This document shows, piece after piece, positions 1 through 64,000 of a DNA stretch of 64,000 nucleotides. This stretch comes from Aureliella helgolandensis (GTDB taxonomy: Bacteria > Planctomycetota > Planctomycetia > Pirellulales > Pirellulaceae). The translations under genes were made by a program, and so were the position numbers. Position 1 is the first letter of the stretch; each line of letters begins with the position of its first letter. Below the pieces are notes generated by a model. It saw nothing but the letters and a program-made list of their open reading frames with translations, was not told where the DNA came from and made no database searches. The stretch covers positions 7,246,501 through 7,310,500 of the forward strand of contig NZ_CP036298.1 in NCBI RefSeq assembly GCF_007752135.1, given 5' to 3'.

Positions 1-633
1 CGCACAGGCCCGTACTTGGTGGGCCGTGAAATGCTCAAAACGCTGCCGCAACGCCACCTGGAGATTCGCCAACGAGTCGATGGACGTCGCGGAGCACGCC
101 TGCAGCCGCTGTCGCACGGCTGGCTTGGCGAGATGAAAGACAAGATCGTCGGTGCGCAAGCAGGGGACGTACCTCCCTGTATCGAATCCCTCAAGTGCAT
201 CATCAAAATCGTTCGTCAAGAATACCGCCTCCAACTTGGAGAGCCGCAAGACTTGCTCCTCCCAATCGGGTTGGTCAAATTTCTTCTGAGCGGCATCGTA
301 CAACGACTCCCAATTTGAGGCGTCGATCCGGTCGAGCTCCACTCCAAACAGCTCGCGGGCTGCCTCCAGCAACCAACTCAGCTGTACCGTATTATCCAGG
401 TGCCCCAGCCCCTCGACCAATCGCCCAACTTTTTCTTTGGGCGTCAGCGTCGCGTCTTCTATTCGACTTTGCGGCATTCCGGCCGAATGTGCCAACTCGG
501 TGTAATAGTGGTACCCCAAGATATCTGCCAGCGTCTCGCTAGCGGGGCTATGAGGGTTGATGTGCGTGTGCGGGTCAATCAGGACATGCGAGTTGAGTTC
601 GTCGAACAAGCGAGTTTTGAGTGCAGCGGACAT
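1..633 (-). CDS. Uronate isomerase-like amidohydrolase, N-terminal part (runs off the window)
   Basis: The reading frame is open from an ATG at 633 down to base 1, giving the first 211 residues. Near residue 20 it carries DPHTHINPH, the HxH metal-binding motif of the amidohydrolase superfamily. The following residues (an ILGYHYYTELAHSAG stretch and a later FLTNDFDD stretch) resemble the glucuronate isomerase (UxaC) branch, which interconverts uronic acids and keto sugars in the cytoplasm. The C-terminal half with the remaining metal ligands is outside the window, so the substrate cannot be judged. Planctomycetes carry several divergent UxaC paralogues, so classical glucuronate isomerase activity is an inference only. 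The next gene, at 991, is divergent. Confidence 0.7.
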   Translation of the reverse strand, partial: MSAALKTRLFDELNSHVLIDPHTHINPHSPASETLADILGYHYYTELAHSAGMPQSRIEDATLTPKEKVGRLVEGLGHLDNTVQLSWLLEAARELFGVELDRIDASNWESLYDAAQKKFDQPDWEEQVLRLSKLEAVFLTNDFDDALEGFDTGRYVPCLRTDDLVFHLAKPAVRQRLQACSATSIDSLANLQVALRQRFEHFTAHQVRACA

Positions 634-990
634 GGATTTCTTGTGAAATGAGTGAAGGAACCTAGTGAGTTTCGACCAGCCCAATCGGAAGGTCGCTGTC
701 GCGAGTGTCCTAGGTGGCGTTTACCGAGCAGTTTTCCCAGCAGTATCGCGTATTGGTATCTATGGTAGGCAGAGAAGCGGAAATGATACACCCACGCCAG
801 TCCCTCGCAATCAACCAACGCCGAGTCTGGGGGGACGCGTGGCGGGAATGTGGGCGACTCCCCGACGAATTTGCCCACTCCCCCCGATAAATTTTGCTTT
901 TTAAAGCTCTTTCCGGATAGAATGGAGCCTGCCCCTTCGTTTGCAGCTCGAGCTTCTCCCCCAACTCCCTCGCAGCAGAGATCGATATCG
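634..990. other. Divergent intergenic region, 357 bp
   Basis: This gap separates the uronate isomerase-like gene (-) from the HtrA gene (+) and must carry both promoters. I see no convincing sigma-70 boxes, RNA gene or repeat. Short open frames here lack ribosome binding sites and look non-coding. Confidence 0.5.
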
Positions 991-2490
991 ATGAACGCTC
1001 CCGGCTCACCAGACGCGTCCGATGTGCTAGGTGAAAGCAGGGACCAGGCGGAGCAAGAAGAGGCAAAGTTCGTTGAGTTGTGCCTTCAATTTGCCGAACC
1101 GCCACCACCAGGGGAGCCTCTCTCTCCGCCCCACCGAGCTGCTGATGCCTTGACCAGCGGTGAGCCTCCGCAGGCGGTGAGCTCTGCCCCGCTGATTGCT
1201 CCTCCGGCGCCAGAGCCCCGCATCTATACCAGGGCCGAACTGGACAACCGGGCCGAACCAGGGGAGCGGCCTCAAGCGGGCGATGCAGAAACTCCACCGC
1301 GCAGTGCTACCCCGATGCACTTGGCCGCCTCTACCTTCCTAAGTCTGGTAATGGTTTTGGCCTTGTTGCTGCTAGCGAGGCTCATGGTCCCTTCACTCGT
1401 GGAAAACATTCGCTACGGTTGGTACCGCGGACAGCTTCGCGCCGAGTACGAATTGAGCAATCAACGGCTGCGCAGCATCTCCATCAATTCGCTCTCCGAT
1501 GTATCGCAATTGGTCAGCCAGCGGGTTGGCCCCAGCGTCGTTCATATCAACCTCTTGCGGGAAGAAGAGTCTCTCAGCCAGCTCGAAAAACTACTGCTCC
1601 CCAACATGCCTCCCAACTCTCTGTTGGAAGGGCAGGGGAGTGGCTTCGTGATCGACCAGCAGGGGCACATACTAACGAATTACCATGTCATTGAATCCTC
1701 TGGGAAGATTGAGGTGACATTGAGTGATGGGCGTCGCGTGCAAGCTCGCGTGATTGGCGTCGACCCCACCACCGACTTGGCAGTTCTGAAAATCAACGCG
1801 TCAGGCTTGATGGCTACCGAATGGGGTGACAGCGATACGGTCAGTATTGGCACACCGGTGTGGGCGGTAGGCAGCCCTTTTGGACTCCAGCAAACGGTCA
1901 CCTTCGGCATCATTAGCGGCAAACATCGAGTTGACTTTCGGGAAACACGCGAAGCTCAAGCCATCCCCGCCGGGAACGTCTACGGCGACCTAATGCAGAG
2001 CGACGTGGCGCTCAATCCAGGCAATAGCGGCGGCCCACTCGTCGACTCGCTCGGCCAGGTCGTCGGCGTCAATGCCGCAATCCTGGGAGATCGGTTCCAG
2101 GGAATCAGCTTTTCCATTCCGTGCAATGTGGCCCGCCGCGTGGCCCAGCAATTGATCGAAAAGGGTGAGGTTGCCAGAGGCTGGCTCGGAATCAGCATGG
2201 GCGAACTGGCAGACAGCGAGCGGTACGACCAGGATGGAAATATCCAGCCAGGCGTGCGAGTGGAGGGCTTTCCTGTCCACGAACCCTCGCCCGCACGCGA
2301 TGCAGGACTCCAAGTCGGTGATATACTCGTGCACTTCGAGGATAAGCCGATCCACAGTAGTAGCGAGCTGATGCGGCTGATCGGTGAAACCGAGGTGGGA
2401 ACTCCTGCCGTGGTGGGTTTCCTGCGCAATGCACAGTTATCAGAAGTAAAAATCATCCTAGGCAAGCGAGAAATCGGCTTGCCAAAATGA
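991..2490 (+). CDS. HtrA/DegP-like membrane-anchored serine protease with PDZ domain
   Basis: A 499-residue protein. A low-complexity Pro/Glu-rich cytoplasmic segment (about 1-108) is followed by one transmembrane helix (about 110-133). The S1C trypsin-like domain has a complete triad: His232 in TNYHV, Asp262 in TTDLAVL and Ser346 in GNSGGPL. A PDZ domain (about 395-495, starting RGWLGISMGEL) closes the protein. The family degrades or refolds damaged exported proteins, here probably in the periplasm. The frame is open to 850, but the ATG at 991 (MNAPGSP) is taken because the preceding residues look like untranslated sequence; the ATG at 922 is an alternative. A small membrane-protein gene follows 10 bp after the stop and is probably cotranscribed. 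The long cytoplasmic extension is unusual for DegS-type proteases. Confidence 0.9.
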   Translation: MNAPGSPDASDVLGESRDQAEQEEAKFVELCLQFAEPPPPGEPLSPPHRAADALTSGEPPQAVSSAPLIAPPAPEPRIYTRAELDNRAEPGERPQAGDAETPPRSATPMHLAASTFLSLVMVLALLLLARLMVPSLVENIRYGWYRGQLRAEYELSNQRLRSISINSLSDVSQLVSQRVGPSVVHINLLREEESLSQLEKLLLPNMPPNSLLEGQGSGFVIDQQGHILTNYHVIESSGKIEVTLSDGRRVQARVIGVDPTTDLAVLKINASGLMATEWGDSDTVSIGTPVWAVGSPFGLQQTVTFGIISGKHRVDFRETREAQAIPAGNVYGDLMQSDVALNPGNSGGPLVDSLGQVVGVNAAILGDRFQGISFSIPCNVARRVAQQLIEKGEVARGWLGISMGELADSERYDQDGNIQPGVRVEGFPVHEPSPARDAGLQVGDILVHFEDKPIHSSSELMRLIGETEVGTPAVVGFLRNAQLSEVKIILGKREIGLPK

Positions 2491-2500
2491 GTGCGAAGTC

Positions 2501-2821
2501 ATGAATGCAAAAACGGAAGTAGGCTGCGGGATACTGTGGATCGGGTTGCTGGCCGCAATTTACAGTTACATGGGCGAACGGGTGTTCACACTGGCAACCT
2601 GCTTCTCCCTTCTGTGGTTCACGATTGCCATGGTCTTACTCTATCGCCCGCCTGCCGTACCCGAATTTGTTTCTGAACAGGGCGATCCCGACGAACAGTT
2701 TGTCATTCGCCGAGACGTGCTCCCGCGATTGCCTTGGCTTGAGAGGCTGCGGTGGTCGATGTGCGTGGCGAGTGGCTCTTGCCTACTGATTTGGCTCTCT
2801 CTTGTCCTGCTTGCTACATGA
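2501..2821 (+). CDS. Small hypothetical membrane protein
   Basis: A 106-residue protein with two hydrophobic segments near the N-terminus (about 9-25 and 30-48) and one near the C-terminus (about 86-105). The polar middle (about 50-80) is acidic. I do not recognise a family. It starts 10 bp downstream of the HtrA gene in the same direction, so it may be an operon partner such as a small regulator or scaffold; that is inference from position only. Confidence 0.6.
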   Translation: MNAKTEVGCGILWIGLLAAIYSYMGERVFTLATCFSLLWFTIAMVLLYRPPAVPEFVSEQGDPDEQFVIRRDVLPRLPWLERLRWSMCVASGSCLLIWLSLVLLAT

Positions 2822-3143
2822 GCCCCTCCTTTAGTCTGGGCGGCTGGCCGTCTCAGCAGCGCGTTGATTGACTGAGCCTGCGGCGATTGCCCATCGGTTT
2901 CCCCACCGTTCAACACTTCAGCCGTACGAGCAATTCCTCGAAATGGGACTCGTGTTGGAAACTCCCCGAGCCCCAGCAACGCCCGGAGGACGCCCGCCGG
3001 CGGAGCGAGATGATAGATTTTGCCGGCAAGCACGTTCGCAAGAAATCGCATTGCGGACTAGAATGGTCCCACCGTAGCACCAACGGTTCAGTAGACATTG
3101 ATTGGCTCAACCAGATATCAATATAAATATTGAGGAAATACTT
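2822..3143. other. Intergenic region, 322 bp
   Basis: No supported gene, repeat or RNA is seen. It presumably holds the promoter of the following FGE-like gene. A ribosome binding site (GAGGAA, 3132-3137) lies just upstream of the ATG at 3144. Confidence 0.5.
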
Positions 3144-4349
3144 ATGCGCATTGCCATTACCGCCTTGCTCTGCACTTGCTGGATTGGCACCGCCCACCTA
3201 GCGTCCGGGGCCGATACTGGCTTAGAAAAGCTTGGTTTTTCCGCTGAAAAACCGGCCGTAGGTGCGAGTGTAGCGGTGGAAGGCGGATTCCTCGTCCCCT
3301 ACACCCTGACGATCCCCGGTACAGCGGTCGAAATCGACATGGTTCCCGTGCCCGGCGGGACCTTCAAAATGGGCAGCAGCCCAGATGCGGAAGGACATCG
3401 AGAAGATGAAGCACCGCAAGTTGAAGTCGAAGTAGGGCCGATGTGGGTCGCCAAGTGCGAAACGTCTTGGGCCGAGTACAAAATGTACATGTCGATGTAC
3501 AAGCTGTTCAAAGATCTGGAATCGCGAGGCGGCGTCGATACCGGAGTCCAGAAGATCAATGAATCCAACCTAGTCGATGCGGTAACCGCCCCCACGGAAT
3601 TGTACGACTCAAGTTTCACCTTCGAATTCGGGCAGGACGACAAACTGCCGGCAGTTACCATGACACAGTACTCTGCCAAGCAGTACACCAAGTGGTTGAG
3701 CAAATTGACTGGACATCAATACCGCTTGCCAACCGAGGCCGAGTGGGAATACGCTTGCCGCGCTGGCAGTACCACCGCATACCACTTCGGGGACGACGTC
3801 GATCAACTGGATGAATTTGCGTGGTACTACGAAAACTCCGATGAATCCCCACATACGGTTGGTGGCAAGCAGCCCAACCCCTTTGGCCTCCACGACATGC
3901 ACGGCAACGTCATGGAATGGGTGATCGATAGCTATAGCGAAGAGGGGTATGCCGCGATCGCGGTACAGAAGCAGCCCATGAGCTTAATGCAGTCGGTCCG
4001 CTGGCCAGAATCGGTGGAAAACCGTGTGGTGCGTGGCGGTAGCTTTCAAGACGATGCGGAATTCCTCCGCAGCGCCGCTCGCCTCGGATCGGCCGACGAA
4101 GATTGGAAAACCGAAGATCCCAACGTGCCGCTCAGCCCATGGTGGTACACTACCGATCCAGCGCGTGGAGTCGGCTTTCGCATCTTTCGCTCCTACGCTG
4201 CCGTCAACGAAGATGACATCAAAAAATTCTGGGATATCGACCACGAAGACATTGAATTTGATGTTGAGATGCGTCTGACAGAGGGGCGTGGTGTGCAGGT
4301 TGCGATCGACCCAGCCCTGGCCAAACAGATTGAAGCGGAAAATAAGTAA
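3144..4349 (+). CDS. Exported formylglycine-generating-enzyme-like (SUMF1 fold) protein
   Basis: A 401-residue protein. The ATG at 3144 follows GAGGAA and opens a Sec signal peptide (MRIAITALLCTCWIG, cut near SGA-D). The FGE-sulfatase domain spans about 60-385, with the usual landmarks PGGTFKMGS, QYRLPTEAEWEYACRAGS, NPFGLHDMHGNVMEW, RVVRGGSF and GVGFRIFR. True sulfatase-activating enzymes have a Cys pair in the C-terminal part; between RVVRGGSF and GVGFR I see none, and the equivalent segment reads RSAARLG. I therefore call it an FGE-like protein, probably a binding or unrelated catalytic member of the fold, which is abundant in planctomycetes. No sulfatase lies beside it. Confidence 0.85.
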   Translation: MRIAITALLCTCWIGTAHLASGADTGLEKLGFSAEKPAVGASVAVEGGFLVPYTLTIPGTAVEIDMVPVPGGTFKMGSSPDAEGHREDEAPQVEVEVGPMWVAKCETSWAEYKMYMSMYKLFKDLESRGGVDTGVQKINESNLVDAVTAPTELYDSSFTFEFGQDDKLPAVTMTQYSAKQYTKWLSKLTGHQYRLPTEAEWEYACRAGSTTAYHFGDDVDQLDEFAWYYENSDESPHTVGGKQPNPFGLHDMHGNVMEWVIDSYSEEGYAAIAVQKQPMSLMQSVRWPESVENRVVRGGSFQDDAEFLRSAARLGSADEDWKTEDPNVPLSPWWYTTDPARGVGFRIFRSYAAVNEDDIKKFWDIDHEDIEFDVEMRLTEGRGVQVAIDPALAKQIEAENK

Positions 4350-4613
4350 CGCATTGGTGACCAAGAGTTCGCGGGGTTCCTCGCGGGCAATTCATTTCTC
4401 GTGCCACCGCGTGTTCCCATGCTCGGCGATCACTCCAGCACCAAGCCAACGGAACACATCGACAATGCGTACTCAGCATTGGACCACCACCGCAGCTTCC
4501 GCCAAGCGGACGGCAGCTGCGGTTCTCTTGTAGCAATTCCACCGGTAGGGCGCTAGTCCACGTGCATCAAGCAAAACTGCGATGGATGCAGTATTTTAGG
4601 GAGATTTGGACTT

Positions 4614-5618
4614 TTGAATCGACAGCTTGATGCAGACGTAGACGGCTTGGACATTGATCGCCTGCAGTGGGGCACCCTCCGCGATTGGGGACAACTGGTT
4701 CGCCTCCCCAATACGTTTACCCTCTTCTCCGACTGTTTGGCTGCCGCCATTGTCGCAGGAAGTCGGTTTGCGCCGCTGACCGCATTGCTGCCCACCGTGG
4801 TCGCCTCGCTGTTCGCCTATTGGGCCGGCATGATCCTCAACGATGTCGTGGATATCGAGGAAGATCGAGAGACGCGGGCCTCTCGCCCCCTAGTGGCCGG
4901 GCGAATTTCGCCCGCGCTGGCCAACCATATTGCGACCGCCATGCTTTTGCTCGGCCCCGGAATCATCCTGTTGGTCAACTCCTTTCACGAAGTCCAACAG
5001 CTTTGGTTCGGAGCCGCTTTTGGGGCTTCGGTCCTGCTGTCGATGACGGTTCGAGCTTACAACTCGGTGCTCAAGTCGACTCCGTTGGGGCCCGTCCTGA
5101 TGGGCCTTTGTCGGACATTGAATATCCTCATGGTCGGCTTCACGATGCTGGCGGTAAACGGCGCCGAGGCCATCCCACAAATGCCTCTCGACTTGCTGCT
5201 CTTCGCCGCGGGCATCGGATTGTACATCCTGGGCGTGACGATATACGCCAGCCAAGAAGAGCGCGAGAGTTCATCCGCCGTACTGGTCATCGGCATCCTT
5301 TTCGAAATCGCGGGGCTCGCAGCCGTGGCCTTGGCCCCCAAGCTCACCTCCGCAGAGCAGGTCTGGACGCTCGACCCCGTGCGTGGTTTCCCCCTGCTCA
5401 TCGCCTTGATCGGCTTGACCGTCGTCAATCGTGGGCTGTCTGGAGTCTGGCATCCGGTATCGCGCAAAGTTCAGCTGGCGGTGCGGCATGCAATTTTGAC
5501 GCTCATTTTGGTCGACGCCGCAGTCGTGTTGGCCTGGGAGGGCCCCTGGTTCGGAGCCGTCGTCCTCGCCTTGCTCATCCCAGCCCTGACCAGCGCCCTC
5601 CGCTTCCGCTCGACCTAG
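4614..5618 (+). CDS. UbiA-family prenyltransferase-like membrane protein
   Basis: A 334-residue polytopic membrane protein with about eight hydrophobic segments. The first Asp-rich motif of UbiA prenyltransferases is present near residue 80 (NDVVDIEEDRETRASRP). The second Asp motif expected in the second half is not recognisable: the corresponding loop reads YASQEERESS. UbiA proteins join a polyprenyl diphosphate to an aromatic or glycerol-phosphate acceptor for quinone or lipid synthesis. The start is a TTG at 4614 behind AGGGAG (4598-4603); no ATG is in frame nearby. A divergent member such as an EboC-like protein is possible. No quinone-biosynthesis genes are adjacent. Confidence 0.8.
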   Translation: MNRQLDADVDGLDIDRLQWGTLRDWGQLVRLPNTFTLFSDCLAAAIVAGSRFAPLTALLPTVVASLFAYWAGMILNDVVDIEEDRETRASRPLVAGRISPALANHIATAMLLLGPGIILLVNSFHEVQQLWFGAAFGASVLLSMTVRAYNSVLKSTPLGPVLMGLCRTLNILMVGFTMLAVNGAEAIPQMPLDLLLFAAGIGLYILGVTIYASQEERESSSAVLVIGILFEIAGLAAVALAPKLTSAEQVWTLDPVRGFPLLIALIGLTVVNRGLSGVWHPVSRKVQLAVRHAILTLILVDAAVVLAWEGPWFGAVVLALLIPALTSALRFRST

Positions 5619-5812
5619 CGTCGACCAGGGATCTCCAGCTTTCGCGATCCTACAGACGCGATAAATCCAGAAAAAGGGCAGGGGGGCTGTTACCGGGCAC
5701 TTCGGACTACTTCAATGCCCGTCAGTAAATTGCCGCGGCTGAAGACGGGGCCGAAAGGGCGGCAGCACTCGGTTCCACAGTGCTCGGCCCCGGAGTTTCC
5801 CATTCACGGAGC

Positions 5813-6691
5813 TCACAGCGCGCCAAAGCCAGTGAGGACAACGCGGACCGTGCGAGCTAAGACACGCAGGTCGTTCGACAGGCAACAGTTCTGCAGATAG
5901 ACCAGGTCGTAGCCAACTTTACGACGATACGATTCCAGGTCATTGGCGTAGCCTGCCTCGATCTGTGCAATGCCCGTCAGCCCCGGCTTGAGGCCTAGTC
6001 GCTGCAAATAGTTGGGCACCTTCGCCGACAGCTCCTCCATATACTCGATGCATTCTGGGCGAGGGCCGACCATTGACATTTCGCCACGTAGCACATTGAC
6101 CAATTGCGGCAGTTCATCAATTCGCAATTTCCTCAGCCAGCGACCTGCGGGGATAATGCGAGCATCCCCCGCTTTGACCTGCTGGGGGCCGCCAGCGTCG
6201 GAATCGACGCGCATTGTCCGGAATTTGTAGATACGAAACGGCCGACCGTAGGCCGCCTGCTGCCGGCGGCATGGCCCTTCCATTTCTTGGGGCTGCTTCG
6301 CTGCCGCCATGGTCGAATCATACCGCGAGTTCAATCCCACTCGGGTTTGGCTGAAAAAGATCGGACCACGGGAAGTGAGTTTCACAATGATCGCCGCAAG
6401 CAGCATCAACGGAGTGGTGGCAATCAGCAGAGTGAGTGCGACCACAATATCCAACACCCGTTTCGCCACCCGCGTTCTGGGAAGCAAGCAGCGGACATTC
6501 GTCCGAGAATTGGGAAGGTTCAGCTGCCGCAACCAGGGAGGTGGCAGGACGGTCGCGAGCTCTTGAGCCAGCAGCGATTCAGAGGTGACTGGAGGCAAAC
6601 GCTCGCGTCGCACCGGCCACAGGGTGACTGCGTCAGACTGGGGAAGGCCCTGCCCCAAAGCTGGCGTGCACGATAATGTCGACTCATTCAT
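5813..6691 (-). CDS. Undecaprenyl-phosphate sugar phosphotransferase (bacterial sugar transferase)
   Basis: A 292-residue protein. After a variable N-terminus, one hydrophobic segment (about 83-106, VLDIVVALTLLIATTP) is followed by the PglC/WcaJ-type catalytic domain. Hallmarks are GPIFFSQTRVG, IYKFRTMRVDSD, LRKLRIDELPQLVNVLRGE, MSMVGPRPE and PGLTGIAQI. The family transfers a sugar-1-phosphate to undecaprenyl phosphate, the first step in exopolysaccharide or O-unit assembly. An insertion of about 20 residues rich in Gln/Ala follows RVG and is unusual. It stands alone here; other polysaccharide genes in the window are at 39-40 kb and 48-52 kb. Confidence 0.92.
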   Translation of the reverse strand: MNESTLSCTPALGQGLPQSDAVTLWPVRRERLPPVTSESLLAQELATVLPPPWLRQLNLPNSRTNVRCLLPRTRVAKRVLDIVVALTLLIATTPLMLLAAIIVKLTSRGPIFFSQTRVGLNSRYDSTMAAAKQPQEMEGPCRRQQAAYGRPFRIYKFRTMRVDSDAGGPQQVKAGDARIIPAGRWLRKLRIDELPQLVNVLRGEMSMVGPRPECIEYMEELSAKVPNYLQRLGLKPGLTGIAQIEAGYANDLESYRRKVGYDLVYLQNCCLSNDLRVLARTVRVVLTGFGAL

Positions 6692-6969
6692 GTTTTGCTC
6701 GTGGCAAGGAAGACGTAGAGTTCAGTTTACGTGGCAACTCTTCCTCAAGCCTATCTTACAAAAACGAGTCGCCTCCTGTCTTGGCCTCCAGTGCGCTCCG
6801 CATTCCCCCATCTCCAACTGCTACAACTTGCGTAATCGGCAGAACACACCACCGGCGAGTAAAGAGGACGCCAGTACCGACCACGAGCCCCTTTAGAATC
6901 CGCCTCCCTACCGCACAGGGCGAGTGAGAGGCGGATAGAGAATAGAGGTCTCTCCCTAGGGCCTAAACA

Positions 6970-7368
6970 TCAGTTGGGTTTGTGAGCCGTGTGGCAAGCC
7001 TTGCAGTTGCTGGCTTTCTCAAGTTCCTTCAACCCATCTTCGCGTCCGACGACCACTTTGGCTGCGGCCAAAGTGGCGCCACCAGCCAATCGCTGCCAGG
7101 ATCCCATATCGCCTTTGGTGGGCTCAAACTCAAACATGCTGATGTAGAGATCGAGCAACTTTTGCTTCTCTTCCTGGCTGGCGTCACCACTTAGGATCTT
7201 CTTCAACAGGCCATCTTTGTGACCTTGAACCATGACTTCCTTGATCGTGTACTTGGCTTCTTTCGAACCGTCTTCTTGAGCGCGAGCTACGCTCGACACG
7301 GTTCCACAGGCCAGAGCCGCCAATGCGGCGATCGAGCACAGCCACTTCATGCCAATTGAAAAACGCAT
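6970..7368 (-). CDS. Small exported c-type cytochrome-like protein
   Basis: A 132-residue protein starting at the ATG at 7368, 8 bp from AAAGG; a TTG two codons upstream is the alternative. A signal peptide (MKWLCSIAALAALACG, cut near ARA-Q) directs it out of the cytoplasm. A single haem-c attachment motif CKACH lies close to the C-terminus, and the middle is charged and helical. The position of CxxCH near the C-terminus recalls cytochrome c-prime folds, which bind gases or transfer electrons. Its partner is not evident from the neighbours, a sugar transferase and a GNAT gene. Confidence 0.72.
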   Translation of the reverse strand: MRFSIGMKWLCSIAALAALACGTVSSVARAQEDGSKEAKYTIKEVMVQGHKDGLLKKILSGDASQEEKQKLLDLYISMFEFEPTKGDMGSWQRLAGGATLAAAKVVVGREDGLKELEKASNCKACHTAHKPN

Positions 7369-7495
7369 GTTCAAAACCTTTGTTTGGGCAACCGATCACT
7401 GCCAGCCTCAACGCCACATCGCGTTCGAATCGCTGCAATGATCTCGGAGTGTCAATATATACCGTCTGGGAGGCCTGAAACAACTAGCGGGAACT

Positions 7496-7978
7496 TCAAT
7501 CAGTGATGGATTTCTCCATGCGGACATGCTCCATTCCCGCCTCCATAAACTCGGTACCGCTGACTTGGTACCCCAGCGATTGATAGAAGGGAACTGCCGA
7601 AGCTTGGGCGTGGAACCAGATGTGGCTCAACTGAGCATCGCGTGCTGCCTGCTCCAAAGCACGCATAATTAGCGTCCCATAGCCCCGTCTTCGATGCGAT
7701 TTCAAAACAGCCACACGCCCAACTTTCCCCAACTGCTGCAGGTCGATCCGACCGGTGGCGACCGGAAACTCGGGCTCACTGTAAGCAACCGCATGCATGC
7801 AATCCTGGTCAAACAGGTCGCGTTCCTTTTCGGCAGACACACCTTGCTCGATTAGAAACACCGCATCGCGGACCCTATGCAAGTCATTTGCCAAGTTTTC
7901 GTAACGATCGCATCGCGTGTACATCTCAAAGCTTTCCGCAAGGGAGGCGGTTGTAGTAGAATGGGGAGTAATCCTCAT
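7496..7978 (-). CDS. GNAT-family N-acetyltransferase
   Basis: A 160-residue protein. The acetyl-CoA binding signature is clear: KVGRVAVLKSHRRRGYGTLIMRALEQAA (motif A with RRRGYG), followed by HAQASAVPFYQSLGYQ (motif B). This resembles the ElaA/YjcF branch of GNAT enzymes, whose substrates are mostly unknown. Two starts are possible: 7978, or an internal ATG at 7924 (MYTRCDRYENL) that matches the usual family N-terminus better. The gene is divergent from the large DUF1549 gene at 8177. Confidence 0.85.
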   Translation of the reverse strand: MRITPHSTTTASLAESFEMYTRCDRYENLANDLHRVRDAVFLIEQGVSAEKERDLFDQDCMHAVAYSEPEFPVATGRIDLQQLGKVGRVAVLKSHRRRGYGTLIMRALEQAARDAQLSHIWFHAQASAVPFYQSLGYQVSGTEFMEAGMEHVRMEKSITD

Positions 7979-8176
7979 TCGCTTCCCACCCTACATACCG
8001 TGCCGAAACCCGATTTTTGGGTTCGACACATCTGGCATCGTCGCGATTGCATTTGGTTCAAACCGAGGTTGACGTCGGTGGCGAATCCCTGCTTCCCAAA
8101 TGCTTAGCTGTGACATAGCGCTGAGGGACAGGGCGCTGAGGCCCTCTAGCATTTCCAGCTTCATAGGCGGTTTTTC

Positions 8177-11100
8177 ATGCATCGAATCAACCTTCAGGGC
8201 TTTACACGACAAGCGACCATCGGGCTGCTCGCCGCGTGCAGCAGCCTCACTGCAGCCGCCCAATCGGTCGACTTTCGCTCCGAAGTCCGCCCCATTCTGT
8301 CTGACAAGTGCTATGCGTGTCATGGGCCGGATGCCACCCAGAGACCAACCGACTTGCGACTGGACACGCATTCTGGGGCGTTGGCTGACCTGGGGGGCTA
8401 CGTCGCCGTTGCACCAGGAGATCCAGACAAGAGTGAACTAGTACGTCGCATTGTATCAAGCGACGCAGACGAAGTGATGCCTCCCCAAGACCATCTTAAA
8501 CAGCTCACCGAAGAGGAGCGGGAGGTACTCATCCGGTGGGTTGCCCAGGGGGCCGAGTGGAGTGAGCACTGGTCTTACACGCCGCCCAAACGACACGCCC
8601 CACCCGCCACGACTCAACGGGAATGGGCTCACAATTGGATCGATTTCTTTATCCTTAGCAAACTGGAAAAGCGTGGGTTAACTCCCTCGCAAGATGCCGA
8701 TCGACGCACCCTCATTCGTCGACTCAGTTTCGATCTTGTCGGTCTGCCTCCCGATCCAGTGGATGTAACCAAATTTCTCGCCGACGACTCCGAGGAAGCC
8801 TACGAGAAGGTCGTTGATCGCTTATTGCAATCGCCTCACTTTGGTGAACGCATGGCGATGGCCTGGCTGGATCTCGTGCGCTATGCCGATACCGTCGGGT
8901 ATCACGGGGATCAAGACATGTCGGTCTCCCCCTTCCGCGATTACGTGATTAATGCCTTTAATGCCAACCTGCCGTTTGACCAATTCACCCGCGAGCAACT
9001 GGCAGGCGACCTGCTCGACGCGCCCACCCAAGAACAGAAAATTGCATCGGGATACAACCGTCTGGGCATGATGTCTGCCGAAGGGGGTGTTCAACCCGAA
9101 GAGTACTTGGTGAAGTACGCTGCGGACCGAGTACGCACGGCCTCCACCGTCTGGCTTGGATCCACGTTAGGCTGCGCCGAGTGCCATGATCATAAGTTCG
9201 ATCCCTTCACCGCCAAAGACTTCTACCGCTTCGCCGCTTTTTTTGCGGACATCAAGGAACGAGGCCTCTACGACACGGTCGTGGATGGGGAACGATGGGG
9301 CCCCTCGGTTCAGGTGCCCGACCCTACGCTGCCAAGCTTGCTGGCTCCGGTAGACCAACAGATTCAGCAGGTCCAACGAAAGATAGATGCTCCCTCCCCA
9401 GAATTAATTGCGGAGCTGCAGCAGGCCCAAGCAGTTTGGGAAGCCGAGCTTCGCCTGGGTCTGCAAGCCTGGCAAACTCTCCAGCCCACTTCGGCGTCTG
9501 CCCAAGCGGGCACATCGCTCACCATCCGCGAAGATGCGACCCTGCTCGCCTCGGGCAAGAACCCCAAACAAAACAGCTACCAGGTATCATTCGAATTGCC
9601 CGAGGCGCCGCTTACCGGTCTATGCCTGGAAGTTTTGCCCGATGCCTCGCTACCCAACTCCGGACCAGGCCGTGCCGGCAATGGCAATTTCGTACTGACG
9701 GAATTCAAAGCGTTCCTCGAGGACGCCGAAGGTACGCGACATCCCATCCCGTTCACTCGGGCGCGCGCCTCCATTGAGCAGGAAGCTGGTGGAGACAACC
9801 CGTATGGAAAGTGGGCGGCCGCTGCGGCCATCGATGCCGACGCGCAAGGCGCCTCATGGGGCTGGGCCATTCTCCCTGAAGCTGGACAAACAAATTACCT
9901 GACCCTTGGATTCGAGAAAGCAGTAGCGATCAGCGGCGGTAAGCTGGTCGTGGTCCTCGAACAAAACCACACCAACCCCACCCATACCCTGGGCTGCTTC
10001 CGCTTGCATGGCACCGCGCTGACGGCAGCTACCGAAGCCAGGTTCCCCGAAGCTCTGCCTGCAGCGATTCCCCCTGTTTTAGCCATCGAGGCCTCTCAAC
10101 GCACCGCGTCTCAACGGCAGATTCTGTCGGACTACTTCCGTGCGACAGCACCGCAGCTCGAGCCACTGCGCCAACAGTTGGACGCATTGATGCAGGAGCG
10201 GCAGACGATCGTCGCTGCACACACTCGCACCACGCTAGTTACCATGGCGACCGCACCTCGTGAGATGCGAGTGCTCAAGCGTGGAGATTGGATGGACAAG
10301 ACAGGTGAGGTTGTGCAACCGGGGGTCCCCCACTTCCTTCCTCCCTTGGAATCCTCCCAGTCCGCCGAAAATGAAACTCCCCGGCGCGCAACCAGACTCG
10401 ACCTGGCCAACTGGATCGTCGCTCGCGACAACCCACTAACGGCGCGAGTATTTGTCAATCGCCTGTGGACGATGCTATTTGGAGTAGGCCTTTCCAAGGT
10501 GCTGGACGACGTCGGTTCTCAAGGAGAAGCACCAGTGCACCCCGAACTGCTCGACACGCTGGCCGTGGAGTTCATGGAATCGGGCTGGGATATTAAGTCC
10601 ATGATCAAGCTCATGGTGATGTCCCACACATATCGCCAAAGTTCCTATGGTCGCAGTGACCTACGCGAAGCCGATCCGTTCAATCGCTTGGTAGCTCGCC
10701 AAGCCCGCTTCCGCCTAGATGCTGAGATCGTGCGTGATAATGCGCTGGCTGTGAGCGGCCTACTGGTACGGGAAATTGGTGGCCGAAGTGCTAAACCTTA
10801 CCAACCGGCAGGACTCTACCAGCACCTCAATTTTCCGACACGCGAATATCTAGCGGACACCGATCAAAACCAGTATCGACGAGGCGTGTACACTCACTGG
10901 CAGCGTCAGTTTCTTCATCCGGCGTTGCAGGCAATGGATGCTCCGGCGCGCGAGGAGTGCACCGCCCAACGGCCGCGTTCCAACACACCTCTGGCGGCTC
11001 TGGTCCTGCTCAATGATCCATCTTACGTGGAAGCCGCACGTGAGCTGGCCGAACATGCAATGGAGCTTGGAGGCGAAACCTCAACAACTCGGCTCGAATG

Positions 11101-11332
11101 GCTCGCGCAGCGAACTCTGAGTCGCAGCTTCACGCCGGCCGAACAACAGGTGCTGCTAGAACTTCTCGATGCGCACTTGCACCAATACTCAGTCGATGCA
11201 ACCGCCGCTCGAGAATTGCTCGAGATTGGACTCTCGCCCCCCAACCCCAAGTTACCGGTAGCCGATTGGGCAGCTTGGACGAGCGTCGCTCGAGCCCTCT
11301 TGAATATGCATGAAACGATCACTCGTAATTAG
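8177..11332 (+). CDS. Planctomycete cytochrome-domain protein with DUF1549 and DUF1553
   Basis: A 1051-residue exported protein typical of planctomycetes. A signal peptide (about 1-28) is followed by a PSCyt1 haem-binding region (SDKCYACHGPDA, CxxCH), then DUF1549 (about 150-360, with GCAECHDHKFDPF) and, after a variable carbohydrate-binding-like middle, DUF1553 (about 730-1000). It ends in LLNMHETITRN, the conserved tail of the family. The reaction is unknown; genomic association with sulfatases and DUF1501 proteins suggests a role in degradation of complex polysaccharides in the periplasm. The DUF1501 gene follows 15 bp downstream, the standard two-gene operon. Confidence 0.93.
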   Translation: MHRINLQGFTRQATIGLLAACSSLTAAAQSVDFRSEVRPILSDKCYACHGPDATQRPTDLRLDTHSGALADLGGYVAVAPGDPDKSELVRRIVSSDADEVMPPQDHLKQLTEEEREVLIRWVAQGAEWSEHWSYTPPKRHAPPATTQREWAHNWIDFFILSKLEKRGLTPSQDADRRTLIRRLSFDLVGLPPDPVDVTKFLADDSEEAYEKVVDRLLQSPHFGERMAMAWLDLVRYADTVGYHGDQDMSVSPFRDYVINAFNANLPFDQFTREQLAGDLLDAPTQEQKIASGYNRLGMMSAEGGVQPEEYLVKYAADRVRTASTVWLGSTLGCAECHDHKFDPFTAKDFYRFAAFFADIKERGLYDTVVDGERWGPSVQVPDPTLPSLLAPVDQQIQQVQRKIDAPSPELIAELQQAQAVWEAELRLGLQAWQTLQPTSASAQAGTSLTIREDATLLASGKNPKQNSYQVSFELPEAPLTGLCLEVLPDASLPNSGPGRAGNGNFVLTEFKAFLEDAEGTRHPIPFTRARASIEQEAGGDNPYGKWAAAAAIDADAQGASWGWAILPEAGQTNYLTLGFEKAVAISGGKLVVVLEQNHTNPTHTLGCFRLHGTALTAATEARFPEALPAAIPPVLAIEASQRTASQRQILSDYFRATAPQLEPLRQQLDALMQERQTIVAAHTRTTLVTMATAPREMRVLKRGDWMDKTGEVVQPGVPHFLPPLESSQSAENETPRRATRLDLANWIVARDNPLTARVFVNRLWTMLFGVGLSKVLDDVGSQGEAPVHPELLDTLAVEFMESGWDIKSMIKLMVMSHTYRQSSYGRSDLREADPFNRLVARQARFRLDAEIVRDNALAVSGLLVREIGGRSAKPYQPAGLYQHLNFPTREYLADTDQNQYRRGVYTHWQRQFLHPALQAMDAPAREECTAQRPRSNTPLAALVLLNDPSYVEAARELAEHAMELGGETSTTRLEWLAQRTLSRSFTPAEQQVLLELLDAHLHQYSVDATAARELLEIGLSPPNPKLPVADWAAWTSVARALLNMHETITRN

Positions 11333-11347
11333 CGATGGGATAGGAAG

Positions 11348-12814
11348 ATGAATGCTTTAGAAGAATTGCAACGCATCGAATTGCGACGCTCATTCCTGGG
11401 TAGAGCTGCTGCCGGAGTGGGGGCCCTAGCTTTGAATTCGCTATTGAATCCAGCTTTATTGCTTGGCGAACCGGTGGACGCGAAACGCGGGCAAGGGCAA
11501 GCCAAGCGAATGGAGCAGTGGACGGGAGTCGTCAATCCGCTGCATTTCCCTCAGCGCGTCAAACGCGTCATCCACTTGTCGATGGCGGGTGGCCCCTCCC
11601 ACCTGGAAACCTTTGACTACAAACCTAAGCTGGCGGCCTTGGATGGTCAGCCCATGCCTAAATCGTTTACCGAAGGGCAACAAATCGCACAACTCCAAGG
11701 ACAACGCGACAGCCTCAAATGCATGGGACCTCAGTTCAAATTCTCTCGGCACGGCGAAGCGGGGACTGAAATCAGCAGCATCCTGCCCCATATGAGCAAG
11801 ATTGTGGATGACATTTGTGTAATCAAATCGATGCATACAGACCAGATCAATCACGATCCCGCTCACACCTTGATGAATACGGGAACCAGTATCCCAGGGC
11901 GTCCCTCCATGGGTTCTTGGCTACAGTACGGATTGGGAAGCGAGGCAGATGACTTGCCGGGCTACGTCGTCATGACCAGCGTGGGTGGTGGACAGTCCCA
12001 ACCCATCGCTTCGCGTCAATGGCACAGTGGATTTCTACCTAGTCGATTTCAAGGTGTTGAATTCCGCTCCAAAGGAGATCCCGTGCTTTATGTCGGCAAT
12101 CCCAAAGGAGTCAATCTCACGCGGCAAAGGGAGGTCATCAATGCGGTTCAAAGGATGAATCAATTGGGGGACGAAACCTTCCAAGACCCCGAGATAGCCA
12201 CTCGCATCGCGCAATACGAACTCGCCTTCAAGATGCAAACCTCGGTGCCCGAGCTGATGGACATTTCCGGTGAGCCTCAGCACATTCTTGACCTATACGG
12301 AACCGAGGGAGGAGACGGCAGCTTTGCCTCCAACTGCCTGTTGGCACGCCGCTTAGCTGAGCGTGGCGTGCGTTTTATCCAGCTCTACCACCGTGGCTGG
12401 GACCACCACGGTGGCATCAAAGCGGGAGCCGCCGTGACGGCCAAACTTGTCGACCAGGGGACTTCCGCCCTAATTCAAGATTTGCGGCAACGCGGTATGC
12501 TCGACGATACTCTCGTGATTTGGGGAGGAGAATTCGGGCGCACGCCCATGGCTCAAGGCTCCGGACGCGATCACCACATCAAAGGATTTTCCACTTGGTT
12601 GGCCGGCGGAGGCGTGACTCCAGGAACGGTCTACGGGGCTACCGACGAACTGGGCTATTCGGCCATTGAAAACCCGGTCCACGTCAATGATCTCCACGCC
12701 ACTATGCTGTACCTGTTTGGCATCGATCATGAGCGTTTAACCTACCGTTTCCAGGGGCGAGATTTCCGACTAACCGACGTGGCCGGCAAGGTCGTCCATT
12801 CCATTCTGAGCTAG
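11348..12814 (+). CDS. DUF1501 family exported protein
   Basis: A 488-residue protein with a twin-arginine-like N-terminus ([17 protein letters not shown]), so it is probably exported folded. The body has the DUF1501 sulfatase-like alkaline-phosphatase fold landmarks [38 protein letters not shown]-like residues (RGWDHHGG) and [10 protein letters not shown]. It is the regular operon partner of DUF1549/DUF1553 proteins, 15 bp upstream. Substrate unknown. A ribosome binding site (AGGAAG) immediately precedes the ATG. Confidence 0.93.
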
Positions 12815-12819
12815 CAACC

Positions 12820-13074
12820 ATGGTCGTAAGCTCGCTGAAATCCCTGACGCGCTGGCTCAAGAGTCGTTGCGCAGCCGGGCTGATTGCGTTGGTTAAGTTC
12901 TATCAACGAGGAATCTCCCCTCTGCTTGGCCCAAGTTGCCGATTTCAACCGACTTGCAGCGAATATATGATCGGTGCGATTGGCAAGTACGGGCCCATTC
13001 GTGGTACGCTGAAGGGGATCTGGCGCATCCTTCGCTGCCATCCCTTCAATCGCGGCGGCGCCGATCCGCCGTAG
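12820..13074 (+). CDS. yidD: Membrane protein insertion efficiency factor YidD
   Basis: An 84-residue protein with the signature [33 protein letters not shown] and [13 protein letters not shown]. YidD is an amphipathic inner-membrane-associated protein that helps YidC insert proteins. In most bacteria yidD sits between rnpA and yidC; here it starts 5 bp after a DUF1501 gene, so it has been separated from that cluster. Length and motifs are normal. Confidence 0.93.
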
Positions 13075-13127
13075 GCTCGTGGCCTCACCAACTCAGTTAA
13101 AACCCAAGTCCACTGGAATCTTCAACG

Positions 13128-14054
13128 ATGTTTACTAGCCGCCGGAACTTCTTGACCGTTGCAGCCGCTGCCACTGCCACGACTGCATTCCAGACTCACC
13201 GGGGCGTCAGCGCGCAAACCCCCAAAGCTCCCTCCCCACCACCGCCTGACCATCCTATCGCCGTGTTTGCCAAGCCCTTCCAAGAGGAATCGGCTGAGGC
13301 CATGGGAGAGCGACTGCAACAGATTGGCGCCAATGGCATCGAAGCAACTCTTCGAACCGGAGGTCAAATCGAGCCAGCCAACTTGGGGGAACAATTGCCT
13401 AGACTGTGCGAGGCGCTGTCCAAGTACGACCAACGCGTACTCATCGCAGCCAGCAACATCAATTCGGTCGATGCCACTAGCGAACGGCAACTTGAATTGC
13501 TCGCCGCACATCGCATCCCCTACTTCCGCATGGAATACTACCGCTACGACTTCGCGCAACCCATACTTCCGCAATTGGCACGGCATGCAAAAGCCGCCAG
13601 CGAGTTGGCGGTGCTCTGCAAATCGCTAGGCATCACGGGGCTCTATCAAAACCATGCTGGCAAGAATATGGTGGGGGCAGCACTGTGGGATCTTCAGGAC
13701 GTGTTGCTTGACCTCGACCCAAGCGCCATCGCCATCGCGATGGACACTCGGCACACCACCGTCGAGCTCTCGCAAAGTTGGCCTGCCGCTTACGCGAGAG
13801 TGCGGCCTAACCTAGGAGCCATTTACGTCAAGGATTTTGCCTGGGAATCGAACAAACCGGTCAACGTTCCCCTGGGGGATGGGCTCGCTCAGCCACTGTT
13901 CCAAAAAATAGCGCAAGATGGCTTGGTCGGCCCACTTTCACTACATATGGAATACATTGACCATCGTCCAAGCCATTTACTCGAACAGCGTTGGGAAGCC
14001 ATCGCGAATGACATGTTAACTTTAAAAAAATGGCTGGGCCAGCGCGCTGGCTAA
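13128..14054 (+). CDS. Tat-exported sugar phosphate isomerase/epimerase-like TIM-barrel protein
   Basis: A 308-residue protein. The N-terminus has a twin-arginine signal (SRRNFLTVAAAATATTAF, ending near VSA-Q). The remainder is an AP-endonuclease-2-type TIM barrel (xylose isomerase-like), with YQNHAG, AMDTRHTTVE and YVKDFAW as likely metal and substrate-binding strands. These enzymes isomerise or epimerise sugars or act on inositol derivatives; exported copies are frequent in planctomycetes and their substrates are mostly unknown. The gene is 53 bp after yidD and 47 bp before the next gene, all on the + strand. Confidence 0.83.
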   Translation: MFTSRRNFLTVAAAATATTAFQTHRGVSAQTPKAPSPPPPDHPIAVFAKPFQEESAEAMGERLQQIGANGIEATLRTGGQIEPANLGEQLPRLCEALSKYDQRVLIAASNINSVDATSERQLELLAAHRIPYFRMEYYRYDFAQPILPQLARHAKAASELAVLCKSLGITGLYQNHAGKNMVGAALWDLQDVLLDLDPSAIAIAMDTRHTTVELSQSWPAAYARVRPNLGAIYVKDFAWESNKPVNVPLGDGLAQPLFQKIAQDGLVGPLSLHMEYIDHRPSHLLEQRWEAIANDMLTLKKWLGQRAG

Positions 14055-14101
14055 CCTCCGTGCGTTGGAATGATTCAGGCCACAGATGGAAGGAAATTGT
14101 G

Positions 14102-14644
14102 ATGAGCGATCAACCGATAACCAACATGAGCCCAGCCCTACCCGACTACGGGATCTACGATCGCTGGCCCGTCGATGGCGAGGCGTGGATTCATCCCGAA
14201 GATCGAGAATTGGCTAAGCAACTAATCCCCAGCGAACGCGTATTCCGTCGCGAAAAATGGGATGGAGAATACTACTGGTTGGCCTACGGCCAGCAGACGC
14301 TACGGTTGCAACCGACTCTATGGTTGGAAGTCCCGCCCATCGACCTGGAAGTGGGCGAACAAATCGAACTATTGGCGCATCAAGGTGACAACGATCCTGG
14401 ACTATTTCACATCCAAGACATCCACTACAACCGAGTGCATCAGAACCACGAATACTTCCTGCAACGTGATGGCCTGCACTTGCCAGACGCGTTTCCACGC
14501 GAGCATCTACGCAAACTCCACCAGCAGCACCATCTACGCGTGGGAGACCCTGAACACACGATGCCACAGCCGCGATTATCTGCAGAAGTGCCACTGCTCG
14601 ATGTGGGAGACTTAACGGGTGACGACCAACAGAAGAAAACCTAG
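14102..14644 (+). CDS. Conserved hypothetical protein
   Basis: A 180-residue soluble, Trp/Tyr/His-rich protein with no signal peptide or membrane segment. The ATG at 14102 is chosen because AAGGAA lies 5 bp upstream; an earlier in-frame start at 14030 would overlap the TIM-barrel gene. I recognise no family. The sequence is rich in acidic and aromatic residues and ends in a polar tail. Position after the TIM-barrel gene suggests cotranscription, nothing more. Confidence 0.65.
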   Translation: MSDQPITNMSPALPDYGIYDRWPVDGEAWIHPEDRELAKQLIPSERVFRREKWDGEYYWLAYGQQTLRLQPTLWLEVPPIDLEVGEQIELLAHQGDNDPGLFHIQDIHYNRVHQNHEYFLQRDGLHLPDAFPREHLRKLHQQHHLRVGDPEHTMPQPRLSAEVPLLDVGDLTGDDQQKKT

Positions 14645-14740
14645 CCCCAACGCGGTATCCCAACCTGAAGTCGGGGCGGGAGCGGGCGGACGAGGCAATG
14701 TATCCCACCGCTTTTGATCGCTCCCCTCACACCGACGATG

Positions 14741-15061
14741 CTATTCCCCCAACTGTTCGACAATCCACTGAGCGTAGGCTGGAGAGCAGCCAACCACTTC
14801 GACCACCAGCAACTCGGGTACGTCGTACGGATGCTTTTCGTCGACAAGCGCCATGAGACGTTCGATGCAAGATTGAGTCGACTTGGCAACGCAGCGGAAT
14901 TCAGTCGCCTCGCAAACGGCTCCCTGCCAGCGATAGACACTTTGAATCGGGCCGGTAATCTGGACACAGGCCGCCAATTGCGATTCAACCATTAACCTAG
15001 CCAGCATCTGTGCCTGCTCGAAGGTTTCCGTGGTTGTGCTGAGCTCTACAATTTGTGTCAT
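14741..15061 (-). CDS. cutA: Divalent-cation tolerance protein CutA
   Basis: A 106-residue protein with the CutA1 pattern: an N-terminal strand with ARLMVESQLAACVQI, YRWQGAVCEATEF, then DEKHPYDVPELLVVEV and a C-terminal YAQWI. CutA forms very stable trimers related to PII proteins and has been linked to copper tolerance; its exact role is debated. The start is the ATG at 15061, preceded on the - strand by GGGGAG; the longer frame to 15145 runs into the SRAP gene. It is divergent from the SRAP gene with 36 bp between starts. Confidence 0.92.
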   Translation of the reverse strand: MTQIVELSTTTETFEQAQMLARLMVESQLAACVQITGPIQSVYRWQGAVCEATEFRCVAKSTQSCIERLMALVDEKHPYDVPELLVVEVVGCSPAYAQWIVEQLGE

Positions 15062-15097
15062 TCTCAAAAACTCCCCTTCACCGATCGAGACGGAACC

Positions 15098-15790
15098 ATG
15101 TGTGGCCGCTTTACACTCCAAACGCTGCCTAGCCAGTGGGGACAACTCCTGCTTCCGCTACTAGAGCATTGGGAGCCTCCTGCAGGGTGGACACCCCGCT
15201 ACAACATCGCGCCTACCCAAAACATCCTAGCGATACTGGACAGCGAGCATCCTGGGCGAGGCACGCTCGACCAACTCCGCTGGGGATTGATCCCAAGTTG
15301 GTCCCAAGATTTAGCGATTGGCAGTCGTATGATCAATGCTCGGGCCGAGACCCTACTCGAAAAACGCTCCTTTGCCGGGCCACTCGCCGAGCGTCGCTGC
15401 ATGATTTTAGCCGACGGATATTACGAATGGCAAAAGCAAGCCGACGGTCGAAAACAACCATGTTGGCTGGCGCCTGCTGGCGGAGGCCCGATGTTGCTGG
15501 CAGGGCTGTGGGAGGTGAATCGTCGCGCAACAGGCGTTCCTATCCGATCCTGCACCCTCATTACCACGGCGGCGAATCATGCCCTGTCCGAAGTGCATGA
15601 TCGCATGCCAGTCGTCCTCCACCCCGCCGAGGCGGAGCGTTGGATCGATCCTCGCTGCAAGGCTCAGGAGGCCTCGGAGCTCTTACAACCTGCCGCAGAT
15701 GACTTCTTTTGCATTCGCCAGGTCTCGACGCGCGTCAATAATGTTCGGCACGATGATCCGGAATGCTTGGCAGCAGTCGCCTCTGCATAG
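15098..15790 (+). CDS. SRAP-domain protein (YedK/HMCES-like) for abasic-site DNA-protein crosslinks
   Basis: A 230-residue protein starting MCGRFTL at 15098; Cys2, exposed after Met removal, forms the thiazolidine link to abasic sites in single-stranded DNA. The other conserved residues are present: NARAET, GYYEW (catalytic Glu) and HDRMPVVL (catalytic His). The family shields abasic sites at replication forks. Length is normal. No SOS box is obvious in the 36-bp divergent gap to cutA. Confidence 0.95.
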   Translation: MCGRFTLQTLPSQWGQLLLPLLEHWEPPAGWTPRYNIAPTQNILAILDSEHPGRGTLDQLRWGLIPSWSQDLAIGSRMINARAETLLEKRSFAGPLAERRCMILADGYYEWQKQADGRKQPCWLAPAGGGPMLLAGLWEVNRRATGVPIRSCTLITTAANHALSEVHDRMPVVLHPAEAERWIDPRCKAQEASELLQPAADDFFCIRQVSTRVNNVRHDDPECLAAVASA

Positions 15791-15793
15791 AGG

Positions 15794-16138
15794 TTATTGC
15801 TGCACGAGCTTGTCAATCAACGCATCCAAGTCGGTCTTGGAAACGCCCATCTTAGCGGCAGCCAAGGCGAATAGACGCTTTTCAATCTCGCTCAGCTTTC
15901 CATCAGCGGCCATCATTCGCATCATGTCGGCGAGCATTTGATCTTGCTCGACGCGGTCCACGGGGAACTTGAGCTTTGCCTCACCACTGAGGGCAAAGGC
16001 GATCGCTTTTTCCAAATCCTCTTCTGCTAATCCCAACGTCGAACATCGATCGACCAGAAGTGCAATTTCATGTTCGGTAAGACTACCGTCGGCGGCAGCC
16101 ATAATAACTAGATTCTTAAGGTGATCGAGATGCTTCAC
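15794..16138 (-). CDS. TerB-like small helical protein
   Basis: A 114-residue all-helical protein. Two acidic EF-like loops, AAADGSLTEHEIALL and AADGKLSEIEKRLF, match the repeated metal-binding pattern of TerB/TerB-like (DUF533-related) domains. TerB proteins bind metal and are associated with stress or phage resistance in tellurite clusters, but this one is isolated. Convergent with the SRAP gene, 3 bp between stops. Confidence 0.75.
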   Translation of the reverse strand: MKHLDHLKNLVIMAAADGSLTEHEIALLVDRCSTLGLAEEDLEKAIAFALSGEAKLKFPVDRVEQDQMLADMMRMMAADGKLSEIEKRLFALAAAKMGVSKTDLDALIDKLVQQ

Positions 16139-16324
16139 TGTTTGCTCCTAACAATGGTTGGTCTCCCAACTTTCCCCTCAGCCTTAGGCTGGCGATCGCA
16201 GCCCAATCGGGAAAATCTCTTTAAAAAAATACAGGCCTGCCCGGCTCGCCATGCCAACGGACCACTTACTCAGGGGATGATTGTCTGCCTGCTGGGCAAG
16301 GGAGTCAAGCAGACAGCGTCAACC

Positions 16325-18232
16325 TTAGGCTTTACGGATAAAATGCTCCGCGTAAGAGCGGACCTCAGTTCCGTTTAGGACATGGACCATGCGTAGTTGT
16401 TGCAGCATGGCTTCATTAAACTTACTCAACGGAATATGGACCAATTGCTTGTGGAAACGCTTGGCGATGCGACGCCACGAGGCGGTTGGCGGCTTGGGAC
16501 TCAACAAGGCCACCTGACGTTCGCGCGAGTGCAAACAGGCCGCTGCCAGTAAGCGGTCTTCCAAATCAGTCGCAAAATCGAGCCGTGGATCATGCCAAAC
16601 ATCAGGAATGGGAACAGGCGGGTAGAGAAACATTGCGCCCCCATAGGTCGCCAGGGCGATCCCTGGCCCCACCAGTTCCTCAGCAAAATCGCTGGCAAAA
16701 AACGCGAGAGTCGACTCTTCCTTGTGTTCCGCAAACCACGTCGTTCTCCAGGGATAATCTCGCGGATCTGCCGGCGTGTCAAACATCATGACGCAGCAGT
16801 CAATGGTGCCGATACTCGGCGGCATGACCTTCACGTAGATGTCGCCATCGTACCAATGGCGAATGGTCTCGCGAATGTCGATCCCATCCTTGATACTCGT
16901 TGAAAACTTTTCGCTACGCGCCAAATCCGCTCCCAGTAGAGCTTTGGCGCGATCGACGACGCGCGTGCGGAAGCTCTCAATCAAACTGTCCTCGGGAGGC
17001 CAGGAACATTGGGAGTAAGGATTCCACTGCGTCTTCCAACGCTCGCGATCCTCCGGCTCAGGCCTTCGCCGCAGTTCCAACGATCGCCAGGAGACAGGCT
17101 GCCCAGGCAAGCGGCTTACCACGCTGACCCGATCTCCATCAGGCAAGCGCAGCTGATCGATGCCGAGCGTTGCGGTAGGCAACCCCAGGTCTTCGTGAAA
17201 CGGATAGTCACGGGCCGTTTCGATCAAGTGAATCGCATACTGATCTCCCAAAATCTGTTGCGCCGCGACCGTCATCGTATACAGATCAGGAGTCATACGG
17301 TGATCAAACAGCGTCAGGTTTCGAGTGTACTTTAAGCACTGGGTAAGCAGCAGCGGTGTGATCCGCCGGGCGCGTTTGCCGAGGTCCTGCAGGTAGCTAC
17401 TGCGGGCAGACAGGAACAGCTGCTTAACGCCATCGATTGCCAAATTCTCGTCGTCTTCCAACTGGGCGCGGGCGCGTTCGTAGAGCCCGGTAATAAAGGG
17501 GAGCTCTCCAAACAAAAACGCTAACGAATTGGGAGTTAAACTGTAGGACCGAGGAGGCAACACCGAATCATGCACCGGCGGCTCATGACTCCCCTCGTAA
17601 TAAGCTTCCCGCAACCAGGGCCAATGCAAGATGGAGCAAATCAGAACAATGTGCTTGTGCTGCTTTTCCAATTGTCGCAGACGCCAAGCGATGAATTGCA
17701 GACGTTGCTCCGTCTGCTCCTGAAACGGACGCGATACGCTCGGGAGAATGGCCGTGGCAAACTTTTCAATCGGGACCGTCTTCAACGCATAGGGGTCGGG
17801 CATTACCGATGCCAGAGGTTGGAAGCCATTGGTCTCCATATCACAGAATTCGACGGGCCAATGCTCGCCGATGGCGACTCGCATGGCCATAATCACCGGC
17901 TGGCATGGATCGATGGGCACGTAGCTCCACGCCTCTTCGGTAGCCGCATCGTCCTCCTCTTCGCCAACTCCTTCAGACGGAGGAGTCCAACTCGATTGAT
18001 ACGAAGGCTGGCAAGGCTGCAGAACGAGGCTCGGAGTCGGGAGATGTTCAACCGCCTCCAGCACCGACGTCCGGAAGGAGTCGGGGAGCTCCACGGCGAG
18101 GCAGTCGCACCGGTTCTCCAGCAACCACTTGCGAACCGCTAGGGCACAGTTGCCGCTGCCATGCACAACGGGTAAACAAGTAATGCGAGGTCCCAGCGAA
18201 AGTGGTGAAATAGGTCGATCTTTCGTGCTCAT
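16325..18232 (-). CDS. Large protein of unknown function, possibly TraB/ChaN-like
   Basis: A 635-residue cytoplasmic protein without signal peptide or membrane helices. The N-terminus (LPVVHGSGNCALAVRKWL, then CDCLAVELPDSFR) and a segment near 185-225 (FIAWRLRQLEKQHKHIVLICSILHW) recall the TraB/GumN/EreA-like fold, in which an N-terminal His/Glu pair binds metal. An acidic stretch (GVGEEEDDAATEE) interrupts it at about 100-112. I cannot name a family with confidence; similarity to DUF5682-type proteins is possible. It is divergent from the hydrolase gene at 18306. Confidence 0.6.
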   Translation of the reverse strand: MSTKDRPISPLSLGPRITCLPVVHGSGNCALAVRKWLLENRCDCLAVELPDSFRTSVLEAVEHLPTPSLVLQPCQPSYQSSWTPPSEGVGEEEDDAATEEAWSYVPIDPCQPVIMAMRVAIGEHWPVEFCDMETNGFQPLASVMPDPYALKTVPIEKFATAILPSVSRPFQEQTEQRLQFIAWRLRQLEKQHKHIVLICSILHWPWLREAYYEGSHEPPVHDSVLPPRSYSLTPNSLAFLFGELPFITGLYERARAQLEDDENLAIDGVKQLFLSARSSYLQDLGKRARRITPLLLTQCLKYTRNLTLFDHRMTPDLYTMTVAAQQILGDQYAIHLIETARDYPFHEDLGLPTATLGIDQLRLPDGDRVSVVSRLPGQPVSWRSLELRRRPEPEDRERWKTQWNPYSQCSWPPEDSLIESFRTRVVDRAKALLGADLARSEKFSTSIKDGIDIRETIRHWYDGDIYVKVMPPSIGTIDCCVMMFDTPADPRDYPWRTTWFAEHKEESTLAFFASDFAEELVGPGIALATYGGAMFLYPPVPIPDVWHDPRLDFATDLEDRLLAAACLHSRERQVALLSPKPPTASWRRIAKRFHKQLVHIPLSKFNEAMLQQLRMVHVLNGTEVRSYAEHFIRKA

Positions 18233-18305
18233 TGAGTCTCTACGATCTTATACTGTTCTCAACACGGCATCCCAGCCAGGGCCATGACATGGGACCACAC
18301 GCTTG

Positions 18306-20489
18306 ATGGTTGAAATCCTAGATACTAAATTCTCCAACGTCTGCTTCACACCTATGATACAGTTTCTAACCTTCGCGTCAGGTAGCGACTCCCATTTGCT
18401 GGGCAAGGCAACATGGCACCTCGCAACGCCCCGCTCGTCCGCGCAAGCTTGCCCCACTCAATTCTCCCCAGGGAGGCTCATCTGGCAGCGCATCTGGCTG
18501 TGCGGAATTCTGGCTGGAATCCTCTCGCTGGCCTGCCCCAGTGAACGCGCCGCTGGCCCTCGGCTGGCCGCTCAAACTCCACAGGCCTGCGCAGAAATCC
18601 AGCGTCAACTCCCTCCGGAAGGGATTGCAGTACCGCCGGAACAACTCGCGGCGTGGCATCGCCAGATCGCCTCCCTACAGGCCAAACTCGACGCACTGCC
18701 AACGAGTCCCTCCGCACCCGATGTTCAAATCCTACTGAAAGCCTGCCGATACGCACTCGACATTCACGAGCTGTACCAAACCAAGGATTTCGCCAAAGTC
18801 GATCGATTAGTGGATTTGGCTGCCGAGCGTCTAACTGCAATCGAAGCTGGGCAATCCCCTTGGGCGACCGGGAGTGGCTTGCAAGTCCGTGGGTTTACCT
18901 CCGCTATCGACGGTTCCGCACAACCGCTCGGCTTAGTATTGCCCGAAGATTGGGCGACCGACAGCCAACGCTCGCTTCCCCTGTACGTCTGGCTGCACGG
19001 TCGTGGTGATAAATCGACCGATTTGCACTTCATCTGCGAGCGGCTGGACAAAACCGGACAAATCGCTCCCGCCAACGCGATCGTAGTTCACCCCTTTGGC
19101 AGGCAATGCATTGGGTTTAAGTCGGCTGGCGAGACGGACGTTATGGAGGCGATTGATTTTGTGTGTGAGAACTACCCCGTCGACCGCGAACGCATTGTCT
19201 TGATGGGATTCTCCATGGGCGGAGCGGGCGTGTGGCATCTGGCTGCCCACTACGGCGAACGCTTTGCGGCCGCCAGCCCCGGGGCTGGATTCGCAGAGAC
19301 CTCACGCTACCAACGGCTCAAACCGGAACACTTCCCGCCTCGCTACGAGCAGATACTATGGAGCATCTATGATGTACCAGGCTATACGCGAAACCTGTTC
19401 AATTTCCCGTTCGTGGCCTACAGCGGGGAGCTCGACAAGCAGATCCAAGCCGCTCAGGTAATGGAGGAAGCCTTTGCAGCAGAGGGCCGGCAGCTGCCAC
19501 ATTTAATCGGTCCTGGCATGGGGCACAAATATCATCCCGACACGCTAGCAGAGATCCTGCGACGGATGCATTCGGCCGTCGAGCAGGGGAGGGGACGCGG
19601 CCAGCAACCTTTTTCGATTCAATCCCAGCACCCACGCTACTCCAGCTTTCGCTGGTTGGTCATCGATGGCGCCGAACAACAATACGCAGACACCCGCGCC
19701 GATGCCAGTTTCGTAGATTCCCACTGGCATGTCACTACTAAGAATGTAAGTCGCCTGCGTCTCCGGATTCTCGAAGACGATCCAATCGGAAGCGAAATGA
19801 TCGTAGACGACAACCAATTGCAACTCCCCTCCGGAGAAGCGGAATTGCTGCTAACGCGCGAGGCTGACCAGTGGCGGGTGGTGGACGAATTGCCGGAACT
19901 GCGCAAGCGACCAAGGCTGTCGGGGCCCATCGATGACGCGTTCATCGATCCCTTCCTGGTGGTGGTTCCTAGCGGCCAGTCAGCCCATCCGGCCGTCGAC
20001 CAATGGGTCGCCTGCGAACTGGAAAACTTCAAAACCCGCTGGCGAGACCTCTTCCGCGGTGACCTCCGCATTAAATCCGACCAAGATGTTACGCCCGAAG
20101 ACATGCAGCGCTACCACCTGATCCTCTGGGGGACACCGCACAGCAATCGGGTCATCAACGCTTTATTTACCGCCGGTGAGCAACAAGTTTGGCCTCTGCA
20201 ATGGAATACGGAATCGGCGCGAGTCGGCCAATGGAACGCCTCAGCAGATCAAAATGTCTTGCTAGCAATCTACCCCAATCCCCTAGCAAACCATCGCTAC
20301 ATTGTTTTGAATTCAGGCCCAACGTTTCGCCAAGCCCACGATCGCACGAATTCCCTGCAAAACCCGCATTTGCCGGACTGGGCGATTATCGGACTGGACC
20401 AACCACCCTCAGACACCCTGCCGGGTCGAGTCGTCCACACCGGATTCTTCGATGACGCTTGGCAACCCTCCGTTCCATGGACTTGGTAA
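18306..20489 (+). CDS. Exported alpha/beta-hydrolase (esterase/prolyl-oligopeptidase type)
   Basis: A protein of up to 727 residues. A hydrophobic segment at about 58-74 (IWQRIWLCGILAGILSL) looks like a signal peptide, so the true start may lie downstream of 18306; no ATG with a good ribosome binding site is visible and the start is uncertain (18354 is the next ATG). The hydrolase domain has LYVWLHGRGD (oxyanion region), GFSMGGAGVW (nucleophile Ser in GFSMG) and later GMGHKYHPD (probable catalytic His). The C-terminal third is a separate beta-rich region. Members act as feruloyl/acetyl esterases or peptidases in polysaccharide breakdown. Confidence 0.8.
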   Translation: MVEILDTKFSNVCFTPMIQFLTFASGSDSHLLGKATWHLATPRSSAQACPTQFSPGRLIWQRIWLCGILAGILSLACPSERAAGPRLAAQTPQACAEIQRQLPPEGIAVPPEQLAAWHRQIASLQAKLDALPTSPSAPDVQILLKACRYALDIHELYQTKDFAKVDRLVDLAAERLTAIEAGQSPWATGSGLQVRGFTSAIDGSAQPLGLVLPEDWATDSQRSLPLYVWLHGRGDKSTDLHFICERLDKTGQIAPANAIVVHPFGRQCIGFKSAGETDVMEAIDFVCENYPVDRERIVLMGFSMGGAGVWHLAAHYGERFAAASPGAGFAETSRYQRLKPEHFPPRYEQILWSIYDVPGYTRNLFNFPFVAYSGELDKQIQAAQVMEEAFAAEGRQLPHLIGPGMGHKYHPDTLAEILRRMHSAVEQGRGRGQQPFSIQSQHPRYSSFRWLVIDGAEQQYADTRADASFVDSHWHVTTKNVSRLRLRILEDDPIGSEMIVDDNQLQLPSGEAELLLTREADQWRVVDELPELRKRPRLSGPIDDAFIDPFLVVVPSGQSAHPAVDQWVACELENFKTRWRDLFRGDLRIKSDQDVTPEDMQRYHLILWGTPHSNRVINALFTAGEQQVWPLQWNTESARVGQWNASADQNVLLAIYPNPLANHRYIVLNSGPTFRQAHDRTNSLQNPHLPDWAIIGLDQPPSDTLPGRVVHTGFFDDAWQPSVPWTW

Positions 20490-20688
20490 ACCCCGTAAGT
20501 TGACGCGTCGTTTCGAAAAGTTTCACAGGAAGTGTTGCCGCTCGGGCTGCGAGCGATATTGAGGATAATTGAATTGACTCCTATACTAACGCCAACTGTG
20601 CCACTCAGGGCGCAGCCTTAACTGTCTTACCCGTTAGTGCATTTCCAGATAAATACCGCACTTCAACAATGCGGACGAAGGATCTTCG

Positions 20689-21666
20689 ATGAAAAGCGAA
20701 CGCCGCCACGAGCTTGAGAAAAACGTATTGGCGGATCGCGTCGGTGCCGGGCTTGAGTCCGTACACTCCTACTGGCCCATGATTTTGGGTGGATTAGCGA
20801 TCCTGGTCGTCGGCTCGCTGGCCTGGGGTCTCTACTCCAGCTCCGCCCGAAAGCAGGCTGCCGAAGCCTGGACAGACTACTATTTCAGCATGGCTGGTGG
20901 AGAGGCCGAAGCCTTCTTGGATTTGTCCGAGCGTTATCCGAACAGCAGTGCTGCTGGCTGGGCTCGCCAGACCGCCGGGAATGGTTTCCTGGAAAGAGGC
21001 GTCGATGCCCTGTACGTCAACAAGTCCGAAGGGGAGTCGTTGATCAAGCAGGCGATAAGCGAGTTCGAGCAATTGGAAGATTCCTCCAATCAAGAACTGC
21101 GTGCCAAAGCCCTCTACGGCTTGGCCCAAGCCCACGAATCCTTAGGCGATCTCGATACCGCCATCGCCTACTACGAAAAACTGATGAAAGCGACTCCTCG
21201 GGAAGCTTTGCTGCGAAGTGCCAGCGAGCGATTGGCATTCCTCAACAGCGATTCGGGCAAAGAATTCTATGCATGGTTCGGCACACTCGACCCGAAGCCA
21301 GATGCCCCCATCGACCTTCCTAGCAACCTAAACCTTCCTCCGCTGGGTCCGGGCGGCATGTCATTCGGCCTCCCCACAGACGGCCCCGCCGGCTCGGAGA
21401 CGCCTGTCACACCACCGCCGGCCACCGACTTGCCTGAATCCAGTGCTCCCGTGCAGGTACCTGCCGAAGAGGGAGTGAGTGTACCGCCGGCCCCTGCTGG
21501 CCCCAGTGTTGTGCCAACGGCAGAGACGCCCGCCGCCAATGTACCGCCCGCCATCAACGAAGTGCCACCTGCCAGCGAACCCACTTCGGCTGCTCTCGAA
21601 CTGGAACCCTCGGCAGCCGCAGACACGGCTACCGCTGGCGATGCCGAGACCACGGACAAACCTTAA
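20689..21666 (+). CDS. Membrane-anchored TPR protein with Pro/Ala-rich C-terminal tail
   Basis: A 325-residue protein. One membrane helix (about 28-48, WPMILGGLAILVVGSLAWGLY) anchors it, as in YfgM-type proteins; the TPR-like region (about 55-190) includes ALYGLAQAHESLGDLDTAIAYY-type repeats. From about 200 the chain is a low-complexity tail of Pro, Ala, Thr and Glu, probably periplasmic and unstructured. AAGGA lies 7 bp before the ATG. YfgM helps protein folding with the translocon in other bacteria; here the role is unknown. Confidence 0.8.
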   Translation: MKSERRHELEKNVLADRVGAGLESVHSYWPMILGGLAILVVGSLAWGLYSSSARKQAAEAWTDYYFSMAGGEAEAFLDLSERYPNSSAAGWARQTAGNGFLERGVDALYVNKSEGESLIKQAISEFEQLEDSSNQELRAKALYGLAQAHESLGDLDTAIAYYEKLMKATPREALLRSASERLAFLNSDSGKEFYAWFGTLDPKPDAPIDLPSNLNLPPLGPGGMSFGLPTDGPAGSETPVTPPPATDLPESSAPVQVPAEEGVSVPPAPAGPSVVPTAETPAANVPPAINEVPPASEPTSAALELEPSAAADTATAGDAETTDKP

Positions 21667-21805
21667 GATCCCCCAATCTACTCAGTATAGGGTGTGAGTG
21701 GCTGAGGCAGTCCCCGTAGCCACTCCGCTCAGTCCCCTCGGTTCGCCGCGAAACGGCAACAGGTACTCGGCACGCATCTCCCGCTCACTATAAAGTACCG
21801 AACCT

Positions 21806-22810
21806 GTGGACCAAGATCCCTCAACAACCGAGCTGTTCGAGCATACGGTGCTCGAGGCAGAGAACGGCCAGCGCATCGACGCGATGCTGGCAATCCTGCT
21901 CGACGCCTACAGCCGGGTGTTTCTACGTAAAGTCGTGCAAGACGGCGGGGCACGCGTCAATGGCGAGGTCGTCAAGCCTAGCTTTCGCGTGAAAGAGGGA
22001 CAGCAAGTCGAACTCGACCTGCCGCCACCACCTGTCGATGGTCCACAACCCGAGGATATCGCTCTAGATGTCCTCTTCGAAGATGACTACTTGATCGCTA
22101 TCGACAAACCGGCGGGCATGGTTGTCCATCCAGCCAAGGGCAATTGGAGTGGCACACTAGCCAGCGCACTCGCCTTCCGATTCCAGCAGCTAAGCGACGT
22201 CGGTGGCGTTACGCGTCCCGGTATCGTCCACCGACTCGATCGCGACACCACTGGAGTGATTCTGGTCGCCAAGAGCAACGCAGTTCATTTGCGTCTCTCC
22301 GAACAGTTTGAGCAACGCACGATTCAAAAAGAGTACTTTGCAATCGTGGTTGGGCGAATGGAGTTGGACCGCGACGTCGTCCGCCAACCCATCGGGCCCC
22401 ATCCCTACCAACGCGATAAGATGGCAATCCGCAAGGATCACCCACAGAGCCGTGAAGCCGAGACGCGGTACGAGGTCATGGAGCGTTTCGAAGGAATCGC
22501 CTCAGTTAAAGTCGAGCCGAAGACGGGACGCACCCATCAAATCCGCGTTCACCTGGATCACGTTGGCACCCCCGTACTCTGCGATCGACTCTACGCAGGC
22601 CATTCGCGAATCAGCCGCGGTGAAGTGCTGCGGCGAATGGCACGCAAGGAACCACCGCAAGCAGGGGATGAAGAAGTTCTACTTGCACGCCAAGCCCTGC
22701 ATGCGCGTCGCATTGCTTTTACGCATCCCATCTCAGGGAAGCCCCTGACGATAGAATCCCCTATCCCACCCGATATGCAATCGGTACTGGATGTTCTGCG
22801 CAGCCGCTGA
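21806..22810 (+). CDS. RluA-family 23S rRNA pseudouridine synthase
   Basis: A 334-residue protein with an N-terminal S4 RNA-binding domain (about 18-80) and the RluA catalytic domain. The catalytic Asp is in HRLDRDTTGVILVAKS, and PKTGRTHQIRVHL is the second conserved block. This layout matches RluD-type enzymes that modify 23S rRNA. The start is a GTG at 21806; the first downstream ATG would cut the S4 domain. It converges with the Fe-transport operon, 8 bp between stops. Confidence 0.92.
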   Translation: MDQDPSTTELFEHTVLEAENGQRIDAMLAILLDAYSRVFLRKVVQDGGARVNGEVVKPSFRVKEGQQVELDLPPPPVDGPQPEDIALDVLFEDDYLIAIDKPAGMVVHPAKGNWSGTLASALAFRFQQLSDVGGVTRPGIVHRLDRDTTGVILVAKSNAVHLRLSEQFEQRTIQKEYFAIVVGRMELDRDVVRQPIGPHPYQRDKMAIRKDHPQSREAETRYEVMERFEGIASVKVEPKTGRTHQIRVHLDHVGTPVLCDRLYAGHSRISRGEVLRRMARKEPPQAGDEEVLLARQALHARRIAFTHPISGKPLTIESPIPPDMQSVLDVLRSR

Positions 22811-22818
22811 GCCAGTCC

Positions 22819-23037
22819 TCAATGGCCCACTTTCTTCGATTTGGATTGCAGGTCGATCTGAACCAAGGGAGTCACCTTGGGGGCCCCGGGGGTTGTCGAA
22901 GTGTTGGAGGGGCACGAGCCGCAACCGCGCTCAGCTCCAATCCCGCGGAACCAATTGCTTACCCTCCAAGCCGCCATGCCAGCCGCCGCCAAGACGACGA
23001 GCGTGGCCACACCGGTTTGCCAATCAATCGTAGGCAT
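22819..23037 (-). CDS. FeoB-associated Cys-rich membrane peptide
   Basis: A 72-residue peptide: one N-terminal membrane helix (TGVATLVVLAAAGMAAWRV) followed by a short cytoplasmic tail with GCGSCPSN, the CxxCP motif of the FeoB-associated Cys-rich family (PF12669). These small proteins accompany FeoB and may help hold or oxidise iron. It starts 34 bp after feoB, so it is the last gene of the operon. A start upstream at 23079 would overlap feoB. Confidence 0.82.
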   Translation of the reverse strand: MPTIDWQTGVATLVVLAAAGMAAWRVSNWFRGIGAERGCGSCPSNTSTTPGAPKVTPLVQIDLQSKSKKVGH

Positions 23038-23071
23038 GCTGCACTCCCATCTGCTAGAGCTATCTGAAACA

Positions 23072-25291
23072 CTAACCAATCAATCGCGAGCCGACTTGGT
23101 AAGTAAGCAAGGCGCCCACATAGGCCAGCAACGTCATGTAGGCGAAGGTAAAGGCCGGCCATCGCCACGAATTGGTCTCTCGCTTGATGACCATCAGGGT
23201 CGCCGCACATTGTGCACACAAGGCGAAGAAAACCATAATGGACAAGGCCACTGAAATCGTAAAGACAGGACGTCCATCTGGCCACTTCGACTCTCGGATC
23301 GCACTCTGCAACGACGCCTCTTCACTATCGCCACCCAACGAGTAGATGGTTCCCAGAGTGGCGATAATGACTTCGCGAGCGGGGAACGAGGCGATCACAC
23401 CGACCCCGATCTTCCAATCCCACCCCAGCGGTCGCACCACCGGTTCAATCGCCTTCCCTGCGATTCCAAGAGCGCTTCCTTCGATAAGTCGTCCACTCAG
23501 CGAGCGCTGCTCTTCCAGCAAGCTCGCGTACTCGGCAACCTCTGCCTCGCTGGCGGGCTCGGACATGGCCTCTAAACGCTGGTCGATTTCATGCTGCCGA
23601 GTATGATCCCCCGGAAAGTAGCCTGCCGCCCAAACCAAAATCGAAGTGCAGAAAATCAGCGTTCCGGCTCGCGTAATAAACGCCTCGGCACGCTCCCACA
23701 CGCGAAAGAAGACCACCCCTGGCGATGGCATCTTGTAGCTTGGCAACTCCATGACAAAGGGAGGCACATCCCCGGGAAAGAAAAAGCGTTTGAGCAACCA
23801 GGCCACCGGCACAGCCACAACCAGCCCCACGATATGCATGAGGAAAAGCACCAAGCCTTGCAACCCGATCCAGCCCCCTAACCACGTGATTTGAGGGACG
23901 AAGGCATAGATCAGCAGGATATAAACCGGCAAGCGAGCCGAACAACTCATCAGTGGCGCTACCAGAATGGTCACCATCCGATCGCGACGATTTTCGATGA
24001 CGCGCGTGGCCATGATGCCCGGCACCGCGCAAGCGAATGAGGACATGAGGGGAAGGAAGGATTTGCCACTCAAGCCCAGCTTGGTCATCAGTTTGTCCAT
24101 GACAAACGCCGCCCGAGCCATATAGCCACAATCCTCCAACAAACCGATGAAAAAGAAGAGCATCAAGATCTGTGGCAGAAACACCAACACAGATCCGACA
24201 CCCGCCACAATGCCGTCATTGAGCAAGCTACGAAGCGTACCAGGCGGCAGGACCGATTCGACAACTCCCGCAATGGCGGGCATAACGTCATCGTTGATGC
24301 GGTCCATGGCCCAACCGGTCCCCCAAGTGATAGCCTGGAACACCACAAACATAATCGCGGCGAAGATGATCAACCCCCACACGCGATGCGTCATGACGCG
24401 GTCGATCGAATCGGAAGTCGAGCCATGCGTCTCCGCTGGCCGATGCACCACTCCATCGAGCTGGCTCCGAATCCAACTGTACCGCGTCGCAGTTTCCAAG
24501 GCGGGGATCTTTTGCCCCGCGTCGGCCAGTCGCTGTCGGGACGCCTGCAACTGATTGGAGAGATCGGTCAGCCCCGGCTTGCGCTGCAGCTCTTGAGCGT
24601 GTGCCCCATCCCGGTCGAACAACAATCGCTCGGCTAAAAAAGGAGCCAAAACCACGCCCGCCTGCTGCTCAGTCCACTGCTGGATTGCGGCGGTTTCCGC
24701 CTGAACTTCAGCGCTAAAAATGCTTTGTTTCTCAGCGGCCGCAAGTGCGGACAGCTCGCGAATCGCCTGTTTGACGCCCCCGATTCCCTGCTTGCGACTG
24801 GCTGAGGCAGTTACCACGCGCGTTCCCAGGCGTTCGCTCAACGCCTGCAGATCCACCTTGATTCCGGTTGCGGTCGCCCGATCCCACATGTTCAGCACCA
24901 GCAACGTTGGCTTGCCGAGCTGGCGGAGTTGAGTGAACAGATAGAGATTGCGTTCTAGATTGGTCACATCGACCACGACGACAATGACTTCTAAACTGGG
25001 CACGTCAGCTTGCCGCCCTAGCAGCACGTCGACGGATACCTTTTCGTCGAGCGTCCGAGCGGCAAGGCTATAGGTCCCCGGAAGATCGACAACCGTGACC
25101 GCTCCACTCTCGTCGCGATACCTGCCGATCTTCTTCTCAACGGTCACCCCTGGATAATTTCCAATGCGGGCCGGCACTCCACACAAAGCGCTAAACAGGG
25201 TGCTCTTACCAGTGTTGGGATTCCCAACGAGCGCGATGGTAATGCCAGCAGATTTTCCGACCGGGGCAGGGGAGGGGGGGCGAGAATCCAT
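23072..25291 (-). CDS. feoB: Ferrous iron transporter FeoB
   Basis: A 739-residue protein. The N-terminal G domain has G1 GNPNTGKS, G2/G3 with DLPGTYSL and G4 NMWD; then come the GDI region and the membrane domain with two Gate modules and a FeoB_C block (VLVFLPQILMLFFFIGLLEDCGYMARAAFVMD, split by the fold). FeoB imports Fe2+ into the cytoplasm. Its ATG overlaps the stop of the upstream feoA (TAATG), so the two are translationally coupled. Confidence 0.96.
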   Translation of the reverse strand: MDSRPPSPAPVGKSAGITIALVGNPNTGKSTLFSALCGVPARIGNYPGVTVEKKIGRYRDESGAVTVVDLPGTYSLAARTLDEKVSVDVLLGRQADVPSLEVIVVVVDVTNLERNLYLFTQLRQLGKPTLLVLNMWDRATATGIKVDLQALSERLGTRVVTASASRKQGIGGVKQAIRELSALAAAEKQSIFSAEVQAETAAIQQWTEQQAGVVLAPFLAERLLFDRDGAHAQELQRKPGLTDLSNQLQASRQRLADAGQKIPALETATRYSWIRSQLDGVVHRPAETHGSTSDSIDRVMTHRVWGLIIFAAIMFVVFQAITWGTGWAMDRINDDVMPAIAGVVESVLPPGTLRSLLNDGIVAGVGSVLVFLPQILMLFFFIGLLEDCGYMARAAFVMDKLMTKLGLSGKSFLPLMSSFACAVPGIMATRVIENRRDRMVTILVAPLMSCSARLPVYILLIYAFVPQITWLGGWIGLQGLVLFLMHIVGLVVAVPVAWLLKRFFFPGDVPPFVMELPSYKMPSPGVVFFRVWERAEAFITRAGTLIFCTSILVWAAGYFPGDHTRQHEIDQRLEAMSEPASEAEVAEYASLLEEQRSLSGRLIEGSALGIAGKAIEPVVRPLGWDWKIGVGVIASFPAREVIIATLGTIYSLGGDSEEASLQSAIRESKWPDGRPVFTISVALSIMVFFALCAQCAATLMVIKRETNSWRWPAFTFAYMTLLAYVGALLTYQVGSRLIG

Positions 25292-25545
25292 TAATTTGAA
25301 TCGCTGACAGAAGGCGCCGGTGAGAGTTGAATTTGAACGCGCTGGGCCTCTGCGCGACGAAGCGATAGACGATATCCGCGGATCGAGACCTCAATGGGAT
25401 CCCCCAGCGGAGCACTGCCGACGAACAAGATCGTCTCCCCCTCGGTCAAGCCCATCTCCATCAGACGGATTGCGATCGAATCCTCACCGAGGATCTCAAC
25501 AATGGTGGCCGATTGGCCAGCCGATATATCAGCAAGCGATGGCAT
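25291..25545 (-). CDS. feoA: FeoA-domain protein (second copy, coupled to feoB)
   Basis: An 84-residue SH3-like FeoA domain protein (DISAGQSATIVEI, RLMEMGLTEGETI, VSIRGYRLSLRRAEAQRVQI). FeoA is a cytoplasmic partner that stabilises or stimulates FeoB. The stop overlaps the feoB start. A second FeoA gene lies 70 bp upstream in the operon, and the two proteins are divergent rather than recent duplicates. Confidence 0.92.
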   Translation of the reverse strand: MPSLADISAGQSATIVEILGEDSIAIRLMEMGLTEGETILFVGSAPLGDPIEVSIRGYRLSLRRAEAQRVQIQLSPAPSVSDSN

Positions 25546-25615
25546 TGCAGCAGCCCGTGGGTGGAGGGATTTGAGTGGGGCAGGGGGGGGCGAGGCTTGA
25601 ATGCAACGGCTGAGG

Positions 25616-25861
25616 CTAAGCGGTTGCCACTAAAACTTGAAGTCCATCTGTCAGACGAACACTCAAACGCTTGCCATCTAAAGCCAGCAGAAATGGCGCA
25701 CCTGGGCGAACCATGCGAATCAACGCCCCGACACGAAGCCCCATTTCAGAAAGTCGATGCACCTGCCCCTCATCCCCTAACAACTCGACAACCTTAGCCG
25801 ACTCGTTCGCGCGGAGAAAATCGATGGGTAGGACAGTATTGTGGATTTCGGGAGCAAACAT
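25616..25861 (-). CDS. feoA: FeoA-domain protein (first gene of the feo operon)
   Basis: An 81-residue FeoA domain protein (VLPIDFLRANESAKVVELLG, HRLSEMGLRVGALIRMV, LALDGKRLSVRLTDGLQVLV). It opens the - strand operon feoA-feoA-feoB-Cys-rich peptide. Some bacteria carry two FeoA proteins that act together on FeoB. A Fur-box-like palindrome lies about 20 bp upstream of the start. Confidence 0.9.
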   Translation of the reverse strand: MFAPEIHNTVLPIDFLRANESAKVVELLGDEGQVHRLSEMGLRVGALIRMVRPGAPFLLALDGKRLSVRLTDGLQVLVATA

Positions 25862-25880
25862 GCAGCAAGCCCGCCTTGCA

Positions 25881-25899
25881 ATTGAGACTCAATGTCAAT
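25881..25899 (-). promoter_or_regulatory. Fur-box-like operator upstream of the feo operon (tentative)
   Basis: ATTGAGACTCAAT (25881-25893) is a perfect 13-bp palindrome, extended to ATTGAGACTCAATGTCAAT with a third TCAAT half. On the - strand it contains TTGACA. Overlapping inverted ATTGA/TCAAT halves in front of feoA fit an iron-dependent repressor site of the Fur type, but planctomycete Fur sites are poorly known and no test was possible. Confidence 0.4.
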
Positions 25900-26023
25900 A
25901 ACGATAAGTTATTTATACACGGTTGGCAGAACAATTGGAATAAGGAAAGGCACTAAATTCGAGTGGGGGGCTCCTCGTGCACAAGCCCTGCTCGGCCAGT
26001 ACGGCCAGTTCCCCGCCAGCAGC

Positions 26024-27781
26024 CTACTTTTTGGCCAAATGATAAATGGCCGCCAACACATAGGCCGGAAGTGCGACAAATAGTGCCCCCCCGACACCGC
26101 AAGTCACCGCAGAAAGTAGCAGGTAGCCTAAATAGCCACAAATGCAGGCTCCCACTACGGTCAAGAAGTTGTTGAACAGAATTGATGCAGAGGTCTGCAA
26201 GGCCTGTCCAAAGCTCTGCCCGTCCAACAGAGCAAAGGGTGCCGTGCAAAGTAAGAAGGAGCCGGCAATTTGAAAAAGGAGGAGCAACGCTTGAATCGCT
26301 AGAAAAAGCCCCGCCGCCCCCTCACGCTCAGGGCTCCGCGGTTCGGAATTCAGCAGTAAGGGGACCAGAACCAGCCCAATTAGTGAACCAGACATTAAAA
26401 TCAGTTGCAGCAGCCACACGCCGCCATAGGCGTCCCCCAAACTCCAAATTACCTGGCTGTCGATCTTCTTCTTCCGTACGGCATGCAGCGCCAAATTGCA
26501 AAATAAACAGATAACTAGCGCTGTCACGCACATCAAAGCCAGGATACCCGCCCCCATTAAGGAGTAAACTGCGATCATCCTGGAGACCGGATCCTCCAGC
26601 GGAACGGTGGAGATAATGATGAAACGTGCCAAGTAGGCCGAAGGGACGAGCACTAGTGCTGCACAGACTCCAACCACCAAATACTGGAGCAAACCGTACA
26701 TGCAACTTGGAAATGCGGTCTGGAACACGAGGGCAAACACATTTGCGAAGGTCAAGCCTTGGATCTTCCGAGCCCCCGCAGGCTTGCCCCACCCCGCCTG
26801 AGAGTTCGAGGACGGCGGCGCGCTGAAGGGATCGTTCGCTCCCATCCCCGCACCACTCAAGTCACCCAAATCTTCCCAGACGTCCAGGCTCTCCTCCTGC
26901 GTTGGGGCGTTCCGCGAGTTTACAGCTTGGCCCCCACCCAGTTGGGCGGCAGCATTCGCCTTCGGGCTGGGCGGCAGGCGAATCGAGATGATCTGCTGGC
27001 AGAAGGGGCAAGCCGTCGATTGACCAATCGCCGTTCCCGGCACTTCCATGACCCCTCGGCACTGGTGGCAAGTCAGCTGAATTACCGCTGGCACGGGAAC
27101 TGCGGAAATGACGGATTGTGGCGATGCGGCCGGACTTGCCGCAGGACTCGGCTGCTTCTTTTTTAAGGCCTGAGATTTTTTGGCGGCTGGTGCCTTCTTT
27201 GCGGCTGGTGCTTCCTTGGTGGCCGGTGCTTGTGTGGCCGGTGCCTGTGTGGCCGGCTCTGCTTTTTTGACAGCCGGAGCCTGCTGCCCCTGCCCGTGAG
27301 GCTGCGGCTGTTTGAGCTGAATGGGGAAGACCGCACCACAAGAGTGGCACTTCCCCTTCCTGCCTCGCATCGCCTCTTGCCCCTCGAACAACTGGTCGCA
27401 TTCGGGGCAATTAAAAATCAACCGCTGCTCAGACTCGTCGTCCAAATCGACCGCAGAAACGGGAGTGGTTGTAATGAGGAAGATGTGCTGGCAATGGCGA
27501 CACTGCCCCTTGGTCCCTAGCAATGAGCGATCGCATACCAACTGAAAGGCACATTTGGGACAAGGGATTGTTAGACGATTCTCAGGCTGCCCTGAAGCAA
27601 GCCCCGTAGCAGCCTCTCGATTTTCCGACGCCGCACGACTCGTCCCGGCCGGTGCGCGGGTAAGAGCAGCTGGAATCTCAAGCACCGCGCTACACCCTGG
27701 ACACTCACACGAACAGCCTTCGCTCCCGTCGGGTACGCGCAGAAGTTTCCCGCAAGATTCACAAGTAAATTCGATGGGCAT
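26024..27781 (-). CDS. Multi-zinc-ribbon membrane protein of unknown function
   Basis: A 585-residue protein. The N-terminal half has four zinc-ribbon-like knuckles: CESCGKLL/CECPGC, CPKCAFQL/CRHC, CPECDQLF/CHSCG and CHQCRGVM/CPFC. An Ala/Lys/Pro/Thr linker with short repeats (ATQAPATQAPATKEAPAAKK) at about 172-215 separates ribbons three and four. The C-terminal half has five or six membrane helices and resembles DUF4013-like integral proteins. The ribbons face the cytoplasm if the usual topology holds. Function unknown; similar zinc-ribbon membrane proteins are frequent in planctomycetes. Confidence 0.75.
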   Translation of the reverse strand: MPIEFTCESCGKLLRVPDGSEGCSCECPGCSAVLEIPAALTRAPAGTSRAASENREAATGLASGQPENRLTIPCPKCAFQLVCDRSLLGTKGQCRHCQHIFLITTTPVSAVDLDDESEQRLIFNCPECDQLFEGQEAMRGRKGKCHSCGAVFPIQLKQPQPHGQGQQAPAVKKAEPATQAPATQAPATKEAPAAKKAPAAKKSQALKKKQPSPAASPAASPQSVISAVPVPAVIQLTCHQCRGVMEVPGTAIGQSTACPFCQQIISIRLPPSPKANAAAQLGGGQAVNSRNAPTQEESLDVWEDLGDLSGAGMGANDPFSAPPSSNSQAGWGKPAGARKIQGLTFANVFALVFQTAFPSCMYGLLQYLVVGVCAALVLVPSAYLARFIIISTVPLEDPVSRMIAVYSLMGAGILALMCVTALVICLFCNLALHAVRKKKIDSQVIWSLGDAYGGVWLLQLILMSGSLIGLVLVPLLLNSEPRSPEREGAAGLFLAIQALLLLFQIAGSFLLCTAPFALLDGQSFGQALQTSASILFNNFLTVVGACICGYLGYLLLSAVTCGVGGALFVALPAYVLAAIYHLAKK

Positions 27782-28129
27782 AATTGTCGTGGATTGCCAA
27801 AGTCAGAAATTGCAGTACGGCGTGCTACTAGGCTACTTACTCCCCCCCAGTTTCGCAACGAATGGGGCGGATTAAGTCACCAGCGAAGCTTACGTTTAAT
27901 CGAGAAAATTCGGGCAGTGCCCCTCATCAAAATCCCCCCCAGGGAATAGCCTATAGATCCTTCGGCTAGGACAAACGGCATTACCCCTACAAGCACACGG
28001 CTTCAGCCACCATTGCCAGCACTTTCTCCAGCCGGTCGCCGCCCACGCGCTCCACAGACGAACCAAGAGCGACACAACGCAGGTTTCCAGGTCGATTTTC
28101 AGAACAAAATACAGAACACGGATTGAACT
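27782..28129. other. Divergent intergenic region, 348 bp
   Basis: The gap separates the zinc-ribbon gene (-) from mgtE (+). I looked for a magnesium riboswitch (M-box or mgtA leader) and saw none. No repeat family of the window is present. Confidence 0.45.
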
Positions 28130-29503
28130 GTGGCCATTGAAGAATTTCAGTTTACGGAAAGCCTCGAGAAGCAGTTGTCGGACTTGGTCCAATCGGACTC
28201 GGCAGAGCTGATTGAAGAGTTGCTCGAAAACCATTCCTCTGGCGAATTGGCGCGAGCCATCTCGCTGCTCGACGAAGAAGAGCGGATCAAGCTCATCCAG
28301 CTCATCAACAGCGAGAGTGCAGCCGAGCTGGTCGAACAATTGCCTACCGTCCAAGCGGTCCAGCTGCTCGAAGAAGCCGAGCCGGGGCAGGCTGCAGCAA
28401 TCGTGGACGAACTCCCCAGCGATTTGCAAGCTGACTTGTTAAGCGACTTGGATTCCAACGACGCTGAAGCCATCCTGCGGCTCATGCTGCCCAACGAAGC
28501 GGAATCGGCTCGGCAGCTTCAGCAGTACGATGAATCGGTGGCTGGCGGTTTGATGGTCACCGAACTGCTGCGTTACCCAGACCACTGGACCGTCGCAGAG
28601 GTTGTTCACGATCTGCAAACCGGTTCTGACGAGTACCGCGATTATCAAATCCAGTACACGTACGTCTGCGGCCAAGAGGAACAGTTGCTAGGCGTCTTGC
28701 GACTGCGCGATCTGCTGCTCGGCGATCGCAGTCGTGTGTTGCGAGACATCATGATTCCCAATCCCGTCTCGGTTTCCGACACCCTCTCTTTGGCGGAGCT
28801 TCACGGCTTCTTCCAACAGCATCACTACTTAGGGGTACCGGTTACCAACGAAGTCGGAAAACTGGTCGGCGTGGTGCAGCGCAGCGATGTGGATCAAGCC
28901 TGGATCGAGCAGCAAGACCGCTCCTTCCTGAAGCGTCAGGGGATTGTCAGTGGTGAAGAAATCCGCGCCATGTCACTTTGGCAACGCGCTTCAGGCCGCC
29001 TTTCCTGGCTATCGCTGAACATTGTGCTCAATCTACTAGCGGCAACCATCATCAGCCGCTTTGAATCAACCCTCTCGGCTGTCATCGCCCTGACCGCCTT
29101 CCTGCCGATTATCTCCGACATGAGTGGCTGCTCTGGAAATCAATCGGTAGCCGTTTCCATCCGCGAATTGATGCTTGGGCTGGTCAGACCCTCGGATGTA
29201 TTTCGTGTCTGGATGAAGGAGTTGTCCGTCGGTGTGCTCAACGGCTCTGCCGTAGGACTGCTCCTAGGTACCATCGCCTACCTCTGGAAAGGCAACCTAG
29301 CACTTGCGATCGTGATCGGAAGCGCACTGACACTCAACACCATTGTGGCCGTATCGATCGGTGGAATCATTCCACTGATCCTCCGCAAGTTTGGCCGCGA
29401 CCCAGCCGTAGCCAGCGGCCCACTGCTGACCACGGTAACCGACATGTGCGGATTCTTCCTCGTCCTGAGCCTTGCCAGCAATTTCATCGAGTACTTGGTC
29501 TAG
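28130..29503 (+). CDS. mgtE: Magnesium transporter MgtE
   Basis: A 457-residue protein with the MgtE order: an N-terminal Mg-sensing superhelical domain (about 1-125), two CBS domains (about 130-250, with GVLRLRDLLLG and GVVQRSDVD), and a five-helix channel domain (about 285-457, with the signature SDMSGCSGNQS). It imports Mg2+ and closes when internal Mg2+ is high. The start is a GTG at 28130; there is no nearby in-frame ATG. Its last 20 bases overlap the 3' end of larB on the other strand. Confidence 0.94.
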   Translation: MAIEEFQFTESLEKQLSDLVQSDSAELIEELLENHSSGELARAISLLDEEERIKLIQLINSESAAELVEQLPTVQAVQLLEEAEPGQAAAIVDELPSDLQADLLSDLDSNDAEAILRLMLPNEAESARQLQQYDESVAGGLMVTELLRYPDHWTVAEVVHDLQTGSDEYRDYQIQYTYVCGQEEQLLGVLRLRDLLLGDRSRVLRDIMIPNPVSVSDTLSLAELHGFFQQHHYLGVPVTNEVGKLVGVVQRSDVDQAWIEQQDRSFLKRQGIVSGEEIRAMSLWQRASGRLSWLSLNIVLNLLAATIISRFESTLSAVIALTAFLPIISDMSGCSGNQSVAVSIRELMLGLVRPSDVFRVWMKELSVGVLNGSAVGLLLGTIAYLWKGNLALAIVIGSALTLNTIVAVSIGGIIPLILRKFGRDPAVASGPLLTTVTDMCGFFLVLSLASNFIEYLV

Positions 29504-30287
29504 CTTGCGAAACCTGCGCCGCAATCAAGCCGGCAATATACCCCCCCTTAAACCCGGCATCGATATTGACCGCCGTAACCCCTGCAGCGCAGCTGCTGAG
29601 CATGCTCAGCAAAGTGGTGATCCCCTCGAAATTCGCCCCGTAGCCCACGCTCGTCGGTACGGCGATAACGGGGCAGGGAACGAGGCCTCCCACGACGCTG
29701 GCCAGAGCGCCTTCCATGCCAGCCACAACCACCACAGCCACACTACTGCGAAGCTGCTCCAAATGCGCCAGCAATCGATAGGGCCCAGCCACGCCGACAT
29801 CCGTCAGCAGCTCAGCAGAGACTCCCATCCAATGCAAGGTTTCGAGCGCTTCGCGGGCAACCGGCAAATCGGTGCTGCCTGCCGTAACCACAGTAACCGT
29901 GACGAGAGCAGCGGAGTCTGTCGCAGAGGGCAGGGCAGGGGAGAACGTCTCCTCGGAGAGCCGTAGGGTGCGTCCCTGATCATCGTACTTGGACCGCGCG
30001 AAGTGGCCTTGGACCGCCGCCGCCAGCTCGGCCGCGACCCGCGTCACCAGCACCTCCCGCTGGCCACTCGCCAACAGCTCACGAGCGATTTCAATCACGT
30101 CCGCGGCGCTCTTGCCACTGCCAAAAATCACCTCGCCGAAGCCACACCGCCGCCTGCGATCAAGATCGGGATGATGCGCGCTGCCCGCCGGGGTCTCCTG
30201 CGCCAAGATTTGTTCGGCCAGCTCGGACCAACTCAGCTTGCCCTGCTGAGCCTCAGTGGCAAGCTGGCTGAGGAGGTCGTGTTTCAT
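29484..30287 (-). CDS. larB: Nickel-pincer cofactor biosynthesis protein LarB
   Basis: A 267-residue protein with a C-terminal PurE-like domain (about 125-255: VVTAGSTDLPVAREA, VVVVAGMEGALASVVGGL, GYGANFEG). LarB carboxylates and hydrolyses nicotinic acid adenine dinucleotide, the first step of the nickel-pincer nucleotide used by lactate racemase-type enzymes. The start MKHDLL at 30287 is chosen; the frame stays open to 31163 but that part overlaps argG and is not coding. larC and larE are not in the window. It is divergent from argG (165 bp) and overlaps mgtE by 20 bp. Confidence 0.9.
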   Translation of the reverse strand: MKHDLLSQLATEAQQGKLSWSELAEQILAQETPAGSAHHPDLDRRRRCGFGEVIFGSGKSAADVIEIARELLASGQREVLVTRVAAELAAAVQGHFARSKYDDQGRTLRLSEETFSPALPSATDSAALVTVTVVTAGSTDLPVAREALETLHWMGVSAELLTDVGVAGPYRLLAHLEQLRSSVAVVVVAGMEGALASVVGGLVPCPVIAVPTSVGYGANFEGITTLLSMLSSCAAGVTAVNIDAGFKGGYIAGLIAAQVSQARPSTR

Positions 30288-30452
30288 CGTGTTCCAGTGC
30301 TTTCCAAGAGGAATTATTCCGATCCGAGCTGAAATGCGGGGATTCGGCAAGTCGCGTGGGTTGTCAATTATTCTGGCTGGAGTGACAATTTCGACCATGA
30401 AGTTGGTGAACTCGCCACACCCCCATTTTGCACGTAAGAAAGTTTGAACGCT

Positions 30453-31667
30453 ATGACCGTCTGCGTATTGGCATATTCTGGTGGCCTCGACACATCCTGC
30501 ATGCTGGGCTGGTTGATCGACCGCGGCTACGAAGTGCATGCCGTCTATGTCGATCTTGGACAACCTGGCGAAGACCGCCAAGTCATGAAGGACAAGGCAA
30601 CAAAAATCGGTGCGAAGAGCGTACGCATGATCGACGCCCGCGAAGAATTGTGTCGTGATTTCGCCTTCCCCGTGCTGATGTGGCAAGCCAAATACGAAGG
30701 CCCCTACCTGCTCGGCACCAGTATCGCTCGCCCATTGATCTCCAAAAAGATCTTGGAAATTGCGGAAGAAGTGGGCGCCGAGGTCTACGTTCACGGGGCG
30801 ACCGGCAAGGGCAATGACCAATGCCGCTTCCAACTGGCCGCCGAGGCCCTGCGGCCTGACATCAAAGTGTACGCCCCCTGGCGCACTCCAGAATGGCGTG
30901 AATCGTTCCCAGGTCGAATCGAAATGCTCGACTATTGCAAGGAACGCGGTATCCCGGTCAAAGCGACCACCAGCAAGCCTTACAGTTCCGATGAAAACGT
31001 CCTGCACATCAGCTACGAAGCGGGCGAGCTTGAGAAGCTGGACGTTTGCGGAGTCGACTTGGTCGATTTCGAAATGACAGTCAGCCCCGAAGAGGCTCCC
31101 GAAAAACCCGAAGAAGTCACGATCTCGTTCGAAGCGGGCGTGCCTACCAAGGTCAATGGCCAAGCCTGCTCAGCGCTCGATATCGTCGAGCAACTCAATC
31201 AAATCGGCGGTCGAAACGGTGTCGGTCGGATCGATATCATCGAGAATCGGTTCGTGGGCATGAAGAGCAGGGGGGTTTACGAAGCTCCGGGCATGACGCT
31301 GCTCTACGAGGCTGCCGCACACATCGAGCAACTCACGCTCGATCGCGATCTAGTCCACCTGCGTGACTCCCTCGCTCCCGTCGTGGCTGAAATGGTCTAC
31401 TACGGCTTCTGGTATGCCGCCAAGTTCGAAGCCTTGCTCGCCTTCATCCGACAGTCTCACCAAGTTGTTACCGGCGAAGTCAAACTCCGACTCTACAAAG
31501 GCAATGTGACCGTACTCGAACGCAGTAGCCCCAACAGCTTGTACGACGAAGGAATCGCGACCATGGAAGCCGGCGGTACCTACAACCAAGACGATGCCGA
31601 AGGCTTTATCCGCATCCAAGGACTCCCTTACCGCGTCCAAGGCATGCTGAGAAAGTTTGGCAAGTAG
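30453..31667 (+). CDS. argG: Argininosuccinate synthase
   Basis: A 404-residue protein with the ATP pyrophosphatase P-loop AYSGGLDTS (about 7-15), GATGKGNDQCRFQLA and TSKPYSSDEN; family length is about 400. It joins citrulline and aspartate in the penultimate step of arginine synthesis in the cytoplasm. The ATG at 30453 is favoured over a TTG three codons upstream. It stands alone, without argH, and a strong hairpin follows the stop. Confidence 0.96.
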   Translation: MTVCVLAYSGGLDTSCMLGWLIDRGYEVHAVYVDLGQPGEDRQVMKDKATKIGAKSVRMIDAREELCRDFAFPVLMWQAKYEGPYLLGTSIARPLISKKILEIAEEVGAEVYVHGATGKGNDQCRFQLAAEALRPDIKVYAPWRTPEWRESFPGRIEMLDYCKERGIPVKATTSKPYSSDENVLHISYEAGELEKLDVCGVDLVDFEMTVSPEEAPEKPEEVTISFEAGVPTKVNGQACSALDIVEQLNQIGGRNGVGRIDIIENRFVGMKSRGVYEAPGMTLLYEAAAHIEQLTLDRDLVHLRDSLAPVVAEMVYYGFWYAAKFEALLAFIRQSHQVVTGEVKLRLYKGNVTVLERSSPNSLYDEGIATMEAGGTYNQDDAEGFIRIQGLPYRVQGMLRKFGK

Positions 31668-31722
31668 CCTCGAATACTGAGACTGGCTGATACCGAGACT
31701 CGCTAAACGCAATCGCCCTTAC

Positions 31723-31754
31723 CGGCGGCCTGTCGCTGCAACAGACGGCCGCCG
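31723..31754 (+). terminator. GC-rich hairpin downstream of argG
   Basis: CGGCGGCC (31723-31730) and GGCCGCCG (31747-31754) form a perfect 8-bp stem about 55 bp after the argG stop, with further pairing TGT/ACA inside. There is no T-run, so it is a possible terminator or 3'-end stabiliser rather than a classical intrinsic terminator. Confidence 0.4.
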
Positions 31755-31893
31755 TCGGTCGCTGGTCAGTATGCCGCTGGTCAACATAGCAAGCCACCAC
31801 CTGCGTCTGCAGAAGTGGCTGCGGCGAAAGAAGAGCTCCGAGTAACGAAGCTGGCATCAAACGAACGTTAAATGCCCTCAGGCAGACGGCCTG

Positions 31894-32886
31894 CTAGGGC
31901 CTTGGAATCTCGGCGGGCGTTAAGGGCTCGCCGCCCGCTGGCGAAATCAATGCATTCAAGATTTCAGGAGCTAGGCCGGCGGGGAGCCAAACCGCCTGCC
32001 CATCCGCCATGGCTGCTGTGGCCCCTCCCTGATGATTCCCACCAAGGCTGGTCGGCCCACTGGCAGTGCTCCCAATGGGTGAACCGCCAATGGCAGCGGT
32101 CATCTTGCGAGTATCAATATCCCAAGGCTTAGACCACTCGGCGATCGAGTTCTTGACCTCGGCCACCAAGAGCGTCTGGCTCGGGCCATCTAGGACGCCC
32201 GACGGTGCTAGCGGCCCTTCCGGCGGAAACAAAGTCCCACTCCCGGTGAGTAGCACATAGTTCGCCTCGTTCGACAGCCGCGGATCATCTCGTGCCGGTG
32301 AGATATAGACTGCCGGACAAGAGGCAAACAACTGCGCGTTCTCAACTGAATCCCAGGCTTGATCGAACCGGTACCGTTGGTAGAGCGCGGTCTCACCGAG
32401 CTGAGGTAGTATCAGCACTCGCCAACTACACATCGGCTGGCCCTGAGCATCGTAGGTAACCGGGGGAGGATAGGTCCCGTACTCAGCGGCATAGGCATTC
32501 AAAGCACTCGCAATGCGCTGCAAGTTGGTCATGCACAGCGCGCGGTGGCGATTCCCACGGACCTGCGACAGCACGGGCCACAAGAGACTGAGCGCCACCA
32601 GCGAAAGTACCGTAACCCCAGCCAGCAATCCCGCAGCCTTAAGCAACAACGGCACCCACCGAACGGGTAAAACCGCTGCCCGTACCGCTCGCTCCGAAGC
32701 AGCCGACTGCTCACCCACCACAGCCCCCTCACTGGCTTGGGTAGGCGGAACCTCAGTCTCCACCGAGGAGTGCCGAGGTATCGTGATCACCTTACCACAA
32801 TTCGCACAGGGGCCTTTCTGACCAGCCAAGGAATCCTCAACCAACGTCTTCCTATAGCAATGGGGACATGTGAAGTGAAACGACAT
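31894..32886 (-). CDS. Zinc-ribbon plus DUF1559 protein
   Basis: A 330-residue protein. It begins with a zinc ribbon (CPHCYRK and CANCGK), then a linker, one membrane helix (about 78-100) and a DUF1559 pseudopilin-like domain ([27 protein letters not shown] and, near the end, MADGQAVWL). DUF1559 proteins are a large planctomycete-specific family, usually with an N-terminal type IV pilin-like signal; here the pilin signal is replaced by a ribbon and transmembrane segment, which is a known variant. Function unknown. Confidence 0.88.
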
Positions 32887-33017
32887 CAGATATCTATTCC
32901 CGGCTCGCGGCGAAATTCAAAGTTCTCTATTCTAGAGCATTGAAGAGCAATCGCGAACATTGCAGACTCGGACTTTCTGCAGTTAACCAACGACACGTTT
33001 TGAGGAAGGGCAGGGCG

Positions 33018-33467
33018 ATGCGAGCGGTGGTGCAGCGAGTCACTGAGGCGTCCGTTACAGTGGACGAACAAGTCGTCGGCGCAATCTCTTCTGGACTATT
33101 GGTCCTACTCGGGGTAGAGCAGGGGGACGCCGATGACGACCTGAAGTATCTCGTCAACAAAACTGCCGGACTGCGAATCTTCCCCGACGAACAAGGTCTG
33201 ATGAACCACAGTGTGCAAGACATCGAGGGCTCGGTATTGGTCATCAGCCAATTCACTCTATTCGGTGACGTCCGCCGCGGCAGACGCCCCAGCTTCACCT
33301 CAGCAGCTGAGCCCACGCATGCGGACCAGTTGTACTTGAAATACTGCCAGCAACTCGAACATCTCGGTATCAACGTTGCCCGCGGAAAATTCCAAGCCGA
33401 CATGCAAGTCGCACTTGTCAACGACGGACCGGTGACAATCTTGCTGGACAGTCGCAAACTTTTTTGA
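33018..33467 (+). CDS. dtd: D-aminoacyl-tRNA deacylase
   Basis: A 149-residue protein with DTD motifs: [13 protein letters not shown] at the start, SQFTLFGD and [13 protein letters not shown], where the Gly-cisPro pair of the chiral proofreading site sits. It removes D-amino acids and glycine wrongly attached to tRNA. Start 33018 is supported by AGGAAGGGCAGGG just upstream; a longer start at 32940 lacks family similarity. Note that a GGGCAGGG octamer (33008-33015) lies inside the ribosome binding region. Confidence 0.94.
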
Positions 33468-33790
33468 ACCAGGGCAGGGGAGGGCGAACGGATGCTTCGC
33501 CGACCAATCGCAATTGCGACGAACTTGCCGACATCGCAACCCACGGCAATGGATTGTCGGCATTGCAACCCGCTGCGTAACGGGCTGTTGAAATAGTAAC
33601 CCGCCGCGTGAGCAAGGAAAGATAACCTCAGCTACAAGGCAATTAGGAATTGCTACCCTCGCGGCCAAACGAACAACACTCTTAGATCAACAAGCCACCG
33701 AGCAAGTCATTTTGGGCAAGACTGCGCAGGGGGGCGGCAGTTGTGACGTGATGCAACAATGCGTCGCTGGATGCACAGCCCCCCTCGCTC
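33468..33790. repeat. Intergenic region with dispersed repeat (GAGCAAGGAAAG family)
   Basis: The 323-bp gap holds two GGGNAGGG octamers directly after dtd and then a copy of the dispersed repeat family found throughout the right half of the window: an ACCCGCTGCGTAACGGGCTG segment, then ACCCGCCGCGTGAGCAAGGA near 33599-33618. No gene is supported. Confidence 0.6.
33472..33484 (+). other. Two overlapping KOPS-like octamers, + orientation
   Basis: GGGCAGGG (33472-33479) overlaps GGGGAGGG (33477-33484). The octamer GGGNAGGG is the FtsK-orienting sequence (KOPS) of E. coli; here both copies point rightwards to the dif-like site at 36065. Confidence 0.5.
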
Positions 33791-34513
33791 TCAGCGCATC
33801 CAATTTCCACTCTGCTCAACAATCACGTTGAACAATTGCTGCGCCGTGTGCGGCACGTTGGGATCGTTGAATCCGAATCGTGCCATAAACCCTTCGTCTT
33901 GGTAAACAAGAAAGGCGACGACTCCCATCTTGGTATACGTTGCGTAGTTAGCCCAGCGATTCTTCCCCCACAGCTTCACTGCGGTTCCAAACGAACTCTT
34001 GAATCGGTAGCTCCCCTTCTGAAAACTTACCGACCAAATCTCATCGAGCACGAGATGGCTCATAAAGCCAAGCACCACAGCCATCGTCTGAAACATGCGG
34101 GTGGAAATATCTTCACCCGACATTACCAAGAATGCGATCATGCCGACGATTGCCGCAGCCGGCAAACTATGCCACATTCCCCGGTGCACCGTATACCTAC
34201 GAAATATCTCCGCCAGAAAGAATCGAATGAAGATGTACACCAAGGCGGCGGACAATACCATCCAACAGTGATCCAGCTGAAGCTTTTGAAACCGAGGAAC
34301 CATCAGCATCGGAATGACCGCCGCGCCCAGCGTCGTCGCTTCTCGCAACGGCCGCCCCGAATCGCTATCCAGATCGGGCAACATCCCACTGACGCTGCAC
34401 AGAATCCCCGACAGCAGGCAACAGTTGAGCGGCATGCCCGCCTGAGAACCTGCGATTGCATAGACAACGCCGGTGGCGCTGCTAACAGTCATGTGTGTTT
34501 TGAAATCAGCCAT
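33791..34513 (-). CDS. YdjM-like inner-membrane metal-dependent hydrolase
   Basis: A 240-residue membrane protein with five or six hydrophobic segments and the His/Asp motifs of the YdjM/DUF457 family: TTSHMTV-like start (FKTHMTVSS), SGMLPDLDSD, VHRGMWHSL and HLVLDEIW. The conserved His and Asp residues suggest a metal site in the membrane. In E. coli ydjM belongs to the LexA regulon; no LexA site was identified here. Function unknown. Confidence 0.8.
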   Translation of the reverse strand: MADFKTHMTVSSATGVVYAIAGSQAGMPLNCCLLSGILCSVSGMLPDLDSDSGRPLREATTLGAAVIPMLMVPRFQKLQLDHCWMVLSAALVYIFIRFFLAEIFRRYTVHRGMWHSLPAAAIVGMIAFLVMSGEDISTRMFQTMAVVLGFMSHLVLDEIWSVSFQKGSYRFKSSFGTAVKLWGKNRWANYATYTKMGVVAFLVYQDEGFMARFGFNDPNVPHTAQQLFNVIVEQSGNWMR

Positions 34514-34611
34514 TCCACTCCATCCTGCATTCTACGGTCAGACATCCTCGACAATCGTAGCGATAAAGCGGCGGCGAGTTGAAGAGCAATTCCATCGGCA
34601 GCAAAGCCGAG

Positions 34612-34651
34612 ATGCTAGCAATAGGCTTGCTAATTTGGTGCTAGCATTTTT
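34612..34651 (+). promoter_or_regulatory. Inverted repeat with T-run in the leader before the CvpA-family gene
   Basis: ATGCTAGCA (34612-34620) and TGCTAGCAT (34639-34647) form a perfect 9-bp inverted repeat followed by TTTT. It lies in the 323-bp divergent gap between the YdjM-like gene and the CvpA-family gene, with no + strand gene ending just upstream, so it may be an attenuator in the leader of the downstream gene or an operator rather than an end-of-operon terminator. Confidence 0.4.
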
Positions 34652-34836
34652 CTGAGACGAAGGAGTTTTAAACATGAAGGGGAGGACGCAATCCCTCCCA
34701 ACCTGCTGCGCTGCGACCAACACTTAGCTATCGCGCAAAATCCTCCCTTCGCATCCAGATTCAAATCTGCTACAAGTCCCCTACCCGGCCTTTGGAGCCT
34801 GAATTTTCGCAACTAAGTGTTAAGGAACCTGCAACC

Positions 34837-35751
34837 GTGCAAGGCTATGATTTAATCATGTTAATCGTTCTCGGGATGGCCACCATCTTCGGCGCGATTA
34901 AGGGCTTCGCTTGGCAAGTTGCATCCCTAGCGTCGATCATCGTAAGCTACTTCGTCGCCTACAACTTCCGCCTGCAAGTCGCGGACATGATCCAGGCAGC
35001 GCCGCCATGGAACCAGTTCCTAGCGATGCTGATCCTATACGTCGGCACCTCCTTTGTGATCTGGGTGGGATTTCGCCTGTTTAGCAGCGCCATCGATCGC
35101 GTTCGCCTGCGCGAGTTTGACCGGCACCTCGGGGCCGGATTTGGCTTGGCCAAAGGAGCCGTCTTCTGCCTGCTGATCACGATGTTCGCCATGAGCCTAC
35201 TGGGACCTAGCCAGCAGACTGCAATTTGTGAATCTCGATCGGGCTATTACATCTCCTACGTACTCGACCGCAGCATCGGAATCCTTCCGAAGGAAATCCA
35301 CGATGTTGTCGGCCCCTACCTCGATGGACTCGACGACAAGCTGAACAACCATACCGGTCACGATCATACGGTCGACGGATCGGAAGACGGAGCCGAAGCC
35401 GCATGGCCCATCAACCTAGACAACTTGAGCCTCAACAGCTTGCCAGCCATCCCGGAGGAACTCCGAAATGCCTTGCCTCCGATTGGGCTCCCCAATCTGC
35501 CAGGCAACGTACAACCAGCAAGCGCGCAGATCGGGGTCGGACCGAACGGGCAGGGGGGCTACGGCAATCCTGAAACGGGACGGCCAACACCAAACTATCC
35601 GTCGCAAAACTCGAACGCGACCTTCCCACCACAAAACTTCCCACCACTAGGCTCACAACCGGGCAGCGAATCGGGCGCGAATTTCGCCGCGCCTCCAGCC
35701 GCAAGCTACCCACCAGCCAACGGCATGCGAGTGGTACCCGCAGGATTCTAG
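34837..35751 (+). CDS. CvpA-family membrane protein with Pro/Asn-rich tail
   Basis: A 304-residue protein. Four membrane helices in the first 125 residues match the CvpA family (IMLIVLGMATIFGAIKGFAWQ and ASIIVSYFVAY). The C-terminal half is a polar, Pro/Asn/Gly-rich extension that the E. coli colicin V production protein lacks. The GTG at 34837 is preferred because AAGGA lies about 10 bp upstream; a TTG at 34792 is the longer choice. It is the last + strand gene before the dif-like site. Confidence 0.82.
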   Translation: MQGYDLIMLIVLGMATIFGAIKGFAWQVASLASIIVSYFVAYNFRLQVADMIQAAPPWNQFLAMLILYVGTSFVIWVGFRLFSSAIDRVRLREFDRHLGAGFGLAKGAVFCLLITMFAMSLLGPSQQTAICESRSGYYISYVLDRSIGILPKEIHDVVGPYLDGLDDKLNNHTGHDHTVDGSEDGAEAAWPINLDNLSLNSLPAIPEELRNALPPIGLPNLPGNVQPASAQIGVGPNGQGGYGNPETGRPTPNYPSQNSNATFPPQNFPPLGSQPGSESGANFAAPPAASYPPANGMRVVPAGF

Positions 35752-35940
35752 AAACACTCTGAATCGACCACCGTAAAACCAGCGACTGCACATAGCCCCA
35801 CGGCCCGAGACCCCCAACCCCAACGCGCCCCAATCCAATCAGGGCGAGCCGAAGACCACAGCCCCAACGAACAGCCAATCAACCAGCTTGAACAGAGACC
35901 GGGGCGACACACACCGGGCTAAGCCAGCAAGTGACAACGA

Positions 35941-35974
35941 CAGCCACATGACAGTGACAGCCACATGACAGTGA
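35941..35974 (+). repeat. Two perfect tandem copies of a 17-bp unit
   Basis: CAGCCACATGACAGTGA occurs at 35941-35957 and again at 35958-35974, followed by a degenerate third start. It lies about 90 bp left of the dif-like site. Confidence 0.85.
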
Positions 35975-36064
35975 CGCGACGTGACTCCACGAAGAAGCAG
36001 TGCAGGGAAAAACTGTACAGGCCAACAGCGGATTGCGTATTTCCCAGGGAAAAACGCAGGTCAA

Positions 36065-36092
36065 ACCGAACATAAGAAACATTATCGGACGT
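36065..36092 (-). other. dif: Candidate dif site (XerC/XerD recombination site, chromosome terminus)
   Basis: On the + strand the 28-mer consists of ACCGAACATAA (36065-36075), centre GAAACA, and TTATCGGACGT (36082-36092). Read on the - strand, the XerD-type arm is TTATGTTCGGT and the XerC-type arm ACGTCCGATAA around TGTTTC. The E. coli dif arms are GGTGCGCATAA and TTATGTTAAAT around TGTATA; 17 of 28 positions agree, including the contiguous blocks ATAATGT and TTATGTT. It sits in a convergent gap exactly where the polarity of GGGNAGGG octamers reverses. Identification rests on these two independent signs; no experimental or comparative check was possible. Confidence 0.7.
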
Positions 36093-36308
36093 TGCTATTA
36101 GCCAGTAATGAGCCGTATCTACCCCAGCCCCACCGGCCATCTGCGACGCCTCGCTGCCGAAATCTCAGCAATTGCAACCCGCCGCGTGAGCAAGGAAGAG
36201 TGGTTACCGCTACACGATGATTTGCGGTGCGACCTTCGCAGCCAGAGCGAAAATGCATTTCAACTAACCAGCCCGCAAGAGCGAGAGGCTCCCTGAGCAG
36301 CCGACCGC

Positions 36309-37370
36309 TCAAGGAGCAGTCGTCGACTCCAGCGGCTCATGCTGCGCGGGATCGAGAAACACTCCCATGCTACGGAATTTCTCGTAACGCTTTTCAATCA
36401 TCTCATCGACCGGTTGCACAGTCAGCTCGCCCAGGGCATGCAGCAAATAGCTTTTCATCCAGGCAGCCATCTTGTGGTGGTCGCGATGCGCGCCACCCAG
36501 CGGCTCTTCGATCACGTCATCGATCACGCCCATGTCGTGAAGATGCTTGGAAGTAAACCGCAGCGCATCGGCCGCTTTCGGCGCATGCTGGTGGCTCTTC
36601 CACAGAATCCCAGCACATCCCTCAGGACTGATGACCGAGTAGTAAGCGTACTGCAGGACGGCAATCCGATCTCCCAGACCAATCCCCAATGCGCCTCCCG
36701 AACCACCTTCGCCAATCACGATGCAGATAATGGGTGTCCGCAACTGACTCATCTGGAACATACTCTCGGCAATTACCTGAGCTTGCCCGCGCTCCTCGGC
36801 GCCAATTCCCGGATAGGCTCCAGGAGTGTCGATGAAGCAAACGATCGGCATGCCATACTTCTCGGCCATGCGCATCTTGCTCATCGCCTTGCGGTAGCCT
36901 TCGGGGTGAGCACATCCGAAATGGCAAGCCGCGCGTTCTCGGTAGGTGCGTCCCTTCTGGTGCCCAACCACCATGACTTTGTATTGATCGATTTTTGCAA
37001 ATCCGGTGAGCATCGCTCGATCATCGCCAAAGTGCTTGTCGCCATGCAGCTCGACGAATTCATCAAACGCCAGATTCAGGTAATCGCGAGTATAGGGACG
37101 ATCCTTGTGTCGCGCCACCTGCACGATTTGCCACGGACTCAGCTTGGAGTAAACGTCGGCCGCAATTTCGTTCCACTTCTTGCGCTGCGCAATGATCTCG
37201 CGTTCCAAACTATCGTCGGTTGCACTGCGCGGCTGCCGCGACTGCTCAAGCAATTCTTGGATCTTGCTCTCAATCTCAAACATCGGCTGTTCGAACTCAG
37301 GACCGGTATGACTCATCTTGGGATCATCCCCAGCGGGTTGAAGGTGAAATGAAGATTGTTCGAAACTCAC
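36309..37370 (-). CDS. accA: Acetyl-CoA carboxylase carboxyltransferase subunit alpha
   Basis: A 353-residue protein with the AccA landmarks: an N-terminal helical region (FEIESKIQELLEQSRQ), RPYTRDYLNLAFDEFVELHGD, GHQKGRT, FIDTPGAYPGIGAEERGQ and IGEGGSGGALGIG. With AccD it transfers the carboxyl group from biotin to acetyl-CoA in the first step of fatty acid synthesis. The start may be 37370 or, equally well, the ATG at 37316 (MSHTGPE). accD is not adjacent. It is the first - strand gene right of the dif-like site. Confidence 0.95.
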   Translation of the reverse strand: MSFEQSSFHLQPAGDDPKMSHTGPEFEQPMFEIESKIQELLEQSRQPRSATDDSLEREIIAQRKKWNEIAADVYSKLSPWQIVQVARHKDRPYTRDYLNLAFDEFVELHGDKHFGDDRAMLTGFAKIDQYKVMVVGHQKGRTYRERAACHFGCAHPEGYRKAMSKMRMAEKYGMPIVCFIDTPGAYPGIGAEERGQAQVIAESMFQMSQLRTPIICIVIGEGGSGGALGIGLGDRIAVLQYAYYSVISPEGCAGILWKSHQHAPKAADALRFTSKHLHDMGVIDDVIEEPLGGAHRDHHKMAAWMKSYLLHALGELTVQPVDEMIEKRYEKFRSMGVFLDPAQHEPLESTTAP

Positions 37371-37633
37371 TCAGCCTCTTTCGGCCTGCTGAACGAGTCA
37401 CACTTTATTGGATTCCAAACGCAACGGATCGCATCCCGCCGCGCGACGGCTTGTTGCAATAGTAACCCGCGACGTGAGCAAGGATAGGTGGTTACCCCAG
37501 CAGGCTGATTGGATGTGCGGCCTTCGCAGTGAACTGAATACACTCTCTTAAATCGGTAGGCTGGTGTGACATACAGCCGGCAGGCTGGCGACGCCCCGGA
37601 ATGCTAAACAATTCTGGGTTTGCCCCCCCTGCT

Positions 37634-38542
37634 CTACTGTTGCGGCATGACACGTCCCGTACTCTGGAAGTCATCAAAAATACTCTTGTCAGGAATCCGC
37701 GGTTGCTTCTTGAAAATTCGCGTGACACGCAGCGTCTTCAACAACTCCCACATTGAACCTGGTCGGTCTTCGGGTTTCTTGGCCATCATTGACCGGATCA
37801 CTGCCGTGAACTCAGGAGTAAGATTGTCGTTAGTGACCAGCGGCGACGGAATTGGAGCGGAGAGATGCTTGTTCAACAGGTCGTTGGGACTGTCGCCCGT
37901 GTACGGCAACTTGCCAGTTGCCAGCTCAAAAAAGACACACCCCAAACTGTAGATATCTGCGCGCCCATCGAGGACGTGATTGCGAATCTGCTCCGGAGAC
38001 ATATAGCTGCGAGTTCCTTGAACCGTCTTGGCCTTGCCACCAAACAACTTGCCGAGGCCCTTAGGGATCTTGCGGGAGATGGTAAAGTCAATGAGCTTGA
38101 CCTCCCCTTCCCGGCTGACCAGAAAATTGTCGGGCTTCACGTCGCAATGCACAAAGCCCTTCTCATGCATATGGAATAGTCCCTCAGCACTCTGCTGGCA
38201 GATTTTCTCCAACATGAAGGCAATCGATTCGGTTCCGCGCCGCAACGCCTGCTTCATGTTCAACTCGCTGAACAACTCCAATACGAGAAAGGGCGTATTG
38301 CTGCTCAACACGAGATCGTGCATGCGGATCACGTTCGGATGGTTCATCGCTTTCGCGATCTCAAACTCGGTCTTGAGCTGCGATAGCTCCAATTTGTCGG
38401 TGCGAAAGTCCTCGCGCAGGACTTTCAAGGCATAGCGATCGCCGGTTGCGGTCTCAATCCCCTCCCATACCTGACAAGTACTTCCCATGCGGATCAGTCG
38501 AGCTAGTCGATAAGGTCCTAAAAAGTCGCGTATCTTAGTCAT
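37634..38542 (-). CDS. Serine/threonine protein kinase, non-RD type
   Basis: A 302-residue cytoplasmic protein consisting of a kinase domain only. The ATP Lys is in YALKV, the helix-C Glu in LKTEFEIAK, and the catalytic loop reads HCDVKPDN in place of HRDLKPEN; the metal-binding motif is DFT instead of DFG, and the activation segment ends in SYMSPEQ. The catalytic Asp, Asn and metal-binding Asp remain, so activity is likely, but the missing Arg means activation does not follow the RD-kinase route. The glycine loop is also weak (RMGSTCQVWEG). No sensor domain or membrane helix is attached. Confidence 0.88.
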   Translation of the reverse strand: MTKIRDFLGPYRLARLIRMGSTCQVWEGIETATGDRYALKVLREDFRTDKLELSQLKTEFEIAKAMNHPNVIRMHDLVLSSNTPFLVLELFSELNMKQALRRGTESIAFMLEKICQQSAEGLFHMHEKGFVHCDVKPDNFLVSREGEVKLIDFTISRKIPKGLGKLFGGKAKTVQGTRSYMSPEQIRNHVLDGRADIYSLGCVFFELATGKLPYTGDSPNDLLNKHLSAPIPSPLVTNDNLTPEFTAVIRSMMAKKPEDRPGSMWELLKTLRVTRIFKKQPRIPDKSIFDDFQSTGRVMPQQ

Positions 38543-38959
38543 GCAGAATTCTTCACGGTATTGCGATTGCAGCTAAACGAGGTCGATTCCGCTGCGAATT
38601 TGTAGCGATCGGGAGGGTTAGAACCCCTCATATCATAGATGAATTCTCCCATTCGACCAAGCTGGATGCGGGGAGAGAGGGACCGGGGTGCGGGACAGGA
38701 CGCAATTCGCACGAGCCCCAAGGCCCTTTTCTACCTAAACCGCTCAATCAGATTAATTTCCCAGCCAGGCTATCCAACAGTCGCCGAATGAAAACGTCTC
38801 AGCCTGCGTACGCTCACACCCCAAACAGCCCCCTCGATCCGGCACCCCAAGGCAACCGCACGCGGGGTGGGGTTAGAATTGCGGTTAGGACGAGATTTGC
38901 CTGCCCTCGGGGGCCGTCCCCAAGCTCAACCGCGCCTTTAGACATACTCTGGCCCGGCC
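38543..38959. other. Intergenic region, 417 bp
   Basis: Between the kinase (upstream end) and the end of the glycosyltransferase gene. No gene, RNA or known repeat of the window is seen; the promoter of the kinase should be here. Confidence 0.4.
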
Positions 38960-40126
38960 CTAGGGACGCTGCTGGGGAAGCAATCGCTGATAGAGGGCGC
39001 GAATTTGGCGAGTCATCTGCTGGTGGCGGAATTGCTCGGTAAACCGGGCTGCGCCCCCCTGCCCTAGCCTGCTTCTTAACTCCGCATCCAGAGACAATTC
39101 GACAATCGCTTGCCTGAGCGGTTCGATCGATTTGGGAGGCAACAAGTAACCGGTCTGTCCCGGAAGAGCAACTTCTCGCGCTCCATCCACGTCGTAGCTC
39201 ACCACCGGCTTGCCAGCGATCAGGGCTTGAGGCAACGTCCTCGCCAACCCCTCGCGCAAACTCGTGTGAACGAGTGCATCCATGGCGCTCAAGTAGTACG
39301 GAACTCTCTCGGGCTCGACCAGTCCGGTGAAGCGAAAGTGGCCTTGCAAATGGCGTGACGCCAGTCGCGACTCCAACTGCTGCCGCAAAATCCCATCCCC
39401 CACCAGCAAGAATTTGCATTTCGGATTCTGGCGGATGGCACTCTCAGCAGCCTCGAGCAAATACTCGTGGCCCTTGAGGTGAAACAAGCGCGCGATCTTG
39501 CCAAACACCACATCGTCGTCTGCGAATCCCAACTCTTGTCGGGCCGCTTGTCGAAATTGATTGCAATCCCGAAAGGGCTCGACGTCCATGCCCGAGTAGA
39601 TGGTAGTGAATTTCTCTCGCGGGGCTACTCGGGATGCAACCATCAGATCGGTCATTGCATCCGCAACGGAGATCATGTGGTGACAGCGGCGTGCCGCCCA
39701 GCGCTCGAGACGGATGAACAAATGACGGGCCATCGCATTCTGATAGGGGTGGAACGGTGCGCCGTGGACCGTGTGCACCACTACCGGGACCCCACAACTC
39801 CAGGCTGCTGCGCGACCAAGAAATCCTCCCTTAGCACTGTGGGTATGCACGACGTCGGGATTGAACTCACGAATGCAGTCCACGAGGGCTCGGTAGGCTT
39901 GCCGATCTCGCGTCGGATGAATCGAGCGTCGCAGTTCATCGATAAACCTCAGTGGCAGCCCCCCTGCCCTCCCCTGCTCCAACAGTCGGCCTTCCGGCCC
40001 CAAGGCTGGGCCGGTGACCAACAGCACATCGTCGCCATACGCTTGCTGCAGATCCAAACAATTAAACAGCGTGTTCTCCTGAGCACCCCCTATAATCATT
40101 CGGGTAATTACATGCAGCACGCGCAT
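38960..40126 (-). CDS. Family 4 glycosyltransferase
   Basis: A 388-residue GT-B enzyme. The N-terminal domain has MRVLHVITRMIIGGAQENT, VVHTHSAKGGFLGRAAA and VHTVHGAPFHPYQ; the C-terminal domain has the nucleotide-sugar site HTSLREGLARTLPQALIAGKP and SYDVDGAREV. Such enzymes add sugars with retention of configuration in exopolysaccharide or lipid glycan assembly. Its ATG directly follows the truA stop (TAA-ATG), so it is the third gene of the asd-truA operon, an uncommon partner. Confidence 0.92.
   Translation of the reverse strand: MRVLHVITRMIIGGAQENTLFNCLDLQQAYGDDVLLVTGPALGPEGRLLEQGRAGGLPLRFIDELRRSIHPTRDRQAYRALVDCIREFNPDVVHTHSAKGGFLGRAAAWSCGVPVVVHTVHGAPFHPYQNAMARHLFIRLERWAARRCHHMISVADAMTDLMVASRVAPREKFTTIYSGMDVEPFRDCNQFRQAARQELGFADDDVVFGKIARLFHLKGHEYLLEAAESAIRQNPKCKFLLVGDGILRQQLESRLASRHLQGHFRFTGLVEPERVPYYLSAMDALVHTSLREGLARTLPQALIAGKPVVSYDVDGAREVALPGQTGYLLPPKSIEPLRQAIVELSLDAELRSRLGQGGAARFTEQFRHQQMTRQIRALYQRLLPQQRP
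39962..39974 (-). other. Two overlapping KOPS-like octamers, - orientation
   Basis: CCCTGCCC (39962-39969) and CCCTCCCC (39967-39974) are GGGCAGGG and GGGGAGGG on the - strand, pointing leftwards to the dif-like site at 36065. Their arrangement mirrors the + strand pair at 33472-33484. Confidence 0.5.
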
Positions 40127-40978
40127 TTAGAATAGTACTTCCGTCAAGAACAATCCGTGGGGGGGAGCTGTAGCTCCGGCACTGCTGCGATCCTGAGCTG
40201 CAATTACCTCCATGATCCACTCGGGCGGCTTGCGACCTACTCCAACTTGCACCAGTGTTCCGACTATATTGCGAACCATGTTGTAGAGAAATCCGTTGGC
40301 CTCAATTTCAATGGTCAGCAGCTGGCCATCCATGTAGGGTGCCGCAGAGACCGTCAAAGACCGCACGGTTCGCACCGTGCTGGAGCGTGGGCTGCCATTG
40401 GTTTGAAAGCTCGTAAAATCGTGCTTTCCTTCCAGCAGATGCGCCGCTGCTCGCATCGCGTCTACCGACACCCGCCGCCGAACCCACCAATGGGTATTGG
40501 ATTGGATCGGGTCCGATTTGCGGGAGCAATAAACCTGGTAACGATACCGCTTCCCAGTACTGTCCTTGATCGGATTGAAAGCTAGCGGGACTTCAACAGC
40601 CTCGCGGACAACGATATCCTGAGGCAGACTGATGTTCAACGCAAACGGCAACTTATCGGCCGGTGCATTCCAGTTCACCGTACGGATCACCGCTCGCTGC
40701 GCGAGGGCATGCACTCCCGTATCGGTTCGACTGCTGCCATGCACCACTACGCGCGGCTCTTTCAAGAGCTTAGAGAGAGTTTTCTCTAGCACCTGCTGGA
40801 CCGTTACATGGTCCGGCTGCAATTGCCAACCAAAGTAGTTCGCCCCGTTGTAGGCAATCGTCATCAGAAATGCGCGTTGCGTCCCTTCGGTCGATCCGGC
40901 AGGACCGGCCGCAGAGGACTCTGGAGCATCAGACGGTGGGGGCAGCGAATCCTCCCCCCCAGAACAAGAGTGGTTCAT
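40127..40978 (-). CDS. truA: tRNA pseudouridine synthase A
   Basis: A 283-residue protein. The catalytic Asp is in SSRTDTGVHA, and FALNISLPQDIVV, RYRYQVYCS and EIEANGFLYNMVRNIVGTL are conserved TruA blocks. It converts U38-40 of tRNA anticodon stems to pseudouridine. The start at 40978 overlaps the asd stop as ATGA. An N-terminal extension of about 35 residues rich in Ser/Pro/Glu precedes the usual TruA start (FLMTIAYNG). Confidence 0.95.
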   Translation of the reverse strand: MNHSCSGGEDSLPPPSDAPESSAAGPAGSTEGTQRAFLMTIAYNGANYFGWQLQPDHVTVQQVLEKTLSKLLKEPRVVVHGSSRTDTGVHALAQRAVIRTVNWNAPADKLPFALNISLPQDIVVREAVEVPLAFNPIKDSTGKRYRYQVYCSRKSDPIQSNTHWWVRRRVSVDAMRAAAHLLEGKHDFTSFQTNGSPRSSTVRTVRSLTVSAAPYMDGQLLTIEIEANGFLYNMVRNIVGTLVQVGVGRKPPEWIMEVIAAQDRSSAGATAPPHGLFLTEVLF

Positions 40979-41976
40979 CGCGCAGACAGCAACTTGCAAA
41001 TTTGAACCGCGTTGGTAGCCGCTCCCTTGCGCAAGTTGTCACTCACACACCAAAAGCTAATTCCACAGGGATGGTTCAGATCCTTGCGCACACGGCCCAC
41101 GAACACATCGGGCTGGTCGGCGCAATCGCGTGGCATGGGATAACTCTTGTTCGGCAAGTCATCGATGAGGGTCACCCCTTCAGCCGAGCGGAAAAGCTCG
41201 AAGATCTGCTCCAGCTCGAGCGGCTCTGCCGTTTCGCAATAGATCGATTCACTATGCCCGATCAACACCGGCACACGAACGCAGGTTGCATTGACTGCAA
41301 TGGAGTCATCCTCAAAGATTTTATGGGTCTCCAAGACCATCTTCATTTCTTCGGATGTGAACCCCGCATGCTTGTGCGAGCCGATCTGAGGAATCAAGTT
41401 AAGGGCGATATCGTGCTGGAAGATTGCAGCAGAACCGGTTTGTCCGGACAAACGTGACTGCGTGTTGTTGAGCAGTTCTTGCTGAGCCGCTAAACCAGCA
41501 CCACTGACCGCTTGGTAAGTACTGACCACCACTCTTTTCAGCCCGGCCGCTTGGCGCAGTGGATGGAGCGCAACCACCATTTGTGTCGTACTGCAGTTGG
41601 GGCTGGCAATAATGCCTTGATGTTTGGCAATTGCTTGCGGATTGACCTCTGGAATAACGAGGGGGACCCTGGGGTCCATCCGGTAAAAGGCGCTTTCGTC
41701 GACGACGACCGCTCCACGCTCAACCGCCCAGGGAACGCATTCGGCCGCGACTTCATCGGGCGTACTGGCAATAACGACATCCACCCCCTCAAAGGCGGCA
41801 GGTTCCATCAGCTCGACTGTAATGTCTTGGCCCGCGACCTGGACAGTCTTACCAGCCGAGCGCGAGGACGCGAGCAGCTTCAGCGCTTCGTACTGCACCC
41901 CCTGCTTTTGGATTTCCTCCAATACGATTTGCCCCACAGCCCCAGTCGCACCCACCACTGCCAATGTCTTGATCAC
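40975..41976 (-). CDS. asd: Aspartate-semialdehyde dehydrogenase
   Basis: A 333-residue protein with the NADP-binding motif VVGATGAVGQIVLEE, catalytic Cys in ASPNCSTTQM, and FTSEEMKMVLET. It reduces aspartyl phosphate to the semialdehyde that feeds lysine, diaminopimelate, methionine and threonine synthesis. It heads the operon asd-truA-glycosyltransferase, with a 4-bp overlap to truA. Confidence 0.96.
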   Translation of the reverse strand: MIKTLAVVGATGAVGQIVLEEIQKQGVQYEALKLLASSRSAGKTVQVAGQDITVELMEPAAFEGVDVVIASTPDEVAAECVPWAVERGAVVVDESAFYRMDPRVPLVIPEVNPQAIAKHQGIIASPNCSTTQMVVALHPLRQAAGLKRVVVSTYQAVSGAGLAAQQELLNNTQSRLSGQTGSAAIFQHDIALNLIPQIGSHKHAGFTSEEMKMVLETHKIFEDDSIAVNATCVRVPVLIGHSESIYCETAEPLELEQIFELFRSAEGVTLIDDLPNKSYPMPRDCADQPDVFVGRVRKDLNHPCGISFWCVSDNLRKGAATNAVQICKLLSAR

Positions 41977-42230
41977 GATTACCTAGTCCGCCTTCCAATG
42001 GGAAATTACTTCAGCCCCTGCCTTTTTCTGTCGAATTATGACAAGCCGCTAGTTTAATCGGCATGGGATAAATAGGACAGTCAGGCTACCTGAGTTCCCT
42101 GCTAGGCTAGGTATCGATGGGATTGTGGCCAATTTGGCCACAACAGCTCGTCAAAAGAGTACCCCGCCGCCTAACGAGCCGTTGAAATAGTGCCCTCCCC
42201 CGCGTGAGCAAGCTTGGGTGGAAGAACTGA

Positions 42231-42470
42231 AAGGCAAAACGCCCCTACTAGCTGTCCTCTTCACTTTTTCTGTCTCCATCTTTCTGTCCATTCCTCTTCC
42301 CCTTGCGTCCTAGCAGCTTTGCGCGCATCCCGCAGGCCGTTTCAGTTTTCACGCAACGGCGCAAAGCAGAGAAAAGCGGCTGCCATTCTACCGCACATCA
42401 ACTGCAGGCGATCCGCCAATCCGCCGCCTCGTTGATGTTCAGCACATCAATTTGCGTTGGATCTTTAGAG
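42231..42470 (+). repeat. Copy 1 of a ~240-bp intergenic block
   Basis: Shares long runs with the block at 42555-42797, for example TCTCCATCTTTCTGTCCATT, GGCCGTTTCAGTTTTCACGC and CGCCGCCTCGTTGATGTTCA. Contains the GCAAAG/TTTGCG type sequence common between genes in related bacteria. Confidence 0.85.
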
Positions 42471-42554
42471 CCCGGGGAACATGCTACTGGCGCTGGAGTA
42501 CCTGGCGACTAACGGGAGGTTGACAGGAAAATGGAGGCAGGAAGATGGGAGAAC

Positions 42555-42797
42555 AGAAAGACAACACTCCCCTGCTAACTGCCCTTTCACTATTTTCCAG
42601 TCTCCATCTTTCTGTCCATTCCTCTTCCCTTTGCGTCCTAGCGGCTTTGCGCGCAACCCACAGGCCGTTTCAGTTTTCACGCAAAGACGCAAAGAGAAGA
42701 AAAAGGCTGCCAATCTACCGCACATTAACTGGGGCGATCCGCCAAGCCGCCGCCTCGTTGATGTTCAGCACATCTGCTCGCGTTGGATCTTTAGCGA
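42555..42797 (+). repeat. Copy 2 of the ~240-bp intergenic block
   Basis: Direct repeat of 42231-42470 at about 85% identity by eye, separated by some 85 bp. The last bases of the window (63980-64000, TTTTTCTGTCTCCAGCTTTC) look like the start of a further copy. Confidence 0.85.
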
Positions 42798-43164
42798 GAA
42801 AATCGCGGCCTGGGGACTCCTGGGACTCGCTTTCGTCACCCCAGGCACCATGCAATCGCGACTCCGCAGCTGGCCGGGCTTGTTGAAAACACGCCGCTGC
42901 GCGAGCAAGGATGGTTGCTGCTGCACAGCAACTAGGGTACTACCTACGCGTTTCAACTCAAAACGCTACTAAATAGATCAACAGCCTTTCCAACACCTGC
43001 CCTTCACAGCTTGCATCCTGGGGAGCCGCACAGCTCCGGCCGGGAGTCCGCAAAAGTACAGTCAGCCCCCCCATTTTCGCGCACTACTGGGGTTGACTCC
43101 CCCTGCTATCTGGCGTGCACTGTGTACATCCGCCAGCTTCCTAACTTCCCATCGAGGCACATCA

Positions 43165-45414
43165 ATGCGTCTTCAGCACTCTACGAGTCCCCGGATCCTT
43201 CGCCGGCGAACCTCAAATAGCATCACACGAGCTACCCGACTGCTGCGGACCGAGCAATTAGACGCGCGGATAACTTTGTCGGGAACCCCCTTCGACCTAT
43301 CGGGAATCACGACAACCCTGTGGGTTGATCAGCAAGCTCAAGTTGCCCAACCGACAGGCGCCCCAACCTCTCCCTTTGCTGAAATTTCCTCTGCGGTCGC
43401 TTTGGCCGGGCCAGGCACGGAGATCGTCGTCAGGGATGGTGTTTACCGCGAGGAACTTCGCTTACCGGCTGGTACGGCAACAGCCCCCGTGGTTCTGCGA
43501 GCTGCCGACGGGGCAACTCCCATCCTCAGCGGCTCCGACTTGATTGACGGCTGGACCTCTCTAGGGGGAGGCGTCTACGAAACGACGATTTCCTGGGAGC
43601 CAACCGCGTTGTACATCGGCGGAGAAGAAGCTACCAACGCGCGTCATCCCGACGATGGCTGGTGGACTGTCGACACACTGGGCGAGAGTTCCTTCGTCGA
43701 CTCAGCCTTAATTGGACTCGAGGCCAACTTAGTCGGAAGCGAGTTCTTCGTATGGACCACGCATGGCAACACGCAATTCACGGTGCCGATCACTGGGTTT
43801 GATTCGTCGACTGGCACGATAACCTACGACTCCCCCAGTCAGTACCTGCAACTCGCCGCCGGGGACAGCTATTGGCTGCAAAACGATAGTGCCTTGGTCT
43901 CCCAAGCTGGAGAATGGGCCTGGGAGACGATTGATGGCTCAACACATATTGTTGTTCAGGTAGAAGGTCCTGCAGACCTTGCGCAAATTGAATCACCACG
44001 GCGACGCGATGGGATTCAAGCAAGCCAGTTTTCGCTAGTGGAAGGTTTCTCCGTCCGACAGTTTGAACGGTACGGTGTAGATATGACTGGAGCCAATTCG
44101 GTCACCATTGCCACCTCTATCGTTGAACAAAATGGAAAGGCTGGCGTATGGATGCGTGGGGCCACAAACCTGCTGATTGAAGGAAACCAAATCGTCGAGA
44201 ATCAGTATGGCATGATTGCAAACGACAGTCGTCATATTCAAGTTGTAAATAATGAAGTTGCCTACAACGCGGTCGACGGCATCATCATTTCCTGGGGCAG
44301 TACCGATGTCCTGATCGAAGCGAACTACATCCACCACCATCTCGACTGGGGGCATCCCGATGGAATTCAGCTCTATCGTGACGTCTCAAACGTTAGGATT
44401 ATTGACAACGTAATTGCCGCCAACGGGCAAAGCATGCACATCCAGGAAGCTGATGATGTGAGCCTATCAGGCAACACTATCTACGGCTCCAGCGGCTATC
44501 TCGTTTCGTTGTTTGCTACCAATAGCAGTGTGGATGGCAATACTCTCGCCTTTTCAGGCTACGGTCTACTTCGCCTGCCGCCAGAAGAACTGTCGATAAC
44601 AAGCAACGTTTTTAATGTCGGGCATGGCAAACCTGCCTATGTGTCGCATGAAGCATTGCAGTATGAAGCAGACGAGAACCTCTACTGGAATTCTTCGAGA
44701 GCATTAAATCCAATGTTCCTCAGAACGGCTGAAGGCTGGCAACGCAATTGGGATCAATATCAATCGGGTAACGAGCATGATCAAAATTCAGCTTATGGTA
44801 ATCCCGAACATATTAACGCTCCGATTGCGTTCGATTCTGCCAAATCGCGTGAATCAACCCACTCAGTTCTCGCACTCAATACCCATGAAGTGCTGTTCGA
44901 AGTTGGTGATTTCGTCGAAGTGAATTTTGACGGAGTCCAACGCCAAATCACCGCCAAGTCTGCCGATAGAATCACCATATTTCCTCCGCTCGAAGAGCTC
45001 ACCCGAACGACACTCGTCGCCAATTGGGGCACGAACAGCAACTTCAATCTAGACTTACGAACTTCACCAAGCAGTCCCCTGCCAACAGCCGGTTCAACGC
45101 TGAATATAGGATTATTTCAATCAAGGCAGTATGGAGCCCCCCTGCCTGCCCCGGCAATGTTCTCCAGCACGGTCCTCCACGAACCTCAGAACCTCACTTC
45201 CGAAACATCACACGCGACTGCCCTCCAACCAAGCCCGTCGCGGGCGACTCTGCAAGCGACGGAGCGACGGGCGTTGCTCTCCCTTTCCGGCAGTCCAGCG
45301 AAGCAATCAGCCTTCGTGTCTCCGAGTCCTGCAGAAGATTCTAGTATCAGCCAAACGGATAGCGTCGACATCGCACTGCTTTCCCTGTTCGAGCAAGTGG
45401 ACGCGACCAAGTAG
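43165..45414 (+). CDS. Secreted right-handed parallel beta-helix protein with LEPR-XLL-like N-terminus
   Basis: A 749-residue protein. The N-terminus has RATRLLRTEQLDARITLSG, which fits the LEPR-XLL pattern (LRxExLExRxLLS) that planctomycetes use at the start of large exported proteins. Residues about 50-100 resemble the Pel/DUF1565-type start (FAEISSAVALAGPGTEIVVRDGVYREEL), and about 290-460 form NosD/pectate-lyase-like helix coils with repeated N-V-I patterns (VEGFSVRQFERYGV, GNQIVENQYGMI, NNEVAYNAVDGI). It may bind or cleave polysaccharide. It is the only intact non-mobile + strand gene right of the dif-like site, and lies among repeats, which hints at transfer. Confidence 0.82.
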   Translation: MRLQHSTSPRILRRRTSNSITRATRLLRTEQLDARITLSGTPFDLSGITTTLWVDQQAQVAQPTGAPTSPFAEISSAVALAGPGTEIVVRDGVYREELRLPAGTATAPVVLRAADGATPILSGSDLIDGWTSLGGGVYETTISWEPTALYIGGEEATNARHPDDGWWTVDTLGESSFVDSALIGLEANLVGSEFFVWTTHGNTQFTVPITGFDSSTGTITYDSPSQYLQLAAGDSYWLQNDSALVSQAGEWAWETIDGSTHIVVQVEGPADLAQIESPRRRDGIQASQFSLVEGFSVRQFERYGVDMTGANSVTIATSIVEQNGKAGVWMRGATNLLIEGNQIVENQYGMIANDSRHIQVVNNEVAYNAVDGIIISWGSTDVLIEANYIHHHLDWGHPDGIQLYRDVSNVRIIDNVIAANGQSMHIQEADDVSLSGNTIYGSSGYLVSLFATNSSVDGNTLAFSGYGLLRLPPEELSITSNVFNVGHGKPAYVSHEALQYEADENLYWNSSRALNPMFLRTAEGWQRNWDQYQSGNEHDQNSAYGNPEHINAPIAFDSAKSRESTHSVLALNTHEVLFEVGDFVEVNFDGVQRQITAKSADRITIFPPLEELTRTTLVANWGTNSNFNLDLRTSPSSPLPTAGSTLNIGLFQSRQYGAPLPAPAMFSSTVLHEPQNLTSETSHATALQPSPSRATLQATERRALLSLSGSPAKQSAFVSPSPAEDSSISQTDSVDIALLSLFEQVDATK

Positions 45415-45453
45415 TCGGCTACCACCGAATCCCCCCGAGCGCCGAGCAAAAAA

Positions 45454-45503
45454 GCGACGACAAGACGCAGCACTCCCCATTGACTGCGATGACTCGTCAT
45501 CGC
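45454..45503 (+). repeat. Triple-palindrome 50-bp element, copy 1
   Basis: A degenerate first palindrome (GCGACGACAAGACGCAGC, 45454-45471), a 14-bp spacer ACTCCCCATTGACT, and a perfect second palindrome GCGATGACTCGTCATCGC (45486-45503; 8-bp arms, 2-bp centre). Confidence 0.8.
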
Positions 45504-45626
45504 TTTGGAGTGGACGGGTGGGCGGTTGCAGATATGCCACCGAACGGGCGATCTCCAGCAAAACAAGATCTGCTCTCGGGCGGGACTGGCCGTCACTGAC
45601 AAATCCCCTGGCCGCCGGGCAAGAAA

Positions 45627-45676
45627 GCTGCGACAAGTCGCAGCACTCCATATGGACTGCGATGACTCGTCATCGC
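45627..45676 (+). repeat. Triple-palindrome 50-bp element, copy 2
   Basis: Palindrome B GCTGCGACAAGTCGCAGC (45627-45644), spacer ACTCCATATGGACT with a central CCATATGG palindrome, and palindrome A GCGATGACTCGTCATCGC (45659-45676). All arms pair perfectly. The B arms differ from copy 49884 by a compensating A-T to G-C change. Confidence 0.9.
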
Positions 45677-45799
45677 TTTGGAGCAATTGCTTGGGCCAGA
45701 GCAGTTAAACCACCGAGCGGTTGATCGTGTCCAATCGAAGCTTTTCCCTCAGTCCATGCTCGCCGGCGTTGGCCAATCTACCGGCTGCCGGGCAAGAAA

Positions 45800-45817
45800 G
45801 CCACGACAAGACGCAGC
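45800..45817 (+). repeat. Partial element: degenerate palindrome B only
   Basis: GCCACGACAAGACGCAGC preceded by the usual CCGGGCAAGAAA and followed by ACTCCATATGG, after which the similarity to the element stops. Confidence 0.7.
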
Positions 45818-46488
45818 ACTCCATATGGCGGTTCCAACGCAACGGCACACACCACCATGATTGCTAGCAAGGCTACTCAAGTGGACTACTGTGTGTATGT
45901 CATCTGTTTGCATTCATGGGGCGTTCTGCTTTAAAATGCGTGTGGTTACTCGTGACGCACGCAGACACATGGAGGATTGAAAATGCTCAATTCACACTCC
46001 AGCGGAAGCGACTTTTCGGGGAATGGATCGTGCGATGCGCGGTTGCAGAAATTGATTGCTAGGCTTCGAGGTCTGACCACCCCTGAACTTAACCAGCTTG
46101 AGCAGCTGCTTTCGGATTTAGAAGCCAAGCGATTGGACTCGAAACCGAGTGGCTCTGCACGCCCCATAAGTTTAGAAATTCGCAATTCAGATTCGAAGTC
46201 ACTTGATTGGCCCCATGCACCAATCCATCGCATCGCGGAAGCAGGAACATACTTTGTTACCAGCGGAACTTACGGGAAACAGCACTTCTTTCGTTCCCCT
46301 ACCAGCCTATCCGCCCTCCAGCAAGAGTTGTTGGCGAAAGCAAAGCAATACGGCTGGCAACTTGAAGCCTGGGCCTGTTTTTCCAATCACTACCACTTCG
46401 TTGCACACAGTGAAGCAAATGCTACAAAGCTGGATGTATACCTGACACATCTTCATGCCGACACCGCTCGAAAGCTCAACGAACTAGA

Positions 46489-48329
46489 CCTTAAATAAGT
46501 ATATGCCGGATGTGTTTTGGGCAGTTGGTGGAGGCGCAGCGGCGATCTGCTGGCGGGACCAGCGGGGGATTTTTCGGTCGTGAATTTCAGGCATCGGTCG
46601 GTCAGGTGCCCTGCGGGCGGTTTGAGGCTGGCGGCGGTACTGAGGCTTACATACCTCAGCTTCGTGATTTCGGCACTCACTCAAGCGCGAAGCGAACCCA
46701 GCGATTGAACACATGCAGAGATTCGCTCCATGACAACAGACGGACCACCAACTGCCGTCCACTGCGAACGATCTGTGCCGGAAGTCGCACGAACTGTTCT
46801 ACGAATTGTTTGAACTCCATGCGGATCACAGCCCGACCTTCTTGCTTGTGTTGCTCACGCCAGCGTCCGTTTATCGGAACGCTCAATCCGATCCACGCTT
46901 TCAAGTTCCACGACAGGGCCGTCATCACCATGTAAGCCCAATTCGATTCCAGGTTGTCCACCGGCGCGTGGAGCGCCCGGCACTGATTTAACTGAGCCAA
47001 GATGTACTCTTGGTCACAGCGATCGTTGCTGGCATACACAACGTCATTGGTGCTGAGCACATCGCCCGCTTCGTTGGTCAGGTAGAAGAAGTACAGACAG
47101 TCGTCGAACAATCGACCCTGCTTGGTGACTTCTAGTTCTTTGCAAAGGATCACTAAGCGGTAGGTCTCTTTGCAATCGGTGGGGCTGTAAGGAACCTCGG
47201 TGACCCACTCTGAAGTCAGACGCTTGTTGGGGTAGCCACGCAGCTGGACAATCTGTTCTTTCACGTTCTCAGGACGGTCTCGGTCAGGTGTATTCGGGGC
47301 GTATTTGGGCGAGCGAGGCAACTGCTTCCAAGCGTCAATTTGCACGTTTTCCGCGATATCGACGAGTCCCGGGTAGGCCTTCATGCCAAAGGTGAACTTC
47401 ACGCCTGCCCGGTGCCAGCGGTCCAGATGAATCGTTTGAGTGAACGCGGTGTCGCCTCGCAGAACGATTCGGCGAAAGCCTGCCTGGCGACAAAGCGAGA
47501 TCGCCGTGTCGGCTTGCTCGGCTGCGCCTTCTTGGCTGGGACGATTGCCGCTACGGTTGACCAGGCGTAAAGCTTCGCCCGTTTCGGCCAACGTTATCAC
47601 CAACGGATGGTAACCCCAGATGCCTTTGTAGCTGATGTCCATTCCCTCTTTGCACTGACCGGTTGTTTCGACGATCGTGCCATCCATCTCGATGGTCGCT
47701 TGATCGAAGAACGCATTGTCTTGTTGTTGCCAGATATCCAAGCGAACTTGATCGAAGGCATCTTGCAAACGATTAATATGATAGGGATCGAATCGGCGAC
47801 AGAAGTCTCCTGCGGTGGTTGGATCGGGGATCCTTTCGGCTCCGATCGAATCGAGAAATGACTCATCGTTGCGGCGCAGTTCAATGTCCTCCAAGCAAGT
47901 TCCTCCGCAGAGCGCGTTATAAGCCAAATTCAAAACATGATCGGATTCATGATAGGGGCGATGGATTTTGAACAAGTGCAAGGCATCGTCGATCCGTTTC
48001 GGCAGTCCGATCTTCTTTGCGAATCGATGGATGGCGGCGACGCCCCCGTAGGCGGTCCCGCCTGCTTTTTGTGCCAGCTCATACGCAATCTTGTCCCCTT
48101 TGAGCATGGGGTGTCCGCGATCGTGAGCAGCCGAATTCTGTAACCTGTTCTTGATACGTCGTTTGCGTTTTCGAATCAAATCTGCTTTAATCGTCTTCAC
48201 TCGAAATCTCCATCGTGGTTAGCGAGCGGCTTGTTGGGCTGGTGAAAAAAGACCAACAAACTGCAGGATATTTCGAGTTTTTTTATGCGCAAATGCTCCG
48301 CCAAGCAAGTGGAGTACGCTTGTTTAAGG
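46489..48329 (-). mobile_element. IS1380-like insertion sequence, 1841 bp, complete
   Basis: The ends are CCTTAAATAAGTATA at the left and, read from the right, CCTTAAACAAGCGTA; the first seven bases match, then scattered positions. It is flanked by the direct repeat ACTAGA (46483-46488 and 48330-48335), the target duplication. It carries a single transposase gene on the - strand and about 190 bp of non-coding sequence at the left end. Confidence 0.92.
46677..48200 (-). CDS. IS1380-family DDE transposase
   Basis: A 507-residue protein with a basic N-terminus (KTIKADLIRKRKRRIKNRL), a DNA-binding domain and the RNase H-like DDE core: IEMDGTIVETTG (first Asp), RRIVLRGDTAFT (second Asp), and a C-terminal DCLYFFYLTN and YVMTALSWNLKAW region. 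It resembles transposases assigned to the IS1380 family. Intact length suggests it may still be active. It reads opposite to the RAYT it interrupts. Confidence 0.92.
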   Translation of the reverse strand: MKTIKADLIRKRKRRIKNRLQNSAAHDRGHPMLKGDKIAYELAQKAGGTAYGGVAAIHRFAKKIGLPKRIDDALHLFKIHRPYHESDHVLNLAYNALCGGTCLEDIELRRNDESFLDSIGAERIPDPTTAGDFCRRFDPYHINRLQDAFDQVRLDIWQQQDNAFFDQATIEMDGTIVETTGQCKEGMDISYKGIWGYHPLVITLAETGEALRLVNRSGNRPSQEGAAEQADTAISLCRQAGFRRIVLRGDTAFTQTIHLDRWHRAGVKFTFGMKAYPGLVDIAENVQIDAWKQLPRSPKYAPNTPDRDRPENVKEQIVQLRGYPNKRLTSEWVTEVPYSPTDCKETYRLVILCKELEVTKQGRLFDDCLYFFYLTNEAGDVLSTNDVVYASNDRCDQEYILAQLNQCRALHAPVDNLESNWAYMVMTALSWNLKAWIGLSVPINGRWREQHKQEGRAVIRMEFKQFVEQFVRLPAQIVRSGRQLVVRLLSWSESLHVFNRWVRFALE

Positions 48330-48606
48330 ACTAGAGCAGCAACCCGGTCGTAAAGTGTGGTACAACTTTCGCGACACCAAGTTGACCTACCAGAAATCCT
48401 ACTTGGCGCGTCTCAACTATGTCCATCAGAATGCAGTGCGACACGGACTTGTATCTGTAGCAAATCAGTATCGTTGGAGCTCCGCAGCTTGGTTCGAACG
48501 CACTGCTCGCCCTGCCCAAGTACGCACCATCTACAACTTGAAAACAGATTGTGTTCGCGTACAGGATGACTTCAATGTAGTGATCGATGCTTGATGGCTA
48601 TGAACT

Positions 48607-48624
48607 GCGATGACTCGTCATCGC
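48607..48624 (+). repeat. Palindrome A of the 50-bp element, standing alone
   Basis: GCGATGACTCGTCATCGC followed by TTTGGAG, as in the complete copies, 12 bp after the RAYT stop. Confidence 0.85.
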
Positions 48625-48747
48625 TTTGGAGTAAACGGGTGGGCGGCTGCAGATATGCCACCGAGCAGTTGATGTCCAGCAAAACAAGATCTGCTCTCGG
48701 GCGGGACTGGCCGTCACTGGCAAATCCCCTGGCTGCCGGACAAGAGA

Positions 48748-48765
48748 GCTACGACAAGTCGCAGC
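48748..48765 (+). repeat. Palindrome B of the 50-bp element, standing alone
   Basis: GCTACGACAAGTCGCAGC, one mismatch in the stem (A against C), preceded by GCCGGACAAGAGA. It ends 14 bp before the 3' end of rmlA, so this copy lies just downstream of that gene. Confidence 0.8.
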
Positions 48766-48779
48766 TGTCCATAAAAACC

Positions 48780-49679
48780 CTAGCGTCCTTCTTCGGCGAT
48801 CTGCCGGAGGTAGGTACCGTAATCGCTCTTGAAGCCATTGGCCAAACTCAACAACTGCGCACGATCAATAAATCCACCTCGAAATGCGATCTCCTCGGGG
48901 CAGGAAATCTTCATCCCCTGCCGCGACTCGAGCGTTTCCACAAAGGCAGCTGCTTGATTGAGCGAGGCAAACGTGCCGGTGTCCAACCAGGCGAAGCCGC
49001 GAGAAAAGGCTTGCACACTCAACTCTCCGCGACGCAAATATTCCAGATTCACATCCGTGATCTCCAGCTCACCGCGTGCCGAAGGCTTGAGATCTCTGGC
49101 AATTCCCACCACCTGCTGGTCGTAAAAATAGAGGCCTGGAATGGCAAATCGTGATTTGGGTCGCTGGGGTTTTTCCTCCAAGGAAATAGCTTTTCCGGCA
49201 GCGTCAAATTCAACCACCCCATAACGCTCCGGATCACTCACGGGATACGCAAATACGGTGGCTCCTTCGGATTGAGCCGTCACGTGTTTGAGCATCGCTT
49301 GAAACCCTTGGCCGTAGAAGATATTGTCCCCCAACACCAGCGCCGACGGGGATTCTCCAATGAAGTCGTCTCCGATCTGGTAGGCCTGCGCCAGCCCCTT
49401 CGGTTCGGCTTGCGCCGCATAGCTGAACTGCATCCCCCAGTCGCTGCCATCTCCCAACAATCGCTCGAACAACGGCAGGTCATGCGGCGTGCTGATCACC
49501 AACACTTCCCGGATACCGGCTAACATCAGTACTGAAATCGGATAATAAATCATCGGCTTGTCATACACCGGTAGCAATTGCTTGCTGATCGCGCGAGTGA
49601 TCGGGTGTAAACGAGTCCCAGAACCGCCTGCTAATACGATTCCCTTGCGTGCTGCTGTCATCGAAATACTACCTGGCAT
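48780..49679 (-). CDS. rmlA: Glucose-1-phosphate thymidylyltransferase
   Basis: A 299-residue protein with [62 protein letters not shown] and [10 protein letters not shown], all RmlA landmarks. It makes dTDP-glucose from dTTP and glucose-1-phosphate, the first step towards dTDP-rhamnose. Starts at 49679 or at the ATG 49661 (MTAARKG) are both possible. rmlB and an rmlD-like gene follow at 50-52 kb on the same strand, separated by repeats. Confidence 0.95.
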
Positions 49680-50162
49680 TCTGGAGGATCAATTGGTAAA
49701 TCGGTGTTGTCAAACGTGGATTAAATTACATTTTTTGAGTTTCAACGCGAAGGTAGCGTCCCTAATTGCCTTGTAGCGACAACCACCTTTCCTTGCTCAC
49801 GCGGCGGGTTACTATTTTTGCGAGCCCTTCCCTAGGGCCGCGTCTATGTGTTCTGGCGAGTTGCTTGGTTGCCGGGCAGGAAAGCTACGACAAGTCGTAG
49901 CAGTCCCTATGGAGTGCGATGACTTGTCATCGCTTTGTGGTAACTACTTGAAGCCGAGTCGTTAACCCACCGACCAGTTGACCCTCCACAATTCAAGTCC
50001 CTCCGGCTTGTTGATCTAAGAGCAATTTTAGTTTTAGCGCGGAGGTCGCACTGCAAATTGCCCTATAGCGACAACCACCTTACCTTGCTCACGCAGCGGG
50101 TTACGATTTCAACAGCCCGTCACGCGGCGGGTTACGATTTCAACAAGCCTTTACGCGGCGGA
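49680..50162. other. Repeat-rich region between rmlA and rmlB
   Basis: 483 bp: one reversed GAGCAAGG-family copy (CCTTGCTCACGCGGCGGG near 49790), one complete triple-palindrome element (49884-49933), another reversed family copy near 50084 and a short tandem array that runs into rmlB. No gene. Confidence 0.65.
49884..49933 (+). repeat. Triple-palindrome 50-bp element, copy 5
   Basis: Perfect B GCTACGACAAGTCGTAGC (49884-49901), spacer AGTCCCTATGGAGT, and perfect A GCGATGACTTGTCATCGC (49916-49933). The spacer is the reverse complement of that in the copy at 63531, and the A centre is TT instead of TC. Confidence 0.92.
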
Positions 50163-50178
50163 CTACGATTTTGACAAC
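50095..50178 (-). repeat. Three degenerate tandem units (ACGCGGCGGGTTACGATTTC)
   Basis: The unit ACGCRGCGGGTTACGATTTC-AACA occurs three times (near 50095, 50121 and 50152), the last as ACGCGGCGGACTACGATTTT. The last unit supplies the final codons and the stop codon of rmlB. Confidence 0.7.
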
Positions 50179-51248
50179 CGGCTCGCATCGGCCACGTGGC
50201 CTAAACGCTCGCCAGCATAGTTGGCGGAGGAAGCCGCATCGACCCAGGCTTGGTTCTCTAAGTACCAAGCAATGGTCTGTCGCAAGCCATTTTCGAAATC
50301 GAGCTGAGGCTGCCAGCCTAACTCGGTGTGCAATTTGCCAAAGTCGATGGCATAGCGTCGATCGTGGCCAGGACGATCCTTGACAAAGGTAATCAAATTC
50401 CGCCGCGGTCCTCCGGGCAAGGCTCCAGAGAGTTCATCGACCACGTCACAGATGGTTTGCACCACTTGCAGATTGCTTTGCTCGTTGTCACCTCCAACGT
50501 TGTAGACCTCCCCTACCCTGCCCTGCTGCAAAACCGTTTGAATCGCCCGGCAATGGTCTTCGACAAACAACCAATCCCGAACGTTGCTTCCATCGCCATA
50601 CACGGGCAACGCTTTACCAGCGATGGCATTCAGTGTCACCAACGGAATCAACTTTTCAGGAAATTGGTAGGGTCCGTAGTTGTTCGAACAATTGGTGGTC
50701 AGTACCGGCAAACCGAAGGTGTGATGGTAGGCTCGTACGAAATGATCCGAGGCGGCTTTCGAGGCGGAGTACGGTGAATTTGGGCGGTAGGGTGTGTCTT
50801 CACGAAATAGCCCCGTGGGCCCCAACGATCCGTAGACTTCATCGGTAGAGACATGCAGAAAACGGAAATCCCGTTGCGTCTCTTCCGCCCGCTGTCGCCA
50901 CCACTGGTAAACGCGGTCGAGCAGATTGCAGGTCCCTACGACATTGGTTGCCACAAAGGCAGCGGGGCCATCAATGGAACGATCCACATGGGATTCTGCA
51001 GCAAAATTAACAATCCAATCAGGCTGATGCTCCTCCAACAACGCTTCGACCAATTGGGCGTCACCGATATCCCCCTCCACCAATTGATACCGGTCTGCCG
51101 GAGCATTGGGCGTCGAAAGCGTCGTGGCGGCGTAGGTGAGCTTATCTAAGTTCACCACCCGCACTTCAGTAGAATCTTGGAATAGTTGTCGAATGAAACA
51201 GCTACCGATGAACCCCGCACCTCCGGTGACCAGAATGGTTCTATTCAA
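50163..51248 (-). CDS. rmlB: dTDP-glucose 4,6-dehydratase
   Basis: A 361-residue short-chain dehydrogenase-type protein: VTGGAGFIGSCFIRQL (NAD site), AAESHVDRSIDGP, STDEVYGSLG and YSASKAASDHFVRAYHHTFG with the YxxxK pair, then NNYGPYQFPEKLIPL. It dehydrates dTDP-glucose to the 4-keto-6-deoxy sugar. The last ten or so residues (DASRLSKS) are encoded by an intergenic repeat unit, so the C-terminus has probably been changed by repeat invasion. Confidence 0.96.
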   Translation of the reverse strand: MNRTILVTGGAGFIGSCFIRQLFQDSTEVRVVNLDKLTYAATTLSTPNAPADRYQLVEGDIGDAQLVEALLEEHQPDWIVNFAAESHVDRSIDGPAAFVATNVVGTCNLLDRVYQWWRQRAEETQRDFRFLHVSTDEVYGSLGPTGLFREDTPYRPNSPYSASKAASDHFVRAYHHTFGLPVLTTNCSNNYGPYQFPEKLIPLVTLNAIAGKALPVYGDGSNVRDWLFVEDHCRAIQTVLQQGRVGEVYNVGGDNEQSNLQVVQTICDVVDELSGALPGGPRRNLITFVKDRPGHDRRYAIDFGKLHTELGWQPQLDFENGLRQTIAWYLENQAWVDAASSANYAGERLGHVADASRLSKS

Positions 51249-51530
51249 TGCTCAAATCCTTGGAAGTAAAGAGTTAACTACCGACGGCTCTCCCTTCCCA
51301 GGCAACGCCTTGGAACGAAGAGCGGTTTTTACAAACTTCTGCTCCCTCCCCCTCAGTACTCTGCAGGAGAAGATTGGGGTTTAATCCCCTTCCATTTCAC
51401 CGTGTCACTCGCGCTCGTATTTCGTGCTCAGCTCGTGCTCGTGCTCGAAACTCCCCATGTACAAGTACTCCTCTCCCTACACCCTCTCCCCTACGCCCCC
51501 TACTCCCTCTCTCTGCACCGTCGTCGACAA
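51249..51530. other. Intergenic region with pyrimidine-rich tract
   Basis: 282 bp between rmlB and the rmlD-like gene. It holds a CTCCCTCCCC octamer (- strand KOPS-like, 51344-51351), short CGTGCTC repeats (about 51410-51450) and a C/T-rich tract (51470-51520). No gene. Confidence 0.5.
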
Positions 51531-52421
51531 CTAAGTCGCAGCCCCCACCTGCGGTGCAGGTTGCCAGTTGTCGATGGCCAATTGAATCACATCGCGCACC
51601 GGTGACAGCGGCAATCCGGCAGCCAATGCTTTGGAGTTATCGAGGACCGTATTGGAACGTGGCGTTTTCGCAGCCAGTCGCATGAACTCTTCTTCATCCT
51701 CAAAGAAATCGAACTGTTTATTGCTCAGCCCCGAACTACGGAGCATTTCGACAACTTCGCGCGTCGTCACACTACCGGTGTTAGTCACATTGTAAATACC
51801 GTAGGGCACCGAATGCTGCCAGCAATACAGGCACGATTCCACGAACTCCCGCAGATGCGAGAGACTGTTGGTCGCATCCAGCAGACGTTGGTAATTCATC
51901 ACTTTGGAAAGGTAGTTGCGAGGTGAATCGCGATGATCGAAAGGGATCCTCAGCCTCCACACATAACACTCCTTTGCCCCCTGCAAGCACTCCTCTCCCA
52001 GCGCCTTGGTCCCCGAATAAAAGCTGCAGTTATCTTGTCGGAAGGAGAAGTTGGGTGGGTCCAATTCTGTAAACCCACTCCCATCCGCTTTAGTCCCGGT
52101 ATAAATGCAGCCGGAAGAAACATGTCCCCACGGAATGCCTGCTTGCTCGCAAGCCGCAGCCAGTCGCTCGGGGAGAACCGCATTGGCCAGCAAGCATTCC
52201 CCTCGCTGCAATTCACAAGCATCCACGTTGGGCTTGCCAGTAAATCCGGCGCAATTGACTAGAAAGCTAGCGCCCGAGGAACGCAGCAACTCGGCCAACG
52301 CCGCCACGTTGTAGAGGTCCACGTCTCGATGCCCAACACATTGGTAGGGGATATTTTGTTGCTTGCATACGCGTGCAAACTCGCTGCCAACATAGCCCGT
52401 TGAACCTAGCAAAATGATCAA
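51531..52421 (-). CDS. RmlD-like dTDP-4-dehydrorhamnose reductase or sugar epimerase/reductase
   Basis: A 296-residue NAD(P)-dependent SDR: ILLGSTGYVGSEFARV (nucleotide site), FLVNCAGFTGKPNVDACE, HVSSGCIYTG and FYSGTKALGEE (YxxxK). Position next to rmlA and rmlB suggests the reduction step to dTDP-rhamnose, but the sequence is closer to UDP-rhamnose synthase-like reductases than to a textbook RmlD, and rmlC is not in the window. I leave the symbol blank for this reason. Confidence 0.85.
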   Translation of the reverse strand: MIILLGSTGYVGSEFARVCKQQNIPYQCVGHRDVDLYNVAALAELLRSSGASFLVNCAGFTGKPNVDACELQRGECLLANAVLPERLAAACEQAGIPWGHVSSGCIYTGTKADGSGFTELDPPNFSFRQDNCSFYSGTKALGEECLQGAKECYVWRLRIPFDHRDSPRNYLSKVMNYQRLLDATNSLSHLREFVESCLYCWQHSVPYGIYNVTNTGSVTTREVVEMLRSSGLSNKQFDFFEDEEEFMRLAAKTPRSNTVLDNSKALAAGLPLSPVRDVIQLAIDNWQPAPQVGAAT

Positions 52422-52469
52422 TGCAATACTCCGGAAACTCTAGGATTTAAATTGGATGTTTGTAGCGTT

Positions 52470-52548
52470 CGGAAAAAGGTGTCCGACACCGAAAGTGCAA
52501 AGCACCCGAAGGGCCGTTCCGGCTTTTGGTGTCGGACACCTTTTTCCG
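52470..52548. repeat. Long inverted repeat: 21-bp arms around a ~37-bp loop
   Basis: GGAAAAAGGTGTCCGACACC (52471-52490) is exactly complementary to GGTGTCGGACACCTTTTTCC (52528-52547), with one more C-G pair outside and a few wobble pairs inside. The arms contain the sub-palindrome GGTGTCCGACACC. It lies between the rmlD-like gene and the TPR gene. A terminator is possible in either direction; the form also suits a MITE or REP-like insertion. Confidence 0.85.
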
Positions 52549-52654
52549 GGCCGCGCGCCTTACAGGAGTGGGGACGGACACGGCCCAGGGGGCCAGGCTA
52601 CGGGCTACGGGTCGCGCGAGGTGCGGGGTACGGGGTACGGACGTTACTCTGACC

Positions 52655-55600
52655 TTACAAACTCTTGCTCAACCTCTGAAACACAGGCCGTTCCAGGGGA
52701 TGAATTCCAGCCTCTGTCAATCCGGCGCTAGTTGCCTGCTGAAAGGCTTCGCGTGCTTCGTCCTTCTTTCCCTGAGCCTCCAAGGCTTGGGCCAAATGGA
52801 AATAGCGATCGGGGGAAGGCGAGGCAGCAATGGCTTTGCGGAAATTGGACTCTGCAGCCACTTGATCGCCAAGAGCCAAGATCACCAGCCCTTGCGTGTC
52901 CAGCAAGTAGTCGTAGGGGCCTTTTGTACTAATAGCATGGTTGATGACCTTGACCGCTTCGGACAATCGCTTGGCGGCTAACGCCAGCAACATGGCTTTG
53001 TTGTTGAGCGCCGGAATGTTGCGAGGCTCGACGGCCAAGACCCGGTCGTAGGCCCGAATCGCGGCTTCCCAATCCCCTTCCCAACTCAGCAGATCACCTA
53101 GACACATGGATAATTCCGTCTGCGTGGGATTCTGGTCAGCCGCTTGCTTGATCAAGCCGATCAACTCCTGCAATTGCTGCCCCCCGACTGCACCACTTTG
53201 CAAGGCTAGATGTCCAATCTCCGCCAAGCGAATCGGTTCAATTTCAGGCAGTTCGGGCAACGACTTGAGCAGCTCTTCCACCCGCCCTTGCCGCGCCAGA
53301 AAGGCGGGGTACTCAGCCAAATTATTGGGCGGATCGACAGAGGAGAACTGTTCGAACAACCTTTCAGCCAACTCCAAAAATGGCTCCGCTTCGGCATCGG
53401 ACGCCGCTGGACCGTGCTTAATATTCATGCCCACCGTCTCCGCCATCTCCGCCGCCCATTGCATGCGATTTTCGGACTGCGCACGGCCTTGGAGCAGAGT
53501 CAACAAACGTGGAAAATCATTGGACCTAAACAGAAGCTTGGCCTCAATGCTGTCGGCAATGGCGCCCTGTGGCGCCAGGTCTCGCAAACGTCGGAACCAC
53601 AAATCGGCCTCGCCCGGTTCATTCTGGCGGTCCAGCGCGTTGGCATACTCGCTCACATACTCCGCTGAATCGGCCCCCCCATTGCTGAGGACTCCACGCA
53701 TCGTACGACTATAGCGTGACCAATCCCCCTGCCGCGCGTACGCCTTTGCCAACAAGTAATTGTCGGGCAAGGAGAATCGTTTCTGATCACCAACGATTTT
53801 CTCCAGCATGGCGACCGCTTGGGTGGTCAGTTCCGGCTCGGGCCGCGCGCTCAGAATGATCGCCAGCGTGCGTTGGTCCTCGACATTCGCGTCTTGCGCC
53901 AGGTTTTGCTCGAGCAACTCGCGAGCGCGCTGAAATTTTTCCTGCTCACCACTCATGCCCAGTAATAACGCGAGACTGCGGCGGGCCCAGCGGGCTTCCC
54001 CAGATTCTCCGGCAGCCAATCGCTCCAGGATCGGCTCCGCTCGCTTTTGCCCCTCAGTCCTAATCAGGAAATCCGCAAAACGACGCGCCAGCGCGGCATC
54101 TCCGGGAGCGTCGGCCAGTGCGCGATCGTAACTCTCCTCCGCCCGCTGGAAATCCTTCACCGCTTCATAGCATTGGGCAAGTGCATTGTCTCGCTGATCT
54201 GCGGCAATGGCTTCCGCTGCTTCCGCAAGCGTCTCAGTGGCTGCTTCACTCTGTCCAGTGCGTGCCAGCATTTGCACCAGGGCGACCCAGCCGGCGGGCT
54301 CGGCCGGCGACATCTCAATCGCCACCTGAAATTCCTTTTCCGCTTCGCTGTTCTGTCTTGAGATACTGTAGACTTGGGCCAGCCAAATGTGGTCTTGAGG
54401 CTTCCCCGATTCCGTGGCCCATCCCTTCGCCAAGCTCAAGGCTTGGTCAAAATTCTCGAGTTGCAGTGAGACTTGCGATGCGGCCTGCGCGAGTTCCAGT
54501 GAGAACGGTGTTTGCCGTTCTTGCAAGCGGCGCACCACTTCGTTGGCTTCGACGAACCGCGCCTGCTCGTAGAGTAAGTAAATTGCTCGGGCAATAATCT
54601 GTGGATTCTGCTCGCCCAATTCGATAGCCTCCACATATCCCTTCGCAGCCTGTTCCGTATCTCCCTGACGATCGTAAATTTCACCCCGTAGGCGCGGAAT
54701 GCGTGCCCAGGCAGGCCGGGCAACCGCGGCTTCAGCCAGATGTTCAAAAGCCTTTGAAATTAACTGTTGCCGTTCCAAGGGTTGGTCGGTCAATTCCTCA
54801 GCGAGCACGCTTAATCGCGTGGCCTCTCCGACGCGCCATAGCGGGCCGTCCCCTTCGATCCGCCGGACGTCTTCCAACGTCTGTTGCATCATTCCCAGCT
54901 TGCTACTACGGAAAGCTAGATCAAACAACAATAGCTGAATCCCTAAACTCTTCTGGCCAACCGCCGTTTCGGCTGCGCGACGCGCATATTTTTCGCTGAG
55001 GTCCAGCTCGTCGAGCGATAAGAAGTAACTTGCAACACCCGCCGCCAATTGCGCTTGCTCGGTTGGAGGCCAGGAGGCATCCGGAGCTGCGATCGCTTCC
55101 AATTGCTCACGATCCACGTTTAATCCATCCCGTTGGAGCAGTAGCCGCGCGCGTTCGAGTCGCAGCGCCACTAGATCGCCCAACGCCTCGTGTGCCTGGA
55201 CCAGCGTTTGCTCGGCGGCTGCCCAGTCTTGGGATCGCATTTGCAAGGCAATCAAGGCCAACCACAGCGACCGGCTATCGGGAATTTCGACCAACGCCTT
55301 TTCCAACCGCTTTTCGGCAGCAACCTGTCGTTCGGTTCCCGCTAGCAACTCAGCCTCCAAAATGGCCACGTCGGCGGCCGCTTCGGGACTCTCCTTCAAA
55401 ATGGTCAAGACTTCCTTAAGCCGCTCCCAATTGCGTTGGTTTTCAGGCAGTTGCAATCCCTCGACCAACAGTGAGCGGGCTAAGTTGAGAACTGCGGCAA
55501 TCGGTGGATTCGGCATCGCCAGCAGTTGCTGATACTCGTTGCGCGCCTCTTGCGTGCGTCCCAACTGGTTGAGCGCATCGGCCAAAGCCAGTCGCGCTGG

Positions 55601-56893
55601 CAGCCACAGCGGATCGGCGCTGACCGCGCGACGCAGTGCCACCAACTGCTGATCGGTATTCCCCAGACTTCGGTAGCAATTCGCCAGTAGAAAATCGACC
55701 TGCTTGACCAGTTCGGTATCGCGTTGGAATAGGGCCCGGGAGTTTTCGATGGCCGTGGCCGCTTGTCGCCACTCCCCGTTGTCCGCCAGCATCCGCGCCT
55801 CCAGGAAGCGAATGGGCGCCTCGGCATAGTTCTGGGCGCGCAATTCGGCCAGCAGCTCCTCCACTCGCTCCGAATTCCCCGCATCCAACTCTAGCTGCGC
55901 CAAATTCCACAACAAATCCGCTTGCCCAGGAACCGCCCGCAAACCGCGTCGCAGAATTTCTGTGGCGGCTGGTATATCGTCTTTCTGCAGTTCGATCTGA
56001 GCCGCCGAGCCGTACAAGTCAGCCATCGTGGGATTGGCTTCCAGTCCGGCAGTAACGATGGCCAACGCCTCGTCGATGCGTTGACCGGCCAAAGCGGCCC
56101 GAACCGCGAACACCACCGCTTCTCCCTGAGATGCATCGATCTGCAGCGCTTGCTGGGCGTCACTCCACGCACCATCCAACATCTGATTCGCGGCATCGGG
56201 AGCAGAGCTCAGCAGCGTTTCATAGCGGGCCAGCTTCCAGCGCCCCCGCGCAACGCAACTCTCCGTAGATTGCGGATTATCTTCCACCAGATGATCGAGC
56301 ACCGACAATGCCTCCACGGGCTGATTCAGTTGGTTGGTCAGCAACCCCGCTAGTGTGGCCGCATAGACCGCACTGGCTCCATCGTGTTGCACTGCCTGCT
56401 CGTAGGCCTTCAACGCTTCCTCGGACTCCCCCACCGCTTGCTCACAACGGCCCAGTTGCCATTGGTACTTCGCTAAATCGGCGGGACTGTCGGCGGCACT
56501 GGGAATCAGGAAGTCCGAAAGATGGCCTCGCGCGTCATCATAGCGTTGCATGGCCATCGAGAGGTCCACCAATTGCTGCCGTGGTTCCAGCAAATTGGGG
56601 TCGATACGCACCGCCCGTTCCAATTCAAAATACCCGGCTTCATACTGCTGCGTCTCCACCAGCAGCTCCCCCAGATCAGCATGAAGGTCTGCCGAACCTC
56701 CATCGGCGGCCAAATAGCGACGCAGCAAGCGAATGGCGTCGGCGGGGCGATCTTCCTCCTGAGCAATTTGAGCTTCTTCAAGCAGGCGGTCGGTACTACG
56801 GCCTTGCTGCCAACGATTGAGTCCAAACAGGGCTAAACCAAGTACAAGCGAGACGGATAGCAGAATGATGAGAAAGCGGACGTTAAGACGCAT
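52655..56893 (-). CDS. Very large TPR protein, membrane-anchored
   Basis: A 1412-residue protein. An N-terminal membrane helix (about 8-27, FLIILLSVSLVLGLALFGL) is followed by TPR repeats over nearly the whole chain, for example VTQQYEAGYFELERAVRIDPN-like, AVQHDGASAVYAATLAGLL and, near the C-terminus, AYDRVLAVEPRNIPALNNKAMLL. Most of it is probably in the periplasm. TPR proteins of this build help exopolysaccharide export or PEP-CTERM/EPS systems in other bacteria, and here rmlA/rmlB/rmlD-like genes lie just downstream. Many Ala, Glu, Gln and Leu residues; no catalytic domain seen. Confidence 0.88.
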   Translation of the reverse strand: MRLNVRFLIILLSVSLVLGLALFGLNRWQQGRSTDRLLEEAQIAQEEDRPADAIRLLRRYLAADGGSADLHADLGELLVETQQYEAGYFELERAVRIDPNLLEPRQQLVDLSMAMQRYDDARGHLSDFLIPSAADSPADLAKYQWQLGRCEQAVGESEEALKAYEQAVQHDGASAVYAATLAGLLTNQLNQPVEALSVLDHLVEDNPQSTESCVARGRWKLARYETLLSSAPDAANQMLDGAWSDAQQALQIDASQGEAVVFAVRAALAGQRIDEALAIVTAGLEANPTMADLYGSAAQIELQKDDIPAATEILRRGLRAVPGQADLLWNLAQLELDAGNSERVEELLAELRAQNYAEAPIRFLEARMLADNGEWRQAATAIENSRALFQRDTELVKQVDFLLANCYRSLGNTDQQLVALRRAVSADPLWLPARLALADALNQLGRTQEARNEYQQLLAMPNPPIAAVLNLARSLLVEGLQLPENQRNWERLKEVLTILKESPEAAADVAILEAELLAGTERQVAAEKRLEKALVEIPDSRSLWLALIALQMRSQDWAAAEQTLVQAHEALGDLVALRLERARLLLQRDGLNVDREQLEAIAAPDASWPPTEQAQLAAGVASYFLSLDELDLSEKYARRAAETAVGQKSLGIQLLLFDLAFRSSKLGMMQQTLEDVRRIEGDGPLWRVGEATRLSVLAEELTDQPLERQQLISKAFEHLAEAAVARPAWARIPRLRGEIYDRQGDTEQAAKGYVEAIELGEQNPQIIARAIYLLYEQARFVEANEVVRRLQERQTPFSLELAQAASQVSLQLENFDQALSLAKGWATESGKPQDHIWLAQVYSISRQNSEAEKEFQVAIEMSPAEPAGWVALVQMLARTGQSEAATETLAEAAEAIAADQRDNALAQCYEAVKDFQRAEESYDRALADAPGDAALARRFADFLIRTEGQKRAEPILERLAAGESGEARWARRSLALLLGMSGEQEKFQRARELLEQNLAQDANVEDQRTLAIILSARPEPELTTQAVAMLEKIVGDQKRFSLPDNYLLAKAYARQGDWSRYSRTMRGVLSNGGADSAEYVSEYANALDRQNEPGEADLWFRRLRDLAPQGAIADSIEAKLLFRSNDFPRLLTLLQGRAQSENRMQWAAEMAETVGMNIKHGPAASDAEAEPFLELAERLFEQFSSVDPPNNLAEYPAFLARQGRVEELLKSLPELPEIEPIRLAEIGHLALQSGAVGGQQLQELIGLIKQAADQNPTQTELSMCLGDLLSWEGDWEAAIRAYDRVLAVEPRNIPALNNKAMLLALAAKRLSEAVKVINHAISTKGPYDYLLDTQGLVILALGDQVAAESNFRKAIAASPSPDRYFHLAQALEAQGKKDEAREAFQQATSAGLTEAGIHPLERPVFQRLSKSL

Positions 56894-57300
56894 AGCACTC
56901 TACAATGGACGAGAGATCGAGCAAAAGGGTACCACCGCCTGATGGCAATGGCGTTCAAGTCTAAAGGGACTAGCTCATTCTACGGCAGCCTGCAGGGATG
57001 TCCAAACGCAGGCGCGTTCTCGTACCAAAGTTTGGGAGACACATGCGGGTGCTGCGCATTGTACGGATTGTAGGCAGCCCCCCGCTCCTCCACAGTGCGA
57101 CCACCTGCCTGAGCGAGCTCCCTCCCCTCCCAACCGTATGCCGGCTCAACGCAATCGCACCCCGCAGCGTGACGGGCTGTTGAAATAGTAACCCGCTGCG
57201 TGACGGGCTGTTGATTTAATCCCAATTTGAATTTTAATGCGGAGGTAGCATCCTTAATTGCCTTGTAGCGAAGGTTACCCTTCCTTGCTCACGCGGCTAG
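56894..57300. other. Intergenic region with dispersed-repeat copies
   Basis: 407 bp. The first 200 bp, with the TPR gene promoter, are unremarkable apart from a - strand KOPS-like octamer (57120-57127). From about 57155 come repeat segments (GTGACGGGCTGTTGAAATAG and CCTTGCTCACGCGG), the latter cut by the IS1182 element. Confidence 0.55.
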
Positions 57301-58826
57301 GCTGTGAAGTTTTTTCACCAACGGACTCTTTTGGTATTCCAACCACGAAATTTTTTCGAATTGGCGGCTGAAAGTCTTACTGGGTCGGATTGTTGGCCAG
57401 CAAGTTAGCTCGTGTCCATCATGCTCATCTCTTCGAGTTGTGTTATTTCTCAACCAAGCGGTTGCCTTGCAACTGCTTAGATTGCCAAGGCCCCCAGGTT
57501 TACCATGCGTGTGAAGTTAAAGGCCACGGCATGCCATAGCGCTACCGCTTTGACCTTCACCAGTCCTCGAACTTTGAATTGCCGAAGGTTCCGATTGCGG
57601 CAGTCCGCATTGGGAAACTCGGCAACCGACGGGCGCGTCTTGTAAAGCTCTTTGTATTCCTCTTTGGCCATTCTCGCGCGAAACGCTGTGTATTCGTCGC
57701 TTTCGCCAGGTTGCTGCGCGTGAGGATCTTTGCCTTTGCTTTCCAATACCGATCCACGGGGGATCGTGGAGACGACTTCGGTCCCTTTAGACTCCACGGT
57801 CTTAACATCGCCCTTGGTTGCGTAAGCGGAATCGACCAATTGCGTCTTTGGTGTCTTGTCGTAAGTTGAGCACACTTTCTCGTGCATTGGTGCCATTTGG
57901 CCACTGTCAGTTCCCGAGTTGATAACATCGACAGCGACTATTACTCGCGAGTCAGCATCGGTTGCGAACTGGACGTTGAAGGCCGGATCGAAGCCACCAT
58001 TGGCCATCTTCATATTACGGGCGTCAGGGTCCGTAGTGCTCACGCGAGTCTTTTCGCCGTCACCTTTTCTCCGAGACTCGCGCTGCTTACTAAGCTCCTC
58101 AAACTGTCGCAAAGCCTCATCTAATCGCTCTTGACGCTCACGCGATGCTCGTTCGACTGCCGCTTGGCGACGTGCGTCTCCATCGGAACGATCGCATTCG
58201 TTCTCGGATTCTTTCTTCAATCTATCTACGTGAGCCTGAGCCTGCTGCTGCAATGACTCAAGCGTCGGCTTGCGGCGAAACGAACTACTGCCTGCACTAG
58301 CCCGAACGCGCATTCCGTCTTGGGCAATGGTCTCCAGGGGCACCAGACCTTGGGCGACCAACGAGGCAACCGTGTCAACGAGCGTCTTCTCCAAGAATGC
58401 TCCGTTCTCCACTCGAAAGTCGCTCAACGTGTGATAATTGACCGTGACATTTCCGAGCGTCCATAAATAGGCTATGTCCGTCTCGCATCGGCGACCAAGT
58501 TCTCGGGCTGTGCCGATGCCATCCAAGGTTGCCAGAAGCCACAGTGAAACCAGTATCTCCGGCGCAATACTATTGCGGCCAACGGTGCTCTTGGTGACAA
58601 CGATCTTTTCATACAGAGGTTCTAGGTCCAACGTTTTGACAAACGACCAGACAATGCGAGCACGATGGTCGCGCGGAAGCATATCTTCAAGTGAAAGCAT
58701 GTGCATTTCCACTTGAATACGATGGGGGCGGGAAACACGAGCAAGCTGCGATGGTTTTTGAGTATTCATGCTATAGTTGTAGCGCCCAAAATTAATTTGC
58801 AAACCACTTGGCTAAAAATTCACAGC
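57301..58826 (-). mobile_element. IS1182-family insertion sequence, 1526 bp, complete
   Basis: Left end GCTGTGAAGTTTTTTCACCA and, read from the right, GCTGTGAATTTTTAGCCAA are imperfect inverted repeats. The palindromic tetramer CTAG flanks both ends (57297-57300 and 58827-58830), the 4-bp duplication usual for IS1182. It interrupts a CCTTGCTCACGCGG...GCGGGTTAATATTTCAACAG dispersed repeat. Confidence 0.9.
57477..58769 (-). CDS. IS1182-family DDE transposase
   Basis: A 430-residue transposase. The N-terminus (MLSLEDMLPRDHRARIVWSFV) is the DUF772 domain; IAQDGMRVRASAGSSSFRRK and DSAYATKGDVKTVESKG carry core residues of the DDE domain, separated by a long charged coiled-coil insertion (about 180-270, QQQAQAHVDRLKKESENECD). 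The ATG at 58769 is taken; a TTG 11 codons upstream is in frame. No frameshift is seen, so it may be active. Confidence 0.92.
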   Translation of the reverse strand: MNTQKPSQLARVSRPHRIQVEMHMLSLEDMLPRDHRARIVWSFVKTLDLEPLYEKIVVTKSTVGRNSIAPEILVSLWLLATLDGIGTARELGRRCETDIAYLWTLGNVTVNYHTLSDFRVENGAFLEKTLVDTVASLVAQGLVPLETIAQDGMRVRASAGSSSFRRKPTLESLQQQAQAHVDRLKKESENECDRSDGDARRQAAVERASRERQERLDEALRQFEELSKQRESRRKGDGEKTRVSTTDPDARNMKMANGGFDPAFNVQFATDADSRVIVAVDVINSGTDSGQMAPMHEKVCSTYDKTPKTQLVDSAYATKGDVKTVESKGTEVVSTIPRGSVLESKGKDPHAQQPGESDEYTAFRARMAKEEYKELYKTRPSVAEFPNADCRNRNLRQFKVRGLVKVKAVALWHAVAFNFTRMVNLGALAI

Positions 58827-58830
58827 CTAG

Positions 58831-59063
58831 GCGGGTTAATATTTCAACAGCCCGGTGAGCAAGGAAAGGTGGTTTCCGCCACACAAGATTCAAGGGCTCC
58901 AGCTCGCCGTGAAAGCACAAACCGTTCTTAACTCGACAAGCCGGAGGGCTTGGATTGCATAGAGTCAACCGGTCGGTGGCCTAACGACTCAGCTGCCGGC
59001 AGGCACTCCAAAGCGATGACGAGTCATCGCACTCCATATGGACTGCTGCGACTTGTCGTAGCT
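58831..59063. repeat. Left part of a ~290-bp higher-order repeat unit
   Basis: From GGTGAGCAAGGAAAGGTGG (58854) to the base of palindrome B (59063). The order GAGCAAGG box, CCACACAAGATTCAAG, AACCGTTCTTAACTCGACAA, GTCAACCGGTCGGTGGC and the 50-bp element is the same as in the tandem units at 62944-63600. The unit continues after the insertion sequence at 60873. Confidence 0.8.
59013..59062 (-). repeat. Triple-palindrome 50-bp element, copy 6 (interrupted at its base)
   Basis: Palindrome A GCGATGACGAGTCATCGC (59013-59030), spacer ACTCCATATGGACT and palindrome B GCTGCGACTTGTCGTAGC (59045-59062). The insertion sequence begins two bases after it, within the target AGCT. Confidence 0.9.
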
Positions 59064-60872
59064 AGTGTCTGTCCGGAAATTGCCTTGCTGGAGGATTTCA
59101 CGCAGTCAGATGCTATCAGACAATCAGGAAGAGTTGCCTTCGCTTCGCATTCATTGCCGCTAGGTGAAGTCAAATCCAGCCGTTTTGACCGACTTTGCGT
59201 CGCTGGCGCGGACCGGTAGCCAGCTGGCTAATTCAAAAGTGACGAACCTCAGTCACATGCCCTAAGCCGCTTTGCGTTTGCTCTGTGCTGCCGATGCATT
59301 GGGGCGTTGTTTAGAAAGCAGTAGCTTTCCAAGCGTGTGTATATTGCGACCTAGAATCGCTAATCCCAAATAGCGTTCAAAGCCGAGTTCAGTCCGGTCG
59401 CGACAACGCTTCAAACCATTGCCCCGCTGTAACACTCCGATCGCTGCCTCGATGCCTGAGTGGTGTAGTCGGGTTCGGTGAAATTTAGCACTTTCGTTCT
59501 TAATCCGCTGTACGTATTCACCAGGAGCCCGCGGTAGTACGCATACATCTTCGATTATCTGCTGCAGGTTTGATTCATTTTCCGCTGAATAGAAACCTCG
59601 GTCAAAAGACGCGGTGTGAATCTCGCCTGCGTGCTTCTTCTGAGCCAACTTCGTTTGTTCCACCACGACATCCTGGTCACGCACGTCGCGAGCCATCAAG
59701 TGATAGTGACTAATGAAACCAGCACCATCCTCGTAAACCAAAGCCAATCGACCATATTGATTGGGTTGTCCGGCTTTGCCGCGACGGTAAAGCTGCGTGT
59801 GTGTTTCGAACAAGCTGAACAGCTTGTCGCAATTGGGGACTGACTCACCCAATAGGACACGCCGACGCGCCGTATCGCAAACCTGCTCGGTCAGTCCTGT
59901 CCAATGTTCGATTGTTGTGATTAGGGACAGAGTTACTGTGGATGCACCGAGAGATTTCGCCTCATTCGTCAGTGATTTCGCTCGCTCGAGCAAAAGTGCT
60001 ACGCGTTGCAGCAGGTCGCGATAACGCGATTCCAAGGCTTCCTTTTTGCGTGAGCTCTTGCTGGCAGCAATCCGTCCTATCTGCTGCTTTAAGCTCTTGA
60101 TCTTCTTGACTAGATGCCCCACTTGTCTCCATCCTGTGGTCTCAAGCTGTTGCGCCAACTCAACACAGAACGGAATGAACTTGCGAACACCGTCGTAGAT
60201 CAAACTGCTCTCTGTCGGATAGTGAATGTTAGTTTCAATAACAAATGAATCAGCCCGAACTGTGGAACTGGCATCGGGAGCAATGCTCTGGCCAGCGGTG
60301 ACGATAGCTTGGTTGATCTTACTAATCGTCTCAGGTTTGAGCAGACAGATGGTATCGCGTATGCGTCTGAAAGTGAAACCGTCGGTGTCTTGCCAGTCGC
60401 CGATTCCCATGATTCCGCGGAGACGCCGATGATTCTCGACTTGATCCTGTAGTTTGTCGTAATCAAGATTACATCCAAGTCTGACTGCTGCAAGCACAAC
60501 AACATGCCAATCGTCTATGCCTGGCCTTCCAACATCCCGTCGAGAGTCTTGGTTTAGATCCGCAGCGACAGCCTGAACGACTTTCGTTCTCAACTTGGCA
60601 TTGGTATAAAGATATTGAAGCCCGAGCAAGACGGGCACGATTTCATCGCGAGATTCCAAGTTGAGTTCAACTTGTGCGATAGGGCTGCAATCGAAGCGTT
60701 GCTGTTTTTGATATGGCTTGCGAACCACGTCTACTCCTCGAAGATTAAGCGTTTGGACCTGTTTTAGTCAACAAATTCAACGCTCGAACTCGCTCGCGGG
60801 TTCGTTCTTCGGGGAGCTTTTTTGAAAATTAGCCAATAATTTACAGACGCTTTCAATTTCCGGACGGACACT
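59064..60872 (-). mobile_element. ISNCY-type insertion sequence, 1809 bp, complete
   Basis: Left end AGTGTCTGTCCGGAAATTG and, read from the right, AGTGTCCGTCCGGAAATTG are inverted repeats with one difference in 19. AGCT flanks both ends (59060-59063 and 60873-60876), a 4-bp target duplication. The target is the last bases of palindrome B of a REP-like element. One transposase gene on the - strand. Confidence 0.9.
59262..60728 (-). CDS. ISNCY/IS5-like DDE transposase
   Basis: A 488-residue transposase. An N-terminal helical domain (LQYLYTNAKLRTKVVQAV, DDWHVVVLAAVRLG) is followed by a DDE core with VRADSFVIETNIHYPTESSL (first Asp and the NIHYPT motif), ASFDRGFYSAENESNL (second Asp) and HHSGIEAAIGVLQRGNG (Glu). 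Similar proteins are annotated as ISNCY family. Complete, without frameshift. Confidence 0.88.
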   Translation of the reverse strand: MVRKPYQKQQRFDCSPIAQVELNLESRDEIVPVLLGLQYLYTNAKLRTKVVQAVAADLNQDSRRDVGRPGIDDWHVVVLAAVRLGCNLDYDKLQDQVENHRRLRGIMGIGDWQDTDGFTFRRIRDTICLLKPETISKINQAIVTAGQSIAPDASSTVRADSFVIETNIHYPTESSLIYDGVRKFIPFCVELAQQLETTGWRQVGHLVKKIKSLKQQIGRIAASKSSRKKEALESRYRDLLQRVALLLERAKSLTNEAKSLGASTVTLSLITTIEHWTGLTEQVCDTARRRVLLGESVPNCDKLFSLFETHTQLYRRGKAGQPNQYGRLALVYEDGAGFISHYHLMARDVRDQDVVVEQTKLAQKKHAGEIHTASFDRGFYSAENESNLQQIIEDVCVLPRAPGEYVQRIKNESAKFHRTRLHHSGIEAAIGVLQRGNGLKRCRDRTELGFERYLGLAILGRNIHTLGKLLLSKQRPNASAAQSKRKAA

Positions 60873-61807
60873 AGCTATCTTGCCCGGCAACCAAAAGACT
60901 CGCCAGTAGGCGCAAACACGTCCCAGGGAGGGGAGCGTTTGAACAGCCCCCCAGCGAGAGCAAGGAAAGGTGGTCGCCGCTGCAAGACAGTACGGCACTC
61001 CCCTCAAGGCAAAGCCCAAATCGATCCCAGTTCAACAAGCCCGAGAGCAATGCCAGAGATCGTCAATACTGCAGAGCATTTCACATGCAATTCTCGCATT
61101 GCAATTCCATCAACAAGCCACTTAATGGCTTGGGCCCTCCCGCCACACGACCGCTTACTGGAATCGCAACCCGCTGCGTGAGCAAGGAAAGGTGGTCGCC
61201 GATGCAAGCTACAGTACGGCACTCCCCTCAAGGCAAAGTCAAAATCGCTCCCAGTTCAACAAGCCGGTGAGCAATGTCAGAGATCGTCAATACTGCAGAG
61301 CATTTCACATGCAATTCTCGCATTGCAATTCCATTAACAAGCCACTTAATGGCTTGGTCTCTGCCGCCCCGCGACCACTTGCTGGAATCGCAACCCGCAG
61401 CGTGAGCAAGGAAAGGCGGGCGCAGCTACAAGCTTTTGTACGGCACTACTTCGACGGAAATGCTGAAACCGCCCCGAATCGAATTGCACCAACAACTAAT
61501 ACGGTGTTGCATATGCGGCGGGTTACAAGATCAACACGCCGGTGAGCAAGGATCAGCGGCTGCCACTACAAGCTCGTTTACGGCACCAGCTCCGCGGCAA
61601 AGCTGAAAGCGCACTTGAGCAACGGTCGAGTAAGCAAGCCGGTAAAACGACACCTCGGAGTAACTCAGTCAGGACCGCCAATCCATACCGAAAAAATGGC
61701 GAGCATTTCAAGCCAGATCTTTAGGGGCACCGCACGAAAAAAGCTGACACCAACTCGAAGTCAGCATCAGCTTTTCAGATTTCAATCGCAATCACGCCAA
61801 GTCGAAA
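60873..61807. other. Non-coding tandem-repeat region
   Basis: 935 bp. It begins with the right part of the interrupted ~290-bp unit (TCTTGCCCGGCAACCAAAAG), then contains units starting at GAGCAAGGAAAGG boxes at 60955, 61178, 61403 and 61541. Open frames across it are repeat by-products with no ribosome binding sites. Confidence 0.7.
60953..61645 (+). repeat. ~224-bp tandem repeat, two full and two partial units
   Basis: Units begin near 60953 and 61177 (spacing 224 bp) and are nearly identical: GAGCAAGGAAAGGTGGTCGC, TACGGCACTCCCCTCAAGGC, GTCAATACTGCAGAGCATTT, CACATGCAATTCTCGCATTG and GCCACTTAATGGC follow in order in both. Shorter, diverged units start near 61402 and 61541. Each ends in AATCGCAACCCGCWGC. 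Confidence 0.88.
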
Positions 61808-62422
61808 CTAGGCGTTACGCTTCTTCAGCATGCGTACGAAAGGCACACCAACCAAAGCCAATGCCAATGCTGGTGGCAAAGGAACGGCTGCTGGTCCAGG
61901 CGCACTAACACTGCCGCTTGGCGATCCGCCGAGCCCAACGAAGGCAGGGCCGTCAATATCTGCGGGACGTCGGCTGGAGACGAGGTACAGAACTTTGGAG
62001 TGAGCTCCGCGAGAAGTCAGCGAACTAACCAAATCAAAGAGAGAGGTTGGAGTTCCGGCTGTGAACGTATCCAGCGACACTCCTCCAGCGGTGAACCCAC
62101 TTCCGCTCAATGCGGCGTTAGCGGCCGAACCGATCGATCCGGAAGCTGCTGCGAGCGACGCGGTCGAAACAGTCAGACTGTCGATGCCGGACAGCGTGTT
62201 GGACTGCTGAGTTACCTGATACAGGTAAGCGTAATCGCCATCAGCCAAGCCGATTCCCATGTCATCCCCAGCAGTGCCCTTATAGACAGCTGTGCCGAGA
62301 GTGAAATCAAAGGTCCCGTCATTGAGCGACTGGGACGAATAGGCAGTCACAAAACCAGCTTGAGCTGGGGCGGCGATGCAGCAAGCTGCCAAGGCCAAAA
62401 CACTAAACAAAACTTTTTTCAT
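61808..62422 (-). CDS. Exported protein with PEP-CTERM-like sorting signal
   Basis: A 204-residue protein. Signal peptide MKKVLFSVLALAACCIAAPAQA (split by position, about 1-22); a Ser/Gly/Thr/Ala-rich body without Cys outside the signal; and a C-terminus PAAVPLPPALALALVGVPF with a following basic end KKRNA. This is the VPLPP/PEP-CTERM tripartite pattern (motif, hydrophobic helix, basic tail) recognised by exosortases, so the protein is probably cut and fixed outside the cell or on exopolysaccharide. Start at 62422 with GGAG 6 bp upstream; the longer frame is not supported. No exosortase is in the window. Confidence 0.82.
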   Translation of the reverse strand: MKKVLFSVLALAACCIAAPAQAGFVTAYSSQSLNDGTFDFTLGTAVYKGTAGDDMGIGLADGDYAYLYQVTQQSNTLSGIDSLTVSTASLAAASGSIGSAANAALSGSGFTAGGVSLDTFTAGTPTSLFDLVSSLTSRGAHSKVLYLVSSRRPADIDGPAFVGLGGSPSGSVSAPGPAAVPLPPALALALVGVPFVRMLKKRNA

Positions 62423-62945
62423 AGGACGCTCCGGTGTTGAACAAAGAGAAACATGTAGGGGCAAATGGCCGACATCAGATTGGTATGTTAAATGGTGACG
62501 ATTATAAGTCAAGAGAAACGTTTCCCTACTTTGACCGGTCCCCCAACGCTTGCAATGCGGGAGGTATGGATAAAAGGGGTAATATGACTAAAGGCAGAAA
62601 TGACGACGACTGCACCAAGGATGCAAGGACGGCCACTGACCGCCAACGCCGTGTCTTTAGACCCCATAACACGCCCCAGTGGCCCAAAGAACTACTGTGC
62701 AGAAGCCTCCGATCTGCCATTGCCAGGGGGCCTAAAATAGCGATTTTTCTTCATAGGAAATTTAAATTTTGTTCGGTCTTGATGCTACCGAATGTTTATG
62801 CAGTCACATTTTGCGACCAGCAACTCCACGCGTCTGGAGCCCCAACAACCAGGGGCAAGCTTCAAGCGTAACCCCGCCAGAATCCAATGCTCATCTGCCC
62901 CGAAATTAACCGCTCAGTAGCCGAGCCTCAATCGCCCTAGCACAA

Positions 62946-62995
62946 GCGATGACGAGTCATTGCGCTCCATATGGACTGCTGCGACTTGTCGTAGC
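62946..62995 (-). repeat. Triple-palindrome 50-bp element, copy 7
   Basis: A GCGATGACGAGTCATTGC (62946-62963, one wobble), spacer GCTCCATATGGACT, B GCTGCGACTTGTCGTAGC (62978-62995, one wobble). Confidence 0.88.
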
Positions 62996-63237
62996 TTTCT
63001 TGCCCGGCAACCCAAAGATTCGCCAGCAGGCGTAAACACTACCCCAGGGAGGGAATCGCTTGAACAGCCTCCCGCTGCGCGAGCAAGGAAAGGTGGTTTC
63101 CGCCACACGAGATTCAGGAGCTCCAGCTCGCCGCGAAAGCACAAACCGTTCTTAGCTCAACGAGCCGGAAGGACTTGGATTGCACGGAGTCAACCGGTCG
63201 GTGGCTTAACGACGCACCTCCCAGTAGTCACTCCAAA

Positions 63238-63287
63238 GCGATGACGAGGCATTGCGCTCCATATGGACTGCTACGACTCGTCGTAGC
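63238..63287 (-). repeat. Triple-palindrome 50-bp element, copy 8
   Basis: A GCGATGACGAGGCATTGC (63238-63255, stem damaged), spacer GCTCCATATGGACT, B GCTACGACTCGTCGTAGC (63270-63287, perfect). Confidence 0.88.
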
Positions 63288-63530
63288 TTTCCTGCCCGGC
63301 AACCAAAAGACTCGCCAGCAGGCGTAAACACTACCCCAGGGAGGGGATCGCTTGAACAGCCTCCCGCTGCGCGAGCAAGGAACGGTGGTTTCCACCACAC
63401 GAGATTCAAGAGCCCTATCTCGCCTTGAAAATCACAAACCGTTCTTAACTCAACAAGCCGGAAGGACTCGGATTGCATAGAGTAAACTGGTCGGTGGCTT
63501 AGCGACTTAGCTCCCAGCAGGTACTCCAAA

Positions 63531-63580
63531 GCGATGACGAGTCACCGCACTCCATAGGGACTGCTACTACTCGTCGTAGC
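63531..63580 (-). repeat. Triple-palindrome 50-bp element, copy 9
   Basis: A GCGATGACGAGTCACCGC (63531-63548, one mismatch), spacer ACTCCATAGGGACT, B GCTACTACTCGTCGTAGC (63563-63580, one mismatch). Confidence 0.85.
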
Positions 63581-64000
63581 TTTCTTGCCCGGCAACCAGA
63601 CGCCCCCCATCGGCCCGGGTCCTGCCTAGAGAGAGGAGACCTTCATAAATCACCCGCGAGCAACCGCTCAGCGCAGTCCCCCCCACCGAGCCTGACGAAA
63701 AATCCACCCAAATAGGCCGTTTGGACGCTGTAATGAAATCGATACGACACGATTTACTCTCTCCCTCTCCCCAAGTGCTTCAGGGGAGAGGTCCGGAGTA
63801 CCAGGACGAAGGGGAGCAGGTTCCGGTTGGGGGATCTGCAAGGTAATAGCCTTATTGAAGGTCCGGTTCGTGTATGTGGGGGCACTAGGGGTGCGCTGTG
63901 GTTGCCGACGCCCATCGGACTTTTCAGAAAGTTGGCATGCGGGAGTTAGCTAGTCACTTCCCAACTGGCCGACTTCTGTATTTTTCTGTCTCCAGCTTTC

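Follow-up and report, generated by a model that had tools for sequence, protein, structure and literature searches.

The placement of dif at the replication terminus is treated as a rule. A review places the site there (PMC5357621), in Proteobacteria and Firmicutes dif, outliers included, is no more than 3% of the genome length away from the skew shift (PMC3025954), and in Archaea dif is found 120 to 142 degrees from oriC, in putative termination regions (PMC2958812). In Escherichia coli, FtsK acts in about 400 kb around dif, which works where KOPS converge, and the experimental displacement of termination left FtsK activity there unchanged (PMC3140498). The survey of Kono et al. (2011) predicted dif in 641 organisms but had no success with Cyanobacteria or Planctomycetes (0 of 1) (PMC3025954). 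Within the latter phylum, budding is the mode of division in Planctomycetia and binary fission that in Phycisphaerae (PMC10591338), and of the dcw genes of Planctopirus limnophila, which lacks FtsZ, ftsK alone is essential (PMC12283558). As far as the available portions of these papers and of the open-access PMC literature go, we found no report of dif or KOPS in Planctomycetes, or of a bacterial dif off the terminus.

The window analyzed here is a stretch of 64,000 nucleotides from the genome of Aureliella helgolandensis, a member of the Pirellulaceae in the class Planctomycetia; in this stretch a preliminary description had pointed out a candidate dif site. Reading the letters of the window confirmed the 28-mer, its 11-6-11 spacing, its 17 of 28 identities to E. 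coli dif read on the minus strand and its convergent gap. As seen on the plus strand, positions 36065 to 36092 read ACCGAACATAA-GAAACA-TTATCGGACGT, and the gap is bordered by a CvpA/Colicin V-type gene (plus strand) and accA (minus strand), with their 3' ends facing the 28-mer. The layout is that of dif, with two 11-bp arms, a 6-bp centre and an ATAA/TTAT dyad. The features of the locus are as follows.

36065 to 36092, minus strand: proposed dif site, 28 bp, reading ACGTCCGATAA TGTTTC TTATGTTCGGT from the XerC arm to the XerD arm; found once in the genome, conserved at class level, and with the architecture of the sites of other phyla
36065 to 36075, minus strand: proposed XerD arm, with a TTATGTT core as in E. 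coli dif; its outer four bases are variable across the class
36076 to 36081, minus strand: 6-bp central region, where the site varies most between order-level loci
36082 to 36092, minus strand: proposed XerC arm ACGTCCGATAA, invariant in 27 of the 27 order-level loci that have the site
36035 to 36057, no strand given: imperfect palindrome GCGTATTTCCCAGGGAAAAACGC beyond the XerD arm, with a core like TTTCCC-GGGAAA
36309 to 37370, minus strand: accA (acetyl-CoA carboxylase carboxyltransferase alpha; Pfam PF03255, E 4e-133), a frequent neighbour of the dif site in relatives
34792 to 35751, plus strand: gene for a CvpA/Colicin V production-type membrane protein (Pfam PF02674, E 3.5e-24), the convergent neighbour

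The TTATGTT core suggests that the arm at 36065 to 36075 belongs to XerD, and the arm at 36082 to 36092 is putatively assigned to XerC. By computation, this is a conserved single 28-bp site with convergent KOPS, encoded in a genome with the matching protein set and located off the skew terminus. We consider it very probable that the 28-mer is the chromosome dif site, serving dimer resolution by KOPS-steered FtsK and XerCD, and that it lies off the replication terminus.

The locus resembles the E. coli system in the 28-bp length and 11-6-11 spacing of the site, in its ATAA-n6-TTAT core with TTATGTT on the XerD side, in the presence of XerC, XerD and an FtsK with a gamma domain, and in the KOPS consensus GGGNAGGG (PMC3140498) converging on the site. 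Unlike in E. coli, the planctomycete XerC arm is ACGTCCGATAA, the site is off the replication terminus, accA is a recurrent neighbour, and an extra palindrome is found outside the XerD arm. However, the 17 identities to E. coli dif are at chance level, as 17 is equalled at two more places in the window and exceeded, at 18 to 19, in a 400-kb control region; the match alone is therefore no evidence for dif, and the evidence is comparative. Matching to E. coli or Bacillus subtilis dif, taken alone as proof, fails to single out the 28-mer. A dif consensus pattern at 3 mismatches matches 59 places in the genome (33 forward and 26 reverse, the 28-mer being one among them), with 19 for a reversed control.

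Sites of similar form were found in other bacteria. The pattern AACATAA-N6-TTATCGGACG, scanned over named genomes, matched at least 119 stretches, which were sorted by title into 78 planctomycete stretches (Phycisphaerae excluded) and 41 others (other phyla, Phycisphaerae and unplaced bacteria). Several of the others show the canonical dif form, for example ACGTCCGATAA TATATA TTATGTTAACT in Alicyclobacillus and Bacillota; in such pattern-found sites the arms are partly fixed by the search pattern, and the outer AACT and the centre TATATA are free. The sites of Alicyclobacillus, Desulfobacterales, Acidobacteria and Phycisphaerae are like the one described here in their TTATGTT core and, in most, in the XerC arm ACGTCCGATAA, a likeness that is partly due to the construction of the search pattern, and they differ from it in the outer XerD arm, which is often AACT.

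Conservation in relatives places the 28-mer beyond chance. A search for accA in 40 genomes (this genome, G000, and 39 relatives) gave matches in 38, and the 30 best matches were cut as loci. When the same gap was aligned in these relatives, a check proposed in the preliminary description, the 28-mer was found in 27 of the 30 accA loci (own included), at 23 to 28 of 28 letters and identical in 18; it was not found near accA in the other three (L084, L093 and L102). Across the 27 loci, AACATAA and TTATCGGACGTT are invariant or nearly so, the outer left bases excepted, and the differences cluster in the 6-bp centre. As judged from the alignment of the order-level loci, the 28-bp boundaries originally given fit the conserved block, which exceeds the 28-mer by one or two bases on the TTATCGGACGT side (T in 27 of 27, then G in 24 of 27). 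At class level, the arms are present at up to 3 mismatches in 314 of 397 genomes, with 7 for a reversed-pattern control; the remaining 83 gave no match to the site at 3 mismatches. Phylum-wide, 214 of 392 match a pattern at up to 2 mismatches. Conserved arms around a variable centre, the arrangement looked for in a dif site, were thus found among the relatives.

The letters flanking the site are mostly dissimilar, even within a genus. A TTTCCC-GGGAAA-like core recurs about 10 to 25 bp outside the XerD arm in many Pirellulales loci (L079 to L108), where most other flanking letters are unconserved, and this palindrome is a possible candidate for the site of an accessory protein. In the gap to the left of the dif site, a 17-bp unit is present in two tandem copies at 35932 to 35965.

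As for the neighbouring genes, accA is found at the dif locus in 47 of the 78 named planctomycete loci (among the matches listed), 16 of 30 in family f23, 8 of 9 in f22 and 0 of 4 in f21, at a distance from under 100 bp to about 5 kb, and a CvpA-type gene is present at 39 of the 78 (among the matches listed). This adjacency across families suggests that the accA-dif neighbourhood is old; its chromosomal place varies. The frequent closeness to accA would also be compatible with a regulatory or RNA element of accA or cvpA, such as an operator or terminator, but we regard such a role as extremely unlikely, since the site lies here at the 3' ends of convergent genes, its distance to accA varies, and 2 of the 27 loci (L082 and L108) have it turned around with respect to accA. 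Moreover, the 6-bp centre is the variable part while most flanking letters are unconserved, and KOPS polarity switches at the site, as described below.

A chromosome dif site is looked for as one site per chromosome, and this was found here: the 28-mer occurs once in the 8,439,957-bp one-contig genome (search at up to 3 mismatches), and 100 shuffles of the window gave no match to it. All of 37 genomes picked for one or few contigs match the dif site at up to 3 mismatches. Among the one-contig relatives, 30 of 31 have exactly one zero-mismatch match, the best match in G029 having one mismatch; G052 and G081 have an additional 2-mismatch match close by.

Further copies were seen in certain groups. 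Family f21 carries diverged dif copies, several on small contigs: dif-like sites with 0 to 3 mismatches are located on plasmid-sized contigs of G079 (C3, of 181 kb, C4, C5, C6 and C8), G195 (C2 and C3), G071 (C4) and G135 (C2), and the large contigs of G079 and G135 gave no dif match at 3 mismatches. Sites on plasmid contigs would be expected from dimer resolution per replicon. In family f23 (L129 to L158), 19 genomes have dif-like sites in both orientations, as inverted pairs 64 to 98 bp apart with unlike centres (among the pairs listed), for example in L129 at 1501 and 1599. Additionally, 88 stretches of viral contigs (L159 to L246) carry a dif-like site without KOPS polarity, and these contigs are candidates for phages integrating through the host Xer recombinases. 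The viral stretches, the plasmid-contig copies of some f21 genomes and the inverted pairs of many f23 genomes could all be taken to indicate an Xer-type site with another job, such as an integration site for phages or mobile elements, in place of dimer resolution. Nevertheless, the single zero-mismatch match in nearly all one-contig genomes, the plasmid copies being what per-replicon resolution would give, and the convergence of KOPS on chromosomal sites and not on viral ones make that job highly unlikely. Separately, in a genome of family f26 (G085), a pair of dif-like sites lies 55 bp apart.

The distribution of KOPS octamers supports the reading of the 28-mer as dif. In the window, they are arranged as follows.

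1630 to 35555, plus strand: 13 KOPS octamers GGGNAGGG to the left of the site, with 6 on the minus strand; on balance they point to the site
38105 to 57127, minus strand: 13 KOPS octamers to the right of the site, with 0 on the plus strand; they point to the site

Within 200 kb, GGGNAGGG is found 39 times on the plus and 18 times on the minus strand to the left of the site, and 5 and 51 times, respectively, to the right (Fisher p 3e-11). Of the 57,072 octamer patterns that leave one position free and occur 40 times or more, it ranks first for polarity converging on the dif site (z 6.3, spread 1.05). The bias extends to about -140 kb and +180 kb before fading, and to the left of the site its polarity opposes the GC skew of the strand. 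Elsewhere in G000 no net bias was found, with plus/minus counts of 8/12 in ten stretches of one arm and 12/14 in nine of the other. In G020, KOPS are denser near dif, at 51 per 100 kb versus 18 per 200 kb sampled elsewhere. Both results differ from E. coli, whose KOPS are described as biased round the whole chromosome at similar density in the available part of the source (PMC3140498).

The same polarity was observed in four other genomes within 50 kb of the site (plus/minus, left; right): G020 (30/1; 6/31), G074 (9/0; 0/11), G170 (32/2; 2/19) and G030 (13/1; 0/12). Pooled, these give 84 plus and 4 minus to the left and 8 plus and 73 minus to the right, and GGGNAGGG ranks first of 61,623 (z 11.2). 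The best KOPS switch interval brackets the dif site in all five genomes, which was reached in 0 of 2000 sign shuffles for each (regions centred on the site); in G000 two intervals are tied, one bracketing the site and the other 1.3 to 2.6 kb away. Furthermore, GGGCAGGG is first among its 56 letter permutations, with 114 convergent versus 5 divergent occurrences. Opposite KOPS thus converge on the site, as looked for around dif. Within 10 kb in four further genomes, the counts are 5/0; 1/5 in G043, 2/0; 0/1 in G081 and 3/1; 2/3 in G218, where the signal is weak, and G253 gives no support (0/0 left, 1/0 right).

Short loci gave a similar picture. At the 78 named planctomycete loci (up to 8 kb, among the matches listed), KOPS counts are 129/23 to the left and 13/94 to the right, and at 29 loci of family f23 they are 14/0 and 0/15. 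KOPS also converge on the pooled sites of the other groups, as they do here (31/5 and 6/23 at 41 loci, among the matches listed), and the 88 viral loci, used as control, show no polarity (35/28 and 27/30).

A weaker KOPS switch was found at the skew terminus, at 4.197 to 4.227 Mb, which 29 of 2000 shuffles reached and which may be explained by GC skew. This switch, together with the tendency of G-rich words to follow the replication strand, raises the question of whether gene orientation or base composition produces the KOPS polarity as a side effect, around a site that is conserved but has an undefined role. Such an origin is barely conceivable given that GC skew does not switch at the site, that two scans, each of different genomes, both place GGGNAGGG at the head of the one-N octamers, and that GGGCAGGG comes first among its own permutations.

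The proteins that would act at a dif site are encoded in the genome. XerC is encoded at 3.715 Mb (TIGR02224, 348.3 bits; cut-off 335.15) and XerD at 7.208 Mb, 74 kb from the dif site (TIGR02225, 353.8 bits; cut-off 329.6); phage-integrase-family matches number 25 in all. FtsK is encoded with alpha, motor and gamma domains (gamma PF09397, E 2e-23). Along with PF09397 it has PF17854, whereas P. limnophila FtsK is described as lacking PF17854 in the available part of the source (PMC12283558). The identification as dif put forward in the preliminary description is thus supported by class-wide conservation with a variable centre, by convergent KOPS and by the presence of XerC, XerD and an FtsK gamma domain.

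As we infer it, XerC would bind ACGTCCGATAA and XerD would bind TTATGTTCGGT, and the two would recombine the site. FtsK would be steered there by GGGNAGGG octamers converging over roughly 140 to 180 kb on each side, and its gamma domain would activate XerD at the site, so that chromosome dimers would be resolved there during division.

The position of the site is a different matter. The preliminary description had also claimed that the window straddles the terminus, and this is refuted by a skew extremum far from the site, which was the ground for refutation that it had itself named. As seen in the 8.44-Mb genome, GC skew changes sign near 0 (dnaA) and near 4.21 Mb, and the cumulative skew peaks near 4.21 Mb (contiguous 3.9 to 4.3 Mb), opposite dnaA at 820, and not at 36 kb of the window. 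Eighteen of twenty 20-kb samples round the chromosome fit an excess of G over C between 0 and about 4 Mb and of C over G beyond it, the exceptions being those at 2.66 and 4.88 Mb. The dif site, at 7.28 Mb, is about 3.07 Mb, or 36% of the chromosome, from the skew peak and 0.137 of the circumference from dnaA, and so is not opposite dnaA/oriC. Within about 200 kb of it, skew is negative in 20 of 20 bins of 20 kb (-0.027 to -0.121), with no switch. The absence of the usual dif correlate, a cumulative skew extremum at the site, counts against dif.

The 400 kb surrounding the skew terminus gave no dif match better than the site: the best score there is 7.7, versus 31.5 for the site, on a matrix of 68 rows that excludes the class and is partly circular, since the same pattern had served to find most of the rows. 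The idea of a second dif at this terminus was rejected for those 400 kb, 7.7 being below the 10.8 reached in a shuffled control.

Across the class, the distance between dif and dnaA ranges from 0.082 to 0.495 of the circumference in 32 one-contig chromosomes (G000 included), with a mean of 0.31; dnaA is here the shorter paralogue where two exist, and most chromosome lengths are rounded to 0.1 Mb. Three of the 32 (G052, G218 and G043) are within 3% of the dnaA antipode and 10 are under 0.25. The distances depart mildly from uniform (KS p 0.037), so that dif may be drawn slightly away from the origin. Four more one-contig genomes of the class, outside the 32, gave 0.284, 0.365, 0.374 and 0.09. 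With respect to skew, the switch lies near 0.5 in G020 (dif site at 0.082), between 0.55 and 0.65 in G074 (0.304) and between 0.05 and 0.15 in G253 (0.211), and the samples of G170 show no clear pattern. The sign of the skew does not change across the dif site in G020, G074, G170, G253, G043 or G081; in G030 and G218 one of the two sides has a skew close to zero. By skew, the off-terminus position is firm for G000 and reasonable for G020 and G074; in the other one-contig genomes it rests on dnaA, usually present as two paralogues.

These data also bear on whether the site could be both dif and the true terminus, with GC skew misleading because of, for example, a recent rearrangement or a mis-assembly. 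The near coincidence of dif and skew shift in Proteobacteria and Firmicutes (PMC3025954) and the three chromosomes with dif near the dnaA antipode speak for it. Against it, 18 of the 20 skew samples of G000 fit switches near 0 and near 4.21 Mb, and its skew is negative to either side of the site; in G020 and G074, which belong to two other genera, the site also falls inside one skew arm; and one rearrangement cannot explain distances of 0.08 to 0.495 in 32 chromosomes in which accA is often kept. We therefore consider a terminus at the site very unlikely.

Two DnaA-type genes, one shorter and one longer, were observed in most planctomycetes examined; in G000 they are at 820 and 4856530, with the shorter at the skew minimum. 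Other classes of the phylum, among them the binary-fission Phycisphaerae, carry more than one DnaA-like gene per genome.

In the off-terminus reading, dif and its local KOPS appear to be uncoupled from replication termination. We lean towards this uncoupling being class-wide, such that in the Planctomycetia, which are reported to bud and to have no FtsZ, the last-handled part of the chromosome would be set by dif and a local KOPS basin, usually anchored at accA, and not by the end of replication. On one possible reading, FtsK at the bud neck would meet the dif region and not the terminus. The Legionella dif/XerL system is similar in having a conserved short intergenic site for dimer resolution; there, however, the genes flanking dif vary and its position at the skew inflection is constant (PMC9765430, available part), and planctomycetes show the reverse, with a neighbour that is often constant and a position that varies.

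If a class keeps dif, KOPS, XerCD and FtsK but has dif located elsewhere, the requirement of FtsK, a KOPS switch, would be set apart from the product of replication, a terminus. The displacement of termination in E. coli was experimental; in planctomycetes nature would have done it. The site also supplies a dif for a phylum in which the broad survey, as given in the available part of the source, had failed (PMC3025954), and it is relevant to the question of why, of the dcw genes, ftsK alone is reported as essential in P. limnophila (PMC12283558, available part).

The accumulation of insertion sequences and repeats to the right of the site had been taken to fit a terminus region, a claim that did not hold. 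An REP-like intergenic repeat with core GTGAGCAAGG was observed in the window at 33608, 36186, 37474, 49791, 50083, 57283, 58855, 61178, 61402 and 61542. It is present on both sides of accA, at 15.6 per 100 kb in the window versus 2.0 to 2.5 in regions sampled elsewhere, and is denser around the dif site than at the skew terminus (28 versus 9 in 400 kb). In the 100 kb round the dif site of each of four relatives its count is 0; repeats were therefore rejected as a general mark of the terminus. Likewise, the 19-bp repeat GTAATCTTGATTACGACAA at 60454 to 60472 is one of nine copies genome-wide, with eight at other places, and is probably part of an insertion element.
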